The notes beneath the pieces are model-generated. The model did no database searches and was not told where the DNA came from. It worked only from the letters and a program-made list of their open reading frames with translations. Below, one piece after another: positions 1 through 64,000 of a stretch of 64,000 bases of DNA (its first letter is position 1; the number at the start of each line of letters is the position of its first letter). The position numbers were made by a program, and so were the translations under genes. Origin of the DNA: Woeseiaceae bacterium. Lineage in GTDB: Bacteria > Pseudomonadota > Gammaproteobacteria > Steroidobacterales > Woeseiaceae. The stretch covers positions 1 to 64,000 of the forward strand of contig JAJFKV010000004.1 of assembly GCA_021773055.1 (NCBI GenBank), in the 5' to 3' direction.

Positions 1-45
1 TGGGTCACTAGCAGCCTGTCGCTAAAGACCAGATTCTAGCATTTG

Positions 46-75
46 AACGGCTGCTCCTGGAGTAAAGCGGCCGTT
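46..75. repeat. Palindromic intergenic hairpin
   Basis: A 9-bp inverted repeat (AACGGCTGC against GCGGCCGTT, one G-U wobble on one strand) encloses a 12-base loop. It lies in a gene-free stretch, and no T-tract follows, so it does not look like an intrinsic terminator. It recalls short palindromes scattered between genes in some marine gammaproteobacteria, but that comparison is from memory and no second copy was noticed in this window. Confidence 0.4.
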
Positions 76-231
76 CGCCAGTGGCAAGTTTTGGGAATTA
101 CCTAGTTGTGACCAGCGACAAGTAATGGCTGGGACACGTCGCCGGTTTACCTCTTGCTTGTAATAGGGTTTATCGACCGATCAGTAGATCGAGCCGTACA
201 AAAAACAGACACCATCTGCCATCATGCGTCC

Positions 232-579
232 ATGAAAAAAGTGTTGCTCTACGTTCCTGTCGTCCTCAGCCTGGTAATCCTTGGCGCACATTTCATGCGC
301 TATGGCAATTCAATCGGTGTTATTGGGGCGCTGCTGCTGATCGCTCTGCTGATCGTCCGTCGACCGTGGGTGGCTCGATTGATGCAAGCCGTCCTCATCC
401 TCGGCGCGCTCGAGTGGGTTCGTACACTCTACGAGCTGGCGCAAGTACGAGCCGCGCTCGGCCAGCCCTTCACCCGCATGATAATCATACTTGGCGTTGT
501 CGCGGCCATAACATTCTGCTCTGCGCTACTTTTCCAATCACCGGCACTAAAAAAGATCTACCGGCTGGACGAGCACTGA
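232..579 (+). CDS. Small integral membrane protein, unknown function
   Basis: A protein of about 115 residues made of roughly four hydrophobic segments with short loops (VVLSLVILGAHF, GVIGALLLIALLIV, LMQAVLILGALEW, MIIILGVVAAITF). The reading frame opens at 154, but the ATG at 232 (MKKVLLY) is a far better start because it begins directly with Lys-Lys and the first membrane segment, giving a cytoplasmic N-terminus. I do not recognise a family. It converges on the M20-type peptidase gene with only 14 bases between, and has no operon partner in the window. Confidence 0.6.
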   Translation: MKKVLLYVPVVLSLVILGAHFMRYGNSIGVIGALLLIALLIVRRPWVARLMQAVLILGALEWVRTLYELAQVRAALGQPFTRMIIILGVVAAITFCSALLFQSPALKKIYRLDEH

Positions 580-593
580 TCTCACAACGGCCC

Positions 594-2090
594 TTATTTA
601 CCCAGCTCATACAAATACCGGACGTAGGACATGACTGCGCCATCCCAGCCTTCGATATTCGGGTTGGTCGATTCGATTACAAAATACTCGTCCGGCGCGT
701 GTGCACCACTGCCGTGGCCGAGACCGAAGTGCGCCGCACCCAGATTTAGCGGCGCCCCGGTGAACACGTAGCCCGGGTACGATCCGGCACTGCGTGGCCA
801 GATAATGGGGTCGATTCCGGCGTCTCTCAGGACCGCCATCTGGGCCTGGATGACCACCGCATCGGCCGGGCTGCTGGTGGGATCGTAGCCTCCGCTCATA
901 TTGACGTCTATGTCGCCGAACCCATGGTTGTCGAGATGTTTAACGAGTGCGGCAAGTGCGCCATCAGCCGTCTGACCCGGTACAAGGCGCAGGTCCAGTT
1001 TCGCTTCTGCCGAATGCGGTAGCACGGTTTTGCCACCGGGGCCTGTGTAGCCACCGACCAGGCCTTCGATATTGACGGTGGGTTGCGAAATGAGGCGTTC
1101 AAGTGCCTGCTCGAAATCCAGATCATCTATCCAGTGCGGCGTACTGAAGAGTTTCTTAAACTGTGCCTCGTCCATACGTTTGGCCGCTTCGGCCATCATG
1201 GCTTGTTCAGACTCACTGATCGGCCGCGGCTGCGGATAATCATCGATAGTGATCGTGTTGCCATCTTCCGAAACGAGCGTATCCAGTGCACGAACCAGTC
1301 GCCAAACGGGACTGTCGATCATGGCCTTGAGTGAGGAGTGGACGTTCTTGCCCGGTCCACGACCCCATAGTTCACCGTCAGCGGTCAATTGCACTTCGAT
1401 AACACCTTTAGCGCCAAGGCGGACCGACACCACGCCATCCGGGCTTTGGCCCGCCGACGGCATGAATACGCCAACGGTCTCCATTAGAGCCGCCTGAACC
1501 TCGGGCCGGTTGACGATCTGGCCAATGTGCGGCGAGCCGATTTCCTCTTCGCCTTCGGCCACCAGCACCAGGTTCACCGGAGACTTTTTGCCGGTCGCCT
1601 GAATCGCGCGTAGCGCTTCAAGCAATGCCATTTCCGGTCCTTTCTGGTTGACTGCGCCACGCCCCATCACGATCTTGCCGAAGCCGGGCTTATCGAGCAG
1701 CGCCGCCTCCAGAGGCGGAGACGACCATTCTTCAGGATCGAACTGCTTGACGTCGTACATCATATAAACGCCGACTGTTTTTGCCGCGCCGGCATCGAGC
1801 GTCGCAAACACGCCCGGCTTGCCGTCCGTTTCAACCATGACCGCGTGCTGGAAGCCGACCGACTGCAATAAGGAAATCAGATGTTGCGGGCCTTCTGGAA
1901 AGCCGATGTCCTCCGCAGCGATCGATGGCAGTCGGATCCATTCCTGCAAGCGCTTGACGCCAGCATCGTGTTGCTGAGTAACCTGGGCCTCGATGTCGGC
2001 AAAGTCTGCCGGAGCGGACCTGGCAATTGATGTACATGAGAGCAAAGCAGCAGCCAACGCGGCTCGAATAAGAACAGAGACAGTCTTCAC
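594..2090 (-). CDS. Exported M20/M25/M40-family peptidase-like protein with altered metal ligands
   Basis: Family: zinc exopeptidases (dipeptidases, carboxypeptidases) with a catalytic domain split by a dimerisation lid. A GTG start follows AAGGAA. The N-terminal 25 residues form an export signal. The M20 landmarks are in order: the usual GHxDVxP region reads MYDVKQ (111-116), the usual GRGxxDDKG reads GRGAVNQKG (143-151), EGEEEIGS is intact (179-186), and a C-terminal HGSGAHAPDE carries the late histidine. Thus the first metal His is Met and the bridging Asp is Asn. Either metal binding differs or the enzyme is inactive; the rest of the protein is full length (498 aa) and undamaged. It follows the CBS gene by 14 bases on the same strand and may be the last gene of that operon. 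Confidence 0.85.
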   Translation of the reverse strand: MKTVSVLIRAALAAALLSCTSIARSAPADFADIEAQVTQQHDAGVKRLQEWIRLPSIAAEDIGFPEGPQHLISLLQSVGFQHAVMVETDGKPGVFATLDAGAAKTVGVYMMYDVKQFDPEEWSSPPLEAALLDKPGFGKIVMGRGAVNQKGPEMALLEALRAIQATGKKSPVNLVLVAEGEEEIGSPHIGQIVNRPEVQAALMETVGVFMPSAGQSPDGVVSVRLGAKGVIEVQLTADGELWGRGPGKNVHSSLKAMIDSPVWRLVRALDTLVSEDGNTITIDDYPQPRPISESEQAMMAEAAKRMDEAQFKKLFSTPHWIDDLDFEQALERLISQPTVNIEGLVGGYTGPGGKTVLPHSAEAKLDLRLVPGQTADGALAALVKHLDNHGFGDIDVNMSGGYDPTSSPADAVVIQAQMAVLRDAGIDPIIWPRSAGSYPGYVFTGAPLNLGAAHFGLGHGSGAHAPDEYFVIESTNPNIEGWDGAVMSYVRYLYELGK

Positions 2091-2104
2091 GGCGATTCCT
2101 TTTT

Positions 2105-2512
2105 CTAGTCCAGGTCCGACATGATGCCGTGCAGCACCAGTAGGTAAAAGCTGACGATTCCGATGACCTTGCCATTCTCGACAACGGGTGCATGACTGAT
2201 ATTAAAGTTCTCGAAAAGGCGAGCGCAGTAGCGGATTTCCATGTCCGGTCTCACAGACAACACCGGTTTCGCCATGACCTCATAAACATTCACGCGCTCG
2301 GGCGCCCGGTCTTTGGCGATAACTTTCTTCGCGATATCAGAGAACAACAGTAAACCGTATTCGTCCTGTTCGTCGCGGCGCTTAACGATCAGGCTCGTTG
2401 CCTCGATTTTCTTCATGATCTTTAGCGCCGACAGCACATCAAGCTTGCCATCGACCTCAGTTACGTCGCTGCGCATACAGTCGCGCACCTGCCCCCAGTT
2501 TGGCGTGCTCAT
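2105..2512 (-). CDS. CBS-domain pair protein
   Basis: A 135-residue soluble protein consisting of two CBS motifs (about residues 8-70 and 78-132), the usual adenylate-sensing Bateman module. The first half contains VTEVDGKLDVLSALKIM and the second VLSVRPDMEIRYCARLFENFNISHAPVVENGKVIGIVS, the classic CBS core. Its ATG overlaps the stop of the PII-like gene by 4 bp (ATGA), so the two are translationally coupled. With the PII-like protein and the two membrane proteins upstream it probably gives energy- or nucleotide-responsive control of transport. The ligand cannot be told from sequence. Confidence 0.85.
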   Translation of the reverse strand: MSTPNWGQVRDCMRSDVTEVDGKLDVLSALKIMKKIEATSLIVKRRDEQDEYGLLLFSDIAKKVIAKDRAPERVNVYEVMAKPVLSVRPDMEIRYCARLFENFNISHAPVVENGKVIGIVSFYLLVLHGIMSDLD

Positions 2513-2859
2513 ATTATTTCCTCCACTACGTCACTGAGCTCCTCGCTCTGATGCAATACGCCTACAGCATCCTCGACGTCGACGACGACGGCAATACCTG
2601 TGCCGGGCTTCGCGTCAAATTCGCCAACCGTCCCGATATGCTCGAGAATTTTGCGGCTCAGGTGTTGCTCAACAAGCAACAGGATCACATCTCGCTGTGT
2701 CGAGAGTGTAAGCCCAAAAAACGTCTTGTTCTCTTTAATACCTTCGCCACGAGCATTATTGATGACAGTACAGCCTGTCGCACCCGCTTCTCGCGCCGCA
2801 TCCATAATGGCATCCGTTTTGTTGTCCTCAACAAAGGCAATGATCAGTTTAAAGTGCAT
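2509..2859 (-). CDS. PII-like signalling protein
   Basis: About 116 residues with the PII (GlnB-like) ferredoxin fold pattern: beta strand MHFKLIIAFVE, an alpha helix with a GATGCTV strand after it, a glycine-rich loop (ARGEGI) in the T-loop place, and a C-terminal GIAVVVDVEDAVGV strand. The frame opens upstream at 2910, but the ATG at 2859 has a strong AGGAAGAG ribosome site and starts exactly at the fold. It lacks the uridylylated-tyrosine T-loop of GlnB. The gene lies between the DUF1538 pair and the CBS gene. PII-like proteins beside transporters usually bind and gate the channel, which is the likely role here. Confidence 0.8.
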   Translation of the reverse strand: MHFKLIIAFVEDNKTDAIMDAAREAGATGCTVINNARGEGIKENKTFFGLTLSTQRDVILLLVEQHLSRKILEHIGTVGEFDAKPGTGIAVVVDVEDAVGVLHQSEELSDVVEEII

Positions 2860-2860
2860 T

Positions 2861-3667
2861 TTACTCTTCCTTCTCAGGGTTTTGCGTATCCAATTCGAAA
2901 ACCGAAACACGATTTCTCAAAATAGCCAACTGACCGTACGCGAGCACCGAAATAATCGGAAACAGGCTCGCGAACGCTACTAGACCAAATCCGTCAAGTA
3001 ACGCGCTGCGACCAGGAACGGCTTCAGACAGGCCGAGACCAAGTGCAGTAATTAACGGTACGGTCACCGTCGATGTAGTTACGCCGCCGGAGTCATAGGC
3101 CAGCGGCACGATAAGTTTTGGGGCGAACATCGTCTGGATAATCACCACGAAATACCCGGCCGCAATGAAGTAATGCAGCGGGTAGCCGGTAATAATGCGA
3201 AAGCAACCGAGGCCAACGCCGACCCCGACGCCAATAGCAACGGCCACTCGAAGTCCCGAAACACCGACCGCTCCGCCCGACACCGTATTGGCCTTCATCG
3301 AAACGGCAATTAGAGCGGGTTCCGCCAGGGTCGTGCTGAAGCCGATTGCGATAGCGAACAGATAGACCCAGTAGTAGTCCTGCCAGGAAAGGTCCGCGAT
3401 TACTTTTCCTGCCGTCTCGTGCAGGAACGCCGGATTTGTCAATTGCTGAGCCATTAACTTGCCCAGCGGAAACAATGATTGCTCCAAACCATCCAGAAAC
3501 AAACCAAGACCGAGAACAACGAAAATAAAACCGACCACAATTTGCTTGCTGTTTGCCAGCGGCTTGCCAATGACGAGTCGTTGAAAGGCGAACAGAAAAA
3601 CCGCGATCGGCATCACATCGATAGCACTATCGACAATAAAACGAAAGATGCTAGTGATTAAATCCAT
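2861..3667 (-). CDS. DUF1538 membrane protein (second of a pair)
   Basis: A 268-aa polytopic inner-membrane protein with about seven hydrophobic segments. It carries the two signature stretches of DUF1538: AEPALI (115-120) and [15 protein letters not shown] (191-205), both of which also occur in its upstream neighbour. The family is regarded as a transporter of unknown substrate. The ATG overlaps the end of the upstream DUF1538 gene by 10 bp, and the PII-like start lies 2 bp beyond its stop. The two copies probably form one heteromeric transporter. The charged tail ([12 protein letters not shown]) is cytoplasmic if the N-terminus is. Confidence 0.8.
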
Positions 3668-4401
3668 TGCAGAATCGTTCCGTAAGCGAGAACAAACAGG
3701 ATCGGCGCAAGCGAGGCGAAAGCGATCAGCCCGAACCCGTCAGTCATGGAATTTCTACCCTTGACCGAACTCGCCAAACCCACACCGAGTGCCGTAACAA
3801 GCGGTACCGTCACCGTTGAAGTCGTCACGCCACCGGAATCGTAGGCCACGCCAACAATCTCGGGTGGCGCAATCGATGTCAGTAACACGACCAGGCAGTA
3901 GCCGGAAATAATCATCAAGGGCAGTGACCAGTTGGCCAGAATACGAAGCACACCAACGACGATCGCAACGCCGACAGCGAGCGCCACAGTCAACCGCAAT
4001 CCGAGGGCGTAACCATTCTTCGCCTCGTCGGACGACGCGATAGCGTCAGCGCTGGCTGCGACTTCCGCCGCCTCGGCAGCGATTGCTATGAGCGCAGGCT
4101 CGGCGATGGTTGTCCCGAAACCAAGCACGAAAGCGAAGACGACCAGCCAGAACACACTACCCTTACGAGCCAACGAGTACGCGAGCCCCTCACCGATCGG
4201 GAATAGCGCGAGACGCAAACCAAAAATAAAGAACGTCAGCCCTGCAATAACTAATAGTGCGCCAGCGATCATGGAGGAAAGTGCGGCGGCGGGCTCGCGG
4301 AACACAAAGACCTGGAAAACGCTGATAACAAGCGCAATTGGCAGCAGGTCGCGCAGGCTGCCCAGAGCGTCCTTGGTTAACGCAATCAGCGAGTCTTTCA
4401 A
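3658..4401 (-). CDS. DUF1538 membrane protein (first of a pair)
   Basis: A 247-aa polytopic membrane protein, paralogous to the next gene. AEPALIAIA lies at residues 100-108 and [14 protein letters not shown] at 187-200. These two motifs sit in or next to membrane segments and are rich in small and hydroxyl residues, as expected of a substrate or ion path. The start is TTG at 4401; no better upstream or downstream ATG was found. It heads a tightly packed run (DUF1538, DUF1538, PII-like, CBS, possibly the peptidase). In many genomes the two DUF1538 units occur as one fused polypeptide; here they are separate overlapping genes. Confidence 0.8.
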
Positions 4402-4426
4402 GTGGTCGCAATCCTATGAGAAATCG

Positions 4427-4545
4427 TTAACAGGCCTGCTTGAACACGTCGATAATATGCCTGTACTTCAAGATGAAATCTATCCAGCCAGCCCCTGGCG
4501 CGGCTCGGAACTGCCACACGGTGAGAGCATCGACCCCATGAATTA
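4427..4545 (-). pseudogene. Fossil C-terminus of a second DUF5916-type gene
   Basis: Reading the minus strand toward 4427 gives an open stretch ending GWIDFILKYRHIIDVFKQAC-stop. This matches the end of the intact DUF5916 gene (GREIILKYSHIFDVFN-stop). At DNA level about 41 bases differ at only about five positions from 5066-5108. The stretch is closed by a stop after about 40 codons and has no start, so it is a remnant of a tandem copy or a duplication of the 3' end made when the HAMP gene was inserted between. Confidence 0.6.
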
Positions 4546-4566
4546 CCCCAATTCACCGCCTTTGAC

Positions 4567-4595
4567 TTGATGGACGCGATCGATTCTCCTATCTT
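4567..4595 (+). promoter_or_regulatory. Predicted sigma-70 promoter of the HAMP gene
   Basis: TTGATG (4567-4572), a 17-bp spacer, then TATCTT (4590-4595). The start point would fall near 4602, leaving a leader of about 20 bases that holds the GGAGGG ribosome site (4608-4613) before the ATG at 4621. Each box matches consensus at four of six positions, so this is a reasonable but unproven call. Confidence 0.45.
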
Positions 4596-4620
4596 ATGTC
4601 AATAAATGGAGGGAAAATAC

Positions 4621-5067
4621 ATGAATAAGATTCGTCGTCGGTTCATCGTTGACCCGAAATTACAATACAGTCTGATGACCGCATTGCTAGCAGTATTCAT
4701 GCTGGCGTCGGGGACTTTCTACGTAACCATGTCTTTTGCCTTGCTCGAGGTCCACGCAACCGTCGGAGCACTCCAGCTCCCGCAGGAGCATCAGGTATTC
4801 TCCGACCTACAGCGCATCGAAAATGCCGCTATGGTGGCATTCACCGTGACATTTATCGGTTTCGCGATTCTCCTTGCTTGGGGCGGGCTGTATTTGGCAA
4901 GGAAAATCGCCGGTCCCATAATTGCGTTGCGCCTACATCTCGAACGCGTAACTAATGGTGAGACTGACGCTGATCTGCCGTTCCGCAAGGATGACTATTT
5001 CACCGCGTTGCAGACCGCATTCAACCAGCACATGGGCGCCTATCGCAGGAAACTAACGCCGCTCTAG
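4621..5067 (+). CDS. HAMP-domain membrane protein without output domain
   Basis: About 148 residues. A basic N-terminus (MNKIRRRF), a first membrane helix (about 17-40), a short periplasmic loop of about 40 residues, a second membrane helix (about 72-92), then a HAMP linker (ARKIAGPIIALRLHLERVTNGETDADLPFRKDDYF) and a short tail. No kinase, cyclase or methyl-accepting domain follows. The frame opens at 4606, but ATG 4621 sits 7 bases behind GGAGGG. Such stand-alone HAMP proteins may couple to separate partners. The stop overlaps the convergent DUF5916 gene by 4 bp, and the gene is bracketed by an imperfect direct repeat. Confidence 0.75.
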   Translation: MNKIRRRFIVDPKLQYSLMTALLAVFMLASGTFYVTMSFALLEVHATVGALQLPQEHQVFSDLQRIENAAMVAFTVTFIGFAILLAWGGLYLARKIAGPIIALRLHLERVTNGETDADLPFRKDDYFTALQTAFNQHMGAYRRKLTPL

Positions 5068-7283
5068 TTGAATACGTCGAAAATATGACTGTACTTCAAG
5101 ATGATCTCGCGGCCGGCCGGTAGTCCACCAATGCCCCGCTCATCGACTTCGTTATAGACAAGAAACAAACCCGCGTTCGCGGACTGCAGCCATGAAAAAC
5201 GCAGATTGGTACCGAGGATATCGTCAAGCTCGTTGTACTGGACGAGTGCTTGCAAGAGGATCTTCGGGGTGAACGAATAAGACAGTCGCAGTCGTGCGAG
5301 ATTCGCCTGGAACTGTCCCCCAGGTACTGGCAAATCGAAGTCGTTATATCTGTAGGAAAGCTCGGAGCTAAAAGTTTCCCCGATTCGGTATCGTAGCGTT
5401 GGCGACAATGAAATCCGATCGCCACCGAAGCGACCACCGACAGTTGTGCGCAGCGTAAGGCTCAATGGCGCCGCCCGGTTCGTATGAAATACGATGCTTG
5501 CTTCTGTGTGATCATAGGTGCCGGGCTGGATAGTGACGCCGTCGACAATGTCGAACGCCTCCGTTACACCTTCACGCGTCAGGTCAACACCGGTGTGAAT
5601 TTCGTAACCATTGCGAAACTCCCAGTGAATATCATTATGCAAACGTCCGGTCTCCTGAAAACCATCGAAATTCCAGAAGGCTGCATAAGACAGATGAGGT
5701 CGGATCTCGAGCAGGCCCCACATGTCCTCCGGGCGAACGCGGCGCATTAGAAAAGCCCTGGCGCGGCGATAATCCGAGCGTGACAGAAAGCCGACTTCCG
5801 GATTGAAGTCCGCACCAACCTGCCCGTATTCAAATCGATAGGCCCACGTGGCGGAGTCGTAGATGGCCTTCGCGCCGAAGGCTTCGTCCCGACCATTTAG
5901 CCCTGGCGTTGATGTCTGTGCCGCCCAGGCACTCAGCGACAGATTCTCGCCAATGCCCCAGCGCCCATCGATCGCGTATGTCTGGTTCTCATCCATTCCG
6001 GGAGCAACAAGACGTGATCCGTCGCCGTCACGATTAACGAAAATAAATCCTATCGCGGAGCGGCCTGGCAATTCCTGGTTCAGGCGTGCGACGGTGAACT
6101 TGTTTCCTGGTGCGATGCCAGCCACTGCTTCAGAGCTCATATGCAGAAACCCGACATTGGTGCTGTTTCCTATTTTCCCCGAGACCCGTATGCCGCCATC
6201 GATCGGTAGCTGGTCACCATCATCGCCAATGCCGATGCGACGACTGAAGAACATCTCAACGGCCTCGGCGTCGCCGACGGCAAACTGTCCCGCATTCTCC
6301 AGAAAGAACGGTCGTTTCTCCGGAAAAAACAGGCTGAACCGATCAAGGTTGACCTGTTGCTCGTCGGTTTCAACCTGCGCGAAGTCGGTATTGTAGGTCG
6401 CGTCCAGTGTCAGACTTGGCGTTATCGAGTACTTGAGATCGAAGCCGACCTCACTTTCATTCTCGGTAGCCGCAAGTTCCCCACCGCTTGAGTTACTGCC
6501 GAGAACGTAAGGCGTCAGTTTCAGATTGCGTTGCGCCGGCAAAGCGATCCCGGTCACGCTGCCGGCTTCAGAAACGCGGTACAGATTGCGTTGGCGAGAC
6601 AGCGGCGCCCAATAACTTATTTCGTTGTTGCGTCGGATATTGCGCTGAAAATTTATGCCCCAGGTTTGTACTTCATCACGGCCGTAGCGAAGTGAGCGAA
6701 ACGGAATTCGCATCTCCGCGGTCCAGCCGATCTCGGATATTTCCGTTGCGACATCCCAGCTGGCATCCCAATTAAGATTGAAGCCACCGCTGCCGGAACC
6801 CAGCACACCACCGGCACCTTCGCGGGTCACCTGGCCATCGTATTCGATGCCGGCCGGGTTGGTGCCGAAGACAAATCCATTTTGTCCATCACGTAAACCG
6901 TCGAGAACAACCTGAAAGCTGTCGGTATCGGAAAGGCTGGAATCGCGACGGCTGTCGGTGACGATAATGGCGCCGGGGTCGTCGTCGTAAGCAACGACTC
7001 CAATGTATAGCGCATCGTCGGAGAAGCCGACATAGACTTCGGTCTTTTGTGTCGCCGGCTTACGATCGTCAGGCTGTACCTGCCAAAAGCCGCTGGCAGG
7101 AGTGAGGGTGGTCCACGCTGAATCTCCGAGCACCCTGCCATCGAGCACCGGGTTTGCGGTCATTTTCGCAGCCTGCACGACCGGTCGGTCAGCGAGTATC
7201 TGTGCGTTCGTTGCCGCGCTCGCGATGAGCAACAGGCCGACCAGGACCGATCGAAAAACTACAGCGTTTGGAAGTAATGCCAC
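5064..7283 (-). CDS. DUF5916 outer-membrane protein with CBM9-like N-terminal domain
   Basis: A 739-aa exported protein: signal peptide (about 1-27), then a CBM9-like/DOMON-type sugar-binding domain (VLDGRVLGDSAW, about 47-220, with FSDDALYIGVVAYDDD and TDSFQVVLDG), then a long beta-barrel-like region typical of DUF5916 ending in the aromatic FDVFN terminus expected of a BAM substrate. Family members lie beside TonB or carbohydrate loci and are thought to sit in the outer membrane; the substrate is unknown. The start appears to be GTG. The thioredoxin lipoprotein gene lies 52 bp upstream on the same strand. A fossil of the same C-terminus lies at 4427-4545. Confidence 0.85.
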   Translation of the reverse strand: MALLPNAVVFRSVLVGLLLIASAATNAQILADRPVVQAAKMTANPVLDGRVLGDSAWTTLTPASGFWQVQPDDRKPATQKTEVYVGFSDDALYIGVVAYDDDPGAIIVTDSRRDSSLSDTDSFQVVLDGLRDGQNGFVFGTNPAGIEYDGQVTREGAGGVLGSGSGGFNLNWDASWDVATEISEIGWTAEMRIPFRSLRYGRDEVQTWGINFQRNIRRNNEISYWAPLSRQRNLYRVSEAGSVTGIALPAQRNLKLTPYVLGSNSSGGELAATENESEVGFDLKYSITPSLTLDATYNTDFAQVETDEQQVNLDRFSLFFPEKRPFFLENAGQFAVGDAEAVEMFFSRRIGIGDDGDQLPIDGGIRVSGKIGNSTNVGFLHMSSEAVAGIAPGNKFTVARLNQELPGRSAIGFIFVNRDGDGSRLVAPGMDENQTYAIDGRWGIGENLSLSAWAAQTSTPGLNGRDEAFGAKAIYDSATWAYRFEYGQVGADFNPEVGFLSRSDYRRARAFLMRRVRPEDMWGLLEIRPHLSYAAFWNFDGFQETGRLHNDIHWEFRNGYEIHTGVDLTREGVTEAFDIVDGVTIQPGTYDHTEASIVFHTNRAAPLSLTLRTTVGGRFGGDRISLSPTLRYRIGETFSSELSYRYNDFDLPVPGGQFQANLARLRLSYSFTPKILLQALVQYNELDDILGTNLRFSWLQSANAGLFLVYNEVDERGIGGLPAGREIILKYSHIFDVFN

Positions 7284-7335
7284 TTTAAGTCCATCTTGTC
7301 ACGGGCAACCCATGATAAACGACGTTTGCGTTGAT

Positions 7336-8931
7336 TTAGCCGGCAGGCGACTCCAGGAACGCATCGCAAGTCGCGCGTGACTCGTCCTGATGAGATGCCG
7401 CAGCACAAATCGTCATGACTGAGTTACGAATCTCAGCAAGTTCTGCAGCGCGGTCATTTTCTTCGCTCCACTTCACGAGATAGCCTTCCAACCTGCGTAG
7501 CTGTCCTTTCGGCCGTTGATACAAGCCACCCGAATTCTGCAGCTCGTCGATAAGACCGACGGTCGTGTCGTGTATCAATTGCGTATCTTCCGGCTTCATC
7601 TCCAAAAGACCATTCAAATAGTAATAGCCCCATTGAAATCGCGTGGCTGATCCCGTGGTCGCATTGTAGGCCCGTTCCAGCCAATCGACCGCAACATCAA
7701 TATTGCCGGCCCGCTGCTCGATGTCAGCAATACTGACCATGTAGTAGTACGGTGTTTTCGTCACTTCCAGTTCAGCAAGCAACAAGGTCTTCGCAGCATC
7801 GTCCATGCCGGCATCGTTCAGCACATTGTCAAGCGCATTAATAATGGGCTGACGTTCGTAAGCGCTCGGAGTCGTTTCATCTGCCCACCGCAGCATGTCC
7901 AGTATTTCGCCCTGCAGTTCCGACGATAACTCTGCCTCTTCATCGTTAATGCGTTCAAAACCAATCTTGCCAATCAAGGTGTAGATGCGCTCGCGTTTGT
8001 AAACAGACTCATCGGCCGCGATGCGCTCGAACGCTTTGTTATAGCTGACCAGCAACGCATCGTACTCGTCGCTATCTGCATCGGTCAGCGCTTTGGCGTA
8101 GTCAACGCCAGAAAAAAGGACCGTGAAGATATTGGCCTTAATCAGGTCATCGTCGGCGAGCAATGCTTCAACCTGTAGCAGCGCCTCGGCTTTTTGCTCA
8201 TCGCTCAGCGGCACAGCGTCTTCCTCGGCGTTGGCGGCAGCAATCGCCTCGTCGAGCCAGCCCAAATACAGGATCGAGCGCTCCGCCGCCATGTCGGCAG
8301 GGCATGCCTCGTACATACTGCGGAAAGCCGCAGCGGTATCGGTATCGTCCAAAATCGTCCTGTTCTGACCCCAGGAGTAGTACGCTAACAACGTACAATC
8401 AGCGGCGGCAAGAGAATCGCTACCCGCCGCGAGGTCCGCAACCAACTCGTTTGCCGACGAAGCATGGTTCAGTGTCAGGTCCAAAACGTTTGCATAGGCT
8501 TGCAAGTCGATGCCACCGGGAATTCGCGTTAACTCGACACCCTCTGAATCGAAAACAATCATTGTTGGGTAGCCACGCACACCGAACTTCTCACCATAGG
8601 CTTGCGCGTTTTCGGTATCGCCGTCCAGATAAACAGGAACAAACAGTCTTGATCGCTCAAGAAATTCAGGGCTCTTGAATATGGTTGCGCTGATCGCGTG
8701 GCATGGTGGACACCAGACTGCACCCCAATAGAGGTAAATCGGTTTCCCGGACTCCTTGGCCGCTGCAAAGGCGTCTTCGACGCTGCCCTCGAACCAGTTG
8801 ATGCCTTTGGCGGGATCCAGCGAAGCACCGGCTTCGACATTGGGCGTGGGTTGAGTGGGTGGTTCCTGGTCGGAACTGCAGGCGACCATTGCGGCGGCAG
8901 CCAGAATGGCAATAGAAAGACGAAACATCAT
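7336..8931 (-). CDS. Thioredoxin-fold lipoprotein with long alpha-helical C-terminus
   Basis: Lipoprotein signal (MMFRLSIAILAAAAMVAC, then SSDQEPP) followed by a thioredoxin domain with the redox motif WCPPC and the cis-proline segment GVRGYPTMIVF. The remaining roughly 350 residues are helical and repeat-like, resembling TPR-type solenoids. The frame opens at 8964, but the Met pair at 8926-8931 starts directly at the lipoprotein signal. It is most likely a periplasmic disulfide reductase or isomerase anchored to a membrane; the helical half may hold the client. It lies 52 bp upstream of the DUF5916 gene, so a role in folding that protein is possible but only an inference. Confidence 0.8.
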   Translation of the reverse strand: MMFRLSIAILAAAAMVACSSDQEPPTQPTPNVEAGASLDPAKGINWFEGSVEDAFAAAKESGKPIYLYWGAVWCPPCHAISATIFKSPEFLERSRLFVPVYLDGDTENAQAYGEKFGVRGYPTMIVFDSEGVELTRIPGGIDLQAYANVLDLTLNHASSANELVADLAAGSDSLAAADCTLLAYYSWGQNRTILDDTDTAAAFRSMYEACPADMAAERSILYLGWLDEAIAAANAEEDAVPLSDEQKAEALLQVEALLADDDLIKANIFTVLFSGVDYAKALTDADSDEYDALLVSYNKAFERIAADESVYKRERIYTLIGKIGFERINDEEAELSSELQGEILDMLRWADETTPSAYERQPIINALDNVLNDAGMDDAAKTLLLAELEVTKTPYYYMVSIADIEQRAGNIDVAVDWLERAYNATTGSATRFQWGYYYLNGLLEMKPEDTQLIHDTTVGLIDELQNSGGLYQRPKGQLRRLEGYLVKWSEENDRAAELAEIRNSVMTICAAASHQDESRATCDAFLESPAG

Positions 8932-8996
8932 AGCTGGACCATGTTGTGCTGGAGTGCGCAACATACACCCAAATCAACGAAATCGCAGCCCGGAAA

Positions 8997-10931
8997 TTAC
9001 TGGCCGCGAGTGATCATGTCCGAGGAGCGGAGCATATCGACAAATGGCTCAGCTAATAACTTTGAACCCAGGGAGTTAAAGTGATCCTTGTCCCGGTACA
9101 GGAAACTGCTGCCATTATCCGGGTAGCAATATTCGTCTCCGGCCGGGCAGGCGGAACCGAAGATTTCGAAGACAGCCACATTGCTGTTGCTCGCCTCGAG
9201 TTTGTCCAGCAATTCCATCACCTGGTCTACGAGAGGGGCGAACGTATCTCGATCCAGGGCGCAGCTCTTTCTATCGTCGAGGCTGCACTCACGGATGTCC
9301 TTATATGGAAAAACAGGGGGGGGTGCGGTGACGACAAGATTCACCCCCTTCCCGGCGAGATCCTCGGCGAGGCGAGATACGAGATAAAGCCAGGGTCGCA
9401 CTTCAATGACGGCGTGGGGGAGCTCGCGATCAATGTAAAGCCGCGACAGGAGAACGATGTCGCCGGGTCTGAATTTCTGGGAGATGCGGCGAAACACTTC
9501 TTTGCGAGGGGCGAATTCCTTGCCCGGTTCGAAAGGGAAGCTCCAGCCCGGAGTCTCTATCAGGTGCACACCGATACCCAATCGCTCATGCACCTCGTAC
9601 AACATGCCCTGCAAATGCCCGGAATGACTGTCGCCCATCGCCCAGATGGTGGGCATGCCTGGTCGCGGCGCGACCGTGCAGTTAGCTATGGTGTCGGGCG
9701 TTAATTTCCGACTCCCGCCGTCCAACGCACAAGTCAGCACGTGCGATTTGCCGCTGGGAATAACCGGTAGGTATGAGGGAGGGTGGAGCACGGTGATGGT
9801 CGAGTCGGAACCTGCGTCTGTCCTGACCATCACGAATAGCAATACCGCAGCGAGGACAAGGTTCGCGCCTAATCCCAGACCAATGTCGTGGATTCTGCGC
9901 GTCGTCCAGGTTCTGTATCGGAGCGGTTTCTCGATCCAATGAAAGGAAAGGCTTGCGGCGATCGCCATGGCAAGCACGTAAAATGCCGAATGTCGCCAGG
10001 ACGGTGCCAGCACGAGTGGGCCAAGGGCAATAATCGGCCAGTGCCATAAGTAGAGGGAGTAAGAGATTCTTCCGATGTAGGTGACAGGTCGTAGCGTAAG
10101 CGCATGTGCAGCGAGAGAACGGCCGTCTGTAGCCAGTAACAATCCAGTCAAACTAACGGCCGCCAATGTCGCCGGCATAACGTGGCCTTCGGGGACGAAA
10201 AAGCACGCTATCAGTGCCACCAGCGCGAACGGGGACAGGCGTCTCAGCACGCGCTGGAATTGTGCCAATTGCGTGCGTCGCGACGCCAGGAAGACCAGCG
10301 AACCGATGCCCAATTCCCAGATCCGGGCGGGCATCAGAAAAAAAGCAGCCGCCTGATGTTGCTCGTATAACCCGGCAAACATCGCGACGGACACAAGGCC
10401 GCCGAGGATCATTGCGATCGCCAGTGCTTTGTAGGAGCCGCGTTGGGTCCTGAAGTAAAAAAGCCACGCGAACATTGGGAACACGACGTAAAACTGCTCT
10501 TCCACCCCCAGTGACCAGGTGTGGGTGAACGCATTGAATATGGAGGACGGGGAAAAGTAGTCGAGCTCGAAGAAAAATAATACAACGTTAGCAAAGCCGA
10601 ACAGTGCGGCCAGTCCCGTCTCAATCGAGTGCCGTGGAAAAGGGTCTGTTGCCAGCACCACGAACCCGGTGACCGCTACACATAGCGTGAGTGCAGGCAT
10701 CAGGCGCTTTATCCGCCTTGCGAGAAAACCTACATAAAGCTGCGAGAGCTGGGTCCGTTGCTGGCCCAACAGTGAGCCAGTGACCACAAAGCCGGAAATT
10801 GCGAAGAAGACATCCACACCCAGGAATCCGCTGGGCAGAAATTTCTCGGGGAGATGACTTGCGATCACGGCCAGAACAGCAACCGCTCTCAGCCCGTCTA
10901 TGTCAGCACGGTAGGAAAGTTTGTTTGTCAA
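8997..10931 (-). CDS. OafA/YrhL-type acyltransferase with SGNH domain
   Basis: 644 aa. The N-terminal half (about 1-370) is an acyltransferase-3 domain with ten or more membrane helices, the family signature YRADIDGLRAVAVLAVI at the start and the FFAISGFVV motif. The C-terminal half is a periplasmic SGNH hydrolase-like domain with block I AMGDSHSGHL and the catalytic Asp-His block DKDHFN. Such two-domain proteins move acetyl groups from the cytoplasm to surface polysaccharides. The start is TTG at 10931. It stands alone, 32 bp behind the thioredoxin lipoprotein frame, with no glycosyltransferase locus nearby, so the acceptor is unknown. Confidence 0.9.
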   Translation of the reverse strand: MTNKLSYRADIDGLRAVAVLAVIASHLPEKFLPSGFLGVDVFFAISGFVVTGSLLGQQRTQLSQLYVGFLARRIKRLMPALTLCVAVTGFVVLATDPFPRHSIETGLAALFGFANVVLFFFELDYFSPSSIFNAFTHTWSLGVEEQFYVVFPMFAWLFYFRTQRGSYKALAIAMILGGLVSVAMFAGLYEQHQAAAFFLMPARIWELGIGSLVFLASRRTQLAQFQRVLRRLSPFALVALIACFFVPEGHVMPATLAAVSLTGLLLATDGRSLAAHALTLRPVTYIGRISYSLYLWHWPIIALGPLVLAPSWRHSAFYVLAMAIAASLSFHWIEKPLRYRTWTTRRIHDIGLGLGANLVLAAVLLFVMVRTDAGSDSTITVLHPPSYLPVIPSGKSHVLTCALDGGSRKLTPDTIANCTVAPRPGMPTIWAMGDSHSGHLQGMLYEVHERLGIGVHLIETPGWSFPFEPGKEFAPRKEVFRRISQKFRPGDIVLLSRLYIDRELPHAVIEVRPWLYLVSRLAEDLAGKGVNLVVTAPPPVFPYKDIRECSLDDRKSCALDRDTFAPLVDQVMELLDKLEASNSNVAVFEIFGSACPAGDEYCYPDNGSSFLYRDKDHFNSLGSKLLAEPFVDMLRSSDMITRGQ

Positions 10932-11198
10932 AGTTTAAGTGGTTGACTGTAGGTAATAGAGAGAACCCAGTGTAGTCGGCATTCGGGCCCGGGAACAGAT
11001 GCTGCGTGATCCGGTCTGCCTCAACAAGGTCGTCGATGCTCGCGGCTTACCGATCGCTCCCCAAGACAGAAGACTATGCGGAGCTGCCGGCCAGTATCAA
11101 GACACCTTCGAAATAAAAAAGTGGAATTTCCTCATAGACACCGGGTCACTCAAGTGTGTTAACTAGGCCACATCAGGCAATTCAACTCGGAGCGTACA

Positions 11199-12503
11199 GT
11201 GGTAAATCGTGTATCAGACCCGAACAGTCTCGAGCCAATCGAGATGGCGAGCATAGACGAACTCAGAGCTTTGCAACTCGAACGACTGGCATGGTCTATT
11301 GGACACGCGTATGACAACTGCGCACCGTATCGAGCGAAGTGCGATGTCGCCGGCGTCACACCAGCCGACTTGAGGTCGCTCGAAGATTTGAGTCTGTTTC
11401 CGTTCACAGTAAAGGATGATCTTCGCCAAAGCTATCCGTTTGGCATGTTTGCCGTGCCGCAACGAGACGTTGTTCGTATTCATGCCTCGAGCGGCACGAC
11501 CGGCAAACCGACCGTCGTCGGCTACACCAGGAACGACATCGACATGTGGGCAACGGTTGTCGCACGATCGATACACGCGAGCGGCGGTGGTCCAGACGAC
11601 CTGATCCACGTGGCTTACGGTTACGGCCTGTTTACGGGTGGACTGGGTGCGCACTATGGCGCCGAGAAACTCGGTGCAACCGTCATACCTGTGTCGGGCG
11701 GGCAGACACCCAAGCAGGTGCAGCTCATCCAGGATTTCAAGCCCGACATCATCATGGTGACGCCGTCCTACATGCTCAATATCGCCGATGAATTCGAACG
11801 GCAAGGCCTGGATCCCGCCGCATCGTCGCTAAAGATCGGAATCTTTGGTGCCGAACCGTGGGGCGAATCGATGCGCAAGGAGATCGAGGAACGCTGCGGG
11901 CTGGATGCCGTCGATATCTATGGTTTATCGGAGGTCATCGGTCCCGGTGTCGCCAACGAGTGCATCGAGACCAAGGATGGGCCTGTTATTTGGGAAGATC
12001 ATTTCTATCCTGAGATCGTCAACCCCGAGTCGGGGGAGCCTGTGGCCGATGGTGAGATGGGAGAGCTCGTGTTCACGTCGTTGACCAAGGAAGCCCTGCC
12101 AATCATTCGATATCGCACGCGGGATCTTACAAGGCTGCTGCCCGGGACGGCGCGCACCATGCGGCGCATGGACAAAATTACGGGTCGCTCGGACGACATG
12201 CTGATCATCCGAGGTGTAAACGTGTTCCCGACGCAGATAGAAGAGCGCGTTCTCGCAGTAGGTGCGCTTGCGCCGCATTACCAGATTCGCGTTTCACGAG
12301 ATGGCAAGCTCGACGTCATTACCGTCAAAGTCGAAAAAACGGCAGCGGCGAAAGACGCTGAATCGGCGGCGGTCGCAGGCGAGCTGAAAAAAGGCATCAA
12401 GGACTATGTCGGCGTCAGCGCGATTATCGAGGTTTGCGAACCGGGCGAAGTCGCTCGTTCTGAAGGCAAGGCCGTGCGGGTTATCGACGAACGCGGTAGC
12501 TGA
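11199..12503 (+). CDS. paaK: Phenylacetate-CoA ligase
   Basis: Activates phenylacetate (or a related aromatic acid) with ATP and CoA, the first step of the paa pathway. The 434-aa product follows Escherichia coli PaaK nearly end to end: the P-loop-like HASSGTTGKPTVVGYT, the AYGYGLFTGGLGAHYGAE block, IYGLSEVIGPGVA, and RSDDMLIIRGVNVFPTQIEE before the C-terminal domain. The start is GTG; an ATG at 11244 is possible but would cut the conserved N-terminus. No other paa gene lies in the window, so this is an orphan ligase. The 267-bp gap upstream shows no feature I can name. Confidence 0.95.
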   Translation: MVNRVSDPNSLEPIEMASIDELRALQLERLAWSIGHAYDNCAPYRAKCDVAGVTPADLRSLEDLSLFPFTVKDDLRQSYPFGMFAVPQRDVVRIHASSGTTGKPTVVGYTRNDIDMWATVVARSIHASGGGPDDLIHVAYGYGLFTGGLGAHYGAEKLGATVIPVSGGQTPKQVQLIQDFKPDIIMVTPSYMLNIADEFERQGLDPAASSLKIGIFGAEPWGESMRKEIEERCGLDAVDIYGLSEVIGPGVANECIETKDGPVIWEDHFYPEIVNPESGEPVADGEMGELVFTSLTKEALPIIRYRTRDLTRLLPGTARTMRRMDKITGRSDDMLIIRGVNVFPTQIEERVLAVGALAPHYQIRVSRDGKLDVITVKVEKTAAAKDAESAAVAGELKKGIKDYVGVSAIIEVCEPGEVARSEGKAVRVIDERGS

Positions 12504-12588
12504 CCGCGCGCGTCAGGACATATTTTCAAGGATTTATTCCCAAAACATGCTGGTTTGTCGTCTATATTAATCAGACGGCGATAATACT

Positions 12589-13203
12589 ATGCGAAAAATG
12601 TCCTCCCAAGCGGTGCCAGCGAATCAGCCTGTCGAAAGACATGCGGAGGCGGAACCGGGGCCGTATGTATCGGTAGAGAGGGGCTCAACGGCCAGCGAAG
12701 TCACTGGGCGTGCATTCCAGAAGTACAACGAGTCGTTGGTGAGATACCTGAGTGTGCGGCTATGCTCCAGAAGGGATGCCGAAGAAGTAGCACAGGAAGC
12801 CTATGCGCGCATGTTGAAGCTGGACGAATCAGACACGATCAGTCACATGCAGGCCTATTTGTTCAAGATCGCGTCAAACATAGCGATTGATCGCATGCGC
12901 AGCCAGGGCCGACAGCCGCAACATCTGTCGTTTGACGTAATCGGCGACGGTATTCCAGCACCGGCCGTTGCCGTCGATAGAATAGTTGGGGCACAAGAGC
13001 AACTTTCATTGATCAAAGAGATTGTTGCGGAATTACCCCCCAAATGCCGCCAGGCATTCTTGTTATACAAATTCAATGATCATTCTTACCGTGAGATTGC
13101 AGACCAGATGCAACTGACGGAAAGCATGATTCGCAAATACGTTTTACGCGCGATCGTTTATTGCCGATCGCGCCTTGATGATGAAAATCTCGGCGGCCAG
13201 TGA
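12589..13203 (+). CDS. FecI-type ECF sigma factor
   Basis: A 204-aa ECF sigma-70 factor. Region 2 spans VRYLSVRLCSRRDAEEVAQEAYARML to the IAIDRMRSQ stretch, and region 4 spans LPPKCRQAFLLYKFNDHSYREIADQMQLTESMIRKYV, the helix-turn-helix for the -35 box. It has an N-terminal extension of about 45 residues. The FecR-like gene starts 31 bp later and an STN-bearing TonB receptor follows, so this is a cell-surface signalling set in which ligand binding to the receptor releases the sigma factor. Confidence 0.9.
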   Translation: MRKMSSQAVPANQPVERHAEAEPGPYVSVERGSTASEVTGRAFQKYNESLVRYLSVRLCSRRDAEEVAQEAYARMLKLDESDTISHMQAYLFKIASNIAIDRMRSQGRQPQHLSFDVIGDGIPAPAVAVDRIVGAQEQLSLIKEIVAELPPKCRQAFLLYKFNDHSYREIADQMQLTESMIRKYVLRAIVYCRSRLDDENLGGQ

Positions 13204-13234
13204 CGGCACGCCTGAAGTTCGAGGAACATCGTAG

Positions 13235-14284
13235 ATGGATCGAAGCAAACATAAGTTGTCCAGTGAAGAGATCACTCAAGAGGCCACATCCTGGTTTTTG
13301 AGGATCCGGGACGGATTCTCGCAATCGGATTTTCGCGAGTGGCGTCGCTGGCTTGCCGCGGACGACGCTAACGCAGCAGCGTTTGATGCTGTGCGAGAGT
13401 TTTGGCAGAAATCCGATCAGGCAGATGATCTGCCGTGGCCGAGCGAGGCTGAACTTGAGGCCGATACCTACGACGGAGAATTGGCCCTGCCAGTGAAATC
13501 GCGGCATCGAGACCAGGAAGGTAGGAGTAATGGGCGGTATTGGCTGGCCGCTGCTGCATCAATCGTCGCGCTTAGCCTGATTGGCTTCGGTTTGCTGAGC
13601 GACGACAATCAAGATTTTGATAGTTACGAAACGACGACCGCAGAGCATCAACTGATTGAGCTGGAGGACGGCTCCAGCGTAACGCTGGGCGCAGAGTCAG
13701 AAGTGCGAATCGCCTACGCGCGCCATGCGCGGCGCATTGAACTGCGCAGCGGAGAAGCGTATTTCAAAGTTGCTAAAGACCGCGACCGTCCGTTCATTGT
13801 TGCCGCGGGCAACCACACCGTTCGTGCACTCGGCACAGAGTTTGACGTCAATATTGGTGTGCGCGACATCAAAGTTTCCGTCATCGAAGGCAAAGTAAGG
13901 GTCGATGGCCCAACCGTGGCTGCCGCCAACGCGAGCAACGGATCCGGCACCGCCGTGAATCTTGAATCGGGCGATGTGCTGGATCTAAATGTTGCCGGTA
14001 GCATCGGTATTGTCAGTCAGGTCGATCCAATGCTCAGCACATCGTGGCTGTCCGGGCGCCTTGCGTATGACGGCGCGTCGTTCGAATCGGTGTTCGCCGA
14101 CGTCAATCGATATTCCGATGTTGAGTTGATAATCGGTGATGATTTTACGAACCAACAGAAATTCACCGGTACGATCTTTTTGGACAGCATCGATGAGTGG
14201 TTGGACGGCATCCCACAGGGATTCCACGTGAAGGTTGTGCGCCTGGACGGGCACGGCATCGTGCTATTCCACGACGAGCGCTGA
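13235..14284 (+). CDS. FecR-family transmembrane anti-sigma/sigma regulator
   Basis: 349 aa. The N-terminal cytoplasmic DUF4880-type domain (TSWFLRIRDGFSQSDFREWRRWL, about 10-60) binds the sigma factor. A single membrane helix follows at about residues 103-122 (YWLAAAASIVALSLIGFGLL). The periplasmic FecR domain (LEDGSSVTLGAESEVRIAY, RRIELRSGEAYFKVAKD, VRALGTEFDVNI) and a C-terminal STN-like module (SVFADVNRYSDVELIIGD, then FTGTI) follow. It receives the signal from the receptor's STN domain. It sits between its sigma factor and its receptor. Confidence 0.92.
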   Translation: MDRSKHKLSSEEITQEATSWFLRIRDGFSQSDFREWRRWLAADDANAAAFDAVREFWQKSDQADDLPWPSEAELEADTYDGELALPVKSRHRDQEGRSNGRYWLAAAASIVALSLIGFGLLSDDNQDFDSYETTTAEHQLIELEDGSSVTLGAESEVRIAYARHARRIELRSGEAYFKVAKDRDRPFIVAAGNHTVRALGTEFDVNIGVRDIKVSVIEGKVRVDGPTVAAANASNGSGTAVNLESGDVLDLNVAGSIGIVSQVDPMLSTSWLSGRLAYDGASFESVFADVNRYSDVELIIGDDFTNQQKFTGTIFLDSIDEWLDGIPQGFHVKVVRLDGHGIVLFHDER

Positions 14285-14407
14285 TCGCTGAGTTCTTGCG
14301 GGTTCAAAACTCACAACCTAAAAATTCCCAAAATTGACCCCCTCGTCGTCTTAAGGCTGAGCGTCGTTTGATTGCTCCTTGTTGTTTTCGCAGGAGGACA
14401 TACTGAA

Positions 14408-16912
14408 ATGACTGATGAACACCATAGAAAAAGTAGCTTTGCCAATAAAGGACGTCGTCTTTGGCGGCAGTCTGTACTGGCCGTTATCGCGGTGGTCTGG
14501 TCGGGGATCGCTTTGGCACAGCAGGCTGTGGATTTTGATATACCACCTCAGGCAGTCGCGTCAGCGTTGCTGAGTTTTTCGGAACAGTCGGACCTGCAGG
14601 TGATTGTCGACGCGTCCGTGGTTGAAGGTCTTAGCAGTGCAGCGGTGTCGGGGTCGATGCAGCCGAACGATGCGCTGGATACCTTGTTGGCGCAATCCGG
14701 ACTGAGTTACCAGGTTTCCGGTGAGCGAACGATTACCGTTATGCAGGCAGGCGGCGACAAGAGCGACGAAACCGGCAGCGAAGAAAGCGACAGCGGTAAT
14801 GCCGATGAATCAGATGCCAGCGACATCGGCAACGGCGATGATTCTCCTTCATCAAGTGTCCGACCCACCGATTCAGGTGCGGCACTGGAGGAGATAGTCG
14901 TCACCGCGCAGAAGCGCAGCGAAAGTCTACAGAGCGTGCCGTTGTCCATTGCCGCGTATACATCGGAACAGCTCGAAAACTCTGTTATTCAGGACATCTA
15001 TGACGTCGGGCTGCAGACACCGGGCATGATCGTGAACAAGGAAATCGTTGGCAAAATTTACATTCGAGGGATCGGTGCTGAAAACCTGACCATCGGTGGC
15101 GATCCGGGCGTTGCCGTGCATGCCGACGGTGCTTACATAGCAAGGACCTCGGCGGCGATGTTTGACCTGTACGATGTCGAGCGCGTTGAAGTCTTGCGCG
15201 GGCCGCAAGGAACGCTCTATGGTCGCAACGCGACCGGAGGCATTGTCAACATCGTCTCGAAGGCCCCGACCGCAGAATTCGAGGGCAATGTGTCCGCGGA
15301 ATTCGGTGACTTTGATTACATTCGCCTGGGCGCGGTCGTAAGCGGCTCACTCGTGGAAGACAAGGTCCAGGCACGAGCCGCCATAGTGAAAAGTGACCGG
15401 GACGGCTTCACCCCCAATCTGTTCACAGGCGAAGACCTGTTCGACGAAGATCTGTTGATGGGTCGCCTTAGTCTAAGATTCTTGCCAAATGAAAATGTGA
15501 CCATCGATCTGATCACAGACTTCTCACAGGACGACGGCAGTCCGGCCCCCTTCAAACAACTTGAGTTTTCGGACTTGTTCGAAGGCGCCCTGGGTGCGAA
15601 TGACCCACCGGGCCTACGCGCCGTGTCACAGGAGTCACCGGTGACAGAAATGCAGGACCAGTTCGGCGTGACCGCCATCATTAACTGGGATACAGGCAAT
15701 TCGACATTTACCTCTGTGAGTTCGTATCGCGACACCGAGTTCAAAGCAGTTTTCGATGGCGACGGCGTCGACATAACTTTTCAGAACTTTGAAGACCACG
15801 ACGACACGCAACAGTTCTCGCAGGAGTTTCGCCTCTCTTCCGATGCCGCTGAAAACTGGGACTGGATAATCGGCGCTTTCTACTTCAATGACGACGGCGA
15901 AACCGAAATCTTCATTCCCATCCCGGGATTCGGGTTTGATATTTTGCACCAGGCCTCGATGTCGACCGATGCGTTTGCCGTGTTTGGTCAGGCTACCTAT
16001 GCCGCGTCGGACCGGCTCTCACTAACGGTCGGGCTTCGATACAACTCGGAGGAAAAAGAGGCGACGCAGCTTTCTGAGTTTATCGGCTTGTTTCCCCCAT
16101 TCCCACCGGCTGCACTGGCGACCGATTCGGATGAATTCACGCCAAAATTCGGTTTCGAATACGCGGTTAGCGATGATGTCATGTGGTACGGAACCGCAAC
16201 GCGCGGTTTCAAGAGCGGTGGTTTCACCTTCAACGGCATCCAACCTGACTTCAAACCCGAGTTTGTGTGGGCTTACGAAACCGGCTTCAAATCCAAGCTC
16301 GCAGACGGCTCTGTCATACTTAACGCCTCCGCGTTTTTCTACGATTACACCGATCTGCAGGTCTCGAAGCTCGAGAATAACGCCGGCGTAATTACCAATG
16401 CGGCCGATGCGACTATTTTCGGAGCTGAGGTCGAACTACTCGCGCAAGCTACCGAACAATGGCGTTTCAACCTGGGCCTGTCATTTCTGAGCGCTGAGTT
16501 TGACAGCTTCCTCACCGAGGATCCGAGCAATCCGCAGCTCGGTACGATCGATCTCGACGGCAACAATTTGCCCAGATCGCCAGACTTCACGGCGAACCTT
16601 GGTACTGATTACACGGTGCCGGTCGGCAATAGCGGTGACCTGAGTTTTCGACTGGACTACCAGTATCAGGACAAGAGTTTCTTCACGACGTTTAATCGCG
16701 ACCTTTCGGCGCAAGACTCATTCAGTCTTCTCAATGCTCGCGTAAGTTTCACGCCGGCCGACAGCGTCTGGGTGGTTGCAGCCTTTGTGAGAAATGCGTT
16801 CGATGAGGACTATTTCCTGAATATTCTGGAGTCCGGCGTCGAGACGGGAAAACCGGAAGGCTTCCTGGCGGCGCCCCGGACCTACGGTATACAGCTGCGA
16901 TATTCCTTTTGA
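14408..16912 (+). CDS. STN-bearing TonB-dependent receptor (transducer)
   Basis: Signal peptide, then an STN domain (FDIPPQAVASALLSFSEQSDLQVIVD to ISYQ-like ending, about 40-115 of the mature frame) that contacts FecR. An unusual acidic Ser/Asp/Glu-rich linker of about 50 residues follows, then TonB box EEIVVTAQ, plug (RGPQGTLYGRNATGG) and 22-strand barrel ending RYSF. The frame opens at 14372; ATG 14408 follows AGGAGG (14392-14397). The dehydrogenase and two hydrolases downstream, rather than iron genes, suggest an organic, ester- or alcohol-bearing ligand. The receptor is of the Sphingomonas/Caulobacter-type TBDR class, whose annotation seldom predicts the ligand. Confidence 0.92.
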   Translation: MTDEHHRKSSFANKGRRLWRQSVLAVIAVVWSGIALAQQAVDFDIPPQAVASALLSFSEQSDLQVIVDASVVEGLSSAAVSGSMQPNDALDTLLAQSGLSYQVSGERTITVMQAGGDKSDETGSEESDSGNADESDASDIGNGDDSPSSSVRPTDSGAALEEIVVTAQKRSESLQSVPLSIAAYTSEQLENSVIQDIYDVGLQTPGMIVNKEIVGKIYIRGIGAENLTIGGDPGVAVHADGAYIARTSAAMFDLYDVERVEVLRGPQGTLYGRNATGGIVNIVSKAPTAEFEGNVSAEFGDFDYIRLGAVVSGSLVEDKVQARAAIVKSDRDGFTPNLFTGEDLFDEDLLMGRLSLRFLPNENVTIDLITDFSQDDGSPAPFKQLEFSDLFEGALGANDPPGLRAVSQESPVTEMQDQFGVTAIINWDTGNSTFTSVSSYRDTEFKAVFDGDGVDITFQNFEDHDDTQQFSQEFRLSSDAAENWDWIIGAFYFNDDGETEIFIPIPGFGFDILHQASMSTDAFAVFGQATYAASDRLSLTVGLRYNSEEKEATQLSEFIGLFPPFPPAALATDSDEFTPKFGFEYAVSDDVMWYGTATRGFKSGGFTFNGIQPDFKPEFVWAYETGFKSKLADGSVILNASAFFYDYTDLQVSKLENNAGVITNAADATIFGAEVELLAQATEQWRFNLGLSFLSAEFDSFLTEDPSNPQLGTIDLDGNNLPRSPDFTANLGTDYTVPVGNSGDLSFRLDYQYQDKSFFTTFNRDLSAQDSFSLLNARVSFTPADSVWVVAAFVRNAFDEDYFLNILESGVETGKPEGFLAAPRTYGIQLRYSF

Positions 16913-16939
16913 GGAGAGCCGTTGACGTCGGAGGAAAGT

Positions 16940-18076
16940 GTGAGAATCATAAAAGCGGCCGTCCTGGAGAGCGTTGGCGCTGGTCAGCCATACGAAACCA
17001 GCAAGCCACTTAAGATCGAGTCTTTCGAGCTGGCGCCGCCGGCTCGCGACGAAGTGCTGGTCAAAATTCGCGCGGCCGGGCTTTGCCATTCTGACCTGTC
17101 GGTAATCAATGGATCACGGCTGCGTCCGACGCCGATGGTCTTGGGCCACGAAGCGGCAGGTATCGTTGCTGAAACGGGGCCCGGCGTCGAGGGGCTCACG
17201 CCGGGTGACCACGTGGTGCTCGTGTTTGTCCCGAGTTGTGGACACTGTGTGCCCTGCGCGGAGGGCAGACCAGCTCTTTGCGAACCTGCAGCAGTTGCTA
17301 ACAACGACGGCACACTGGTATCCGGAGCGCGCCGACTTCACCGTGATGGCATCCCTGTGAATCATCACCTTGGCGTATCGGCGTTCGCAGACTACGCGGT
17401 CGTCAGTAAATACTCAGTCGTGAAGATCGATCGAAGTTTGCCGTTTGATGAGGCGGCGCTGTTTGGCTGCGCTGTCATTACGGGTGCGGGTGCCGTACTC
17501 AATACCGCAAAGGTTAAAGCCGGTTCGACAGTGGCCGTAGTTGGACTTGGCGGCGTTGGCCTGAACTCGATATTGGGCGCCAGACTGGCGGGCGCCAGAC
17601 AGATTATTGCGATCGACCTGAAAGACAAGAAGTTGACCTTGAGTAAAGAGCTCGGCGCCACGGATACCGTCAGGGCCGACGACCCGGATTGCGCCGAAAC
17701 TGTGCGGCGCATCAGTGATGGCGGCGTCGACTACGCGTTCGAAATGGCGGGCTCCACTGCGGCGCTCGAGTTGGCCTGGGCGGTGACTCGGCGCGGTGGA
17801 CAAACGGTCACGGCAGGACTGCCGCACCCGGATGCCAGATTGTCTCTACCCGCGTTACAAATTGTCGGCGAGGAGCGAACCCTTCGTGGCAGTTATCTCG
17901 GCAGTTGCGTACCAGTAAGAGACATTCCAACCTATATCGAGCTTTACCAGAAGGGCCTCATGCCCGTTGACAAATTGATGGGCGAAAAGCTGTCGTTGTC
18001 AGAGATCAATACCGCGTTTGATCGTCTTGCGGCCGGCGAGTCGACGCGGCAAATCATCCTGTTCGATGACGACTAA
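16940..18076 (+). CDS. Zinc-dependent medium-chain alcohol dehydrogenase
   Basis: An MDR alcohol dehydrogenase of about 378 aa. Catalytic zinc ligands sit in AAGLCHSDLSV and GHEAAG; the structural zinc lobe is CGHCVPCAEGRPALC (four Cys); the nucleotide site is VVGLGGVGLNS with the NAD-type acidic residue in IIAIDLKDKK. It resembles the class-III/formaldehyde-dehydrogenase-like branch. A TTG at 16922 opens the frame, but GTG 16940 lies 5 bases behind GGAGG (16930-16934) and starts at MRIIKAAVLE as in the family. It follows the receptor stop by under 30 bp and overlaps the next gene by 11 bp, so it is in that operon. Confidence 0.9.
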   Translation: MRIIKAAVLESVGAGQPYETSKPLKIESFELAPPARDEVLVKIRAAGLCHSDLSVINGSRLRPTPMVLGHEAAGIVAETGPGVEGLTPGDHVVLVFVPSCGHCVPCAEGRPALCEPAAVANNDGTLVSGARRLHRDGIPVNHHLGVSAFADYAVVSKYSVVKIDRSLPFDEAALFGCAVITGAGAVLNTAKVKAGSTVAVVGLGGVGLNSILGARLAGARQIIAIDLKDKKLTLSKELGATDTVRADDPDCAETVRRISDGGVDYAFEMAGSTAALELAWAVTRRGGQTVTAGLPHPDARLSLPALQIVGEERTLRGSYLGSCVPVRDIPTYIELYQKGLMPVDKLMGEKLSLSEINTAFDRLAAGESTRQIILFDDD

Positions 18077-19022
18077 AGAGCTCGATCCGCAGCTTGCCGA
18101 TCTTCTGCGGGAGCTGGAGGATTCGGGAACTCCGAAACTGCAGACATTGCAACCGGCGGAAGCGCGCCAGGTTTTTTCAAATGGCGTTGAACTACTGACA
18201 GCGAAAGGGGCAGATGTTGATCGATCGGTCGACGGCAGGATAGCGACGAAAAACGGGAGCCTGCCCGTTCGAATTTATTATCCCGAACGTGACAGTGACT
18301 CGCCAGCGCCGCTCGTCGTGTATTTTCACGGCGGTGGTTGGAGTTTTGGCAGCATCGATACCCATGATAGCGTTTGTCGAACAATCTGTTCGGGCGCGTC
18401 GTGCATTGTTGCGTCTATCGAATACAGCCTCGCGCCCGAGCACAAGTTCCCGCGGGCGGTGGATGATGCCATTGAGGCAAGTAACTGGGCACGCGGTAGC
18501 GCACAGGAAATCGGCGCTGACCCGACTCGAATCGTCCTTGCTGGCGATAGCGCAGGCGCCAATCTTGCAGCGGTGGCGGCACTCGCGGCGCGGGACCAGG
18601 GCTACACGGATATTATTTGCCAGTTGCTGATCTACCCGGCCACAGACCAATCGATGTCCTGTTCGTCGCACCAGAAATTCGGTGACGGCTACAGACTGAC
18701 CCGGTCCCTGATGATTTGGTCCAGCACCAATTACTTGCGAGACGGTCCCGATATCATGGACCCAAGAGCTTCTCCGTTGTTCGCAACGGATCATTCCGGA
18801 TTACCGCCGGCGATAATTATCACCGCTGGATTCGACCCATTGCGGGACGAAGGCGCGGCCTTTGCTACGAAACTTGAGGAGGCCGGCGTCGAGGTCGAAT
18901 ACCGTTGTTTTGATAATTTGATTCATGGATTTGTTACCTTGACCGGAGTCGTCGACGCGGCCGCGCTCGCGCTCGATGAAACTGTGTTGATGCTAAAAGG
19001 ACAACTTGAATGCCGTTCATAA
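18066..19022 (+). CDS. HSL-family alpha/beta hydrolase (esterase)
   Basis: About 318 aa. Hormone-sensitive-lipase family carboxylesterase: oxyanion motif HGGGW, nucleophile elbow GDSAGAN, catalytic Asp in GFDPLRDEG and His in IHGFV. The frame opens inside the dehydrogenase gene; ATG 18066 (MTTKELDPQLADLL) overlaps that gene's stop by 11 bp and is the natural start. It would release an alcohol or acid from a short or medium ester, whose alcohol the upstream dehydrogenase could oxidise. It overlaps the next hydrolase by 13 bp. Confidence 0.9.
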   Translation: MTTKELDPQLADLLRELEDSGTPKLQTLQPAEARQVFSNGVELLTAKGADVDRSVDGRIATKNGSLPVRIYYPERDSDSPAPLVVYFHGGGWSFGSIDTHDSVCRTICSGASCIVASIEYSLAPEHKFPRAVDDAIEASNWARGSAQEIGADPTRIVLAGDSAGANLAAVAALAARDQGYTDIICQLLIYPATDQSMSCSSHQKFGDGYRLTRSLMIWSSTNYLRDGPDIMDPRASPLFATDHSGLPPAIIITAGFDPLRDEGAAFATKLEEAGVEVEYRCFDNLIHGFVTLTGVVDAAALALDETVLMLKGQLECRS

Positions 19023-19813
19023 ATCTGGAATCCGGAATCCGAATACACTATCGGGATGGTGGTGCGGGCAAACCAATACTTTTCATGCCTGGAATTGCCG
19101 CGACGCTCGATAGCTGGAATTATCAGGTACAGGGTTTGCAAGATCGCTTTCGTTGTATCTGCGTTGACATGCGTGGCCATGGCGATTCGGACAAGCCGTA
19201 TACCGGCTATAGCTACAATGAGATGTGCGATGATATTCACGCGCTACTGGTCACACTCGACTTGCGCGACGTGACGCTCGTGGGCTGGTCAATGGCTGCT
19301 GGTGTTGGCCTCAATTACGTCGCTGATTGCAATACAGATGGACGCGTCACCAGACTGGCGATGGTCGGGCCCGCAACGCCACGGCTATTGGCGACGGACA
19401 CCGAAGCTTTCGGCCTGGACGCCGACGCGGCAGAGGCAACGCTGGAGGGAATGCGAATCGCATTGCCGGAGACGATGGCTGCTTTTGCCGGCGCGAATTT
19501 CCACCGTGAGGACATGGCGGCGACAACCGCCTGGTTTCTGTCCATGTGGCTGAAAATGCCTGCGTATGTCGGCTATCAGTGTTTCAAGACACTGCTCAGG
19601 GAAGACTTGCGAGACAAGCTGGACCTGGTTGATGTACCGACCCTGATCTGCCACGGCCGCCATGACCTGGTCGCGCCACCGGGGTGGTCAGACTACATGG
19701 CGACCCGAATACCACAATGTAAGCTGACATGGTTCGAAAACAGCGGCCATGCCCTGATGGTCGAAGAGCCGGATGCCCTATCCAAGGAGCTGGCAGCATT
19801 CGCGGGTGGTTGA
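19010..19813 (+). CDS. Alpha/beta hydrolase (3-oxoadipate enol-lactonase-like)
   Basis: 267 aa, classical alpha/beta hydrolase fold: strand FMPGIAATLDSW, VDMRGHGDSDKP, nucleophile elbow VGWSMAAG with Ser, acid residue in ICHGRHDLVAP and terminal His in NSGHALMVEEP. The overall look is of enol-lactone hydrolases and C-C hydrolases, but substrate calls from this fold are weak. The start overlaps the esterase gene by 13 bp with AGGA just upstream. It closes the FecIR-TBDR operon. A 7-bp inverted repeat at 19849-19870 follows the stop but lacks a T-run. Confidence 0.88.
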   Translation: MPFINLESGIRIHYRDGGAGKPILFMPGIAATLDSWNYQVQGLQDRFRCICVDMRGHGDSDKPYTGYSYNEMCDDIHALLVTLDLRDVTLVGWSMAAGVGLNYVADCNTDGRVTRLAMVGPATPRLLATDTEAFGLDADAAEATLEGMRIALPETMAAFAGANFHREDMAATTAWFLSMWLKMPAYVGYQCFKTLLREDLRDKLDLVDVPTLICHGRHDLVAPPGWSDYMATRIPQCKLTWFENSGHALMVEEPDALSKELAAFAGG

Positions 19814-19993
19814 ATGATCGTCTAAAGCCGTTCCAGAGGATAACCATTGGCCGAAATTCGCGATTCGGCCTTGCTACGAACGGTGACATCGTCAAGAATG
19901 TCCGTCCCGTACGGGCTGTCAGTCGTTAATCGTATTTTCGACCAGAACAGTTGTCAGTACATCATTCAATTCAAGTAGCTTTCTGGGCGGAGC

Positions 19994-21046
19994 ATGAAAT
20001 CAACGATTAAGGATGTCGCGAGGCTCGCCGGCGTTTCGTTCAAGACCGTATCCAGAGTGATTAATAACGAGCGTACCGTCAAAGAGGAATCCCAGGCGAA
20101 AGTCTGGAAGGCGATAAAGCAACTTGATTACCAGCCGAACCTGTCGGCACGCCACCTGCGTGGCGCACCGTCATCTATTGCCCTGATTTACGACAACCCG
20201 AACAGCAATTACATTATCGAGATGCAGCAGGGAGTTCTCGACCAATGCCGTGACAAGAGATTTGAGCTTGTGATACATCCCTGTGATTCGAGCTCGCCGG
20301 ATATCGTCAAAGAGCTCACGCAGATCGTCACCAAGAGCGGAGTCGGGGGCATGGTGCTAACTCCACCGTTGTCCGAAATGCCACACGTAATCGCAAAGCT
20401 CAATGAAGAAAACATTAAGCACGTGCGGATCGTATCGGGGTCCTCGTCGCCGGACGATATGTCGCTGTGTGTATATGTTGATGACCGGGCCGCTGCCAAT
20501 CAAATTACTCAACACCTGATCGAGCAGGGGCACCGGAAAATCGGTTTTTTTGGTGGAGACCCCGCCCACGCGTCCAGTGGTAAGCGGATGCTTGGCTACA
20601 AAGAAGCGCTGCAGGCCAACGGTCTTGATATTGATGACGACCTCATTCTTCCCGGTCAGTACTCGTTCGAATCGGGTGCCGAACGTGCCAGGTATCTCAT
20701 TGACCATGACATGTTGCCGACAGCGATTTTCGGTTGTAATGACGACATAGCCGCCGGCGCAATGTTTTACGCACAGAACCATGGCGTTAATGTGCCGAAA
20801 CAACTTGCGATCGCCGGCTTCGAGGACAACCCGTTTTCGAGACACACCTGGCCGAGGCTAACCACGAGCCGGCAGAACAACAATGAAATTGCTCAACGTG
20901 CCGCAGAATTGTTGATCGCTGAAATTTGTCCGGGTCGATACGACATTGACGTCGAGTCTGGCAATGGATTTGAGCCTCAATTGGTTGTTCGGGATTCAAC
21001 GGTGCAAGTGGCGAGCAAGAAGACCGCCGGGGCCGTCAGTACTTAG
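19994..21046 (+). CDS. nagR: LacI-family repressor, probable NagR
   Basis: 350 aa. An N-terminal LacI helix-turn-helix (TIKDVARLAGVSFKTVSRVINNERTVKEESQAKV) with the hinge helix LSARHLRG, then a periplasmic-binding-like effector domain. It is the first gene of the GlcNAc cluster. The GACAACGTTGTC sites found at the nagB-II, kinase and TBDR promoters are 12-bp palindromes with the central CG typical of LacI-family operators, so this protein is the obvious ligand. By analogy to NagR of Alteromonadales and Xanthomonadales the effector would be GlcNAc-6-P; this is inference. No full operator stands before its own start. Confidence 0.88.
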   Translation: MKSTIKDVARLAGVSFKTVSRVINNERTVKEESQAKVWKAIKQLDYQPNLSARHLRGAPSSIALIYDNPNSNYIIEMQQGVLDQCRDKRFELVIHPCDSSSPDIVKELTQIVTKSGVGGMVLTPPLSEMPHVIAKLNEENIKHVRIVSGSSSPDDMSLCVYVDDRAAANQITQHLIEQGHRKIGFFGGDPAHASSGKRMLGYKEALQANGLDIDDDLILPGQYSFESGAERARYLIDHDMLPTAIFGCNDDIAAGAMFYAQNHGVNVPKQLAIAGFEDNPFSRHTWPRLTTSRQNNNEIAQRAAELLIAEICPGRYDIDVESGNGFEPQLVVRDSTVQVASKKTAGAVST

Positions 21047-21117
21047 TCAGGTCGCCGGCAGCTGACTCCGTCAGACGACCGATACGGATGCGTGCCAAGG
21101 CCCCGGGCACGAATCTA

Positions 21118-21159
21118 TTTACTTCAGGGCGTAAAGCAGTCCATAATGACAACGTTGTC
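21118..21159 (+). promoter_or_regulatory. nagB-II promoter with NagR-type operator
   Basis: The palindrome GACAACGTTGTC occupies 21148-21159. A promoter-like pair precedes it: TTTACT (21118-21123), 18-bp spacer, CATAAT (21142-21147), so a bound repressor would cover the start point. A GAGGG ribosome site (21166-21170) and the GTG start at 21177 follow. Confidence 0.7.
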
Positions 21160-21176
21160 TCGATAGAGGGCTGGCT

Positions 21177-22241
21177 GTGCAAGTTGTTGATAAACCCCGG
21201 GTGGGAAGCCTGAACCCGCAACACACGGCGATGTTCACGGAGGCGTCCGAGTCTGCGACGGTCGTAGAACGTCAGCTCGGAAAAAATCAAACAGCAGTCA
21301 GTGACATCGTAACCAGCCTGGTTCGGCATGAACCGCGAGCAGTGATCACTTGCGCCAGGGGCAGTTCGGACCATGCCGCCACCTTCTTTAAATATTTGGT
21401 CGAGTCGCAGCTTGGCGTGGTGACCTCGTCCGCGTCACCGTCAGTGCAATCGGTCTACAAGTCACAACAGCAACTTCGGGATACGTTGTACGTAACGATC
21501 ACTCAGTCAGGGAAAAGCCCCGACCTGTTGGACAATGCCAAACGGGCGAAAGACGCAGGTGCCAGAGTGCTTGTCCTCGTCAATGACGAAGAGTCGCCTA
21601 TTGTGCCGTTGGCAGATTTTGTTATTCCGTTGTGCGCCGGCAAAGAAAAAAGCGTCGCAGCGACGAAGTCTTTCATTGCTACGATTAGTGCCATGTTGCA
21701 CCTGGTCGCATTTTGGTCAGCGGACCCACGACTGAAAGAAGGCCTTTCTAGGTTACCTGAAGGCTTGCGTCAGACGTGGAGTTTGGATTGGCGGGCCGCG
21801 ATCGAAATGCTTATTGGTGCAAATAACCTGTTTGTGATTGGGCGAGGCCTGGGATTGGGGGTCGCGCAGGAAGCGGCGCTGAAGCTCAAAGAGGTTTGCG
21901 GCCTGCACGCCGAGGCGTTCAGCAGTGCGGAAGTAAGGCACGGACCGATGGCGCTGGTCGGCGACGGTTTTCCGGTGCTGGTACTGGCGCAGGGTGATGA
22001 AACCTTGCCCGGAACCGAGCAACTGGCAAGTGATTTTCGAGCGATGGGTGCCAATGTTTTGCTGGCCGCAGAAAATTACTCCGGAAAAAATGCATTGCCG
22101 GTCTCAAGCGGCTACCACTGTGCGATCCAACCGCTGTTGCTGATTCAGTCGTTTTATCGCATGAGCAACGAGCTCGCTATCCGGCGGGGCTTCAACCCCG
22201 ACCAGCCGCCGCACTTGAGAAAAGTGACAAGAACTGTCTGA
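21177..22241 (+). CDS. nagB-II: SIS-type glucosamine-6-phosphate deaminase
   Basis: 354 aa, two SIS domains. It follows the Shewanella NagB-II family: ARGSSDHAATFFKYLVE, ITQSGKSPDLLD, VAATKSF, VIGRGLGLGVAQEAALKLKEVCGLHAEAFSSAEVRHGP, and a C-terminal NPDQPPHLRKVTRTV. It lacks the glutamine amidotransferase half of GlmS, so it converts GlcN-6-P to fructose-6-P and ammonia in GlcNAc breakdown. The GTG at 21177 is preceded by GAGGG; an ATG at 21231 is an alternative. It overlaps nagA by 1 bp (TGATG). Confidence 0.92.
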   Translation: MQVVDKPRVGSLNPQHTAMFTEASESATVVERQLGKNQTAVSDIVTSLVRHEPRAVITCARGSSDHAATFFKYLVESQLGVVTSSASPSVQSVYKSQQQLRDTLYVTITQSGKSPDLLDNAKRAKDAGARVLVLVNDEESPIVPLADFVIPLCAGKEKSVAATKSFIATISAMLHLVAFWSADPRLKEGLSRLPEGLRQTWSLDWRAAIEMLIGANNLFVIGRGLGLGVAQEAALKLKEVCGLHAEAFSSAEVRHGPMALVGDGFPVLVLAQGDETLPGTEQLASDFRAMGANVLLAAENYSGKNALPVSSGYHCAIQPLLLIQSFYRMSNELAIRRGFNPDQPPHLRKVTRTV

Positions 22242-23383
22242 TGAAGAAAAGCCTGGTCAACGGCCGCATATTTACGGGTGAGCAGGTCCTCACCGGGCAT
22301 ACCATCGTTATCGAAGACCAGCGCATTCTGGGAGTCGTGCCGGACGATCAGGCTGGTGGCGCAAGTGAAGTCGTTGATCTAGAGGGCAATACAATCTTGC
22401 CAGGGCTGATAGATCTGCAGGTCAACGGTGGTGGTGGTGTGTTGTTCAACGATGCGCCGACGGCACAGGCAATTGGCCGAATATCCGCCGCGCATCGCCA
22501 ATTCGGGACGACCGCACTACTGCCAACATTGATCAGCGACGTACCAGAAAAAATGAGAGCTGCGATCACTGCAACAGACGAGGCAATTCGCAACTCGGTC
22601 CATTCGATTCCCGGAATTCACCTTGAAGGGCCATTCCTGAATGCGGCGCGCAACGGCGTGCACGACCCCGGCCATTTCCGCGAGTTGGACGACGAGGCGA
22701 TCCGTCTTGCGAGTTCGCTACAGCATGGCAAGACCTTACTGACGATAGCTCCAGAATGCGTGCAAGCAAAAGATATCAAACGACTGGTCGACGCCGGTGT
22801 GATTGTTGCGGCCGGGCATAGCGATGCCTCATATGAAATGCTCCGGTGTGCGATTGATGCCGGACTGCGTGGATTTACCCACTTGTTCAATGCGATGAGT
22901 CCCCTGACGAGCCGGGAACCGGGTGTGGTCGGTGCAGCGCTGGAAGATCAAGACAGTTGGTGCGGCGTAATTGCCGACGGTATCCATGTGCACTGGGCGA
23001 CACTCAGGTTGGCGCTGTCGGCGAAACAACGTGGCAAGGTGTTTCTTGTGACCGATGCGATGCCGCCAGTCGGTACCGACATCACAGAATTTCAGTTGCT
23101 CGGCGAAACCATATCCTGTAGCTCAAATGGCCTGACAAACGCACAAGGGCAGCTAGCCGGGTCCTCGCTCGATATGATTACTGCCGTTCGTAATGCTGTC
23201 GAGCATCTGAATGTTCATTGGGAGGAGGCTGTTCGCATGGCGAGCCAGTACCCGGCGGAGTTTCTCGGCATCGACTCGACCTACGGCAGGATCGAGCGCA
23301 ACTACATAGCAAACATGGTGCTCGTCGACGACGAACTTCAGGTCCTCGAAACCTGGGTGCTAGGCGCCCGTTTGCCGATATAG
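22241..23383 (+). CDS. nagA: N-acetylglucosamine-6-phosphate deacetylase
   Basis: 380 aa, amidohydrolase superfamily. It removes acetate from GlcNAc-6-P ahead of NagB-II. Metal and catalytic blocks are all present: GLIDLQVNGGGGVLFND, GIHLEGPFLN (Glu ligand), AAGHSDASYEM (His), FTHLFNAMSP (His) and FLVTDAMPPVGTD (catalytic Asp). Its start overlaps the stop of nagB-II, and its last 24 bp overlap the convergent symporter gene. Confidence 0.95.
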   Translation: MKKSLVNGRIFTGEQVLTGHTIVIEDQRILGVVPDDQAGGASEVVDLEGNTILPGLIDLQVNGGGGVLFNDAPTAQAIGRISAAHRQFGTTALLPTLISDVPEKMRAAITATDEAIRNSVHSIPGIHLEGPFLNAARNGVHDPGHFRELDDEAIRLASSLQHGKTLLTIAPECVQAKDIKRLVDAGVIVAAGHSDASYEMLRCAIDAGLRGFTHLFNAMSPLTSREPGVVGAALEDQDSWCGVIADGIHVHWATLRLALSAKQRGKVFLVTDAMPPVGTDITEFQLLGETISCSSNGLTNAQGQLAGSSLDMITAVRNAVEHLNVHWEEAVRMASQYPAEFLGIDSTYGRIERNYIANMVLVDDELQVLETWVLGARLPI

Positions 23384-25066
23384 CCTTGTGGTAAGCAACG
23401 CCGCTACGCTCATCACGATGAGCAGTCCCGTGGCCAGCAAGTAATCTTTGAACAGCAACGCACCGATGCCAAACAGGGCGGCGTAAACCCCAATCGTCGC
23501 TGCCAGGGTGGCACCGGCACCGCGGCGGATATCTGCTTTATCGACGTTGATGGAAGCATCAAATCGCCGCAAGGTCTCTGCATCGGATGGTGGCGTCAGC
23601 AATGTGACAATGACCCAGCCAACAGTCGTCAGTGCGACCGAAAAAATCAGTTTTTTCCAGCCGTCCAGGAACGCAAAATGACCAAATTCAAAATACATGC
23701 TAACGACGAATGACAGCACCATCGCCGATATTTCACTCCACACATTAATGCGGTGCCAAAACCATCGCAACAGAAAAAGCAAGCCGGTCCCGGCACCGAT
23801 ACTAAGCATCAGGCGAAACGCCTGCATGGCGCTTTCGAGCTTCAGCGCCAGCAGGCCGGCCAGCACCATCAGGACCACCGTTACAATCCTGCCGACCCGT
23901 ACCACTTGTTTATCTCCAGCATCCGGTGCAAGGAAACGTTTGTAGACGTCGTTGACAACGTAGGATGCACCCCAGTTCAGGCTGGTCGAAATAGTCGATA
24001 CATAGGCTGCAGCAAGCGATGCGACGACAATGCCGAGCATGCCGGATGGCACGTAGGCCAGCATTGCTGAATAGGCAAGATCATCCTTGACGAGGTCCGC
24101 GGACACGTGCGGCAAGGCCGATTGCAGGCTCGCAATGTCGGGAAATACGACGAGGGACGCAAGCGCAACGAGAATCCAGGGCCACGGGCGAATGGCATAG
24201 TGGCACACGTTGAAGAATGCCGAAGCGCCTACCGAGTGATTTTCGTCCTTGGCCGCCAGCATACGTTGCGCGATGTAGCCACCACCACCCGGTTCAGCTC
24301 CTGGATACCAGACGCTCCACCACTGGACCAGTAGTGGAATCAGCAACAGTGGCACATATTGATTGGGATCGGAGAAGTCCGGAAGAAACGAAATCTTATC
24401 TTGCAGGGCCGGGTGCGCGAGCAGGGCATCCAGCCCGCCAACGGCGGGGTGATTGACGGCAAAATAAGCCGCCAGGATCGAGCCGGCCATCGCCATGAAA
24501 AATAACAGAAAGTCAGTGATTAACACGCCGACGAAACCGCCCGCCGCACTGAATATTACGGTAATCAGTCCGGCCGTGATAATGACCGTTTCCGGTTCGA
24601 TCGCAAACAGGACACCACTGATTTTTATCGCGGCCAGAGTAACATTGGCCATGATCATGATATTGAAGAACAAGCCAAGATAGATGGCCCTGAAGCCACG
24701 CAGAAACCTGGCAGGCTTGCCACTGTAGCGTTGCTCGTAGAATTCAATATCCGTCGTAACGCCAAGTCGACGCCACAGCCGGGCATAGACAAAGGTCGTC
24801 AACATGCCGGTCACCAGGAAACACCACCAGACCCAGTTTCCAGAAATGCCCTGACTTCGTACTATCTGGGTTACGAGGTTCGGTGTGTCGGCCGCGAAGG
24901 TCGTGGCTACCATTGAAAATCCCAGTAACCACCACGGCATGTGGCGGTTGCCAAGGAAAAACGAGGCGCTATTTCGGCCGGCGCGTTTGCTAACCCAGAT
25001 ACCGACAAACAGAGTCATGCCCAGCGTGCCGATCACAATGCTCCAGTCGAGCAGAGATAGTTTCAT
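23360..25066 (-). CDS. Sodium:solute symporter (SSS family), probable GlcNAc carrier
   Basis: A 568-aa polytopic inner-membrane protein with about 13-14 helices. It has the SSS pattern: an early GTLGMTLFVGIWVSKRAGRNSASFFLGNR, SMVATTFAADTPNLVTQIVR, VVASLAAAYVSTISTSLNWGASYVVND (sodium-site Ser/Thr stretch). It lies 12 bp downstream of the kinase gene on the same strand, and the two share the operator at 26053. Given the cluster it most likely carries GlcNAc or a chitin/aminosugar product across the inner membrane, replacing the NagP porter of related genomes. Confidence 0.85.
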   Translation of the reverse strand: MKLSLLDWSIVIGTLGMTLFVGIWVSKRAGRNSASFFLGNRHMPWWLLGFSMVATTFAADTPNLVTQIVRSQGISGNWVWWCFLVTGMLTTFVYARLWRRLGVTTDIEFYEQRYSGKPARFLRGFRAIYLGLFFNIMIMANVTLAAIKISGVLFAIEPETVIITAGLITVIFSAAGGFVGVLITDFLLFFMAMAGSILAAYFAVNHPAVGGLDALLAHPALQDKISFLPDFSDPNQYVPLLLIPLLVQWWSVWYPGAEPGGGGYIAQRMLAAKDENHSVGASAFFNVCHYAIRPWPWILVALASLVVFPDIASLQSALPHVSADLVKDDLAYSAMLAYVPSGMLGIVVASLAAAYVSTISTSLNWGASYVVNDVYKRFLAPDAGDKQVVRVGRIVTVVLMVLAGLLALKLESAMQAFRLMLSIGAGTGLLFLLRWFWHRINVWSEISAMVLSFVVSMYFEFGHFAFLDGWKKLIFSVALTTVGWVIVTLLTPPSDAETLRRFDASINVDKADIRRGAGATLAATIGVYAALFGIGALLFKDYLLATGLLIVMSVAALLTTRLYRQTGA

Positions 25067-25078
25067 GGATAGCCTCTG

Positions 25079-26050
25079 TTATTCGTTAGGTGCACTGACG
25101 GATCCGATGGTCGTATGCAAACCCGCAGTGGCCGTGTCCTGAGTTTTCACCTGTTCTCGCGCGTACAGTACGGCGCCATCGAGAGGTGTATGTAATGCAG
25201 GTGATAGCATTTCCTGTACGTCCGTCGCCAGCCACGGTTCGATCGTCTGTCCCAGGCCGCCGACAAGCGATAGTCGTGTCGGGCGCAGACCCCAGATCGA
25301 TCGTGCCAGTGTTGATATATGACCGGCGCTATCGCGGACAATTGAGCAGGCCACCTCATCACCGTTGTTCGCCGCGGCAAATACCAACGGCGAAAGTCTG
25401 CCGTATTCATAAGGCTGTGCGCTCGCAAGTTTTTCAACAATGCCGATACCGGCAGCGTCAAAAAATGTATTCATATCTTCCTCGAGGACGGTAGACGGCC
25501 CAAGTTTGTCATAGGCAAGAAAACTCGCTCGTAATGCGGCAAGACCGATCCATGCGGCGCCGCCCTTGTCGCCAAACGGGAAACCAAATGCGCTATGAAT
25601 TCGTTGTGTGCCGCCAATACTCGAATAGCCACTGCACCCTGTTCCGGAAATGATAACCGCGCCCTCACTATTGCCATGAGACCCGTAACAGGCGATTTGC
25701 ATATCCGTCGTCAAATGCATGGAATGGTATGGATGTTGCCAATCTGCAATCGTCTCATAAGCAGCGGGAACATTGACTCCGGCCAGGCCGATACCGGCAA
25801 TGGCATGGGCGAAATCTGCGCGCCCAAGACCCGCATCGTTGAATGCTAGTTCGGTGGCCGCCAGTATTGAATTACGCGTGCGCTCAGGGTCTCGCAGCGG
25901 ATTGGCCGGCCCGGCCCGGCCGTTGCCAAGCACCTCGCCGGCGAATGAGACCAGTTGTGCCCGACAGCACGTACCGCCACCATCGATTCCGAGCAGGAAC
26001 CGGGCATTAGCGTGTTTTTGGGGCTCGCGGGCAGTCAATTCAGATTCCAA
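25079..26050 (-). CDS. nagK: BadF/BadG-type N-acetylglucosamine kinase
   Basis: 323 aa, ASKHA fold. The phosphate-1 motif FLLGIDGGGTCCRAQL, the ISGTGCSGYS phosphate-2 region and the LVGGLGQTIEPWL adenosine loop mark the BadF/BadG/BcrA family, which includes GlcNAc kinases of proteobacteria. It would turn cytoplasmic GlcNAc into GlcNAc-6-P for NagA. The frame start is TTG at 26050 with a very short leader and no clear ribosome site; a TTG at 26038 is an alternative. First gene of a two-gene unit with the symporter. Confidence 0.85.
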   Translation of the reverse strand: MESELTAREPQKHANARFLLGIDGGGTCCRAQLVSFAGEVLGNGRAGPANPLRDPERTRNSILAATELAFNDAGLGRADFAHAIAGIGLAGVNVPAAYETIADWQHPYHSMHLTTDMQIACYGSHGNSEGAVIISGTGCSGYSSIGGTQRIHSAFGFPFGDKGGAAWIGLAALRASFLAYDKLGPSTVLEEDMNTFFDAAGIGIVEKLASAQPYEYGRLSPLVFAAANNGDEVACSIVRDSAGHISTLARSIWGLRPTRLSLVGGLGQTIEPWLATDVQEMLSPALHTPLDGAVLYAREQVKTQDTATAGLHTTIGSVSAPNE

Positions 26051-26052
26051 GT

Positions 26053-26096
26053 GACAACGTTGTCGTCACATTATAGGAGACACACGCTTTTGTAAA
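26053..26096 (-). promoter_or_regulatory. nagK promoter with NagR-type operator
   Basis: On the minus strand TTTACA (26096-26091), a 15-bp spacer and a perfect TATAAT (26075-26070) precede the palindrome GACAACGTTGTC (26064-26053). The operator lies over the expected start point and abuts the TTG start, leaving almost no untranslated leader. The spacer is shorter than the ideal 17. Confidence 0.65.
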
Positions 26097-26192
26097 GCCA
26101 CACGGTAGTATAGAAAAGCCCTGTTTTTACAGTGTTTTTATTGAATGTTGTTCGAGAATTGAACGCCGATAGGTACTTATACCGATAAAAAC

Positions 26193-26241
26193 TTTACAAC
26201 GTTGTCATAAACGACTACTATCTTCGAAAGACAACGTTGTC
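26193..26241 (+). promoter_or_regulatory. TBDR promoter with two NagR-type operators
   Basis: TTTACA (26193-26198), a 17-bp spacer and TACTAT (26216-26221) form a good sigma-70 promoter. One operator, TACAACGTTGTC (26195-26206), overlaps the -35 box and another, GACAACGTTGTC (26230-26241), lies just past the start point. Centres are 35 bp apart, so the two sites are not quite on the same helix face. The arrangement means tight repression. Confidence 0.7.
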
Positions 26242-26309
26242 GTTTTGCGAGCCTTGCTGTGACCCGACAACAATCGATCGATAAACCGGTTCTCCCGGGG
26301 GGAATATCC

Positions 26310-29237
26310 ATGAGTAACAAGAGAAAATCCAAGATCAAAGCACGGCGGTCTGACAAGGCTACTGTAAGCACTCAGGACAACGTCTTTGCAGGCGCGAAAA
26401 TGCTGCCACTGGCGCTCGCGGTGTCCAGCATCTGCGCCGGCGGCGCGTACGCACAGGATGCAAACGACCGTCGTCTGGACGAAATCATCGTTACCGCACA
26501 AAAGCGCGAGGAAAACCTCCAGGACGTACCGATCACAGTCAGTCATGTCAGTGGAGATCGGATGCGAGAGCAGGCGATTGAAACACTGAAGGACATCAAG
26601 CATCTCGTGTCCGGAATAGCGATACGAGAGAATAACGACCCCCGAAACATCGGCTTGTTCATCCGTGGCATCGGTTCGCTGCAGGCCTTCATCGGTATTG
26701 AGCCGGATGCGGCCGTTATAGTTGACGGTGAGGTGCTGGCGAGAAACTCCTCATTGTTCGGCGATGTCAACGATCTCGAATCTGTATCCATTCTCAAAGG
26801 TCCGCAGGGCACGTTGTTCGGTAAGAATACAGTTGCCGGCGCGATGGTGGTGACGACCCGACGGCCTTCGCTTACGGAAAATGGCGGCAATGTACGATTC
26901 ACTGTCGCGGAAAGTGGCGACGAAGGTCTCGGCGAATTTCACCTCGCAGGCACCTACAATTGGGTCACCAGCGATACTACAGCCCTGCGCGTGAACGCTT
27001 TCACGACCGAAAACGATGGCTGGGTAGAAAATGTACTCGACGGGCCAAACGGTGGCGAGTCAGATGCTTCGGGTATCCGTGCCCAGTTTTTGTACCAGCC
27101 GAGCGATAAGTTGAGCATGGTGTTTCGCGCTGAGGCCGCCGAACGAAACCTGGGGCCTGGTACTCGAGTATTTCTGAAGCGGGATGACTGGACGATAGGC
27201 AACAATTTTGGCCAGATTCCACAGGCCGTTGTCGATGGCTTGGGACTGACCGGGCAGGCGCTGGATAACCTGCTGATTACCAATCTGCACGAAATATCTC
27301 AAACGCCCACTGGACCTGAAAACGACAAGACTTCGGCAAAGAACAATCGTGATTATGGGTTTATCGATTCATCGGCCGCATCGTTCGAACTGAATTACGA
27401 TATGGACTCGGGACATCAACTCACGTTCACATCGCATTACCGCAACAGCGATCTCGAAACCAACGACTCACTATTGTCTACGGCGGTCGATGTATTCCCG
27501 CTGAACTTCGCCGGGCCGGTGAAAAGTGACTCGTTCCAGACTGAATTTCGTATTGCATCTCCGCTGGGTGACAAAGTCGATTATGTCGCGGGGCTGTTCT
27601 TCCTGCATTCCAAGATAACGCGCGAACAAAAAGCGCTTGCGTGTCAGGACTCGGGTCTTGAGAACAGCATCATCGATGCAAACTTCGAAATTACAAATTG
27701 TGGTGGCCTGCCATTTAACTTCGAGACCTTTCCCGGCGTCGCTGGTTTTGGCGGTCAGTTTTTTGATGACCTCATCTACAACCGCGAGCTCAAGAACAAT
27801 GACCTGATCAGTACCAATACCGCTGTGTTCGGCCAGCTGAATTTCCACTTCAACGATCAATGGACGGCCGTAGTTGGCGGTCGTTTGTTATACGAACACC
27901 AGGATTTCAGCATGGATGTTCGCGATGACGGCGTGCCGAATGTTGATGTTCGTCCACGATTGCTCTGGATTCTAGACGAAACCGGCAGGCGAATTAATCT
28001 GGACGGAGTTGGTCCGGCGTGGTTGGGGGTGTCGAACCCGTTCTTCGGCACGGTTACAGACAACCCAGCAACTGATCTTGATGCAAGAGATCCAAGCAAT
28101 GCATTCACAACGGTTCAGGCCGAAAACCGGGACACTGCATTCATCTATAAGACGGCGCTGCAATGGTCCCCGGCTGACGATGTGATGTTCTATACAAGTT
28201 ACAGTACGGGCTACAAGGGCGTTGGCTGGTTTACAGACAGCGATGTTCGTCAGGTCGATCTCGATAACAACTATCCGATACCGCCGGAGGAGTCGACCAA
28301 CTTCGAGGTAGGTATTCGCTCCGAATGGTTTGGCGGTGACTTACGTTTTAACGTCACCTTTTTCGATGCAGAATTTGAGCATTACCAGGAACGGATGAAT
28401 ACGCTTAACTTCGATTTATTTCCGGTTGTCAATGGCGGTTTGAAGAATATCGTCAATGACCCCAACGCGAGCGGGCAGCCCATCCGATTATTCGATATCG
28501 TTGATGCGGGCACGTTGGAGTCCAGTGGCATCGATGCGGAGATCAGCTGGAGCGCTACCGACTGGCTGACCCTGGGCAGTACCTGGAACCATGTGACCGC
28601 AGAGTTCGGTGACACGGATATCCTAATAACCTGTGGTCAGGCTCTGTCGAATACTGCGGCCAATGGCGGTACGACCGTGCCGACCTGTACTGACCCGATT
28701 AACTACGGTGAGTTCTTCGACTACACGTTCGGACGTTTCGGACAGTTTTTTGAGCTCGACGGCGCACAACTCGCGAACGCTCCTGAGGACACCGTCACCG
28801 CCGACGCACGGGTTGACTTCGAACTCGGCAGCTGGCATTCATATGTTCGTTGGAATTACCGCTATCAGACCGAAGAGTTTACGAATCACGGTGGCTTTGC
28901 CAACAATACACCGGGAACGACAGTTGATGCTTTCGGAATCCATAATCTCTTCATCGGCGCATCATCAGCAGACGGCAAGTATAATTTTACCCTATTCGTA
29001 AAGAACCTCTTCGACGAGAACTATTACTCACGTAAGACAACCTTCGGCGACGGCCTTGCAGAGCGTGCGGTCGGTGCATATCCCCTTGCCGTTCCGGAAC
29101 TCATCGGCGTAGCACAGGCATATCCCACCTACGGAGCTGTCCCGGATGGCCGTTTCTTCCGTCAACGCCCGGAACATGGCCAGGTACCGCGCGACTTTAA
29201 CCGCTACGTTGGTGCAACGTTTGAGATGCGTTTCTGA
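26310..29237 (+). CDS. TonB-dependent receptor of the GlcNAc/chitin regulon
   Basis: About 975 aa. A long basic signal region (MSNKRKSKIKARR... ending GAYAQ), TonB box DEIIVTAQKREENLQDVPITV, plug with RGIGSLQAFIGIEPDAAVIVDGE and LKGPQGTLFGKNTVAGAM, then the barrel ending in FEMRF. No STN domain, so it is not a transducer. The frame opens at 26259, but ATG 26310 lies behind GGGGGGAA. It is under two NagR-type operators, so its likely cargo is chito-oligosaccharide or another GlcNAc-bearing glycan. A perfect 11-bp hairpin follows its stop. Confidence 0.92.
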   Translation: MSNKRKSKIKARRSDKATVSTQDNVFAGAKMLPLALAVSSICAGGAYAQDANDRRLDEIIVTAQKREENLQDVPITVSHVSGDRMREQAIETLKDIKHLVSGIAIRENNDPRNIGLFIRGIGSLQAFIGIEPDAAVIVDGEVLARNSSLFGDVNDLESVSILKGPQGTLFGKNTVAGAMVVTTRRPSLTENGGNVRFTVAESGDEGLGEFHLAGTYNWVTSDTTALRVNAFTTENDGWVENVLDGPNGGESDASGIRAQFLYQPSDKLSMVFRAEAAERNLGPGTRVFLKRDDWTIGNNFGQIPQAVVDGLGLTGQALDNLLITNLHEISQTPTGPENDKTSAKNNRDYGFIDSSAASFELNYDMDSGHQLTFTSHYRNSDLETNDSLLSTAVDVFPLNFAGPVKSDSFQTEFRIASPLGDKVDYVAGLFFLHSKITREQKALACQDSGLENSIIDANFEITNCGGLPFNFETFPGVAGFGGQFFDDLIYNRELKNNDLISTNTAVFGQLNFHFNDQWTAVVGGRLLYEHQDFSMDVRDDGVPNVDVRPRLLWILDETGRRINLDGVGPAWLGVSNPFFGTVTDNPATDLDARDPSNAFTTVQAENRDTAFIYKTALQWSPADDVMFYTSYSTGYKGVGWFTDSDVRQVDLDNNYPIPPEESTNFEVGIRSEWFGGDLRFNVTFFDAEFEHYQERMNTLNFDLFPVVNGGLKNIVNDPNASGQPIRLFDIVDAGTLESSGIDAEISWSATDWLTLGSTWNHVTAEFGDTDILITCGQALSNTAANGGTTVPTCTDPINYGEFFDYTFGRFGQFFELDGAQLANAPEDTVTADARVDFELGSWHSYVRWNYRYQTEEFTNHGGFANNTPGTTVDAFGIHNLFIGASSADGKYNFTLFVKNLFDENYYSRKTTFGDGLAERAVGAYPLAVPELIGVAQAYPTYGAVPDGRFFRQRPEHGQVPRDFNRYVGATFEMRF

Positions 29238-29253
29238 GCCAGTTTTAGTGGCC

Positions 29254-29296
29254 ATAGGTCACGGTACCCCCCCGATGTGCCGTGACCTATTCTTTG
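29254..29296 (+). terminator. Hairpin after the TBDR, possible attenuator
   Basis: ATAGGTCACGG (29254-29264) pairs perfectly with CCGTGACCTAT (29280-29290) around a 15-base loop. The bases after it (TCTTTG) are only weakly T-rich. It may end most transcripts while letting some continue into the sulfotransferase genes, or protect the TBDR message 3' end. Confidence 0.55.
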
Positions 29297-29321
29297 AATT
29301 GGTACGCAATCCTGGCAACGC

Positions 29322-31031
29322 GTGCTTGCAACAATGCTAGTCTCATTGCAAGAATGTGACTCGACAACGATAGCGTTTTCTGCCATGGCCACACAAACAG
29401 AAACCACCCTGAGTACCACCAGGCAACAGCGCTACCTGCGTCGTGCCAGAGCGGCCAGCGAGACCGATCCGTTTCTCGCTCTCGATAACGTGCACAAGCT
29501 GTTGGACGCCGGAGTCAGGACCGCAGAGATATATCACCTGCAGGCGACCCTCCTGCTAAAGCTCGGCTGTGGAACATTCGCAGCGCGGGCTGCCGAAAGT
29601 GCGCTGGACGCCGGTGCCGACAAAGCCACCATAATGTTACTGCTGCTTAACTGCTACCTGGCGGCATACCACAGAAAGCCGGCCGCTAAACTAATACCTC
29701 ATATCCTGAAGCTCGACGATTTGCCGCCGGAGGCGAAGTCGGATGTGGCGCACGGAGCACAGGAGATACACCAGTATGAGCTCGCCGAGTCTCTTTATCG
29801 TGATCTCCTTGCCGACGACCCCGCGAGCAGCAAGTTGCTTATCAATCTCGGCTACGCCTTCCAGAAGCAGGGGCAGATGGAAAGTGCGGTTGATTGTTAC
29901 CTCCGGGCGGTGGAAAGCAATCCGGAGTCCGCGAATGCTTACAAATTATTGTCATCGGTCGACAAACAAACAGCGGGCAACAATTACCTCAAGATCATGC
30001 TCGATGCCTTTCCGGACTTCGAAGAAGGCTCGGACGAATTCGTCACCGCAGCCTATGCGCTCGGGAAAACCTACGAGGACCTGAAGGACTATGACAGCGC
30101 GTACCACTACCTGAAAGCGGGCGGTGACGCCATGCGACCGAAGTCGCCATACAGCTCAGCAAGCACGGCGAAAGCATTTGCAATAACAAAGGACTATTTT
30201 GCGAATCCAACCCCGCCCGGGACGCCGCCGACAGAAATGTCAGAGCAACAGGCACCGTTGTTCATCCTCGGTATGCCACGGACGGGCTCAACGCTAGTGG
30301 ACCGAATTTTATCGAGCCACCCGGACGTCGTTTCAATGGGCGAACTGGGTTGCTTCAAGGAATCGATGAAAGTCCTGACGGGATTCGGCGGCGGTGTTGG
30401 ATTTCATGAACACTTTTACGGTCAGCCCGAGCGCGAGATCGATCTTACGCGGCTTGGCCAGTTGTATGTCGATTCGGCAGGCCCTGAAGAATTCGGCGGA
30501 CGGTATTTCATTGATAAGTACCCAATGAACTTCATGGACCTCGGCCTGATTGCAAAAGCGCTGCCGCAGGCCCGTTTCATTCACACACTGCGTGATCCGA
30601 TGGACACTTGCTTTTCAAATTTCAAACAGCTTTTCACACTGGGTTTCTACCACTATTCCTACTCAGTACAGGAATGCGCGGAATACTATCTCTTGTACAA
30701 GGATCTGATGGAATTCTGGGCTAAACAGTTGCCGGGCCGCATTCTCAACGTTCAGTACGAGAGCGTGGTCGCCGATACCGAAACGCAGGTACGCCGGTTA
30801 CTGCAATTCTTGGGCCTGGAATGGAACGATGCGTGCTTGAATTTTCACCGCAACAAAAGCCCGGTTGACACCGCCAGCCTGAGCCAGGTGCGACAGCCCA
30901 TTTACAAGTCGGCGATTCGCCATTGGACGAATTACAGGCCGTACTTGCAGGACGCGATTGACGTATTTGATAACGCCGGCTTTCCGGTAGACGGCAACGA
31001 ACACAATGCGACAACGGAGATAGTCGCATGA
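29322..31031 (+). CDS. TPR-containing sulfotransferase
   Basis: Up to 569 aa. The first half is a TPR solenoid (for example the LINLGYAFQKQGQMESAVDCYLRAVESNPESANAYKLL repeat). The second is a PAPS-dependent sulfotransferase domain: 5'-phosphosulfate loop LFILGMPRTGSTLVDRIL (around residue 317) and 3'-phosphate region FIHTLRDPMDTCFSNF. No signal peptide, so cytoplasmic. The layout is that of bacterial tyrosylprotein-sulfotransferase-like proteins; the TPRs may hold a protein substrate. ATG 29385 (MATQTETT) is a likely alternative start. The stop overlaps the dioxygenase gene by 4 bp (ATGA). Confidence 0.85.
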   Translation: MLATMLVSLQECDSTTIAFSAMATQTETTLSTTRQQRYLRRARAASETDPFLALDNVHKLLDAGVRTAEIYHLQATLLLKLGCGTFAARAAESALDAGADKATIMLLLLNCYLAAYHRKPAAKLIPHILKLDDLPPEAKSDVAHGAQEIHQYELAESLYRDLLADDPASSKLLINLGYAFQKQGQMESAVDCYLRAVESNPESANAYKLLSSVDKQTAGNNYLKIMLDAFPDFEEGSDEFVTAAYALGKTYEDLKDYDSAYHYLKAGGDAMRPKSPYSSASTAKAFAITKDYFANPTPPGTPPTEMSEQQAPLFILGMPRTGSTLVDRILSSHPDVVSMGELGCFKESMKVLTGFGGGVGFHEHFYGQPEREIDLTRLGQLYVDSAGPEEFGGRYFIDKYPMNFMDLGLIAKALPQARFIHTLRDPMDTCFSNFKQLFTLGFYHYSYSVQECAEYYLLYKDLMEFWAKQLPGRILNVQYESVVADTETQVRRLLQFLGLEWNDACLNFHRNKSPVDTASLSQVRQPIYKSAIRHWTNYRPYLQDAIDVFDNAGFPVDGNEHNATTEIVA

Positions 31032-31636
31032 ACTTTGAAGGGGATGCCATTAAGCATGGCAAATTCGATATTTCCGAACTCCGGGAAAGGGTCGCCGGCT
31101 TTGCGGAAGACGAATGGCAGGAGGATACGAGCAGGCAGGAAAGATTCGAAGCGCATACCGATACACAAACCATAAAACTGCTGTTTGATCCGGACTATCG
31201 CCACACCAATCCGACCGCGCACCCATCGTTGCAGGAATTCGCCAGCCTGATCGAACCTCTGCACAGTCACATTTTCGCTACGTTTAGCAAGACTATGCGA
31301 CAACGCAAACTGATTCGGAAAAATGGGCCGGGGTACTTTATTCGCATCGTGCTCACACGCCTCGCTGCGAACAGCAAGATTACACCGCATGTCGACGACG
31401 GAGAGTCGTTAAGACTCTGTCATCGCATTCATGTACCAATCATAACCAATGAAGACTGCTTTTTTTGCGTTGGTGAATCGAGGATACATATGCGCGCCGG
31501 TGAGATGTGGGAAATCAACAACCGCCTTGTGCACCACGTCGAAAATGGCGGCGATCACGCGAGGGTGCATCTGATTCAGGACTTTGTACAACCCGGCGAA
31601 AATGTTTTTGATCACGACGGACCAATGGTTGCCTGA
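31028..31636 (+). CDS. Aspartyl/asparaginyl beta-hydroxylase-type dioxygenase
   Basis: 202 aa, cupin-fold Fe(II)/2-oxoglutarate oxygenase of the Asp/Asn hydroxylase family. Visible ligands: His121 with Asp123 (TPHVDDG), a second His at 169 or 170 (NNRLVHHVENGG) and Arg179 (HARVHLIQDF) for 2-oxoglutarate. The MRAGEMWEINN block before the second His is family-typical. No signal, so cytoplasmic. Family members hydroxylate Asp/Asn/His side chains of proteins or free amino acids. It is translationally coupled to the TPR-sulfotransferase, which suggests a shared substrate. Confidence 0.85.
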   Translation: MNFEGDAIKHGKFDISELRERVAGFAEDEWQEDTSRQERFEAHTDTQTIKLLFDPDYRHTNPTAHPSLQEFASLIEPLHSHIFATFSKTMRQRKLIRKNGPGYFIRIVLTRLAANSKITPHVDDGESLRLCHRIHVPIITNEDCFFCVGESRIHMRAGEMWEINNRLVHHVENGGDHARVHLIQDFVQPGENVFDHDGPMVA

Positions 31637-31708
31637 GCAGGTTGCTTTGGGTAAACATTGTAATAATATCGATCGCCACATGTACGGCGATTCAATGGAG
31701 TAAAGGCA

Positions 31709-32164
31709 ATGACGGACGCAGAAACCGATGCGAGACAGGATTTCCAGACGAAACGGATTTTCGTTAAGGACTTCTCTTTTGAGGCACCTGGAGGCACCAG
31801 CACATTTACCAACCCGTGGGAGCCGGAGGTAAGCATTGATGTCGAAGTTAGCACTGACGAACTGGGTGATGACTACCACGAAGTCGTACTGACATTGACA
31901 GTAACCGTTACCAATGCTGCGACGACGGCCTTCATGACTGAGATATTGCAAGGCGGTATCTTTCTTTGCAGTGGATTCAGTGGCAGCGATTTGCACCGAA
32001 TTTTACATACGGTTTGTCCAAACCTGTTATTTCCATATGCGAGCGAAGCTGTCGACGGCATGACGCTCAAAGGCAGTTTCCCGGCCCTTATGCTACAGCC
32101 CGTAAATTTCAATGCGCTGTACGAGCAAAACAAACCCGAAGAGCAGGCGGAGAGCGGCGATTAA
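31709..32164 (+). CDS. secB: SecB-family export chaperone (paralogue)
   Basis: 151 aa against 155 for Escherichia coli SecB, alignable from end to end: RIFVKDFSFEAPGG, WEPEVSIDVEVSTDELGDDYHEVVLTLTVTVTN, AFMTEILQGGIFLCSG, CPNLLFPYASEAV and GSFPALMLQPVNFNALYEQ. SecB keeps outer-membrane and periplasmic precursors unfolded and passes them to SecA. The housekeeping secB normally sits with grxC/gpsA, not here. Its place between a dioxygenase and a sulfotransferase behind a 975-aa TBDR argues for a client-dedicated copy. AAAGG precedes the ATG. Confidence 0.9.
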   Translation: MTDAETDARQDFQTKRIFVKDFSFEAPGGTSTFTNPWEPEVSIDVEVSTDELGDDYHEVVLTLTVTVTNAATTAFMTEILQGGIFLCSGFSGSDLHRILHTVCPNLLFPYASEAVDGMTLKGSFPALMLQPVNFNALYEQNKPEEQAESGD

Positions 32165-33113
32165 CCTGCGCTTACGCAAAGCCGTACGACGACTCGCCAA
32201 TCAGGTCTCCGCAGGCGAGTTGAGCGACTGTTTTGCGAATCCGGTATTTATCGTGTCGGCGCCGAGAGCCGGGAGTACGTTGCTGTTCAGTCTGTTGTCG
32301 GAGAGTCCGGATATATGGACAATTGGTGGTGAGAGTCACGGCATATACGCCCAGTTTCCGCACCTCGTGGGGCAAGACGCAAATTTCGCGTCCGGACGGC
32401 TGGATGCTTCGCACGCGGATGAACGCACTTGCCAACAGATGAGGTTGTGCTATCTCGCGCTGGCCAAGGACAGGTCCGACCGACGCCTGCTAAATGAAGT
32501 CAAGGAAGGCCGCGCGCAAGACTACGTTTTTCTGGAAAAAACGCCAAGGAACTCACTCAACCTGGGCTTCCTGCAGGCCGTGTTTCCGGAAGCGAGGTAT
32601 ATCTACTTGCATCGCGATCCACGCGAAAATATCAGCAGCATCATGGAAGGCTGGGAGCTCGGCGGAAAGTCAGGTGAGTTCGTAACTTTTAGAAACCTTC
32701 CTGATTGGCCGCTTGGATACTGGTGCTTCCTGTTGCCGCCGAACTGGGCCTCATTGAAAGGTCGTCCTATCGAAGAAATCGCCGCCTTCCAATGGCAGGA
32801 ATGCAACGAAATCATATTGGAAGATCTGTCGAGTCTGCCTTCGGACCGCTGGACCAGTATTTCCTATAGCGACCTAATCGGGAGTCCTTCTGAAGAGCTG
32901 CAGCGCCTCTGTGACTTTTGCGGCGCGGGCAGCGGAGACTATTTGCTCCGCAGGACCGAGGACAACCTGCCTTTGTCGGCATCGACGATATCACCGCCGC
33001 GCAAGAACAAGTGGAAACGACACGAGGCTGAAATAGCCGGTGTTCTGCCGGGGCTGGCAAATACGATGACACGCATCGAGAACGCGCATACAGCAAGTGG
33101 GATGGGGACGTGA
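32112..33113 (+). CDS. Second PAPS-dependent sulfotransferase
   Basis: Up to 333 aa, without TPRs. The 5' loop is VFIVSAPRAGSTLLFSLL (Ser49 to Thr56), and the 3'-phosphate region is ARYIYLHRDPRENISSIM after FLEKTPRNSLNLGFL. The ATG at 32112 lies inside the secB gene (53-bp overlap); a TTG at 32220, just ahead of the conserved domain, is an alternative, so the N-terminus is uncertain. No signal peptide. The stop is 8 bp before the hexosaminidase start. A substrate cannot be named; the local setting allows a protein or a glycan. Confidence 0.82.
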   Translation: MRCTSKTNPKSRRRAAINLRLRKAVRRLANQVSAGELSDCFANPVFIVSAPRAGSTLLFSLLSESPDIWTIGGESHGIYAQFPHLVGQDANFASGRLDASHADERTCQQMRLCYLALAKDRSDRRLLNEVKEGRAQDYVFLEKTPRNSLNLGFLQAVFPEARYIYLHRDPRENISSIMEGWELGGKSGEFVTFRNLPDWPLGYWCFLLPPNWASLKGRPIEEIAAFQWQECNEIILEDLSSLPSDRWTSISYSDLIGSPSEELQRLCDFCGAGSGDYLLRRTEDNLPLSASTISPPRKNKWKRHEAEIAGVLPGLANTMTRIENAHTASGMGT

Positions 33114-33121
33114 GAGGCCTA

Positions 33122-35743
33122 ATGACACGCTCTATGCCGGCGATGGCTCTGAACCTGATCGTGCTATTGAGTCTGGTTGCACTGGGCGCATGCGACTCTG
33201 AGCGAACGGTCGGCACAAGCCGTGTGTCCGAGATTACCCAGGAACAGCTGGACGATTTGGCAGCATCGCTGGATGTGCGCTACACGGTTATCAATAATCT
33301 TGAAAAGGGACGTTGTGGCAAAGCGGGCAGATGTTTTTCTGTGAAAATAGTCCTGACCTCGCCCGAGGCAGTCTCCGCCAGTGGCTGGCAGCTCTATTTT
33401 AGCCAGTATTTTCCGTTGCACGAGGTCGTTAGTGACGAGTTTATTGTTGATACGATTAACGGAGACCTGAAACGCATCGTGCCCAGTGAAAATTACCGCC
33501 GTTTCAAAAGAGGGCAGAGCAAAGAATTAACACTGTATCTTGCCGGAACGCATGGCAATGAATTCGAGGCGATGCCGAACTACTATGTCGTTGCCGATGG
33601 TTTGGAGCCGCGGCTTGTAGAGAGCACCGTGCCAACACAAGATCCGCAGACCGGCCTGGAAATCATGCCGCACCTGGTTGGTTTCACTGATGCCGAGCGG
33701 CAGTTTCGAATATCCGACGCCGAGAAGATCGAGTGGGCAACAAGCTCGGTGTTGTACGAAAGAAACGAGAATACTGTGCTCGATCCGGGGGCTGTTGCCA
33801 GCGATATCATTCCGACGCCGTTGGCTTTCGAGCTGGATTCCGAGGGCGAGAAGCTGGATCTGGCCAGCGGAATCTCGGTCGCGCTGCAGGGCGTGGACCG
33901 GGATCACATCGCCACGGCTCTGGACCGGCTCGGCCGCTTCGGCGTCGACGAGAACCAATCCGGCGTGCCCCTGACAATCAGTGTTATCCCTTCGAAGACA
34001 GCGATCCCGGGTGCCTATTCTCTGCTGATAGAACGCGAATTCATCAACATAGAAGCGGTCGACGCGGCGGGTGCTTTTTACGCATTGCAGTCTGTTGCGG
34101 GACTCATGAGCATCGGTGATGTGCGGATCCCATTGGCAATGATTACTGACCAACCACGTTACGGATTTCGTGGAATACACATTGATGTGGCGCGAAACTT
34201 CCATTCCAAAGAGCTCATTTTACGTCTCATTGAGCAAATGGCGGCGTACAAGCTGAACAAGCTGCACTTTCATTTGGGTGATGACGAAGGCTGGAGAATG
34301 GAGATTCCAGGCTTGCCCGAACTGACAGACGTCGGCAGCCGCCGCTGTCATGATGAGTCGGAATCGACTTGCCTGTTGCCACAACTGGGTTCCGGCCCTT
34401 TCGGCGATAGTGCTGTCAACGGTTACTATTCGGTTTCTGACTATCAGGAAATACTCGCTGCCGCGACCGCGCACCACGTCCAGGTAATTCCTTCCTTCGA
34501 TATGCCCGGACATTCACGTGCAGCGGTCAAGTCCATGGAGGCTCGTTATCGGAAGCTGCGCGAAGCTGGTGACAGGCAGGAGGCAACTCGATACCTGTTA
34601 ACAGACCTGGACGACAAGAGTAGATACAACAGCATTCAGAACTACACTGACAATACGATAAACGTCTGCATGCAATCGTCGTACGCATTCGTCGACAAGG
34701 TGGTATCGGAACTGCAAGAAATACATGCGATTGCCGGCCACCCCCTGACGCGTTATCACATTGGGGCGGACGAAACTGCGGGTGCGTGGAAAGATTCCCC
34801 GGCGTGCGAGCGCTTTCTTGCGGAAAATAGCGACGGTGTTGATCGAGTTGATCAGTTGGGAGCCTATTTCATTGAGCGGGTTGCGGGCGTGCTGGCCAGC
34901 AAAGGCATTGAGCCAGCGGGTTGGGGTGACGGTATGGGGCATACCGACGCGGAACGAATGCCGGCCATCGTTCAGTCCAATGCCTGGGGGCGCCTGATCG
35001 ACCCGGCACACGTTGCGGCGCACAAACAGGTCAACGATGGCTGGCAAGTCGTAATATCCGTCCCCGATGCAACTTACTTCGATTTTCCCTATGAGGCGGA
35101 TCCTAAGGAACGGGGTTTTTATTGGGCGTCGCGGCAAACCAATAGCCGCAAGGTTTTCGAGTTCATGCCGGATAACCTGCCCGCGCACGCTGAATTCTGG
35201 ACCGATTCGGAAGGCCTGGATATGCAATTGAACGACCAGAATCCGATGCAGAAGGGCGCTGGATTCGTGGGACTTCAGGGGCACTTTTGGTCGGAGACAT
35301 TACGCACCGATGAGCAGCTCGAATACATGGCTTTCCCGCGCCTGCTGGCCTTGGCCGAGCGTGCCTGGCACGCGGCGTCATGGGAGGTTCCTTACGATCA
35401 CGCGGGAGCAAATTACGACCCGACCAGTGGCCGTTTCACGAGTGAGATGCGGCAGCGACGAGACCGAGAATGGAATCGCTTTGCGAACCTCGTTGCTGGC
35501 AAGGAACTTGCGAAACTCGATCATGCAGGCCTTCATTACCGTATACCGACGGTCGGAGCGAAGTTGATTGAAGGAATACTGCACTGCAACCTGATTTTTC
35601 CGGGGCTGGCAATCGAATACCGATTGGGCGAGGCCGAGTGGCAAGTCTATTCCAGTCCTGTTCCCGCAGGCGATGCGGCCATTGAAGTGAGAGCCGTTTC
35701 CGCCGATGGCAAGCGCAAAGGGCGGCCGCTTCAGGTGCAATAG
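33122..35743 (+). CDS. Beta-N-acetylhexosaminidase lipoprotein (GH20)
   Basis: About 873 aa. Lipoprotein signal (LVALGAC), an N-terminal chitobiase-type carbohydrate-binding domain (about 35-180), a GH20b domain (PTPLAFELDSEG... to GAFYALQSVAGL) and the catalytic barrel (YGFRGIHIDVARNFHSKELILRLIEQMAAYKLNKLHFHLGDDEGWRMEI). The acid pair is Asp-Glu in HIGADETAGAW (about 550-551). A C-terminal Ig-like chitobiase domain closes it. It releases GlcNAc from chito-oligosaccharides, feeding the Nag genes. GAGAGG precedes ATG 33122; a GTG at 33110 overlaps the previous stop. Confidence 0.93.
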   Translation: MTRSMPAMALNLIVLLSLVALGACDSERTVGTSRVSEITQEQLDDLAASLDVRYTVINNLEKGRCGKAGRCFSVKIVLTSPEAVSASGWQLYFSQYFPLHEVVSDEFIVDTINGDLKRIVPSENYRRFKRGQSKELTLYLAGTHGNEFEAMPNYYVVADGLEPRLVESTVPTQDPQTGLEIMPHLVGFTDAERQFRISDAEKIEWATSSVLYERNENTVLDPGAVASDIIPTPLAFELDSEGEKLDLASGISVALQGVDRDHIATALDRLGRFGVDENQSGVPLTISVIPSKTAIPGAYSLLIEREFINIEAVDAAGAFYALQSVAGLMSIGDVRIPLAMITDQPRYGFRGIHIDVARNFHSKELILRLIEQMAAYKLNKLHFHLGDDEGWRMEIPGLPELTDVGSRRCHDESESTCLLPQLGSGPFGDSAVNGYYSVSDYQEILAAATAHHVQVIPSFDMPGHSRAAVKSMEARYRKLREAGDRQEATRYLLTDLDDKSRYNSIQNYTDNTINVCMQSSYAFVDKVVSELQEIHAIAGHPLTRYHIGADETAGAWKDSPACERFLAENSDGVDRVDQLGAYFIERVAGVLASKGIEPAGWGDGMGHTDAERMPAIVQSNAWGRLIDPAHVAAHKQVNDGWQVVISVPDATYFDFPYEADPKERGFYWASRQTNSRKVFEFMPDNLPAHAEFWTDSEGLDMQLNDQNPMQKGAGFVGLQGHFWSETLRTDEQLEYMAFPRLLALAERAWHAASWEVPYDHAGANYDPTSGRFTSEMRQRRDREWNRFANLVAGKELAKLDHAGLHYRIPTVGAKLIEGILHCNLIFPGLAIEYRLGEAEWQVYSSPVPAGDAAIEVRAVSADGKRKGRPLQVQ

Positions 35744-35751
35744 CGCAGATC

Positions 35752-37674
35752 ATGTCGAATCCGGTTCAATTCAAGATCAAGCATAGTGGCATAATGACAA
35801 CTGCGCCGGCGGTACTGGCCCTTGTCCTGGTAGCACTCCTTTCTGGATGTGGAGGCGGTGGGGGCGCAGGAACTACTGCCGGTTCCGGAGCATCGTTGCT
35901 TACCGCTCCCGTAGCGGACGCCGGTGCGGGCGGCAATTTTTCTGCGGGCGACACGGTGCGCATGGATTGCAGCGGCAGCAGCGACCCTCAGGGCGACGCT
36001 CTGACGTTTCAGTGGGAGCAAACTGATGGTCCGCTTGTGCAGCTAAGCGACAAGGCCGCATGCAATCCGACGTTTACGGCACCGGACGCGACTGCGACGC
36101 TGGTCTTCCGTCTTGAGGCAAGGGACGCTCAGGAAGTAAGCATAGATAAAGTGGCGTTTGGCATAACCGGTACGGTACCGATACCTCCGATCTCGTTCGA
36201 GGACGCGGGGTTGGCGATGGGCATCGAACCCTATTCGATGGCTATCGGCCCACATGCCGGTATCGCGCTTGAGGATTACAACGACGATGGACTCATCGAC
36301 ATCTTCGTTCCGAATGGCGAGGGGTTTCCGGATCAGCTGTACGCAAATCAGGGTGATGGGAGGTTTGCGGAAATTGCGGAGAGTGTCGGGCTGGCATCGC
36401 TACAGAATCATCGTAGCGCCTTGTGGATGGACTACGACGGTGACCACGATCTTGATCTGGTCATTGGCGGGGACTGCCGGGAGGATCCGGTTACGGTTGC
36501 CAGTTGCGATGATCCGGAAAACCTGTGGCTGTATCGGCAAACCTCAAGCGGCGAATTCGAGGACGTTACTGTGGCCACTGGTCTGGACACGATCTGGGGA
36601 GGTACGGCGGACTGGCATCGCGGCGGATTTTCGGCCGGCGATATCGACAATGACGGTTATCTCGAGCTGCTGGTCATCGGCTGGCAGGATCGCGCACATC
36701 TGTTTCAAAACAACACGGATGGCACGTTCACAGAGATCACGGTCGCTGCCAATCTTTCCGATGCAGTACTTGCCTACCAACAAACCGTATTTCATGATTT
36801 TAATCGCGACGGCTGGATGGACGTTTATTTCGCGATTGATGGCCTCGTACCGAACCGGCTATACATTAATCAGAAGGACGGCACATTCGTAGACATGGCA
36901 ACGAATGCCGGCGTTGACTACGCATCAACCGACATGGGTATCGCGTTAGGTGATGTCAACAACGACGGTCAAGTCGATATGTATGTCACGGAGATTACCC
37001 AATTCGTTGCAGGCGAATATCACCATAATCAGCTGTATTTGAACGATGCGATAGCGCCGGGTCCGTCGTTTACAGAAGCATCCGAATTGTTTGGCGCGCA
37101 AAACGGCTACTGGGGCTGGGGCGCGACTTTTATCGACTACGACAACGACGGTTGGCAGGACCTTGCGACGACGAACGGTAAAAACTGGCCGGTCTGGATG
37201 ATGGATAAATCCAGGCTTTGGCGCAACACCGGGATAGTCGGGAGGGCATTCGACGAGGTATCGATACCGGCGCAATTCGACGACGACTATATTGCCGCCG
37301 GGCTTGTGGCGGCCGATCTGGATCGTGATGGTGATATGGATCTGGTTCAAACGACGAGTGAAGGCGGTCCATTACGGGTCCTGCGCAACGATGCCAGTGG
37401 CACTTCGAATAATTACATCGCGATTCGACCGCGTATGGCGGGGGCGAATCACTGGTCAATCGGTGCGATCGTGACCATTGAATTCCAGGCGATGCGTTCG
37501 AGCCGCGTCATTACCGCGGGAACGAGTACCGACTCACAAGAGCCAGCGGAGGCACATTTCGGTCTTGGAGGCGCTGAGACTATTGACCGCCTAATTGTTG
37601 ACTGGCCGGGCGGGATGCAAACCGTTTACGTGGGCTTGAGGGCAAATCAAGTTCATTTGATTACCCTCGATTAG
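35752..37674 (+). CDS. FG-GAP/UnbV-repeat lipoprotein (CRTAC1-type)
   Basis: 640 aa. Lipoprotein signal ending LLSGC followed by a glycine linker, a PKD-like Ig domain (about 50-140: ADAGAGGNFSAGDTVRMDCSGSSDP), then repeats with calcium-loop signatures such as YNDDGLIDIF, DYDGDHDLDLVIGG, DIDNDGYLELL, DVNNDGQVDMYV and DRDGDMDLVQ, that is a beta-propeller of FG-GAP units. The end (HFGLGGAETIDRLIVDWPGG) is the ASPIC/UnbV domain. Probably a calcium-binding surface protein that binds glycan or protein. It lies 8 bp behind the hexosaminidase gene. ATG 35794 is an alternative start nearer the signal. Confidence 0.88.
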   Translation: MSNPVQFKIKHSGIMTTAPAVLALVLVALLSGCGGGGGAGTTAGSGASLLTAPVADAGAGGNFSAGDTVRMDCSGSSDPQGDALTFQWEQTDGPLVQLSDKAACNPTFTAPDATATLVFRLEARDAQEVSIDKVAFGITGTVPIPPISFEDAGLAMGIEPYSMAIGPHAGIALEDYNDDGLIDIFVPNGEGFPDQLYANQGDGRFAEIAESVGLASLQNHRSALWMDYDGDHDLDLVIGGDCREDPVTVASCDDPENLWLYRQTSSGEFEDVTVATGLDTIWGGTADWHRGGFSAGDIDNDGYLELLVIGWQDRAHLFQNNTDGTFTEITVAANLSDAVLAYQQTVFHDFNRDGWMDVYFAIDGLVPNRLYINQKDGTFVDMATNAGVDYASTDMGIALGDVNNDGQVDMYVTEITQFVAGEYHHNQLYLNDAIAPGPSFTEASELFGAQNGYWGWGATFIDYDNDGWQDLATTNGKNWPVWMMDKSRLWRNTGIVGRAFDEVSIPAQFDDDYIAAGLVAADLDRDGDMDLVQTTSEGGPLRVLRNDASGTSNNYIAIRPRMAGANHWSIGAIVTIEFQAMRSSRVITAGTSTDSQEPAEAHFGLGGAETIDRLIVDWPGGMQTVYVGLRANQVHLITLD

Positions 37675-37746
37675 CTTGGGTCGTTATGCCCGGCGCTACC
37701 TCCATTTCCCCGCAAGCGTCCGCACCTGTAACCAGCACGGCTGGAC

Positions 37747-39051
37747 CTAACGATGTCTCTCGAGATACGCGCGTGCCGAAAAATAGGCCTTGCGATACTT
37801 GGATGATGTCCGATCGATATCATAGGCTCGCGAAAATTGCTCGAATGCCTCTTCCCGGCGGTCTGCCAATTGCAGTGTGCGGCCGAATGAATACGCAGCC
37901 TTGGCGCTATCAGGGTGTTCCTCGATTCGGGTGATTCCAATAGTCAGCGCTTCCTCAAGATGCCGCCGTGCTATTTCCTTACTCCCGGCCAGCCGATAGC
38001 TGCGTACCAGCGACTGATTGACTGATGCCCGCCAGGGGTCTTCTGCATAGATTTGCAGGTCTATGCTGATAGCCGCCGCGATTGTCTGATCGAACATCGC
38101 GCTTTGCTCCAGTCGCTTGTAGCAAGTCGCCATCTGGCGTAACAGGTAAACGCGTTGCGGATCTTTCTGCAGCAGCATTTCGTAAAGCTCGTTCGCAATA
38201 TCGCAGCGATTATGACGTTTGTATCTGCCAGCAAACTTTTCGATGCCGCGTTCGATTCGACCGTTGATACGCGACTCATTGCCTGGCGCCGAATAGAACG
38301 CGACCGTTGTTAGTGCAGCGATAGCAACGACCGCTGTCGACAGGATGATCAGCCATCGACCAAACACGAATGAATCGTTGCGACCCCAGCTTGACGCTGT
38401 GGCCGGCAATCCTCGCTTGATGGCGAACAGATAATGCAATGCCGTCATGGCGAGCGCCGTGGCAACCAGTAATTCGGCAATTTCTGCCTCATTGAAACTG
38501 AATGGTTTAAGTTCGAAATAGGCAGCCAGCACAAAGAACGGCGCTAGTACCATTGGCGGCGCAGCGGCACCCATCTTGTCGACCCATTGCGCGAGTCGCC
38601 AACCTCGAGACCGCATTAGTGGATAAATGAATCCGTAGCCGAGCAGGCCGACTGCGACGCCAATGCTGATGAGATCCTTGAGCAGAGTCTTGTGCGGTCC
38701 GGTCAGCAGGTTGTGCAGGTTGGCCTCGCCTTGCAGATTTCGAGACTTCAGAAAATCAGGCGTGGAGAAGTCGAAAATTCGCTGACCCCAGGAAATTTCC
38801 TCCAGAACCACATAACTGCACGCAGCGGCCAGGACGATAAAAAACCATCGGTACTGGCTACGCTGTAACGCAACAAGCACCGAAAGTATCGTTGCCGCGA
38901 AAAAGAAGTAGGTTTGCGCCCATTCGCCGATCAAATCCTCATAGGTGGCCCAAATGTAGGCGAGCGGGTAATAGGCGGCCATGAAAGCGTAGCCACCGAC
39001 AAGCAGCACGAATGTGAGAAGAATGACTACTTTATGTGGATTTTTCTGCAA
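37747..39051 (-). CDS. Membrane protein with EEISWGQR motif and TPR-like C-terminus
   Basis: 434 aa starting at TTG. About eight membrane helices fill the first 260 residues; the stretch EEISWGQRIF, followed by QGEANLHNL, is a strongly conserved signature of an uncharacterised membrane family that I recall from cyanobacteria and gammaproteobacteria. The last 170 residues are soluble helical repeats resembling TPRs (YEMLLQKDPQRVYLLRQMATCYKRLEQ). Function unknown. It converges on the FG-GAP gene and is divergent from the acidic-protein region. Confidence 0.7.
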   Translation of the reverse strand: MQKNPHKVVILLTFVLLVGGYAFMAAYYPLAYIWATYEDLIGEWAQTYFFFAATILSVLVALQRSQYRWFFIVLAAACSYVVLEEISWGQRIFDFSTPDFLKSRNLQGEANLHNLLTGPHKTLLKDLISIGVAVGLLGYGFIYPLMRSRGWRLAQWVDKMGAAAPPMVLAPFFVLAAYFELKPFSFNEAEIAELLVATALAMTALHYLFAIKRGLPATASSWGRNDSFVFGRWLIILSTAVVAIAALTTVAFYSAPGNESRINGRIERGIEKFAGRYKRHNRCDIANELYEMLLQKDPQRVYLLRQMATCYKRLEQSAMFDQTIAAAISIDLQIYAEDPWRASVNQSLVRSYRLAGSKEIARRHLEEALTIGITRIEEHPDSAKAAYSFGRTLQLADRREEAFEQFSRAYDIDRTSSKYRKAYFSARAYLERHR

Positions 39052-39151
39052 TGAAGCCTCGTTTAGTGGAAGTTGCCGACAAACTGGCCGACACGATGCT
39101 GCGATTAAGGTAACTACTCAGCCTGCGAAATGGAAGCAGCGACGCTCGAAG

Positions 39152-39295
39152 ATGGATTATTATTCGCACGGCGTAGAGGGCCAGGCTTCATCGGAAGTTA
39201 CTGAAATAAAAGGAATTTCTCGAAATACGTTGAAGCCCGGGCGGCAACGAGCCCGGGAAAGCCTGCAAAAATTGCTCGAAAAGGGACCCGAATGA
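39152..39295 (+). pseudogene. Remnant of an ECF sigma-factor region 4
   Basis: A 47-codon frame whose product (HGVEGQASSEVTEIKGISRNTLKPGRQRARESLQKLLEKG) follows the sigma-70 region 4.2 helix-turn-helix pattern: E-G-x3-E-x2-E-x2-G-I-S-x2-T-x-K-x3-Q-R-A-R-x2-L-x2-L-L. Regions 2 and 3 are absent upstream, and the bases ahead do not read as sigma factor in any frame. It is therefore probably a decayed sigma gene, though an intact DNA-binding micro-protein starting at ATG 39152 is not excluded. Confidence 0.5.
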
Positions 39296-39440
39296 GCATT
39301 TTTTACGTCTATACAGTTGAGATGCGAGAAAAACGATGTATTACGAGCAACACCACGAAAACAGAAAACATTCTTACTTGCTATCACAGTTATTTGAAAT
39401 CAATACAACCTGAATTTGAGACATTAAGGAGTAACACGTT

Positions 39441-39797
39441 ATGAAATGGAAAATCACCTCACTCTTATCGGCCCTGACTTTGGCTTTTACCCTTGCGATA
39501 TTGCCGTTTTCGGCCTCTTTTGCTGACGACGACTCCGACGATTCGGGAGTCTCTGAACTGGACGTAGTTGACGACTCAGACAGTGAGGACGAAAGCATCG
39601 ATTCGGATTCTGAAGACGGCGATGGCACCGATGTCGATAGCGAAGACTCAGACAGTGAGGATTCTGACAGCGAAGATTCCGACAGCGAAGATTCTGATAG
39701 CGAAGATTCCGACGGCGAGCTCAGTGATTCTGATTCGGAAGATGATTCGGAAGATGATTCTGAAGAAGACGGCGGTGACGGCTCGAGTAGTGCCTAA
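39441..39797 (+). CDS. Secreted acidic Asp/Ser/Glu-repeat protein
   Basis: 118 aa. A clear signal peptide (MKWKITSLLSALTLAFTLAILPFSASFA) is followed by about 90 residues consisting almost only of Asp, Ser, Glu and Gly, with tandem DSDSE units. No other fold is visible. The net charge is extremely negative, as in proteins that bind calcium or other cations or that serve as spacers; phosphorylation is possible but unsupported. A strong terminator follows at 39835, then the TPR/beta-barrel gene. AAGGAG lies before the ATG. Intrinsically disordered. Confidence 0.75.
   Translation: MKWKITSLLSALTLAFTLAILPFSASFADDDSDDSGVSELDVVDDSDSEDESIDSDSEDGDGTDVDSEDSDSEDSDSEDSDSEDSDSEDSDGELSDSDSEDDSEDDSEEDGGDGSSSA
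39630..39719 (+). repeat. Tandem 15-bp repeat coding DSDSE
   Basis: Six adjoining 15-bp units of the form GAT-TCY-GAY-AGC-GAA lie in frame within the acidic-protein gene. Differences are mostly at third positions, so the array is protein-selected and not freshly expanded, though slippage could still change its length. Confidence 0.85.
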
Positions 39798-39834
39798 AGT
39801 CCGCGCTTATCGATAGCGGCTTTTTATCAGTTTC

Positions 39835-39872
39835 GACCTTCCCCGGATCCTCTCTGGGGAAGGTCGTTTTTT
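39835..39872 (+). terminator. Rho-independent terminator
   Basis: GACCTTCCCC (39835-39844) pairs perfectly with GGGGAAGGTC (39856-39865) around an 11-base loop, followed by G and six T. This is the clearest intrinsic terminator in the window and separates the acidic-protein transcript from the TPR/barrel gene. A weaker hairpin with five T lies just ahead at about 39801-39825. Confidence 0.88.
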
Positions 39873-39892
39873 GACATTGGAAAGGATTGTCC

Positions 39893-41449
39893 ATGCGTAA
39901 TCGAACATCTGCACCGTTACTCGGTAGCTTGGTGCTGATCGCCACTTTGCTGCTGACAGATGCCGCGTACGGTGTCACGGCTACTGCACAAGACAGATTC
40001 GAGAGTGGTAATACTGCATTCGGAACTGGTGATTATTCCGGCGCACTGCAAAACTATAACGAGGCCTTGGCGCAGGGCAAGAACACGCCGCGGCTGTTCT
40101 ATAACATTGGTCTGTCTCACTATCGGCTTGGCCAGTATCCAGAGGCCAAATCAGCGTTACTGGAATCGTCTACTGACAGTGAGATGGCGGCACTGTCTTA
40201 CTTCGTGCTGGGCGCAGTGGCAAACAAGGAGGGAGACTCCGATGCGGCGGCTGAGTGGTTCGGAATATCTTACGAGCTTGCCAGCAGCGATAAGCTTCGA
40301 CGCAGAGCAAGAAACGCGCTAAATAATTACTCAACACCCGAAACAGAAGCATTGTTCGAACTTTCTGCTGGCGTTGGCTACGATAGCAATGCTTACCGCA
40401 GTCCCGACGCGCCGTATATTGATTTTTCCAAAGCGATTCCTGCGCCGGTAGTTCCAGATGTTCAAAATGGCATGTACATCCCGGTACGAGTGCGGGCCGC
40501 CATTAGAAAGCCAGTATCCAATCGCTCCTATTTTGTCGCGTCATACCGGCTCCGCGCGATAAATCATGCGGATACAGAGCTGACCAATGCCGACGAAAGC
40601 AGCCACCGTGTATCGATTGGCATGGCGCGAGATCTTGGTCGTGAGCGGTCAAGAAACCGGCGCATGAATGCCGATCTTATTGTTCGCCGCCATGACGAAA
40701 CGAATTTTGATCGCGATGACGGCCTCGACCGCTTCGATCAGGGCGCAAACATTGCCGACAGATATAGCTACCTGGGCACTGGTGCTGAAATCGAGCTGAA
40801 AAACCGTTTGGGCCGATATCGATATGAGCTAACGGGTGGGTTTGAGCAGCGCGATTACGAGGACGTGCCAACAGCATCCTCATATGACTTTTCATCGTAT
40901 TGGCTCGGCGGGGCATTCAAGATTCCATTGGGCTCGGAGTCACGTTTGAAATTGGCGTACGAATACTACGTTCGTGATTTTGACGAGCGACGCTCCAAAG
41001 ACGCGACGGGTGACGCGTCCTTGCTGAATCCGGCGATCGAGTATCAGTACAATAAATTTGAAGCGGGAATTAGACACCGCTTCAGCGAAAGGCTAGTCAC
41101 GGAGCTCTCTTACTTCTATACGATTCGTACTGACGAATTTGCGAGCTATAACGATTATACAAAGAGCAAGATTCGGCTAGACGCGGTTTTCGAATTCTCC
41201 GACAGGTTCGATGCTGGTATCCAGGTCGATTATCGTGACCAGGATTATTCCAACGCATTCGCGTTTGATGATCCGGGGCAGGCTCGCAAGGTGTACGAAG
41301 AGCTTCAGATGATCGCCAAGGCTGAATACCAACTTACGGAGCACTTCTCGCTCCGGGCTGACGTCAAGCTGGAATCCGTAGAATCATCGGATACCCGGGG
41401 TGAATACGATCGAGCGCTCGCAAGCGTTGGAGTCAAGTGGGGATTCTAG
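39893..41449 (+). CDS. TPR plus beta-barrel outer-membrane protein
   Basis: About 518 aa. Signal peptide (to DAAYG), then three or so TPRs (residues about 30-140: FESGNTAFGTGDYSGALQNYNEALAQGKNTPRLFYNIGLSHYRLGQYPEAKSALLES), then about 370 residues of alternating strands ending in SVGVKWGF, a terminal Phe typical of BAM clients. The periplasmic-TPR/barrel layout is that of Slam/type XI secretion proteins, but I do not see enough to assign DUF560. ATG 39893 has AAAGGA six bases before it. The adjacent acidic exported protein is a candidate partner. Confidence 0.75.
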   Translation: MRNRTSAPLLGSLVLIATLLLTDAAYGVTATAQDRFESGNTAFGTGDYSGALQNYNEALAQGKNTPRLFYNIGLSHYRLGQYPEAKSALLESSTDSEMAALSYFVLGAVANKEGDSDAAAEWFGISYELASSDKLRRRARNALNNYSTPETEALFELSAGVGYDSNAYRSPDAPYIDFSKAIPAPVVPDVQNGMYIPVRVRAAIRKPVSNRSYFVASYRLRAINHADTELTNADESSHRVSIGMARDLGRERSRNRRMNADLIVRRHDETNFDRDDGLDRFDQGANIADRYSYLGTGAEIELKNRLGRYRYELTGGFEQRDYEDVPTASSYDFSSYWLGGAFKIPLGSESRLKLAYEYYVRDFDERRSKDATGDASLLNPAIEYQYNKFEAGIRHRFSERLVTELSYFYTIRTDEFASYNDYTKSKIRLDAVFEFSDRFDAGIQVDYRDQDYSNAFAFDDPGQARKVYEELQMIAKAEYQLTEHFSLRADVKLESVESSDTRGEYDRALASVGVKWGF

Positions 41450-41602
41450 TTGTAAGAAAGGCCGGATTTAGTAAGCCTGTGGTAACAATCTACCCGTCTC
41501 GCGGCTAATACGTATGCCCCTCCGCCGCCATTGCTTGTACCTTTTTACAGGAGTGACGGCGGGAAACGCGCCGTTTGTGAGAAATGGCATTAGCCAGGGG
41601 GC

Positions 41603-42691
41603 GTGCGTCTTAACGCAAAAACAATGCTTGTCGGTCTATCTAAATCCACATCAAGTCAATCCAGCACACAGATCGCCCTGATTTGTGCAGCACTGGCTGC
41701 CGCAATATTTACCGTTGACACGCAATCGCTACCATTGGGCGTGGCCGCCGGTGTGGCATATGCCGGCGTAGTCTTTATTGCGCTGTGGTTCCCTAGCTGG
41801 CAGCAAACCTTTGTCGTCGCCGGCGGCGTTTCCTTTCTTACGGTGTTTGGCTTTTTTATGTCCGAACCTGCAGGCATTCTCTGGATGGTCGTCGCGAACA
41901 GAATCCTGGCGCTGTACGCTATCTGGCTAACTGCGCTCGCAGGTACATTGCTGGTCCGTACGAAACGCAAGGAGTCGGAGGCCGACCTGCAACTAATAGA
42001 AATGGAAGCCGAACGGGCCAGAAACGCCAAGTCGCGATTTCTGAAAACAGCCAGCAACGACATGCGTCATTATCTGCAGACCCTGAGCTTGCTAAACGGA
42101 GCCCTGCGCAAGACCACTACCCAGAGCAAAGCCCAGGAAATGATCACAAAGCAGGGTGACGCGCTGGCCGACCTGAGCGATCTGCTGAACTCTCTTCTCG
42201 AAATCAGCGAATTCGAGGCCGGCGAAGTTGAGCTGGAAATAGCCGAAACACCTATTCACAATATTTTTCAGCAACTAAAAGACGAGTTTGAATTCCAGGC
42301 ACAGGCAAAAAGTCTGCGCCTGGAATTCAACTGCAAATCAGAGCTGGTGCAATCAGACGGCAGGTTGTTGAGACGAATCCTGCGAGTACTGGTGTCGAAT
42401 GCCATCCGCTATACAAATCAGGGCAACGTGAGTGTTTTCTGTCAGCGTGAGTCGGGAGGCCTGAGGGTTGCTGTTCAGGATTCAGGCATCGGCATAGCCC
42501 CTGATCAGCTGGCAATGATTTTTGAGGAGTTCTATCGAATCGATAATGACCCGGCTGCGAGAAATAATGGTCTTGGCCTCGGCCTATCGATCGTCGAGCG
42601 TGGCGCCAAGCTTTTGGGGACTACAGTGAACGTAGAATCCGAGCTCGGTCGGGGATCCAGTTTCTCACTGGTCGTACCCGCGGCAGCCTAA
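41603..42691 (+). CDS. Orphan membrane sensor histidine kinase
   Basis: 362 aa. Four or more membrane helices in the first 120 residues, with no periplasmic sensor domain to speak of, then a coiled-coil and HisKA box (FLKTASNDMRHYLQTLSLL, phospho-acceptor His156) and a HATPase_c domain: N-box RILRVLVSNAIRYTNQG, G1 DSGIGIA, F-box IFEEFYRI and G2 GLGLGLSIV. The start is GTG 41603; ATG 41624 is possible. No response regulator lies nearby. The H-box reads NDMRHYLQ rather than the common HELRTP form, as in hybrid kinases of the HisKA-2-like type. Confidence 0.88.
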   Translation: MRLNAKTMLVGLSKSTSSQSSTQIALICAALAAAIFTVDTQSLPLGVAAGVAYAGVVFIALWFPSWQQTFVVAGGVSFLTVFGFFMSEPAGILWMVVANRILALYAIWLTALAGTLLVRTKRKESEADLQLIEMEAERARNAKSRFLKTASNDMRHYLQTLSLLNGALRKTTTQSKAQEMITKQGDALADLSDLLNSLLEISEFEAGEVELEIAETPIHNIFQQLKDEFEFQAQAKSLRLEFNCKSELVQSDGRLLRRILRVLVSNAIRYTNQGNVSVFCQRESGGLRVAVQDSGIGIAPDQLAMIFEEFYRIDNDPAARNNGLGLGLSIVERGAKLLGTTVNVESELGRGSSFSLVVPAAA

Positions 42692-42798
42692 GACTTTCAT
42701 GTTCGGATAGCGCGGTAGCGCAGTTAGCAATAACCGATATATTAACAACCCCCGCGGTCCGATATGCTTTTCTAAAATACACTGAGAGGGCTTGGCTG

Positions 42799-44823
42799 AT
42801 GTCCTATGCTTCAGAAGACATTCGCAACGTGTGCCTGGTCGGGCCGAGCAATGCAGGAAAAACTCAGCTCGCCGAGGCACTTCTATTCGCTGGCGGCGCG
42901 ATCCCAAAGTGCGGTTCTGTTGACAAGGGCGATACGGTCTCGGATTTCACGTCTCGAGAGCGGCAACTGGGTCATTCGCAATACTCATCCATATGCCATC
43001 TTGATCACGAAGGCATTCACGTCAATCTCATCGACACGCCCGGATACAGGGACTTTTACGGTCGTGGCTTGTCTGTGCTGCCGGCCGCGGATACGGCGGC
43101 AATAGTCATCAATGCTCAGGCTGGTATCGAGGAGGTGACGCGACGCATGATGAAGGTCGCCGCGAAGCAACGGCTTTGTCGCATGATCATTGTGAACAAG
43201 GTCGACGCCGAGGATGTGAATCTTGAGGTCCTGCTGAATGAGATTCAGTCTGCGTTCGGACAGGAGTGCCTGCCGCTCAATTTGCCTTCCGCTGACGGTA
43301 CCGGGGTGGTCGATTGCTTTTTCCAACCGACCGGCGCCGATACCGCATTCGGCGACGTTTCATCAGCCCATCTGCAGATCGTTGATCAGGTCGTTGAGGT
43401 CGATGACGATCTGATGGAGGTCTATCTTGAGCAGGGACAGGAGCTAAAGCCTGAGCAATTGCATGATCCGTTCGAGAAGGCGTTGCGGGAAGGCCATTTA
43501 GTACCGGTCTGTTTTGTATCAGCTAAAACCGCAGCCGGGATAGTCGAACTTCTCGAGGTATTCGAGCGCTTGATGCCGAGCCCGCTGGAAGGAAATCCGC
43601 CATTGTTCCTCAAGGGAGAAGGCGACGATGTTGAAGAAGTCGTCGTAACGCCGGATTCAGAAGCGCATACCATCGCCCACGTGTTCAAGGTCAGTATCGA
43701 CCCGTTCAAGGGTCGGCTGGGTGTTTGTCGCATTCATCAGGGAACGATAAAAGTCGGCGGCCAGCTTTTCGTAGGAGACGCCCGAAAACCCATCAAGGTA
43801 AATCGTCTGTTGAAGTTGAACGGCGATACATTCAGTAAAGTAGACGAGGGCGTAACCGGTGACATCTGTGCGATTCCACGCGTTGATGAAATGCATTACG
43901 ACGCGGTGCTACATGACTCGCATGAGGAAGATCATTTTCACCTCAAGTCCATCGAACTACCGCGTCCGATGTACGGTTTGGCAATCCGGCCACCAAGAGA
44001 GTCGGATGCGCAAAAAACGTCCGACGTATTGCATACCATCGAAGCAGAGGACCCCTCGGTCAATGTCGAACACAACGCGGTGCTAAATGAAGTTGTGCTG
44101 CGTGGTCTCGGCGATCTGCACCTGCGTACTCTACTTGAACTGATTGCCGATCGTTACAACTTGAAAGTGGAAACGGCGCTGCCTTCCATCGGTTATCGTG
44201 AAACAATCACCAGGCCAGCGGAAGGTCATTGCCGACACAAAAAACAAACAGGTGGTGCTGGTCAGTTCGGCGAAGTGTACCTGCGGATAGAGCCATTACC
44301 GACAGGTACGGGTTTCGAATTCGTGAGCAAAGTCGTCGGCGGTGCGATTCCGTCTCAGTATCTTCCCGCCATTGAAACAGGTGTTCGACAAGTAATGCAG
44401 GCCGGTGCCAATTACGGCTACCCGATGCAGGATGTTCGGGTGCAGGTCTATGACGGCAAACATCACCCGGTCGACTCCAAGGAAATAGCATTTGTGCAGG
44501 CAGGCAAGAAAGCCTTCCTCGAAGCCGTCGCCAACGCCGCGCCGGTTCTTATGGAGCCCGTGGTGGATGTCACGGTCACCGTGCCCAATCGCTGCGCGGG
44601 TGGCGTCACAGGAGACCTGTCTTCCATGCGCGGCATGGTCAGTGGCACGGAGGCAATCGCCGAGAATCGCATAGTTGTCCTGGGGCAGGCACCACTAAAA
44701 GAAATGCAGGACTATCATTCCCGATTGAAATCACTAACAGGCGGCGACGGGAATTTCACGATGGATTTTAGTCATTATGCAGAGGTCTCAGCAGAGTCGC
44801 TGGATCTGGAGGCATCGGCTTGA
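42799..44823 (+). CDS. EF-G-like translational GTPase (FusA2 type)
   Basis: 674 aa with all five EF-G domains in order. G1 is GPSNAGKT (15-22), G3 is DTPGY (79-83) and G4 is NKVD (133-136). Housekeeping EF-G has DTPGH with the catalytic His and an RGITI switch I; here the His is Tyr and the RGITI block is lost (SQYSSICHL). The EF-G-like/FusA2 subfamily shares this, and its members have weak or no ribosome-stimulated GTPase activity. Domain IV (GYRETITRPAEGHCRHKKQTGGAGQFGEVYLRIEPL) is intact. The stop overlaps the ppdK TTG start. Confidence 0.9.
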   Translation: MSYASEDIRNVCLVGPSNAGKTQLAEALLFAGGAIPKCGSVDKGDTVSDFTSRERQLGHSQYSSICHLDHEGIHVNLIDTPGYRDFYGRGLSVLPAADTAAIVINAQAGIEEVTRRMMKVAAKQRLCRMIIVNKVDAEDVNLEVLLNEIQSAFGQECLPLNLPSADGTGVVDCFFQPTGADTAFGDVSSAHLQIVDQVVEVDDDLMEVYLEQGQELKPEQLHDPFEKALREGHLVPVCFVSAKTAAGIVELLEVFERLMPSPLEGNPPLFLKGEGDDVEEVVVTPDSEAHTIAHVFKVSIDPFKGRLGVCRIHQGTIKVGGQLFVGDARKPIKVNRLLKLNGDTFSKVDEGVTGDICAIPRVDEMHYDAVLHDSHEEDHFHLKSIELPRPMYGLAIRPPRESDAQKTSDVLHTIEAEDPSVNVEHNAVLNEVVLRGLGDLHLRTLLELIADRYNLKVETALPSIGYRETITRPAEGHCRHKKQTGGAGQFGEVYLRIEPLPTGTGFEFVSKVVGGAIPSQYLPAIETGVRQVMQAGANYGYPMQDVRVQVYDGKHHPVDSKEIAFVQAGKKAFLEAVANAAPVLMEPVVDVTVTVPNRCAGGVTGDLSSMRGMVSGTEAIAENRIVVLGQAPLKEMQDYHSRLKSLTGGDGNFTMDFSHYAEVSAESLDLEASA

Positions 44824-47573
44824 AGGACAACGTCAAAAAACAATACGCCTACCCGTTTTCGGAAGGCAACGGCCATGACAAGAAGCTACTCGGCGGCAAG
44901 GGCGCGAATCTGTGTCAGATGACACAAATTGGCATTAACGTCCCACCCGGTTTCGTAGTTACTACTGATGCATGTCTTGATTTCCTGGAGAACAACAAGC
45001 TTCCCGATGGCCTGATGACGTCTGTTCGCGATGAAATCACCAAACTCGAGGCAGCGACAGCCAGGACTTTCGGCACGGGAACCGACCCATTGCTCGTTTC
45101 CGTGCGCTCGGGATCGGCCATGTCGATGCCCGGCATGATGGATACGGTCTTGAATCTGGGTTTGAACGACGAAACTCTCGCTGGCTTGATCGCGCAGACC
45201 GGCGACGAACGATTCGCGTACGACGCTTACCGTCGATTCATTCAGCTATTCGGCAAAGTGGCGCTCGGCATCGATGACGAGAAATTCGACGAACACTTCG
45301 GGGCCGTCAAGGCTCACGTGGGTGTCAAGGCGGACATCGCCCTCGAAGCAGGACACCTAAAAGAAATCAGCGAAAAGTTCCTTGAGGTCGTTCGGGAGGA
45401 GACTGGCAAAGGTTTTCCACAAGACGTGATGTTGCAGTTGGAACTGGCCGTCGAAGCTGTTTTCCGATCATGGATGGGAAAACGCGCAGTTGCTTATCGC
45501 AAGGAGTTCCATATTACGACCGACATGGCGAACGGCACAGCGGTAAATATCCAAACCATGGTTTTCGGCAATATGGGCGATGATTGTGCCACTGGCGTCG
45601 GTTTTACCCGTAACCCCGGTACGGGCGAAAACGAAATGTTCGGTGAGTACCTGACCAACGCACAGGGCGAGGATGTCGTTGCGGGTATTCGAACACCGAA
45701 ACCCCTGCAGCAAATGCAGGACGAAATGCCGGCGCAGTTTGAAAGGCTTTCGGAGTTGCAAAACCAGCTCGAATCGCACTTTCAGGAAGTGCAGGACTAC
45801 GAGTTCACTATAGAAAAAGGTACGCTTTACTGCCTGCAGACACGCAACGGTAAAATGAATGCGGCCGCGTTGGTGAGATCCTCCGTGGAAATGTACCAGG
45901 AGAAACTGCTGACGAAGCAGCAGGCGTTGCTGCGAGTTGACCCGGAAATTCTGGAGCAACTGTTGCACCCCAGCCTTGATCCCGATAGCCGCGTAGAAGC
46001 GATAGCGAAGGGTTTACCCGCGTCTCCCGGGGCGGCTTCCGGAAAGTGTGTATTTGATGCAGACCTCCCGGAAAAAAGGGGCGGCAGTGGCGAGAAAGTG
46101 ATTTTGCTGCGTGAAGAGACTCGGCCAGATGATATTCACGGATTCTTTGCTGCGCAGGGAATTTTGACCAGCCGCGGTGGAAAAACGTCGCACGCGGCGG
46201 TAGTTGCTCGCGGCATGGGAAAGCCCTGCGTCGCGGGCGCTGAAGGCATCATCGTCGACGTGGCCCTGCGGCAGGCGATCGTTGGGTCCAGCATTATTCA
46301 CGAGGGTGACATCATCACGATCGATGGCGCATCCGGGGATGTCTACCTCGGCGCTATCGCCACCATCGAAGCGCATTTCTCGGACGAGCTAAATGTTCTA
46401 CTGGCCTGGGCCGATGAGGCCGCAGAACTGAAAGTGATGGCGAACGCCGATACGCCCGACGCCGCTCGGAAGGCGCATGAATATGGTGCCATGGGAATAG
46501 GACTCTGTCGCACCGAACGCATGTTCAATGCCAGCGACCGACTGCCCATCGTGATCGACATGATTCTTGCGAACTCCAGCGATGATAGACAGGAGGCACT
46601 GGACAAGCTGTTGCCGATTCAACGGGCGGATTTCATAGAGCTGTTTTCAGTAATGTCGCCGGATCCTGTGACCGTGCGTTTACTCGACCCGCCCATGCAC
46701 GAATTTCTGCCGACAGAGCAACAGTTGATCGATCAGGTTGAAAGTCTACGTACGTATCGGGACGTTGTGCGAGGGAGGCAGACGGCGCTGTCAGCGATTG
46801 CCTCGGCACCGCCCTTGCCGCAACCGTTCGGAGACCTTAGTGAGGAACTCGTCGAAAGTGTACTCAGCAAGAAGCTCGAGATGCTTGGCAAGGTGCGCGA
46901 ACTTCACGAAGTGAATCCGATGCTGGGACATCGTGGAGTGCGTCTCGGTATCACTTATCCCGAAATTTATGCGATGCAAATTCAGGCGATCCTCGAAGCG
47001 GCAATGGAATGTGTCAGTAAAGGAATTGAGGTTCGGCCGGAAATCATGGTGCCGCAGGTCATTACGTCTGAGGAGCTTTTACACGTCAAACGAACAGTTG
47101 ATAAGCTAACGAAAAGATTCAAAGACAAACCCAGTTTTAAGTTTGGAACGATGATCGAGACAGTGCGAGCCTGCACCCGGGCAAGGAAGCTTGCCGGGAT
47201 TGCCGAGTTTTTCTCATTTGGAACCAACGATCTTACTCAGGCGACATTCTCGTTTTCACGTGAGGATGCGGAGAACAAGTTCTTGCCAATGTACAACGAC
47301 TCAGGAATTTTGCAGGACAATCCGTTCGAGATACTGGATACGCAGGGCCTTGGTCAGCTCGTCGAGATGGCTGCAACACATGGCCGGGAAGTGCGGGAGG
47401 ATCTCAAAATCGGCATTTGCGGCGAACAGGGCGGCCATCCGGAATCAATACGATTTTGCCATCACATTGGCCTGAACTATGTTTCTTGCTCAGGTCCTCG
47501 TGTGCCTGTTGCGAGGCTCGCCGCAGCCCATGCGAAATTTCGCGAAAAAGACTACGTCGTGCCTGGCCACTGA
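44820..47573 (+). CDS. ppdK: Pyruvate, phosphate dikinase
   Basis: 917 aa. It interconverts pyruvate, ATP and phosphate with PEP, AMP and pyrophosphate. The N-terminal ATP-grasp domain starts YPFSEGNGHDKKLLGGKGANL, the swivelling phosphohistidine domain has GGKTSHAAVVARGMGKPCV (His458), and the C-terminal PEP/pyruvate barrel has GLCRTERMF, EVNPMLGHRGVRLGI and FFSFGTNDLTQ-type sequence with catalytic Cys in KIGICGEQGG. TTG start (TTGA overlap with the EF-G-like gene) 7 bases behind GGAGG (44808-44812). Coupling to an EF-G paralogue is unusual. Confidence 0.96.
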   Translation: MKDNVKKQYAYPFSEGNGHDKKLLGGKGANLCQMTQIGINVPPGFVVTTDACLDFLENNKLPDGLMTSVRDEITKLEAATARTFGTGTDPLLVSVRSGSAMSMPGMMDTVLNLGLNDETLAGLIAQTGDERFAYDAYRRFIQLFGKVALGIDDEKFDEHFGAVKAHVGVKADIALEAGHLKEISEKFLEVVREETGKGFPQDVMLQLELAVEAVFRSWMGKRAVAYRKEFHITTDMANGTAVNIQTMVFGNMGDDCATGVGFTRNPGTGENEMFGEYLTNAQGEDVVAGIRTPKPLQQMQDEMPAQFERLSELQNQLESHFQEVQDYEFTIEKGTLYCLQTRNGKMNAAALVRSSVEMYQEKLLTKQQALLRVDPEILEQLLHPSLDPDSRVEAIAKGLPASPGAASGKCVFDADLPEKRGGSGEKVILLREETRPDDIHGFFAAQGILTSRGGKTSHAAVVARGMGKPCVAGAEGIIVDVALRQAIVGSSIIHEGDIITIDGASGDVYLGAIATIEAHFSDELNVLLAWADEAAELKVMANADTPDAARKAHEYGAMGIGLCRTERMFNASDRLPIVIDMILANSSDDRQEALDKLLPIQRADFIELFSVMSPDPVTVRLLDPPMHEFLPTEQQLIDQVESLRTYRDVVRGRQTALSAIASAPPLPQPFGDLSEELVESVLSKKLEMLGKVRELHEVNPMLGHRGVRLGITYPEIYAMQIQAILEAAMECVSKGIEVRPEIMVPQVITSEELLHVKRTVDKLTKRFKDKPSFKFGTMIETVRACTRARKLAGIAEFFSFGTNDLTQATFSFSREDAENKFLPMYNDSGILQDNPFEILDTQGLGQLVEMAATHGREVREDLKIGICGEQGGHPESIRFCHHIGLNYVSCSGPRVPVARLAAAHAKFREKDYVVPGH

Positions 47574-47588
47574 CAATATTGATCGGCC

Positions 47589-47927
47589 CTATTTCTTTTT
47601 CCAGCGCCCGCCAGAGTCCTGGTAGTAATTTCCAGGCGCAGTTTTCTGCACAGCCAGTTCGTGGAAACGATTGGCAACCTGTGCGACGGTTGTGCCCGTC
47701 TTTTGCGCCGTCTTGCTAAATTGTGCTTTGCGCTTTTTGTTGACGTCTGCGATCAGGGCGCGAACTTCAGCGCTTGCGGGGGCTTGTACAGCGGCAAGAA
47801 AACCACTGTTGGCTTCACCAACGAGCCCCTCAGCTTTGGCACTACGAATATCAATGGCCCAGGCGTTTTGTAAAAGCATCATCAGGCCAATGGCTACAAA
47901 AATCTTCTTAAAAGTCATCATCCTCAA
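47589..47927 (-). CDS. ydbL: YdbL-family periplasmic protein (DUF1318)
   Basis: 112 aa. Signal peptide (MRMMTFKKIFVAIGLMMLLQNAWA), then the DUF1318 pattern: AKAEGLVGEANSGFLAAVQ, IADVNKKRKAQFSKTAQ and AVQKTAPGNYYQDSGGRWKKK, matching Escherichia coli YdbL along its length. YdbL works with YnbE and YdbH in lipid transport between inner and outer membrane, apparently by limiting YnbE multimerisation. Its ATG overlaps the ynbE stop by 4 bp. Converges with ppdK at 15 bp. Confidence 0.92.
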   Translation of the reverse strand: MRMMTFKKIFVAIGLMMLLQNAWAIDIRSAKAEGLVGEANSGFLAAVQAPASAEVRALIADVNKKRKAQFSKTAQKTGTTVAQVANRFHELAVQKTAPGNYYQDSGGRWKKK

Positions 47928-48109
47928 AATACCTCACTTTCTTCGTCAAATAGTCCCTCGAGATCCCTGTCGACCTGCAAACGAATCTCATGCTCGATCT
48001 TGACGTTGAGATTAATCTCGATCGGCTTATCGGGCGCCTCAATCTTTACCGTTGGATTGCACCCGGCAAGGAAAGGAATCAATACGATCATCAGCGTTGT
48101 AAATTTCAT
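47924..48109 (-). CDS. ynbE: YnbE-family lipoprotein
   Basis: 61 aa. Lipoprotein signal (LIPFLAGC) and the diagnostic core VKIEAPDKPIEINLNVKIEHEIRLQVDRDLEGLF, nearly the same as Escherichia coli YnbE. YnbE is an outer-membrane lipoprotein whose strands stack on the C-terminus of YdbH to complete a hydrophobic bridge across the periplasm. It lies 74 bp behind ydbH and overlaps ydbL. Confidence 0.93.
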   Translation of the reverse strand: MKFTTLMIVLIPFLAGCNPTVKIEAPDKPIEINLNVKIEHEIRLQVDRDLEGLFDEESEVF

Positions 48110-48183
48110 ATGTGCACCGCGTATAGCGAAATGTTCAATCCAAGCTTACCTCATGTTCCCGAGAGCGGACAGTGACCGTCGGC

Positions 48184-50514
48184 TCAGTCGGCAAGGCGCT
48201 TCTCCAGTATCTCCTCGACGGCACGCGCCGCCTGCAGACTCTTCAACATCTGTGGGATATTATTCTCCACACCAAGATTCAATACGACCGGCCTGCCGTT
48301 GTCCAGTTCCGGGTTCCGGCCTTTGATCTGCATCTGCAGGTTCAGGTCACCAGCCCTGTTGTAGTTCACGTCCGCCGTTAATGAGTCGTATTCAAAATTG
48401 CTGAGTGCTGCGGTGGCCAGGCCAAGGCCCGACATTTCACCGTCATCCAGATTGCTGCCACCCAGGTAGCGAATGATTCCGCCCGGCTCCTCTCCGTCCA
48501 GCTTGCCAGCATCGATCGTGATACCGTCGTCCGTGATTGCGACTGGCAGTACCGCAGTAATTGTGCCGGTCACGTTGACCGCGGCAAATTCCTTAATGCT
48601 CAATAATTCCGCCAACTCAATCTCCCTGGCTGTCAGGATCACATTATTAACTTCACTGGCTGTACTAAAGCTGAACGGTGCCGCACTGATGACGCCGTTG
48701 AAGGCGGACATCTGCAAATTGTCCACGTCGACGGACGACGCAATGATGTCGACTTCGATATCCGCACTAATATTTTCAATCGCCACACCCATATCAAGCA
48801 ATTCGACACTTATGGATGTTGGCTCCACGGTCAGTGCTGTCGCGTCGTAGTGTAGTTCGATGTTCGTTGCGGCGCCGACGAAGGCGGTGTCCGTGTAGAA
48901 ACCCGCTAACGCATTGGCCTGTATGCCTGACTGTCCCTCTATCAGGAAGCCCGATGCGGCTGAAACCCAGTTGGCCCGCAGATCAAGGGCTACGGTCCCT
49001 GAGCTGATATCAAAACGTTCTTCCTCAGACGCGACGCGCGCTGAGAGTGGCGCGTCATCGAAGCTCAATTCAATACCCTCAAGAGCGATGTCGCCCTCAC
49101 CGCCGTCGAGATCGTGCTGGCCACCCACCGACCCGTTTCTGAGCAGATTGATCGTGACCAGGTCAAACGTGACCTTTGCATTCTGCATCGAGATTTTGCC
49201 CTTCATGCCCGGCACCGTGACAACTTGTGCGTCGGTCTGCAGCTGGATCGTCGGAGTAAATACGCCTCCGGACGCTGACACGATGCTGTCAATCTCGCCG
49301 GCTCTTACGTTTTCAAAGTAGAACAAAGACGTCATAGAGACGTCGGTCCCGAGCGAGAGAGATTCGACTCCCACGTCAATAGCATCAGACGATAATTGCC
49401 AGCCATTGTTCGCAAATGTGACACCAAGGGCAGAAGAGACCTCGATTTTCTCTGCGCTGCCTGCAGGCGTAATCGCGTCGAGCCAGACGACATCGGCTTG
49501 CAGTGAGCAGACCGGCCCCGACTGACAGGACAGATTGGTGGTCGACAACGGTACGTTGCGCCACTCTTCATTCGTCACCAGCAAAGCCATGTCAGTCCGC
49601 TGTACAGACCATTCTGTCCCCGAAAGTCCTGAACGTATGCCGATCGGACTGCCACCAGAGATCAGTACATCGGTCGAATCGCCGGATTCGTCAGTGTAGC
49701 CAACTCGCCACGGCGACGAAGGAGTCACCGTGGCAACGACTGCTGGCAGCTGCGCTACGTCGAATGGAACATTCACTTCAAACGTCAATTCGCCGGTTCC
49801 GGATTTGAGATCAACGGCGTCAGGAAGTATGCCGGCCATTCCCCCCATTTTCTGTAAATACGGGAGTCCGAATTTTGTATGACCGACAATCAAAATGCCC
49901 TGTTCGTTCTGACGTAGCTCACCACCGATGGCTTGCGTCTCGTTCAAGCCCGCCTGCTCTGCCAAAGTGATCCCGATTTCGTAATCCGTATCGCCGCTGC
50001 GAATCGTTTCGGCTGAAAAATAGACTGACCCGAGGGCCCAACTCAGGTGTTGCTCTGTTTCGGAAACCGCCCACTTCAAATCACTAATGCCGGGGTAGGG
50101 GGCGATCTCGAGCTCCGCTATGTTTATCGCATTGCCGGCGAGCTGCTCCGGCAACGAAAGAAACTGCTTGATCAAGAGTGCCAGCTCGAGCGGTGCCTCG
50201 TCGTCTGGCGTAGTCGTTTCGATGGAAACGCGGCGCGCCGAGTACGTCCTGATCGTGCTGTCCGCGGTGTTTATCGGCAGCGTCAGGTCTTCGATCTCGA
50301 TCGTTGTGCCCCTCGCGTGCACGAGCTTCAGGTAACTGATACTCGCGGTACTGGTCGCCAACGCATCGAGTGATATGTCGATCAACTCGACGTCATACTC
50401 TGCCAATATCGGATTCGAGACCTGCCTCACAATCGCGTTGCGCAGCAGCCATCCAGCAACAAATAGAACGATGACCACCGCCGCGCCGATCGACAAACGT
50501 TGAGAGATTTTCAT
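48184..50514 (-). CDS. ydbH: YdbH-family AsmA-like lipid transport protein
   Basis: About 776 aa. An N-terminal membrane anchor (MKISQRLSIGAAVVIVLFVAGWLL) followed by a long run of beta strands with few Cys, as expected of a taco-shaped AsmA-like bridge. The end (AVLPVAITDDGITIDAGKLDGEEPGGIIRYLGG, then LNLQMQIKGRNPELDNGRPVVLNLGVENNIPQMLKSLQ) is the YdbH signature. It is one of three redundant AsmA-like proteins (with YhdP and TamB) that move phospholipids to the outer membrane. A TTG at 50529 opens the frame; ATG 50514 is more natural. First gene of the ydbH-ynbE-ydbL unit. Confidence 0.92.
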   Translation of the reverse strand: MKISQRLSIGAAVVIVLFVAGWLLRNAIVRQVSNPILAEYDVELIDISLDALATSTASISYLKLVHARGTTIEIEDLTLPINTADSTIRTYSARRVSIETTTPDDEAPLELALLIKQFLSLPEQLAGNAINIAELEIAPYPGISDLKWAVSETEQHLSWALGSVYFSAETIRSGDTDYEIGITLAEQAGLNETQAIGGELRQNEQGILIVGHTKFGLPYLQKMGGMAGILPDAVDLKSGTGELTFEVNVPFDVAQLPAVVATVTPSSPWRVGYTDESGDSTDVLISGGSPIGIRSGLSGTEWSVQRTDMALLVTNEEWRNVPLSTTNLSCQSGPVCSLQADVVWLDAITPAGSAEKIEVSSALGVTFANNGWQLSSDAIDVGVESLSLGTDVSMTSLFYFENVRAGEIDSIVSASGGVFTPTIQLQTDAQVVTVPGMKGKISMQNAKVTFDLVTINLLRNGSVGGQHDLDGGEGDIALEGIELSFDDAPLSARVASEEERFDISSGTVALDLRANWVSAASGFLIEGQSGIQANALAGFYTDTAFVGAATNIELHYDATALTVEPTSISVELLDMGVAIENISADIEVDIIASSVDVDNLQMSAFNGVISAAPFSFSTASEVNNVILTAREIELAELLSIKEFAAVNVTGTITAVLPVAITDDGITIDAGKLDGEEPGGIIRYLGGSNLDDGEMSGLGLATAALSNFEYDSLTADVNYNRAGDLNLQMQIKGRNPELDNGRPVVLNLGVENNIPQMLKSLQAARAVEEILEKRLAD

Positions 50515-50608
50515 GGGTGTATCGTCCAAACCTGCCTACCGGCAGCCACTGTAGAGTCCTTCCCGAGCATCAAACTCGAATCGATAGCTATCTGCATAGT
50601 CGCCAGGG

Positions 50609-51409
50609 CTACTTCGCGATTAATTCTCGAAATTCTCTCAGAACCTGCTTGATCTCTTGCGTGTGTTCGCTGCCCATCCGCAACAGAAGCTTTTGGCCGC
50701 TCGAAAGCGCCTCCAGTTCAGCGTCGGCGAATTCGTAGAGAACGTGCGGCCGGACAAGACGGATGGGGTCATCTGGTTCGGGCGTTAACAGCAGGTGATC
50801 AATGACCTCCACCACGCGATCATTAAAGTAAGCATTAGGGTAGCCCAGGCGCTGGTAAGATTCCTGGAACAGCGGATAGTAACGACGATACGTTTCTGTA
50901 ACGACCTCCGGGTCGGCCGTTACTACAAGGCTGACGAGTAGATTAAATCGTTCGTAGCTCTCGGGGTTCAGGTAGTAAGCCCCTTTGCTGTCAGCAATGT
51001 CGGCAACAAATGATTTCGTGAGCCTGCCCACCGGGCGAATTTTTTCGGCTACGTGGCTGCGAGTCAGGTTGTCGATAGTGGCCACGAAGTTATCGATCAG
51101 TGCCTCGCTTACGAGTACGTGACCAACGTCGGGGCCGAAGATTTCGATTAGGGAGAGCAGGAAGTAACTATCGCTATCGTCAAGTGGTGGTAGTGGAACC
51201 AGGTTGCGCTCAGGAGACGTTGATACCGATGGTTCTATCGGATGCAGTGGCCCGGTCTCGGTGGGGACTTCTTCAACGATGAGCTCGGGTTGCGCGATGA
51301 TCGGCTCTTCAGGCAGAGCGAGCAGGTCGTCCCAAAAGTACCAAAGCGCGCCGGCCAGTCCGGCAGCTAACGCGACCAAAAAGAGCGCTCTTGAGTCAGA
51401 ATCGTCCAC
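50609..51409 (-). CDS. DUF3014 membrane-anchored protein
   Basis: 266 aa. GTG start, one N-terminal membrane helix (LFLVALAAGLAGALWYFW), a Pro/Glu-rich linker (about 32-75), then the DUF3014 domain: PPLDDSDSYFLLSLIEIFG, NFVATIDNLTRSHVAEKIRPVGRL, FLAD-like motif and YRRYYPLFQESYQRLGYPNAYFNDRVVEVIDHLLLTPEP. The family is common in gammaproteobacteria and has no assigned role; it is probably periplasmic. Lies 6 bp behind the PEP-mutase-family gene. Confidence 0.88.
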   Translation of the reverse strand: MDDSDSRALFLVALAAGLAGALWYFWDDLLALPEEPIIAQPELIVEEVPTETGPLHPIEPSVSTSPERNLVPLPPLDDSDSYFLLSLIEIFGPDVGHVLVSEALIDNFVATIDNLTRSHVAEKIRPVGRLTKSFVADIADSKGAYYLNPESYERFNLLVSLVVTADPEVVTETYRRYYPLFQESYQRLGYPNAYFNDRVVEVIDHLLLTPEPDDPIRLVRPHVLYEFADAELEALSSGQKLLLRMGSEHTQEIKQVLREFRELIAK

Positions 51410-51414
51410 GAGCC

Positions 51415-52272
51415 TTACTTTACCTCATCTCGCCGCGTCCCTGAGAACCAATCATTGACTTCACTATACGAGATCGTGGATTCCGACATCAGCTCATAGG
51501 TTCCGGTTTCAGCAAGCTCTCTTGCGATCTTCCTGAGCAGGCTCAGCACAGCCCGCATCGGTCTTGGCCCGACGCTAACCCGTGCAACGCCGATATTCTC
51601 AAGCTCTGCTATTGGCGGCGTATTTTCCCCCGCAATAATGTTCACGGGCGCATCTATCTCGTTGACCAAAGTGTGAATTGTATTTTTGTCGAGGTCGCCA
51701 ACATCCGGTACGAAAATGCAATCTGCTCCCGCCTCTCGATAGGCGTTACCGCGATCAATCGCCGACTGAAGACGGACTGAATTCTTGCTTCCAAGCATAA
51801 AGGCATCCGTGCGAGCGTTGATGACCAGGTGTATGCACCGCGAGTCACTCATCTCACGAATGGCTCTAATTTTTTCCCGTTGCTCGGTCGTGTCAATGAG
51901 TGGGGACTCGGCACTGCCCGTACTGTCCTCCAGATTAATTCCGACGGCACCCGAATCGAGAACCGCCTGTACGGATCGGATAACGCCTGCAACAGACGTG
52001 GCATAGCCAGACTCTATGTCTGCACTGACCGGCAGGTCGGTGTTCCTCACGATGTTTTTGACGACCGATAAATTCTCTTCCAGCGTCATTTTCTGGCCGT
52101 CTGCATAGCCAAGTGTTGCGGCAATGCCGGCACTGGTCGTACCAATCGCCTGGAATCCTTCCAGCGCGAAAATCATCATGCTGGAGACATCCCAGGCGTT
52201 CGGAAGAACAAGGGCCGCTGATGTCTGATGCAATGCCAGAAATCGCTCGGCCGTCAGCTGTTGCTTGGTCAT
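51415..52272 (-). CDS. Isocitrate lyase/PEP mutase family enzyme
   Basis: 285 aa, a single TIM barrel of the ICL/PEP-mutase superfamily. Seen: ALEGFQAIGTTSAGIAATLGYADG, VSADIESGYATS (metal-binding Asp-Ile-Glu and gating loop region), GAVGINLEDSTG and INARTDAFMLG. The KKCGH catalytic motif of true isocitrate lyase is absent. Such proteins split or rearrange C-C or C-P bonds of small oxo-acids (for example 2,3-dimethylmalate lyase, carboxyPEP mutase). The exact reaction is not readable. Divergent from the GST gene across 110 bp. Confidence 0.88.
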   Translation of the reverse strand: MTKQQLTAERFLALHQTSAALVLPNAWDVSSMMIFALEGFQAIGTTSAGIAATLGYADGQKMTLEENLSVVKNIVRNTDLPVSADIESGYATSVAGVIRSVQAVLDSGAVGINLEDSTGSAESPLIDTTEQREKIRAIREMSDSRCIHLVINARTDAFMLGSKNSVRLQSAIDRGNAYREAGADCIFVPDVGDLDKNTIHTLVNEIDAPVNIIAGENTPPIAELENIGVARVSVGPRPMRAVLSLLRKIARELAETGTYELMSESTISYSEVNDWFSGTRRDEVK

Positions 52273-52382
52273 TTGGTGTTATCCCGGATACTCTTTGAAA
52301 GATACAGCCCGGATATGCATACTAGAGTTACATTAGCGGGCCAGCGGCCTGTCGACTATCGGCTACATCGAGGTAGCAATCA

Positions 52383-53042
52383 ATGTTCAAACTTCACGGA
52401 TTCGCAGTCAGTAACTACGCCAACATGGTCAAACATTGTCTCATTGAAAAGGGCATAGAGTTTGAGCAATTGGATGCTCGCCCGAGCCAGGAAGAAAATT
52501 ATCTTGCCATGAGTCCGATGGGCAAGGTTCCTTGTCTGGAAACGCCAGAAGGTTTTCTCAGCGAGACGTCGGCGATTCTCGATTACCTGGATGAGCTTCA
52601 GCCTGATCCACCAATGTATCCCTCCCAGGTATTCAAAAGAGCAAAGGCCAGAGAGATTATGCGCGTCACGGAGCTGTATATAGAAATCGCGGCACGGCGA
52701 CATCTCGGGGCCGCATTCTTTGGTCGCGAACGTTCCGAGGAAGCCTACGCCGAAGTTCGACCCCAGGTAGAGAAGGGCCTGCGAGCGTTTGCGCAGCTTG
52801 CCAGTTTTGGCCCCTATGTGATGGGCAGTGATTTTGGTAGCGCCGATATTTTCGTATACCACTCGTTTCGCCTGGCGAGTCCGGTACTCAAGCGAACCTA
52901 TGATTGGGATATCCGGGCAGAGGTACCCGGCCTTGCGGCACACATAGCGGTGATGGATGAGCGTGATTCAACCAGACTTGTCGTTGCGGACCACGAGAAG
53001 GCCATGGCTGAGTTGATGGCGCAGATCGCAGCTGCCAAATAG
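52383..53042 (+). CDS. Glutathione S-transferase family protein
   Basis: 219 aa. N-terminal thioredoxin-like domain (MFKLHGFAVSNYANMVKHCLIEKGIEFEQL, with the Ser/Asn of the glutathione site, MGKVPCLETPEGFLSETSAILDYLDE) and an all-helical C-terminal domain. The class cannot be fixed. Converges on fetB at 6 bp and is divergent from the PEP-mutase-family gene. Confidence 0.9.
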   Translation: MFKLHGFAVSNYANMVKHCLIEKGIEFEQLDARPSQEENYLAMSPMGKVPCLETPEGFLSETSAILDYLDELQPDPPMYPSQVFKRAKAREIMRVTELYIEIAARRHLGAAFFGRERSEEAYAEVRPQVEKGLRAFAQLASFGPYVMGSDFGSADIFVYHSFRLASPVLKRTYDWDIRAEVPGLAAHIAVMDERDSTRLVVADHEKAMAELMAQIAAAK

Positions 53043-53048
53043 AGAGAC

Positions 53049-53753
53049 TCAGACGTTCTCCGTTTTGCGAATCATCGTCAAGAAACACACGGTGGAAAGT
53101 CCTGCAGCGCCAAAGATCATGCACATCACCATGATCTGATAACGAACCGCGACAAGCGGTGAGACACCGGACAGGATTTGGCCCGTCATCATGCCGGGCA
53201 GAGAAATTAGCCCGACGGCGAAGAATGAATTGATGACCGGAATCATTGAGGTCCGAAAGGCGATATCCCTGGCGCGCGAAAATGTAAGTCCATTATTGAG
53301 TTCGGCGTGCAAGCGTTCCAGCGCCAGGCTGATGTTGGTCATGCTGGCAGCGAAAATCATGCCGGCTAGCGGAATCATGTAACTGGGGTGATACCAGGGG
53401 TCCAGTTGCAGCACACCCTGTGTGATAAGTAGTAATGTCGTCCCGCCGCCAAGTGAGACAGAAGCCAGGGATGCTGGAAATAATGACGACTTTCGCAAAT
53501 CTACAGTGTTGAGTGCGACCCAGCTAGCGGCAAGCAGCATCACCGCGAGTACGCCGCAAATGATGAGTCCCGATTCTGCCTGGAAGATATAAACCAGCAC
53601 GTAACCGATCAACGTTAACTGCAATAGCATGCGTGCTATCGCGTGAAACGAGCGGCCGAGACCCAGGTGCCAGCGCCACATAAGAATCACTACGATCGCT
53701 ACCGGAATAAATGCCAGCGCGAGTCGTGACACAGATATCGTTGCAACATCCAC
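53049..53753 (-). CDS. fetB: FetB/UPF0014-type ABC permease
   Basis: About 234 aa with six to seven membrane helices. Conserved UPF0014 sequences are present: RMLLQLTLIGYVLVYIF, YMIPLAGMIFAASMTNISLALERLHAEL, SMIPVINSFFAVGLISLPGMMTGQILSG and AVRYQIMVM. In Escherichia coli FetAB exports iron under stress. A TTG at 53816 opens the frame, but GTG 53753 (after GAGG) fits the family start. No ATPase (fetA) lies beside it; the nearest gene upstream is a sigma-54 activator 41 bp away on the same strand, so its partner must be elsewhere. Confidence 0.87.
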   Translation of the reverse strand: MDVATISVSRLALAFIPVAIVVILMWRWHLGLGRSFHAIARMLLQLTLIGYVLVYIFQAESGLIICGVLAVMLLAASWVALNTVDLRKSSLFPASLASVSLGGGTTLLLITQGVLQLDPWYHPSYMIPLAGMIFAASMTNISLALERLHAELNNGLTFSRARDIAFRTSMIPVINSFFAVGLISLPGMMTGQILSGVSPLVAVRYQIMVMCMIFGAAGLSTVCFLTMIRKTENV

Positions 53754-53793
53754 TTTGGAACACCTCTTGTTGCGAGCAACGGGTAGCCCATCG

Positions 53794-55677
53794 CTAAGCT
53801 TCCTTGTTAATACCAAACATGTTCATCTGGTATGAAAGCGTTGACGGCTTCATGCCCAACAAATCCGCAGCACCGTTATCGCCCCAGACTTTCCAGTTTG
53901 CATGCCGAAGCGCCGCGACAAGGTTCGCCTTCTCAAACTCCTTGAGTTCGGCGATGGTCAGAAACTCTGTGGACTCACTATTTGCGGCAGCGTCTGTTAA
54001 TTTCACCGGTGCGGCATTCGAAAGTGCAAGATCCAGCCTGAGCCGCCCATCCGTGGAAGAAATTATCGCACGCTCCAAGACGTTTCGAAGCTCGCGGATA
54101 TTCCCAGGCCAGGGCTGTTTCTTCAAAGCAGACAAGTGTTGTTGTGTCAGGCGCAGCGGTTCACGACCGAGTTCTCGAGCTATGCATTGCAGGAAATGCA
54201 GCGCAAGAGGGCCAATGTCATCGAGGCGATCACGTAAAGGTGGAACCTCTACTGGAAATACACTCAGACGGTAGAAGAGGTCTTCGCGAAATCGACCCTC
54301 CCTGATTTCGTCCATAAGATCGCGATTCGTCGCGGCGACAATACGTACGTCCACTTTAGTGGTTTTATCATCGCCGACGCGTTCGAACTCGCCCTCCTGG
54401 AGCGCACGCAACAGTTTTCCCTGTTGCGACATTGGAATCTCGCCAATTTCATCAAGGAATAAGGTGCCGCCGTCTGCTAGTTGCAGACGTCCAACGCGAT
54501 CCTGATGTGCGCCGGTGAAGGCACCGCGAACATGACCAAAGAATTCGCTCTCGAACAAATCCTTCGGTATAGACGCGCAGTTGACCTTTACCAGTGGTTT
54601 GTCTTCCCGCTTACTTCTCGTGTGGATTGCACGCGCAATCATTTCCTTGCCAACACCTGATTCGCCATTTATCAAAACGCTGGCGGGCGTGTTGGCGACG
54701 GCTTCAATCTGCGTCAGCGTTCGTCTCAGTGCCTGGCTTTCACCAATGATCTCGCCGAAATTTACAGCAACATTGATCTCTTCACGCAGGTAGTCGCGCT
54801 CCTGCTCCAACTGCTCTGTTAATGCTTTCACTTCCTCGTATGCCAGTTCACGTTGCCGTTCGATTTCCTTTCGTTGCGAAATATCACGAAACACGATGAC
54901 AGCACCGTCAGGCTTTCCATCGTTCATTATCGGTGTGCTCGTGTACTCGACGGGAACTGCCGTGCCGTTGTCGTGCCAGAATACTTCATCATCGACTCGA
55001 TGGATCTCGCCGTCAGTTAGTGCGGCGTAAATCGGGCACTCCGTGCGCGGGTAGGACGATCCGTCCGCGTGCGAATGGTGATGTACTTCGTGCGCTTTCT
55101 GGCCGAGAACGTTGTCAACCTGCCAGCCCAGTATGTCCCTGGTCGCAGCGTTGCCGAAAGTCGTGTTGCCGTCGGCATCGAGGCCGTAAATTCCCTCGCC
55201 GGCCGCATCCAGAATCAGTTGATGAGCAACCTGCAGCTTCTTGAGCTCATCAAAGGTTTTTTCACGCTGGCGCTCGGCCTCCAGACGTACGGATATGTCA
55301 CGAAAAACCACCACTACGCCGTCCGGTTTGCCGTCTTTCATAATCGGTGTGCTGACATATTCAACCGCGACCGGTGAGCCATCAACGTGCCAGAACACTT
55401 CGTTGTCAACTCGGTGTACCTGGCCATCATTCAAAGCCGCGTAAATCAGGCAATCATCTGGCGGATACGGCGATCCGTCCGCGTGTGAATGATGGTGCAG
55501 GTCGTGCGCTCGCTTGCCGCGGACATCGTCGATGTGCCAGCCAAGAATCTCGGTCGCGGCGGCATTGCTGAAAGTGATATTGCCATCGCAGTCCAGGCCG
55601 TAAATACCCTCTCCCGCGGCATCCAGGATCTGTTGATGATTGGCCTCAAGAAGTGCCGACTTAGTGCTGTTATCCAC
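53794..55677 (-). CDS. Sigma-54-dependent activator with tandem PAS domains
   Basis: About 627 aa. Two PAS domains (about 8-130 and 143-268) share a long run with HHHSHADGS, a following Cys and IYAAL, clearly an internal duplication. Then a coiled coil, an AAA+ domain (Walker A GESGVGKE, sigma-54 loop GAFTGA, Walker B LFLDEIGE, arginine-finger region FREDLFYRL) and a Fis-type helix-turn-helix ([19 protein letters not shown]). The open frame runs up to 55854, but that part does not look coding; GTG 55677 follows GAGG and starts [13 protein letters not shown]. The conserved His/Cys set in each PAS may bind metal or heme. fetB follows on the same strand. Confidence 0.88.
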
Positions 55678-55962
55678 TGTCCATTTCCTCAATTGTCCGA
55701 GGATTTGACCACAATAAATTGATGGCCTCAAGTATCTGAGGTTTCGGCCATTTGTCGTCGATCGTTGCGTCCGGACCGCGATCCACCCGTTAAAGAAGCC
55801 GGGTATGCAGATGAGTATCTGAACGAGAACGGCGGCAGTGTCAATCTGTAACAAACCCCAATAGACTTCTGATCTCTCATCCCTTTATGATCCGCCCACG
55901 TAACTAACAAGAAGAGACCGCTGGTCGCGTTTCGAGTGCGGCGACCGGATAAGGCGAAAAAA

Positions 55963-57636
55963 ATGCAGGCATTAGCGCAGAGCTACATGACGGGTGAAGG
56001 TAGCGGTCAATTATTGTACGAAACGATCGGACACTGCTTCGACAGGGTCGCAAAGAAAAATTCGGTTAACCCGGCGCTGGTCGTGTGTCATCAGGACGTC
56101 CGCTGGACCTATGGCGAACTCAAGACGCATGTAGATAATTTCGCGGCGGGCCTGATCGCGCTCGGTATTGAGCCTGGGGACCGGGTCGGCATCTGGGGCC
56201 CAAATAGTTACGAATGGGTGCTCACTCAGTTCGCCACTGCAAAGATTGGCGCCATCATGGTTTGCGTCAATCCCGCATATCGGCTATTCGAGTTGGAATA
56301 CGTCCTGAACAAGGTCGAGTGCAAGGCCATCGTCGCTGCCGAGAAATTCAAGAGCAGCGAGTACCTGGCGATGCTGAATACGCTCGCTCCCGAAATGGCC
56401 GACAATGAGCCCGGGCAGCTTCGAGCCGAGAAGCTGCCGCATCTGACAACCGTCATTCGTATGGGCGATCAACAGTCGCCAGGGATGTTTAATTTCGATG
56501 CCGTTGGCGAATTGGGCGGTGACAGTGAGCGACAGCGCCTCGCCGAGCTACAAGCCGAGTTACGGCCCGATGACGCGATCAATATTCAGTTCACGAGCGG
56601 CACGACCGGAAGCCCGAAGGGCGCGACGCTCAGTCACGTGAATATTCTTAATAACGCCATGACAACGGCACAGGGCATGGCGTTTACATCAGACGATTCT
56701 CTTTGCATACCGGTGCCTCTCTATCATTGTTTTGGCATGGTGCTGGGCGCACTTGCCTGCGTTTCGAGCGGCGCAACGATGGTCTTTCCTAACGCCGCAT
56801 ACGATCCGATATCGACGCTGAAGGCAGTGCAGGATGAACGCTGTACAGCATTGCATGGCGTACCGACGATGTTCGTTAACGAACTGGACCACCCTCAGTT
56901 CAGTGACTTCGACGTGTCCAGTTTACGCACAGGTGTCATTGCCGGCGCTCCCTGTCCGGAAGAGCTGATGACCAGGATTATCGGTGACATGCACATGGAC
57001 AACGTTCTTATCGGCTATGGCCAAACGGAACTCAGCCCCATCAATCACATGACCCTGCCGAACGATTCATTTGAGAATCGTACGCAGACGGTCGGTCGCC
57101 CGATACCCTACATCGAAGTCAAGATAGTTGATGAAAATGATCGCGTTGTTCCTATCTGCGAACAGGGCGAGATATGCACGCGCGGCTATTCAGTTATGAA
57201 GGGTTACTGGAATGACGCGGAGAAAACAGCCGAAACTATCGTTGATGGCTGGCTGCATTCGGGGGACCTCGGCACTATGAACGAGCACGGCTACGTACGT
57301 ATCACAGGTCGTATCAAGGACATGGTCATTCGCGGTGGTGAGAATATTTACCCCCGCGAGATCGAGGAATATTTGTATACCCACCCGAATATAAGCGAGG
57401 TGCAGGTATTCGGCGTCGAGGATGAGCGCATGGGCGAAGAAGTGTGTGCCTGGATTCAGCTCAAGAACGGCGAGGCCATGACCGAGGACGATGTACGAAC
57501 ATTTTGCCGCGGTCAAATCTCGCATTTCAAGATCCCGCGTTACGTGCGTTTTGTCACCGAGTACCCCATGACGGTGACAGGAAAAATTCGCAAAGTGGAA
57601 ATGCGTGAAATGATGGCAAAGGAACTTTACGCCTGA
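55963..57636 (+). CDS. Medium/long-chain acyl-CoA synthetase
   Basis: About 557 aa, adenylate-forming enzyme. Motifs: FTSGTTGSPKGATLSH (P-loop), VPLYHCFGMVLG, YGQTELSPINHM, HSGDLGTMNEHGYVRITGRIKDMVIRGGENIYPREIEEYL, and C-terminal Lys in GKIRKVEMREMM. It resembles the FadD-related FACL branch acting on medium or branched acids. A GTG at 55936 opens the frame; ATG 55963 is preferred. It converges with the methyltransferase gene at 31 bp. Confidence 0.92.
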   Translation: MQALAQSYMTGEGSGQLLYETIGHCFDRVAKKNSVNPALVVCHQDVRWTYGELKTHVDNFAAGLIALGIEPGDRVGIWGPNSYEWVLTQFATAKIGAIMVCVNPAYRLFELEYVLNKVECKAIVAAEKFKSSEYLAMLNTLAPEMADNEPGQLRAEKLPHLTTVIRMGDQQSPGMFNFDAVGELGGDSERQRLAELQAELRPDDAINIQFTSGTTGSPKGATLSHVNILNNAMTTAQGMAFTSDDSLCIPVPLYHCFGMVLGALACVSSGATMVFPNAAYDPISTLKAVQDERCTALHGVPTMFVNELDHPQFSDFDVSSLRTGVIAGAPCPEELMTRIIGDMHMDNVLIGYGQTELSPINHMTLPNDSFENRTQTVGRPIPYIEVKIVDENDRVVPICEQGEICTRGYSVMKGYWNDAEKTAETIVDGWLHSGDLGTMNEHGYVRITGRIKDMVIRGGENIYPREIEEYLYTHPNISEVQVFGVEDERMGEEVCAWIQLKNGEAMTEDDVRTFCRGQISHFKIPRYVRFVTEYPMTVTGKIRKVEMREMMAKELYA

Positions 57637-57667
57637 GGGATCACAGTATATTTAGTGCCGCCACGAA

Positions 57668-58456
57668 TCAGAACTTACGGGCAGTCGCCATAAGATAGCC
57701 AGCTCCGCCGCTGGCAATGAACTTTTCAAGATCGGCCAGCACCAGGGCAGGATCGCCGAAGTCGGCCGGTAGTGCTGAGTTGAGTTCGGCCTTCGCTGTC
57801 GTCAGAACTTTCATTCGTTGGCGGATGCGCTTGATCATGTCGGCCAGAGTCCAGTTCACTATTCGAATCCGAACGAAGTCAAATCCCGCCTGCGATAATG
57901 CTTCTCGATAAGCTTCCACCGATGGCGCGTTCGCGACGCAAAGAACTCTTCCCAGTAATCCGTCAAGGCTCTTCGGTACCGGAGCACTAAGAAAGAAATC
58001 GGAAATGCCGATACGGCCACCTGGATTCAAAACGCGGTGAAGTTGCTGCAACGCGGAATCCATATTCTCGAAAAGACACAGGCTGCATTCACACAGTGTT
58101 GCATCAAAGGATTCCGCCGCGAACGGTAGTTGCTCTGCGCTTGCCCTTACGAACTTTGTTTTTTCAGCCAGTCCGGATTCTCGCGAGGATATCCTCGCGT
58201 GTTCCAGATTGACTGCCGAATAATCACAGCCGGTCACATTTGCACCAAAATCGGCGGCAACAATTCTGGCTGAGTTGCCATTGCCACAGGCAACATCAAG
58301 GACATCGGACTGCGGTGAGACAAGGGTCGAGCTCGCGAGCTGTCGAGTTAGTTTGACGCCACCGGGGTGAAAGCTCTGACCTAATAGATGTTCGACGATT
58401 GGTAGCTCGTAAAGCTGAACACAACAGCTCGCAAGATTTCGGCGGGCTGCGCTCAC
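57668..58456 (-). CDS. Class I SAM-dependent methyltransferase
   Basis: 262 aa, Rossmann methyltransferase of the UbiE/Methyltransf_11 kind: SAM motif I VLDVACGNGNSARIVA, motif II SFDATLCECSLCLFENMDSALQQLHRVLNPGGRIGISDF. The GTG start overlaps the radical SAM gene's stop (GTGA, 4 bp), so the two are translationally coupled and probably act on one pathway. Last gene of the rdgC-hydroxylase-PfkB-radical SAM run. The acceptor is unknown. Confidence 0.87.
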   Translation of the reverse strand: MSAARRNLASCCVQLYELPIVEHLLGQSFHPGGVKLTRQLASSTLVSPQSDVLDVACGNGNSARIVAADFGANVTGCDYSAVNLEHARISSRESGLAEKTKFVRASAEQLPFAAESFDATLCECSLCLFENMDSALQQLHRVLNPGGRIGISDFFLSAPVPKSLDGLLGRVLCVANAPSVEAYREALSQAGFDFVRIRIVNWTLADMIKRIRQRMKVLTTAKAELNSALPADFGDPALVLADLEKFIASGGAGYLMATARKF

Positions 58457-59934
58457 GTTACTTTGTTCTCGGGTTTCCCATATCGGGCGAGGGAGATGGG
58501 TCCTGTAAGGGGAGTAAATTCTCGTTTCCGGAGCGGTTCAAGAAACTGTTTTTCCAGGCCGTCGCGATACAGCAGATTGTAGGTGTCGAACGGGATAACC
58601 CTTTCGCCGTCGGGGTGCACGATGTGTACACACGTCTTGCGAATTGAACGCAGGTCGAAACCCTGTGCGTCTATGAATTCGACGATCAGGATTCGGAAAA
58701 TGTTTTCGTAGCCCAGTTGTTGCGGTGGAGCGCGGTCAAGCTTGCCGAGAAAATCACTCATCGCATCTGTTTGCGAATCGACAGAATGATGCGTTGAGAA
58801 TAGATTAAGAAAATGCTCGCGAATTGCGGGTTCTTTCTCATAAGTGATAGTTGCTCTGCCGCTATTGATCAGGAACTCGGGATCTACAAGACCGGTAAGT
58901 GGAACCAGACCCGATTCCAGTTTGAGTGCATAGGCCATTGCAAGGTGGTCCGGGTGGCACGGCACCGGTATGAGATCCTCTGGCGCCAGGACCGGGCATT
59001 GCTCCAGTATTCTGCGGCGAATTTCTGTCAACGTGAGCCGGTCGCGATTGCTGTCGTAACCGGATTCATAACCTTCAAGACGACCGGCCGCCTGCACGGG
59101 TTGAAAGGTAACGCCACGCACACACGGCTGCTGCGTCCCGTAGTCAATAATTTCGCCCATTTCATCATCGTTCAGTCCGAGTCGAATCGTGGCGACCAGC
59201 GTTGTGTGGATATCGACTTCATTGAGTCGCTCCAGAGCGCGTGTATGTGTGTTTCTAAGGTCCGAAGCTCGCAGTGCTTTCAACACCTCGGGACGAAACG
59301 AATCGAATTGCAGATAGATTTCCAGACCAGGTTTGAATTCGGCGAGGCGCTCGGCAAATCCAGGCTCGTTCGCGATGCGTATTCCATTAGTATTCACCAG
59401 GAGGTGCCCAACAGGTCGCTGTCGTACCAGTTCCAGAATTTCGAAAAATTGTGGGTGAACGGTGGGCTCACCGCCCGATATCTGGATGATGGAAGGCTCG
59501 CCTTCGTTTGCCACGGCTCGATCCAGCATGCGCTCGATCTGTTCCAGACTTCGGTGGTTTTGCCGTTCCGGCCCGCTGCCCGCGTAGCAGGTTGGGCAGC
59601 GCAAATTACAGTTGTCCGTAACCTCGATAAGTAAGGTGCAGCCGTGTTGCTCGTGGTCCGGGCATATGCCGCAGTCATAAGGGCAACCGTACCGCGCCGG
59701 TGTATTGGGCGCGATGACCTGCTCGGGTGTCTTGATGAATGTTTCTCTGGCCAGCTTGTAATAGGCGATATCGTCTGCCATCAATACACGCTCGGCGCCG
59801 TGTTGCGGGCATCGCTTCAGCATCCACACGCAGCCATCCTGAAAGACAATCTTCGCGTCAACGCGCTGCAAGCACGTACTGCATATTGAAATAGTGGAAT
59901 CGTAGTATTGGTAAGGCCGCTGCTTCGCTGTCAT
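58453..59934 (-). CDS. Multi-cluster radical SAM enzyme, Tes/MJ0619-like
   Basis: 493 aa. Cys layout: CSTC (18, 21) with Cys35 and Cys42 forms a rubredoxin-like site; CPYDCGIC (84, 88, 91) with Cys99 forms an auxiliary cluster; CNLRCPTC (109, 113, 116) is the radical SAM cluster. SAM-binding GGEP follows in IQISGGEPTVHP. The order of rubredoxin site, auxiliary cluster and CX3CX2C, and the length, are those of the MJ0619 family, which includes the archaeal tetraether lipid synthase Tes. Enzymes of that type make C-C bonds at unactivated alkyl carbons. Coupled to a methyltransferase and 71 bp behind the PfkB fusion. Confidence 0.82.
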   Translation of the reverse strand: MTAKQRPYQYYDSTISICSTCLQRVDAKIVFQDGCVWMLKRCPQHGAERVLMADDIAYYKLARETFIKTPEQVIAPNTPARYGCPYDCGICPDHEQHGCTLLIEVTDNCNLRCPTCYAGSGPERQNHRSLEQIERMLDRAVANEGEPSIIQISGGEPTVHPQFFEILELVRQRPVGHLLVNTNGIRIANEPGFAERLAEFKPGLEIYLQFDSFRPEVLKALRASDLRNTHTRALERLNEVDIHTTLVATIRLGLNDDEMGEIIDYGTQQPCVRGVTFQPVQAAGRLEGYESGYDSNRDRLTLTEIRRRILEQCPVLAPEDLIPVPCHPDHLAMAYALKLESGLVPLTGLVDPEFLINSGRATITYEKEPAIREHFLNLFSTHHSVDSQTDAMSDFLGKLDRAPPQQLGYENIFRILIVEFIDAQGFDLRSIRKTCVHIVHPDGERVIPFDTYNLLYRDGLEKQFLEPLRKREFTPLTGPISLARYGKPENKVT

Positions 59935-60005
59935 GAGTACCTAGACCGGAGGGGGTCGCCATACATTACCAATCGAGCACACTTTGTCATAGCGGCCTGA
60001 CGATC

Positions 60006-61787
60006 TCAGTAATAAGTCGTCCTGCGCACAGGCTGGAAGAGTTCCTTGCGGTGTGCGCAGGCAGTGTCTACAGCACACTCCTGACACTGCGGTTCGCTCA
60101 TTTCGGGACAGCGCTTGCGCGCCTGAAAAAAGAACCAGTCCACTGCGCCCATACTCTTGCCGGACTGGTCGACGACCTGTCGTACGGCATCGTGAGCCGC
60201 GGCCCGCACTGCCCATTCTTCACTTCGGGACAGCAATTCTCGTCGCGTAAGCTTTGCTGCAAGCCCCTTATCCCTCACATCGATCAACCCCATTCGGAGG
60301 CAAGAGCGCATCACGTGGTAGTCAACCACGGGTGGCACTCCCGCGTCGTCATTGCTCATGAAGGCTTCGGGACGCTGTTGCAATATCATCGCCAGCAGTC
60401 CCGACTTCTTGCGCAGTGGGTCCTCCTTGAAGCCACCAATTTTATCGAGCAGACCGAAGAGTGCACGTAGTGGGGTAGCGGATGCGTTGACCTGCTCCAT
60501 AATCGATTGCGGCGTCAGATCAAGAGCCAACATGTCACGACCATATTGACGCGCGAGCTCCAGATGCAGGTCAATCGCTGGCATAGGGTCGCTGCCGTCA
60601 TCGGAGCGCAGTACTGCAAGCATGTCGGCCTTGCCTAGTTCTGCCTGACCGGCCGGTGTAAGTTTATGCGGATCTTTTTCCAGCCACCGAAGCCAGGCGC
60701 GGAATAGATAAAACGCACCTTTGCGCTCTTCCCCGTCGAGTGATGCGATCAACGGACGTTCGTATCGTCCGTCAGCCTCTGTCCAGAAACCGAATTGCTG
60801 CAACGTCGATGCAAAAAAGTAATCGAGTGCTGCTGGGTGCCCAGGTGTCGGCAAGTCAGGACCTGTGAACATGAACGGCATTATGTCCGTGATGCCCGAG
60901 ATCAGTTTCGCAACGCTGTTTACATTCAGGCGGTTTGTCTGCACGCGGTCGTCTGGCGGTTGCGGAGGCAGGGCCGATGACATCATTAGCGCGGCGGGCC
61001 CGACTGCCTCGATCGATTCTGCGGCGAGCGGCATTGCCTGGCTTGCAGCCATAACCGGGTGCGCGCCATGCGCCAGGCCGACGAGCGTTGCGCCGCAAAA
61101 GGTGTCTCCGGCACCCGTAGGGTCTACAACGATCGCTGCGATACCTGGCAGTTGCGTGGCGCTATCGCCCTGAATGACAGTTGCGCCCTGGCTTCCCCGG
61201 GTAATAAACAGTGTTTGACCGGCTCTGGAACGTACGTTTTCCATCGAATCGAACAGGCGCACCGCCTCCTCTTCGTTCATGAAAAACAGGTCCGACCCAT
61301 CCAGGACCGCAGCGGCATCGTCGGGCCATTTATCAATGAGATGTAGTGCAGTACCCGCCGAGATACGTCGCGCGCCTCTTTCCCGGCAGGCGATCATGAA
61401 AGCGTGCTGCTGCCGAAGATTGCCGAGTGGTATGAGGTGAACGCAGTCAAATACTGAAAGGTCGCTGGGCAATTTCTCGGGAGAGAGTGATTCCTCCGCG
61501 CCAAATGAGGCCTGGACGTAGGTCGTGCGGCTATCTTCATATGCTATTTCAAAATGAGGAAGATCTTCAGCAGTTACTGTCGGACCCAGCCATTCGAGAC
61601 TATCGGCAACATATTGAAGAGCAGGAGGCATGGGGTCGGGGCGCGGCGCGTACAAGGTAACCGCTGCGCCACTGCGATGCGATGCCATCGCCGTGTACAA
61701 ACCGGCACCACCGGCGAGCAGGTGGTCTGCGCCATCAAGCGTATCGAGCGAGGCACCGCCGATAATTAGAATTCGAACTTCAGTCAC
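60006..61787 (-). CDS. PfkB sugar/nucleoside kinase fused to an Fe-S glycosylase-like domain
   Basis: About 593 aa. Residues about 1-280 are a PfkB/ribokinase domain: VRILIIGGASLDTL, LAGGAGLYTA and the catalytic VDPTGAGDTFCGA. Residues about 300-593 resemble a HhH-type glycosylase: FKEDPLRKKS in the hairpin place, VVDYHVMRSCLRMGLID like the VDTHVxR catalytic-Asp segment of endonuclease III, and a terminal CX7CX2CX5C (560, 568, 571, 577), close to its CX6CX2CX5C cluster loop. GTG 61787 overlaps the hydroxylase stop by 8 bp; an open frame runs to 61832. Confidence 0.75.
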   Translation of the reverse strand: MTEVRILIIGGASLDTLDGADHLLAGGAGLYTAMASHRSGAAVTLYAPRPDPMPPALQYVADSLEWLGPTVTAEDLPHFEIAYEDSRTTYVQASFGAEESLSPEKLPSDLSVFDCVHLIPLGNLRQQHAFMIACRERGARRISAGTALHLIDKWPDDAAAVLDGSDLFFMNEEEAVRLFDSMENVRSRAGQTLFITRGSQGATVIQGDSATQLPGIAAIVVDPTGAGDTFCGATLVGLAHGAHPVMAASQAMPLAAESIEAVGPAALMMSSALPPQPPDDRVQTNRLNVNSVAKLISGITDIMPFMFTGPDLPTPGHPAALDYFFASTLQQFGFWTEADGRYERPLIASLDGEERKGAFYLFRAWLRWLEKDPHKLTPAGQAELGKADMLAVLRSDDGSDPMPAIDLHLELARQYGRDMLALDLTPQSIMEQVNASATPLRALFGLLDKIGGFKEDPLRKKSGLLAMILQQRPEAFMSNDDAGVPPVVDYHVMRSCLRMGLIDVRDKGLAAKLTRRELLSRSEEWAVRAAAHDAVRQVVDQSGKSMGAVDWFFFQARKRCPEMSEPQCQECAVDTACAHRKELFQPVRRTTYY

Positions 61788-62583
61788 GCACCAGTGGCCA
61801 CAAAAGTTGTCGTTGTGCACTAACTGGCTCAAGGTTCTCGACGCCGATCAACTCCGGATAGCGTCGCGTAATCTTGGCAGTGCCAAATAGTACATCCCAG
61901 AAAAACAGCAGGTTGCCGAAATTACCTTTGTAATGGGTCACGCCATCATCTTTGTGTTTGCCGTGGTGAGCCCAATGTGTTGACGGTGTGGAGATCGTTC
62001 TTTCGACGAGCCACATCACAGGTGACAAGGCCTTGATTTTGTACAGAGGTTTGTCCCAGCGCACATCGGAGTGGGCGCCACAAATCACAAGCAGTTTTAT
62101 GACGATGTAGAAGGCATACACGGTGCCGAGACCCAGGTAGATCAACACGCCGGAAAACCAGATGCCCGGCATCAGGAAGTAATAAAAGATGTTATTGCGA
62201 TAGACGATGCGAATACTCATGTATTCCGCGTCGTGATGAGGGCGGTGCAAATGATAGAGCCACTTTACCGAGTGTGAAAAGCGGTGCCACCAGTATTGTG
62301 TCATGTCATCAAATACCAGCAACAAACCGACCTGGGCCAGAATCGGAATGCCCGCGAGGCTATCGCGCGCATCAGGCGCGATAAACGCCGCGAGCATCGC
62401 TGCGGCAAACAAAATCAGCGGCTGCGTCAGGAGCAACAACGTTGAAGTACCGACAATTTCAACGATGGCATCTTTGCGGCGCTGCCGCGGCTTGTGAAAC
62501 AAGTCGGTTCGAAAGAATTCCGCCAGTGCGAAGAAGACGAAGATCGCCAGAATGGCAATAAGGTCGGGACGCAACTGCGGCAT
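61780..62583 (-). CDS. Fatty-acid hydroxylase/sterol desaturase family protein
   Basis: About 267 aa, di-iron membrane enzyme family. His boxes: HRFSHSVKWLYHLHRPHH (HX3H and HX2HH forms) and HWAHHGKH (HX2HH-like), with four or so membrane helices. The ATG at 62583 comes 1 base after the rdgC stop (TGATATG); a GTG at 62598 is possible. Such proteins hydroxylate, desaturate or cleave alkyl chains. Overlap with the PfkB fusion and nearness to the Tes-like gene point to lipid chemistry. Confidence 0.87.
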   Translation of the reverse strand: MPQLRPDLIAILAIFVFFALAEFFRTDLFHKPRQRRKDAIVEIVGTSTLLLLTQPLILFAAAMLAAFIAPDARDSLAGIPILAQVGLLLVFDDMTQYWWHRFSHSVKWLYHLHRPHHDAEYMSIRIVYRNNIFYYFLMPGIWFSGVLIYLGLGTVYAFYIVIKLLVICGAHSDVRWDKPLYKIKALSPVMWLVERTISTPSTHWAHHGKHKDDGVTHYKGNFGNLLFFWDVLFGTAKITRRYPELIGVENLEPVSAQRQLLWPLVRD

Positions 62584-62584
62584 A

Positions 62585-63472
62585 TCAGGCAAAACCACCG
62601 AGCTGTTTCTTGAGGTCGTTTAATAGGTTTCGAAGCGTGCCGGTGACCAACACGAACTCGGCATCCTGCCTGGCGAGAGGATCTGTGTGATCCTCCCCAT
62701 CATCATCCATACCGAGGAAGCGGAGCTTGGAAATCACACCGTTTTCATTGAGTACGCAGCTCATAACGTGATCATACTCGATGGCGAGGTGGGTCAACCG
62801 CATTCCGTTCGCCACATGATTACGAATCGTCTGGTCGCTGAGGTCGAAATCAGTCCAGCGAACGATAGAACCGGCATCAGCCAGGTCCTGCATGCGGCAT
62901 TCACGGCCGACGGTAAATTGCCTGGGCGCGTCGTCGAAAAATATGCCGCTTAGAAATTCCTCGACGGGTTTCATAAACTGCAATGGGCGTATGTTAAGGC
63001 CGTCAATCGCAGCCTGTAGTCGCCGCAGCACTCGCTCCGCTGCAGAGTCCTGCAAGGCATCGATGCCGATCACCTTTTCTTTCAGGTCAACGTAGGCCCA
63101 AATCCTGTCTGACTTCAGCATAGCCTTGGGCATTAGTTCGTCACGTGCTTCGGCCTTAAGGCGACGCTTTTCACTCGGGCTTGGCGCTTCCTGCATGCGC
63201 TGCCGAAATTCCTCGATGCGCGCTTCGAGTTCTTCGTTAATAACAGATGGCGGCAATACGCGGGACTGGCTGCGCAGTCTCAGAAGGTCGGCGCCATTCA
63301 AGCGGCGGCCAAGCAACTCACTGTTATCAGGATCGACCGGCACCCAGCCGGAGCTGCGTTCGGTGAGCGGACCGCAAGGTTCAAAGCCCGCACTCTCCAG
63401 GCTTTTTGATAACGCTTCTTCACTCTCGGGCCAGCTACCGTCTAGGCGGTAATAACGTACATTTCGAAACAT
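62585..63472 (-). CDS. rdgC: Recombination-associated protein RdgC
   Basis: 295 aa against 303 in Escherichia coli. It follows RdgC from end to end: MFRNVRYYRLDGSWP, FEPCGPLTERSSGWVP, ILPP-type VLPPSVINEELEARI, MPKAMLKSDRIWAYVDLKEKVIGIDA and DAEFVLVTGTLRNLLNDL. RdgC forms a dimeric DNA ring and restrains RecA. It heads the packed five-gene run, probably by chance of operon growth. ATG start with no overlap to the arylsulfotransferase gene 56 bp upstream. Confidence 0.95.
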   Translation of the reverse strand: MFRNVRYYRLDGSWPESEEALSKSLESAGFEPCGPLTERSSGWVPVDPDNSELLGRRLNGADLLRLRSQSRVLPPSVINEELEARIEEFRQRMQEAPSPSEKRRLKAEARDELMPKAMLKSDRIWAYVDLKEKVIGIDALQDSAAERVLRRLQAAIDGLNIRPLQFMKPVEEFLSGIFFDDAPRQFTVGRECRMQDLADAGSIVRWTDFDLSDQTIRNHVANGMRLTHLAIEYDHVMSCVLNENGVISKLRFLGMDDDGEDHTDPLARQDAEFVLVTGTLRNLLNDLKKQLGGFA

Positions 63473-63528
63473 GATGGATTATTCGCGGTGGACAGGGCCG
63501 CGCAGTATCCGGATTTCTCTCTACAATG

Positions 63529-64000
63529 TCACTGATTGATGATCGCCGTGACGGCAGGATGGTCAGCCGGGTAGCGATTCGCACGAAAAAGCATATGCGG
63601 GCCTTCTGCACCGTCGTCATAGGCATACTCCCAGACGATGTCACCTTCAGGTGTGACCTCGCGAACACGAGCTTTCGCGCCGTGATCGACCAGTGTGTTG
63701 CCGTTGGCCAGGCGTTGCGTTCCCGAAATGAACCAGGAAAAGAAAATATCTTCACCCGTTGGCGCGTACTCCCAGGCGAGATCGACCGGGCCGTACGCGG
63801 CCTCACCATCGAGTGTGTAGGTGCCGTCTTCATTCAGTGGTGTTGAAAATTCAACAACGCTACTGTGCGGGCGCAATTTGCCATCGCCGTTATTGAAGAT
63901 CATCACGTTTCCGGCGCCGGGCAGGCCCGTTTTGATCCATTGCACATCATGTTGATTGAAAAGCTGCCGGTCTTCGGCCGTGCCACGGTCGTAGTTTTCC
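63529..64000 (-). CDS. Arylsulfotransferase-family protein, C-terminal part (runs off window)
   Basis: The frame is open to the last base of the window, so the visible 157 codons are the C-terminus of a longer protein. The read (RQLFNQHDVQWIKTGLPGAGNVMIFNNGDG, then VEFSTPLNEDGTYTLDGEAAYGPVDLAWEYAP and VREVTPEGDIVWEYAYDD) is the end of the six-bladed propeller of Arylsulfotransferase/ASST-type proteins, which move sulfate between phenols without PAPS or serve as related dehydrogenase-like propellers. The catalytic His lies outside the window. Confidence 0.8.
   Translation of the reverse strand, partial: ENYDRGTAEDRQLFNQHDVQWIKTGLPGAGNVMIFNNGDGKLRPHSSVVEFSTPLNEDGTYTLDGEAAYGPVDLAWEYAPTGEDIFFSWFISGTQRLANGNTLVDHGAKARVREVTPEGDIVWEYAYDDGAEGPHMLFRANRYPADHPAVTAIINQ

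Follow-up and report, generated by a model that had tools for sequence, protein, structure and literature searches.

Gene content of the receptor locus

Within the window, the 64,000-nucleotide stretch of a Woeseiaceae contig analysed here, a TonB-dependent receptor (TBDR) gene is followed on the same strand by genes for a TPR-sulfotransferase, an Fe(II)/2OG oxygenase, a second SecB (the module SecB) and a second sulfotransferase, ST2 (Table 1). All four proteins scored above the curated Pfam cut-offs in profile searches, in agreement with the original prediction of a four-gene cassette behind the TBDR. The cassette had been given a start at 29254, which is out of the TPR-sulfotransferase frame; the first in-frame start lies at 29322. 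The proposed coupling by overlaps holds for the TPR-sulfotransferase and the oxygenase (4 bp) but not for the oxygenase and SecB, which are separated by a 72-bp gap, and the 53-bp overlap of SecB with ST2 is contingent on an uncertain ST2 start, relatives of ST2 starting near or past the SecB stop codon. The only other clear overlap, also of 4 bp, joins ST2 to the gene for a GH20 β-hexosaminidase. The four cassette proteins appear to lack signal peptides, as had been claimed, judged solely by a simple hydropathy scan: the 12-residue maxima within residues 1–70 were 0.14–1.66 across these proteins, compared with 2.07 for the TBDR, 2.86 for GH20 and 3.02 for the FG-GAP lipoprotein. By this measure, signal-less enzymes are co-encoded with a surface protein. 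Pfam and NCBIfam profile searches detected no glycosyltransferase domain in the four cassette proteins.

Table 1 Features of the receptor locus and its surroundings
Feature	Position	Strand	Profile evidence
GlcNAc context: LacI-type regulator, NagB-II-like, NagA, sodium/solute symporter (-), NagK-like kinase (-)	19994..26050		profile matches
TonB-dependent receptor (presumed cassette substrate)	26259..29237, probable start 26310	+	PF07715 7.1e-14, PF00593 2.8e-25
TPR-sulfotransferase	29322..31031	+	PF13469 4.9e-49 plus TPRs
Fe(II)/2OG oxygenase, Asp_Arg_Hydrox family	31028..31636	+	PF05118 7.9e-15; HxD...H + Arg conserved
Second SecB (module SecB)	31709..32164	+	PF02556 1.9e-44
Second sulfotransferase ST2, start uncertain	32112..33113	+	PF13469 1.7e-28
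GH20 β-hexosaminidase, probable lipoprotein	33110..35743	+	PF00728 9.2e-89
FG-GAP/ASPIC surface lipoprotein	35752..37674	+	PF13517 5.7e-43, PF07593 8.3e-14

The Nag/GlcNAc setting that had been described is real: nagA exceeds its cut-off, and the NagB-II-like, NagK-like, sodium/solute symporter and LacI-type regulator genes fall short of the curated cut-offs set for their respective models. These upstream genes are catabolic. The ligand of the receptor is probably a chito-oligosaccharide or another GlcNAc glycan. The GH20 gene adjoins the cassette in the window and in loci L054–L057 and L174, and lies upstream on the opposite strand in L058; it is almost always present and its lipoprotein-like start suggests that the product is exported, and it could be the substrate of the enzymes. 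The FG-GAP lipoprotein, put forward earlier as an alternative substrate, is disfavoured in that general role because it occurs in only three of the eight module loci (the window, L054 and L055), all of them gammaproteobacterial, and it is probably a lineage-specific neighbour outside the cassette core.

Domain features of the cassette enzymes

The predicted model of the TPR-sulfotransferase consists of a TPR superhelix (approximately residues 32–294) and a PTST-like domain (approximately residues 305–566). Its features are TPST-like, with a Sulfotransfer_3 domain, a PAPS-site Arg and catalytic Glu and Lys residues, the roles of which we presume to be those of the TPST residues. TPST also has a catalytic Ser near its C-terminal end; S519 of the TPR-sulfotransferase is invariant and lies near the expected position, yet it aligns to no TPST Ser, and its assignment as the catalytic Ser was dropped.

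The oxygenase matches PF05118 at 55.5 bits (cut-off 22.6) and contains the Fe(II) and 2OG residues, H121, D123, H169 and R179 being unchanged across all 14 aligned relatives and all seven module members. An Asp/Asn target is suggested by the family name. Among solved structures, the closest in sequence are enzymes that hydroxylate proline, followed by a ‘beta-hydroxylase’, all weak matches (E-values of 2.8e-4 to 0.008), and the NCBIfam matches, to a nonproteinogenic amino-acid hydroxylase and to LpxO, fall far under the cut-off. The nearest solved relatives of ST2 are CurM and olefin-synthase sulfotransferases, the substrates of which we take to be carrier-bound chains; matches to the nodulation protein NoeE are weak and far below the cut-off. 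Two relatives of ST2 encoded on plasmids (216 and 181 bits) are fused to an oxygenase domain.

The module SecB is a separate second copy

The SecB had been predicted to be a private second copy, and exactly two SecB matches, the module SecB and G000:C9:133549, were found in the genome of origin (~89% complete). A single-copy SecB is ruled out, as every module genome tested likewise has a second copy. The module SecB (PF02556, 151 bits against a cut-off of 26) forms a clade of its own (100/99), distinct from the housekeeping orthologue, and D21 and E78, presumably the acidic residues that contact SecA, are invariant in nine SecBs including those of E. coli and the housekeeping copy of the same genome. 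A toxin-antitoxin-chaperone SecB was ruled out by the neighbours, which are both identified enzymes in the window; in the other module loci the oxygenase lies upstream and ST2 downstream, except in L055, where GH20 follows SecB, and in L059, where an unidentified ORF does. Plasmid-borne SecBs (28 records) did not lead to further modules, the three inspected and one from E. coli lying in housekeeping or unrelated contexts.

Conservation of the cassette and association of its enzymes with receptors

Members of two classes share the neighbourhood, as expected from the original prediction: in L058, which belongs to the cultured Sphingomonas hylomeconis, gene order and adjacency are retained at 43–54% identity, and the block, GH20 included, has diverged as one. 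Variants also occur. L059 keeps the oxygenase and SecB together with each other although its TBDR and TPR-sulfotransferase are different ones, L055 is without ST2, and in L175 a related oxygenase occurs with a TBDR and a TPR-sulfotransferase but no SecB.

We surveyed the best 80 of 226 oxygenase loci, which are not independent because many belong to related Woeseiaceae. Thirty-six were well flanked; the other 44 lack 9.5 kb on one side and were excluded from this subset. TBDR, sulfotransferase and halogenase genes were counted by phmmer (E ≤ 1e-5) with seeds drawn partly from the same loci, and a few were checked against Pfam. A TBDR lay within 5 kb in 24 of the 36 well-flanked loci and GH20 in five. 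Twelve had no TBDR at that distance, and two of the 36 had neither a TBDR, a sulfotransferase nor a halogenase. TBDR ORFs numbered 24 within 5 kb and 13 at 5–10 kb, a less sharp enrichment than that of the TPR-sulfotransferase, which alone was present in 50 of the best 80 loci. The recurrence of TPR-sulfotransferases near TBDRs, remarked on earlier, is thereby quantified. Any sulfotransferase was found in 69 of these 80, an upper value because the family-2-like label (‘STf2’) is weak, its seed from L059 having no Pfam match. Only 6 of the 80 had a SecB within 5 kb, so a SecB is not a general requirement. Among 47 plasmid records matching the TPR-sulfotransferase, neighbourhoods were inspected in four, together with an Asticcacaulis plasmid: a TBDR is adjacent in L147 and on the Asticcacaulis plasmid, an autotransporter in L149, and neither a TBDR nor another surface protein adjoins the gene in L146 and L148. 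Relatives of the TPR-sulfotransferase and the oxygenase have an autotransporter and an IPTL-CTERM protein as neighbours.

Close relatives of the TBDR were found only in module-bearing genomes in two genome samples, in which at most 4 or 14 candidates were scored per genome. The predicted TBDR model has a mean pLDDT of 62, and its loops are low-confidence regions. The signal from conserved Tyr, Asp or Asn sites in these loops is weak: the excess of conserved Tyr that was looked for did not appear (invariant at 2 of 8 predicted-loop positions and 8 of 18 elsewhere), and Asp was invariant, in raw counts, at 16 of 26 positions in the low-confidence loops compared with 22 of 49 elsewhere. Candidate sites in the window protein are Tyr955 and Tyr958 (A-Y-P-T-Y-G) in the last predicted loop and the invariant Asp/Asn of the loops.

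A model for receptor modification before export

These observations are best explained if the genes form a mobile cassette for tailoring an outer-membrane receptor, modifying the TBDR before its export; we place the probability of this reading at roughly 0.52. The TBDR would be made in the cytoplasm and kept unfolded by the module SecB, while the TPR arm grips the chain for the PTST-like domain to sulfate its side chains, Tyr being the simplest case. The oxygenase would hydroxylate side chains, Asp/Asn by its family name, and ST2 would place a second sulfate, perhaps on the fresh hydroxyl. The module SecB would then hand the modified chain to SecA/SecYEG for assembly of the receptor in the outer membrane. 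A bolder version, unlikely as a whole, is a full relay on the SecB-held TBDR, in which the oxygenase hydroxylates Asp/Asn or other residues, ST2 sulfates the hydroxyl so formed and the TPR-sulfotransferase acts on further residues, yielding sulfated extracellular loops, with the module SecB dedicated to this pathway; if Trp halogenases took the place of the TPR-sulfotransferase, the same scheme would account for orphan halogenases beside TBDRs.

The foremost alternative, which we consider unlikely, is that the cassette serves to make or decorate a compound tied to the TBDR cargo (a small molecule, a peptide or a surface glycan), such as a sulfated, hydroxylated ligand re-imported by the TBDR or sulfated chito-oligosaccharides, and that SecB merely aids export of an abundant receptor. 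The proline hydroxylases among the relatives of the oxygenase, the CurM-like affinities of ST2, the weak NoeE matches and the oxygenase–ST2 loci with no TBDR within 10 kb (for example, L071) are consistent with this. However, the upstream genes are catabolic, no NRPS, PKS or exporter domain was found among the eight proteins scanned at 25–38 kb (a scan that leaves aside very short ORFs, among them any for a precursor peptide), the TPR-sulfotransferase domain in its predicted model is closer to protein-tyrosine sulfotransferases than to those acting on carrier chains or glycans, and the co-inherited private SecB clade would be left without a role. It is less probable still that the TBDR is only co-regulated and that the enzymes act on a different exported protein, chiefly the GH20 lipoprotein, or on a group of envelope proteins. 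The proximity of GH20 in most module loci and the autotransporter and IPTL-CTERM neighbours speak for this, but the recurring exported partner in the survey is the TBDR, not GH20, and no member of the TBDR subfamily was found without the cassette in the two samples. Least probable is that SecB and the enzymes simply travel with a transferred island for GlcNAc use, the sulfotransferases acting elsewhere and SecB boosting the export of a TBDR made in great abundance: although the block diverged together and other bacteria have extra SecBs (PMC4257090), its order survives across classes in L058, the oxygenase and SecB stay paired in L059 despite their different partners, and oxygenase–sulfotransferase fusions link the two enzymes.

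If receptors are edited before export, as the favoured pre-export reading holds, the ligands they accept, their docking of phages or bacteriocins and their capture of nutrients could hinge on enzymes missed by transporter annotation.

Relation to known systems

We found no description of a cassette-like system in the open-access literature, where several searches were aimed at single parts, and no substrate assigned there to TPR-sulfotransferases beside TBDRs. Eukaryotic TPST1/2 are Golgi membrane enzymes, whereas the cassette TPR-sulfotransferase has an N-terminal TPR superhelix and no membrane segment was seen in it. In Xanthomonas, the bacterial sulfotransferase RaxST is reported to sulfate a Tyr of the secreted peptide RaxX, which is made as a 60-residue precursor and has a putative type I exporter of its own. 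The acceptor in the cassette would be a receptor; no exporter was among the proteins scanned at 25–38 kb, a scan that leaves aside very short ORFs. To our knowledge, the RaxST/RaxX system is without a TPR arm, an oxygenase, a SecB or a TBDR.

A parallel to the proposed timing is the glycosylation of autotransporters and TpsA adhesins in the cytoplasm by NGT (HMW1C) or BAHT enzymes (PMC8151025). There, dedicated and often co-encoded cytoplasmic enzymes modify a surface protein before export, but they are glycosyltransferases acting on type 5 secreted proteins, whereas the cassette pairs sulfotransferases and an oxygenase with a TBDR. The sections of that paper cited here mention no dedicated SecB gene, which the cassette has, and leave open how the modifying enzymes interact with chaperones and targeting factors and how exported proteins reach those enzymes in the cytoplasm. 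More than one solitary SecB was reported in 26 of 1631 genomes; the proposed roles of the extra copies include export of specific substrates, with no dedicated client assigned in the part of the survey cited (PMC4257090). Like those solitary and toxin-antitoxin-chaperone SecBs, the module SecB is additional to a housekeeping copy, but it is fixed in a cassette of receptor and enzymes and has no adjoining toxin-antitoxin genes in the window.

The cassette ties extra SecBs, orphan halogenases, TPR-sulfotransferases beside TBDRs and the pre-export hand-over of proteins to one receptor, and if the relay, halogenases included, is true, receptor tailoring would be a widespread unrecognised class of chemistry. 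The flavin-dependent halogenases BrvH and Xcc4156 have been described as lacking a known native substrate, and neither text contains the word TonB (PMC7336383, PMC5945002). The cassette in the window has no halogenase, and in the related oxygenase loci L062, L063 and L173 between one and five halogenase-like genes lie next to a TBDR; one of these genes was checked as PF04820.

Organisation of the cassette

The original prediction placed four adjoining, overlapping genes just behind a TonB-dependent receptor (TBDR); all are present on the same strand, with coordinates and overlaps slightly corrected. On the plus strand of the window, the TBDR is followed by a TPR-sulfotransferase (TPR-ST), an Asp_Arg_Hydrox oxygenase, a SecB and a second sulfotransferase (ST2), and then by a GH20 hexosaminidase and an FG-GAP lipoprotein. 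Upstream of the TBDR lies a GlcNAc cluster (LacI-type regulator, NagB-II-like, NagA, symporter and NagK-like), in which only NagA exceeded its curated cut-off. The expected lack of signal peptides in the cassette enzymes was borne out by hydropathy. An oxygenase orthologue (91%) occurs in G027, a genome of the same genus.

Coordinates of the cassette and of related loci (G000, own genome; L-numbers, loci in other genomes or plasmids)
Location	Strand	Content
Window, 26259-29237	+	TBDR
Window, 29322-31031	+	TPR-ST
Window, 31028-31636	+	Oxygenase (PF05118)
Window, 31709-32164	+	Module SecB
Window, 32112-33113	+	ST2
G000:C39:51744-63654		Two TBDR plugs, then two Sulfotransfer_3 genes
L034:3122-7635		Diaphorobacter plasmid: oxygenase-sulfotransferase fusion adjoining a divergent IPTL-CTERM protein
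L035:7926-8465		Caenibius plasmid p1: related oxygenase amid phage capsid/DNA-stabilisation genes, beside a GNAT acetyltransferase
L149:4503-10683		Lelliottia plasmid, in a row: TPR-sulfotransferase, TPR protein annotated as glycosyltransferase family 8, autotransporter
L062:10001-20572		Related oxygenase, ST2, halogenase-like gene(s), TBDR
L063:8127-20572		Related oxygenase fused to TPR, halogenase-like gene(s), TBDR
L173:9238-16672		Related oxygenase, ST2, halogenase-like gene(s), TBDR

A second SecB in a conserved, mobile and rare cassette

SecB is present in 56 of 60 relatives (own genome included), with two matches each in G000, G027, G013 and G002, those of G002 being two contig-end fragments. 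The module SecB is thus a genuine second copy, as proposed, and five more module genomes carry exactly two SecBs apiece. In a tree of 28 SecBs, computed without that of L174 (identified later), the seven module SecBs form a single clade (support 100/99); those of alphaproteobacterial hosts group on the gammaproteobacterial side, distant from the housekeeping SecBs of the same hosts, which split the other way (100/100). Both G013 copies (G013:C119:33111 and G013:C222:2630) group with housekeeping SecBs and may reflect contamination or a plain duplicate.

Scanning species genomes with the oxygenase alignment yielded 226 relatives, the best 80 of which were retained. The order TBDR, TPR-ST, oxygenase, SecB, ST2 recurs in L054 to L058, except that L055 lacks ST2, the L056 contig stops at TPR-ST and in L058 the GH20 gene lies upstream, on the opposite strand; L174, from the Sphingomonas order, holds the full cassette. 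At L059 (Asticcacaulis sp. AC466) the oxygenase (55% identity) adjoins SecB (41%), with a TPR-ST at 29%, a TBDR that does not match that of the window and no ST2 found. All parts diverge in parallel, and the cassette is conserved and mobile. It is also rare: a module-oxygenase profile (E<=1e-35) matched four genomes out of 249 in the Asticcacaulis order, three of them with the cassette in full or in its L059 form; five out of 346 in the Sphingomonas order, two of them likewise; and one out of 369 gammaproteobacterial genomes, the window's own, which carries the cassette. Because the matched genomes include the search centres and the sources of the profile seeds, G367 (carrying L174) is the sole new full cassette from this survey.

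Association with surface proteins

The recurrence of TPR-sulfotransferases near TBDRs could be quantified. Around 36 loci (of the best 80 of 226) with at least 9.5 kb on each side of the oxygenase, ORFs within 5 kb versus 5–10 kb numbered 34 versus 3 for TPR-ST, 24 versus 13 for TBDR, 11 versus 3 for halogenase-like genes, 7 versus 0 for ST2 and 5 versus 0 for SecB. Across all of the best 80, TPR-ST lay within 5 kb of the oxygenase in 50, a TBDR in 40 and SecB in 6; seven loci had none of sulfotransferase, TBDR and halogenase in that range, and in four of these the sequence on one side was shorter than 5 kb. G000 has 40 TBDR plugs, and the 12.8% of its sequence that lies within 7 kb of a plug takes in 5 of the 7 sulfotransferase loci (7 of 9 genes; P 0.0006 by loci). 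Narrowing the limit to 5.5 kb leaves 4 of 7 loci (P 0.003) and 4 of 9 genes (P 0.009); both limits were chosen after the positions were seen. Most often the partner is a surface protein exported by Sec, with TBDRs foremost. TPR-ST matches similar to that of L149 occur on plasmids of Kluyvera and Enterobacter 638, and at two TPR-ST plasmid loci no surface protein adjoins the gene.

Proposed modification of the receptor before export

A search of 196 genomes of the Sphingomonas order (E<=1e-100) and of 60 relatives, the window's genome among them (E<=1e-80), turned up window-like TBDRs in two genomes of each set. All four carry the cassette. As no more than 4 or 14 candidates were scored in each genome, some such receptors may have been missed. 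Since dedicated enzymes, signal-less by hydropathy, and a private holdase are co-inherited with one receptor, the cassette is best explained by modification of its TBDR prior to export. The modelled TPST-like fold and TPR arm of TPR-ST point to polypeptide substrates, and the presence of a SecB suggests a protein awaiting export. On one plasmid each of Asticcacaulis sp. DW145 and Diaphorobacter, a single protein combines the oxygenase and Sulfotransfer_3 domains, which suggests successive steps on one substrate. Against receptor modification stand the oxygenase relatives, apparently of amino-acid type by sequence, and the predicted TBDR loops, in which a sought conserved Tyr motif yielded nothing striking (model pLDDT only 62). 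SecB is also missing from most related loci, and some lack any TBDR.

As described in part of PMC8151025, dedicated glycosyltransferases modify autotransporters and TpsA adhesins in the cytoplasm before export, whereas the cassette encodes sulfotransferases and an oxygenase. Extra SecBs are known, and the relevant part of PMC4257090 assigns clients only to the toxin-antitoxin type. Given these precedents, and as searches of an open-access library found no description of a cassette of TBDR, sulfotransferase, oxygenase and SecB, we class it as a putative new form of pre-export modification.

L062, L063 and L173 hold one to five halogenase-like genes each (PF04820 confirmed for one gene), and these clusters may hint at what orphan halogenases act on.
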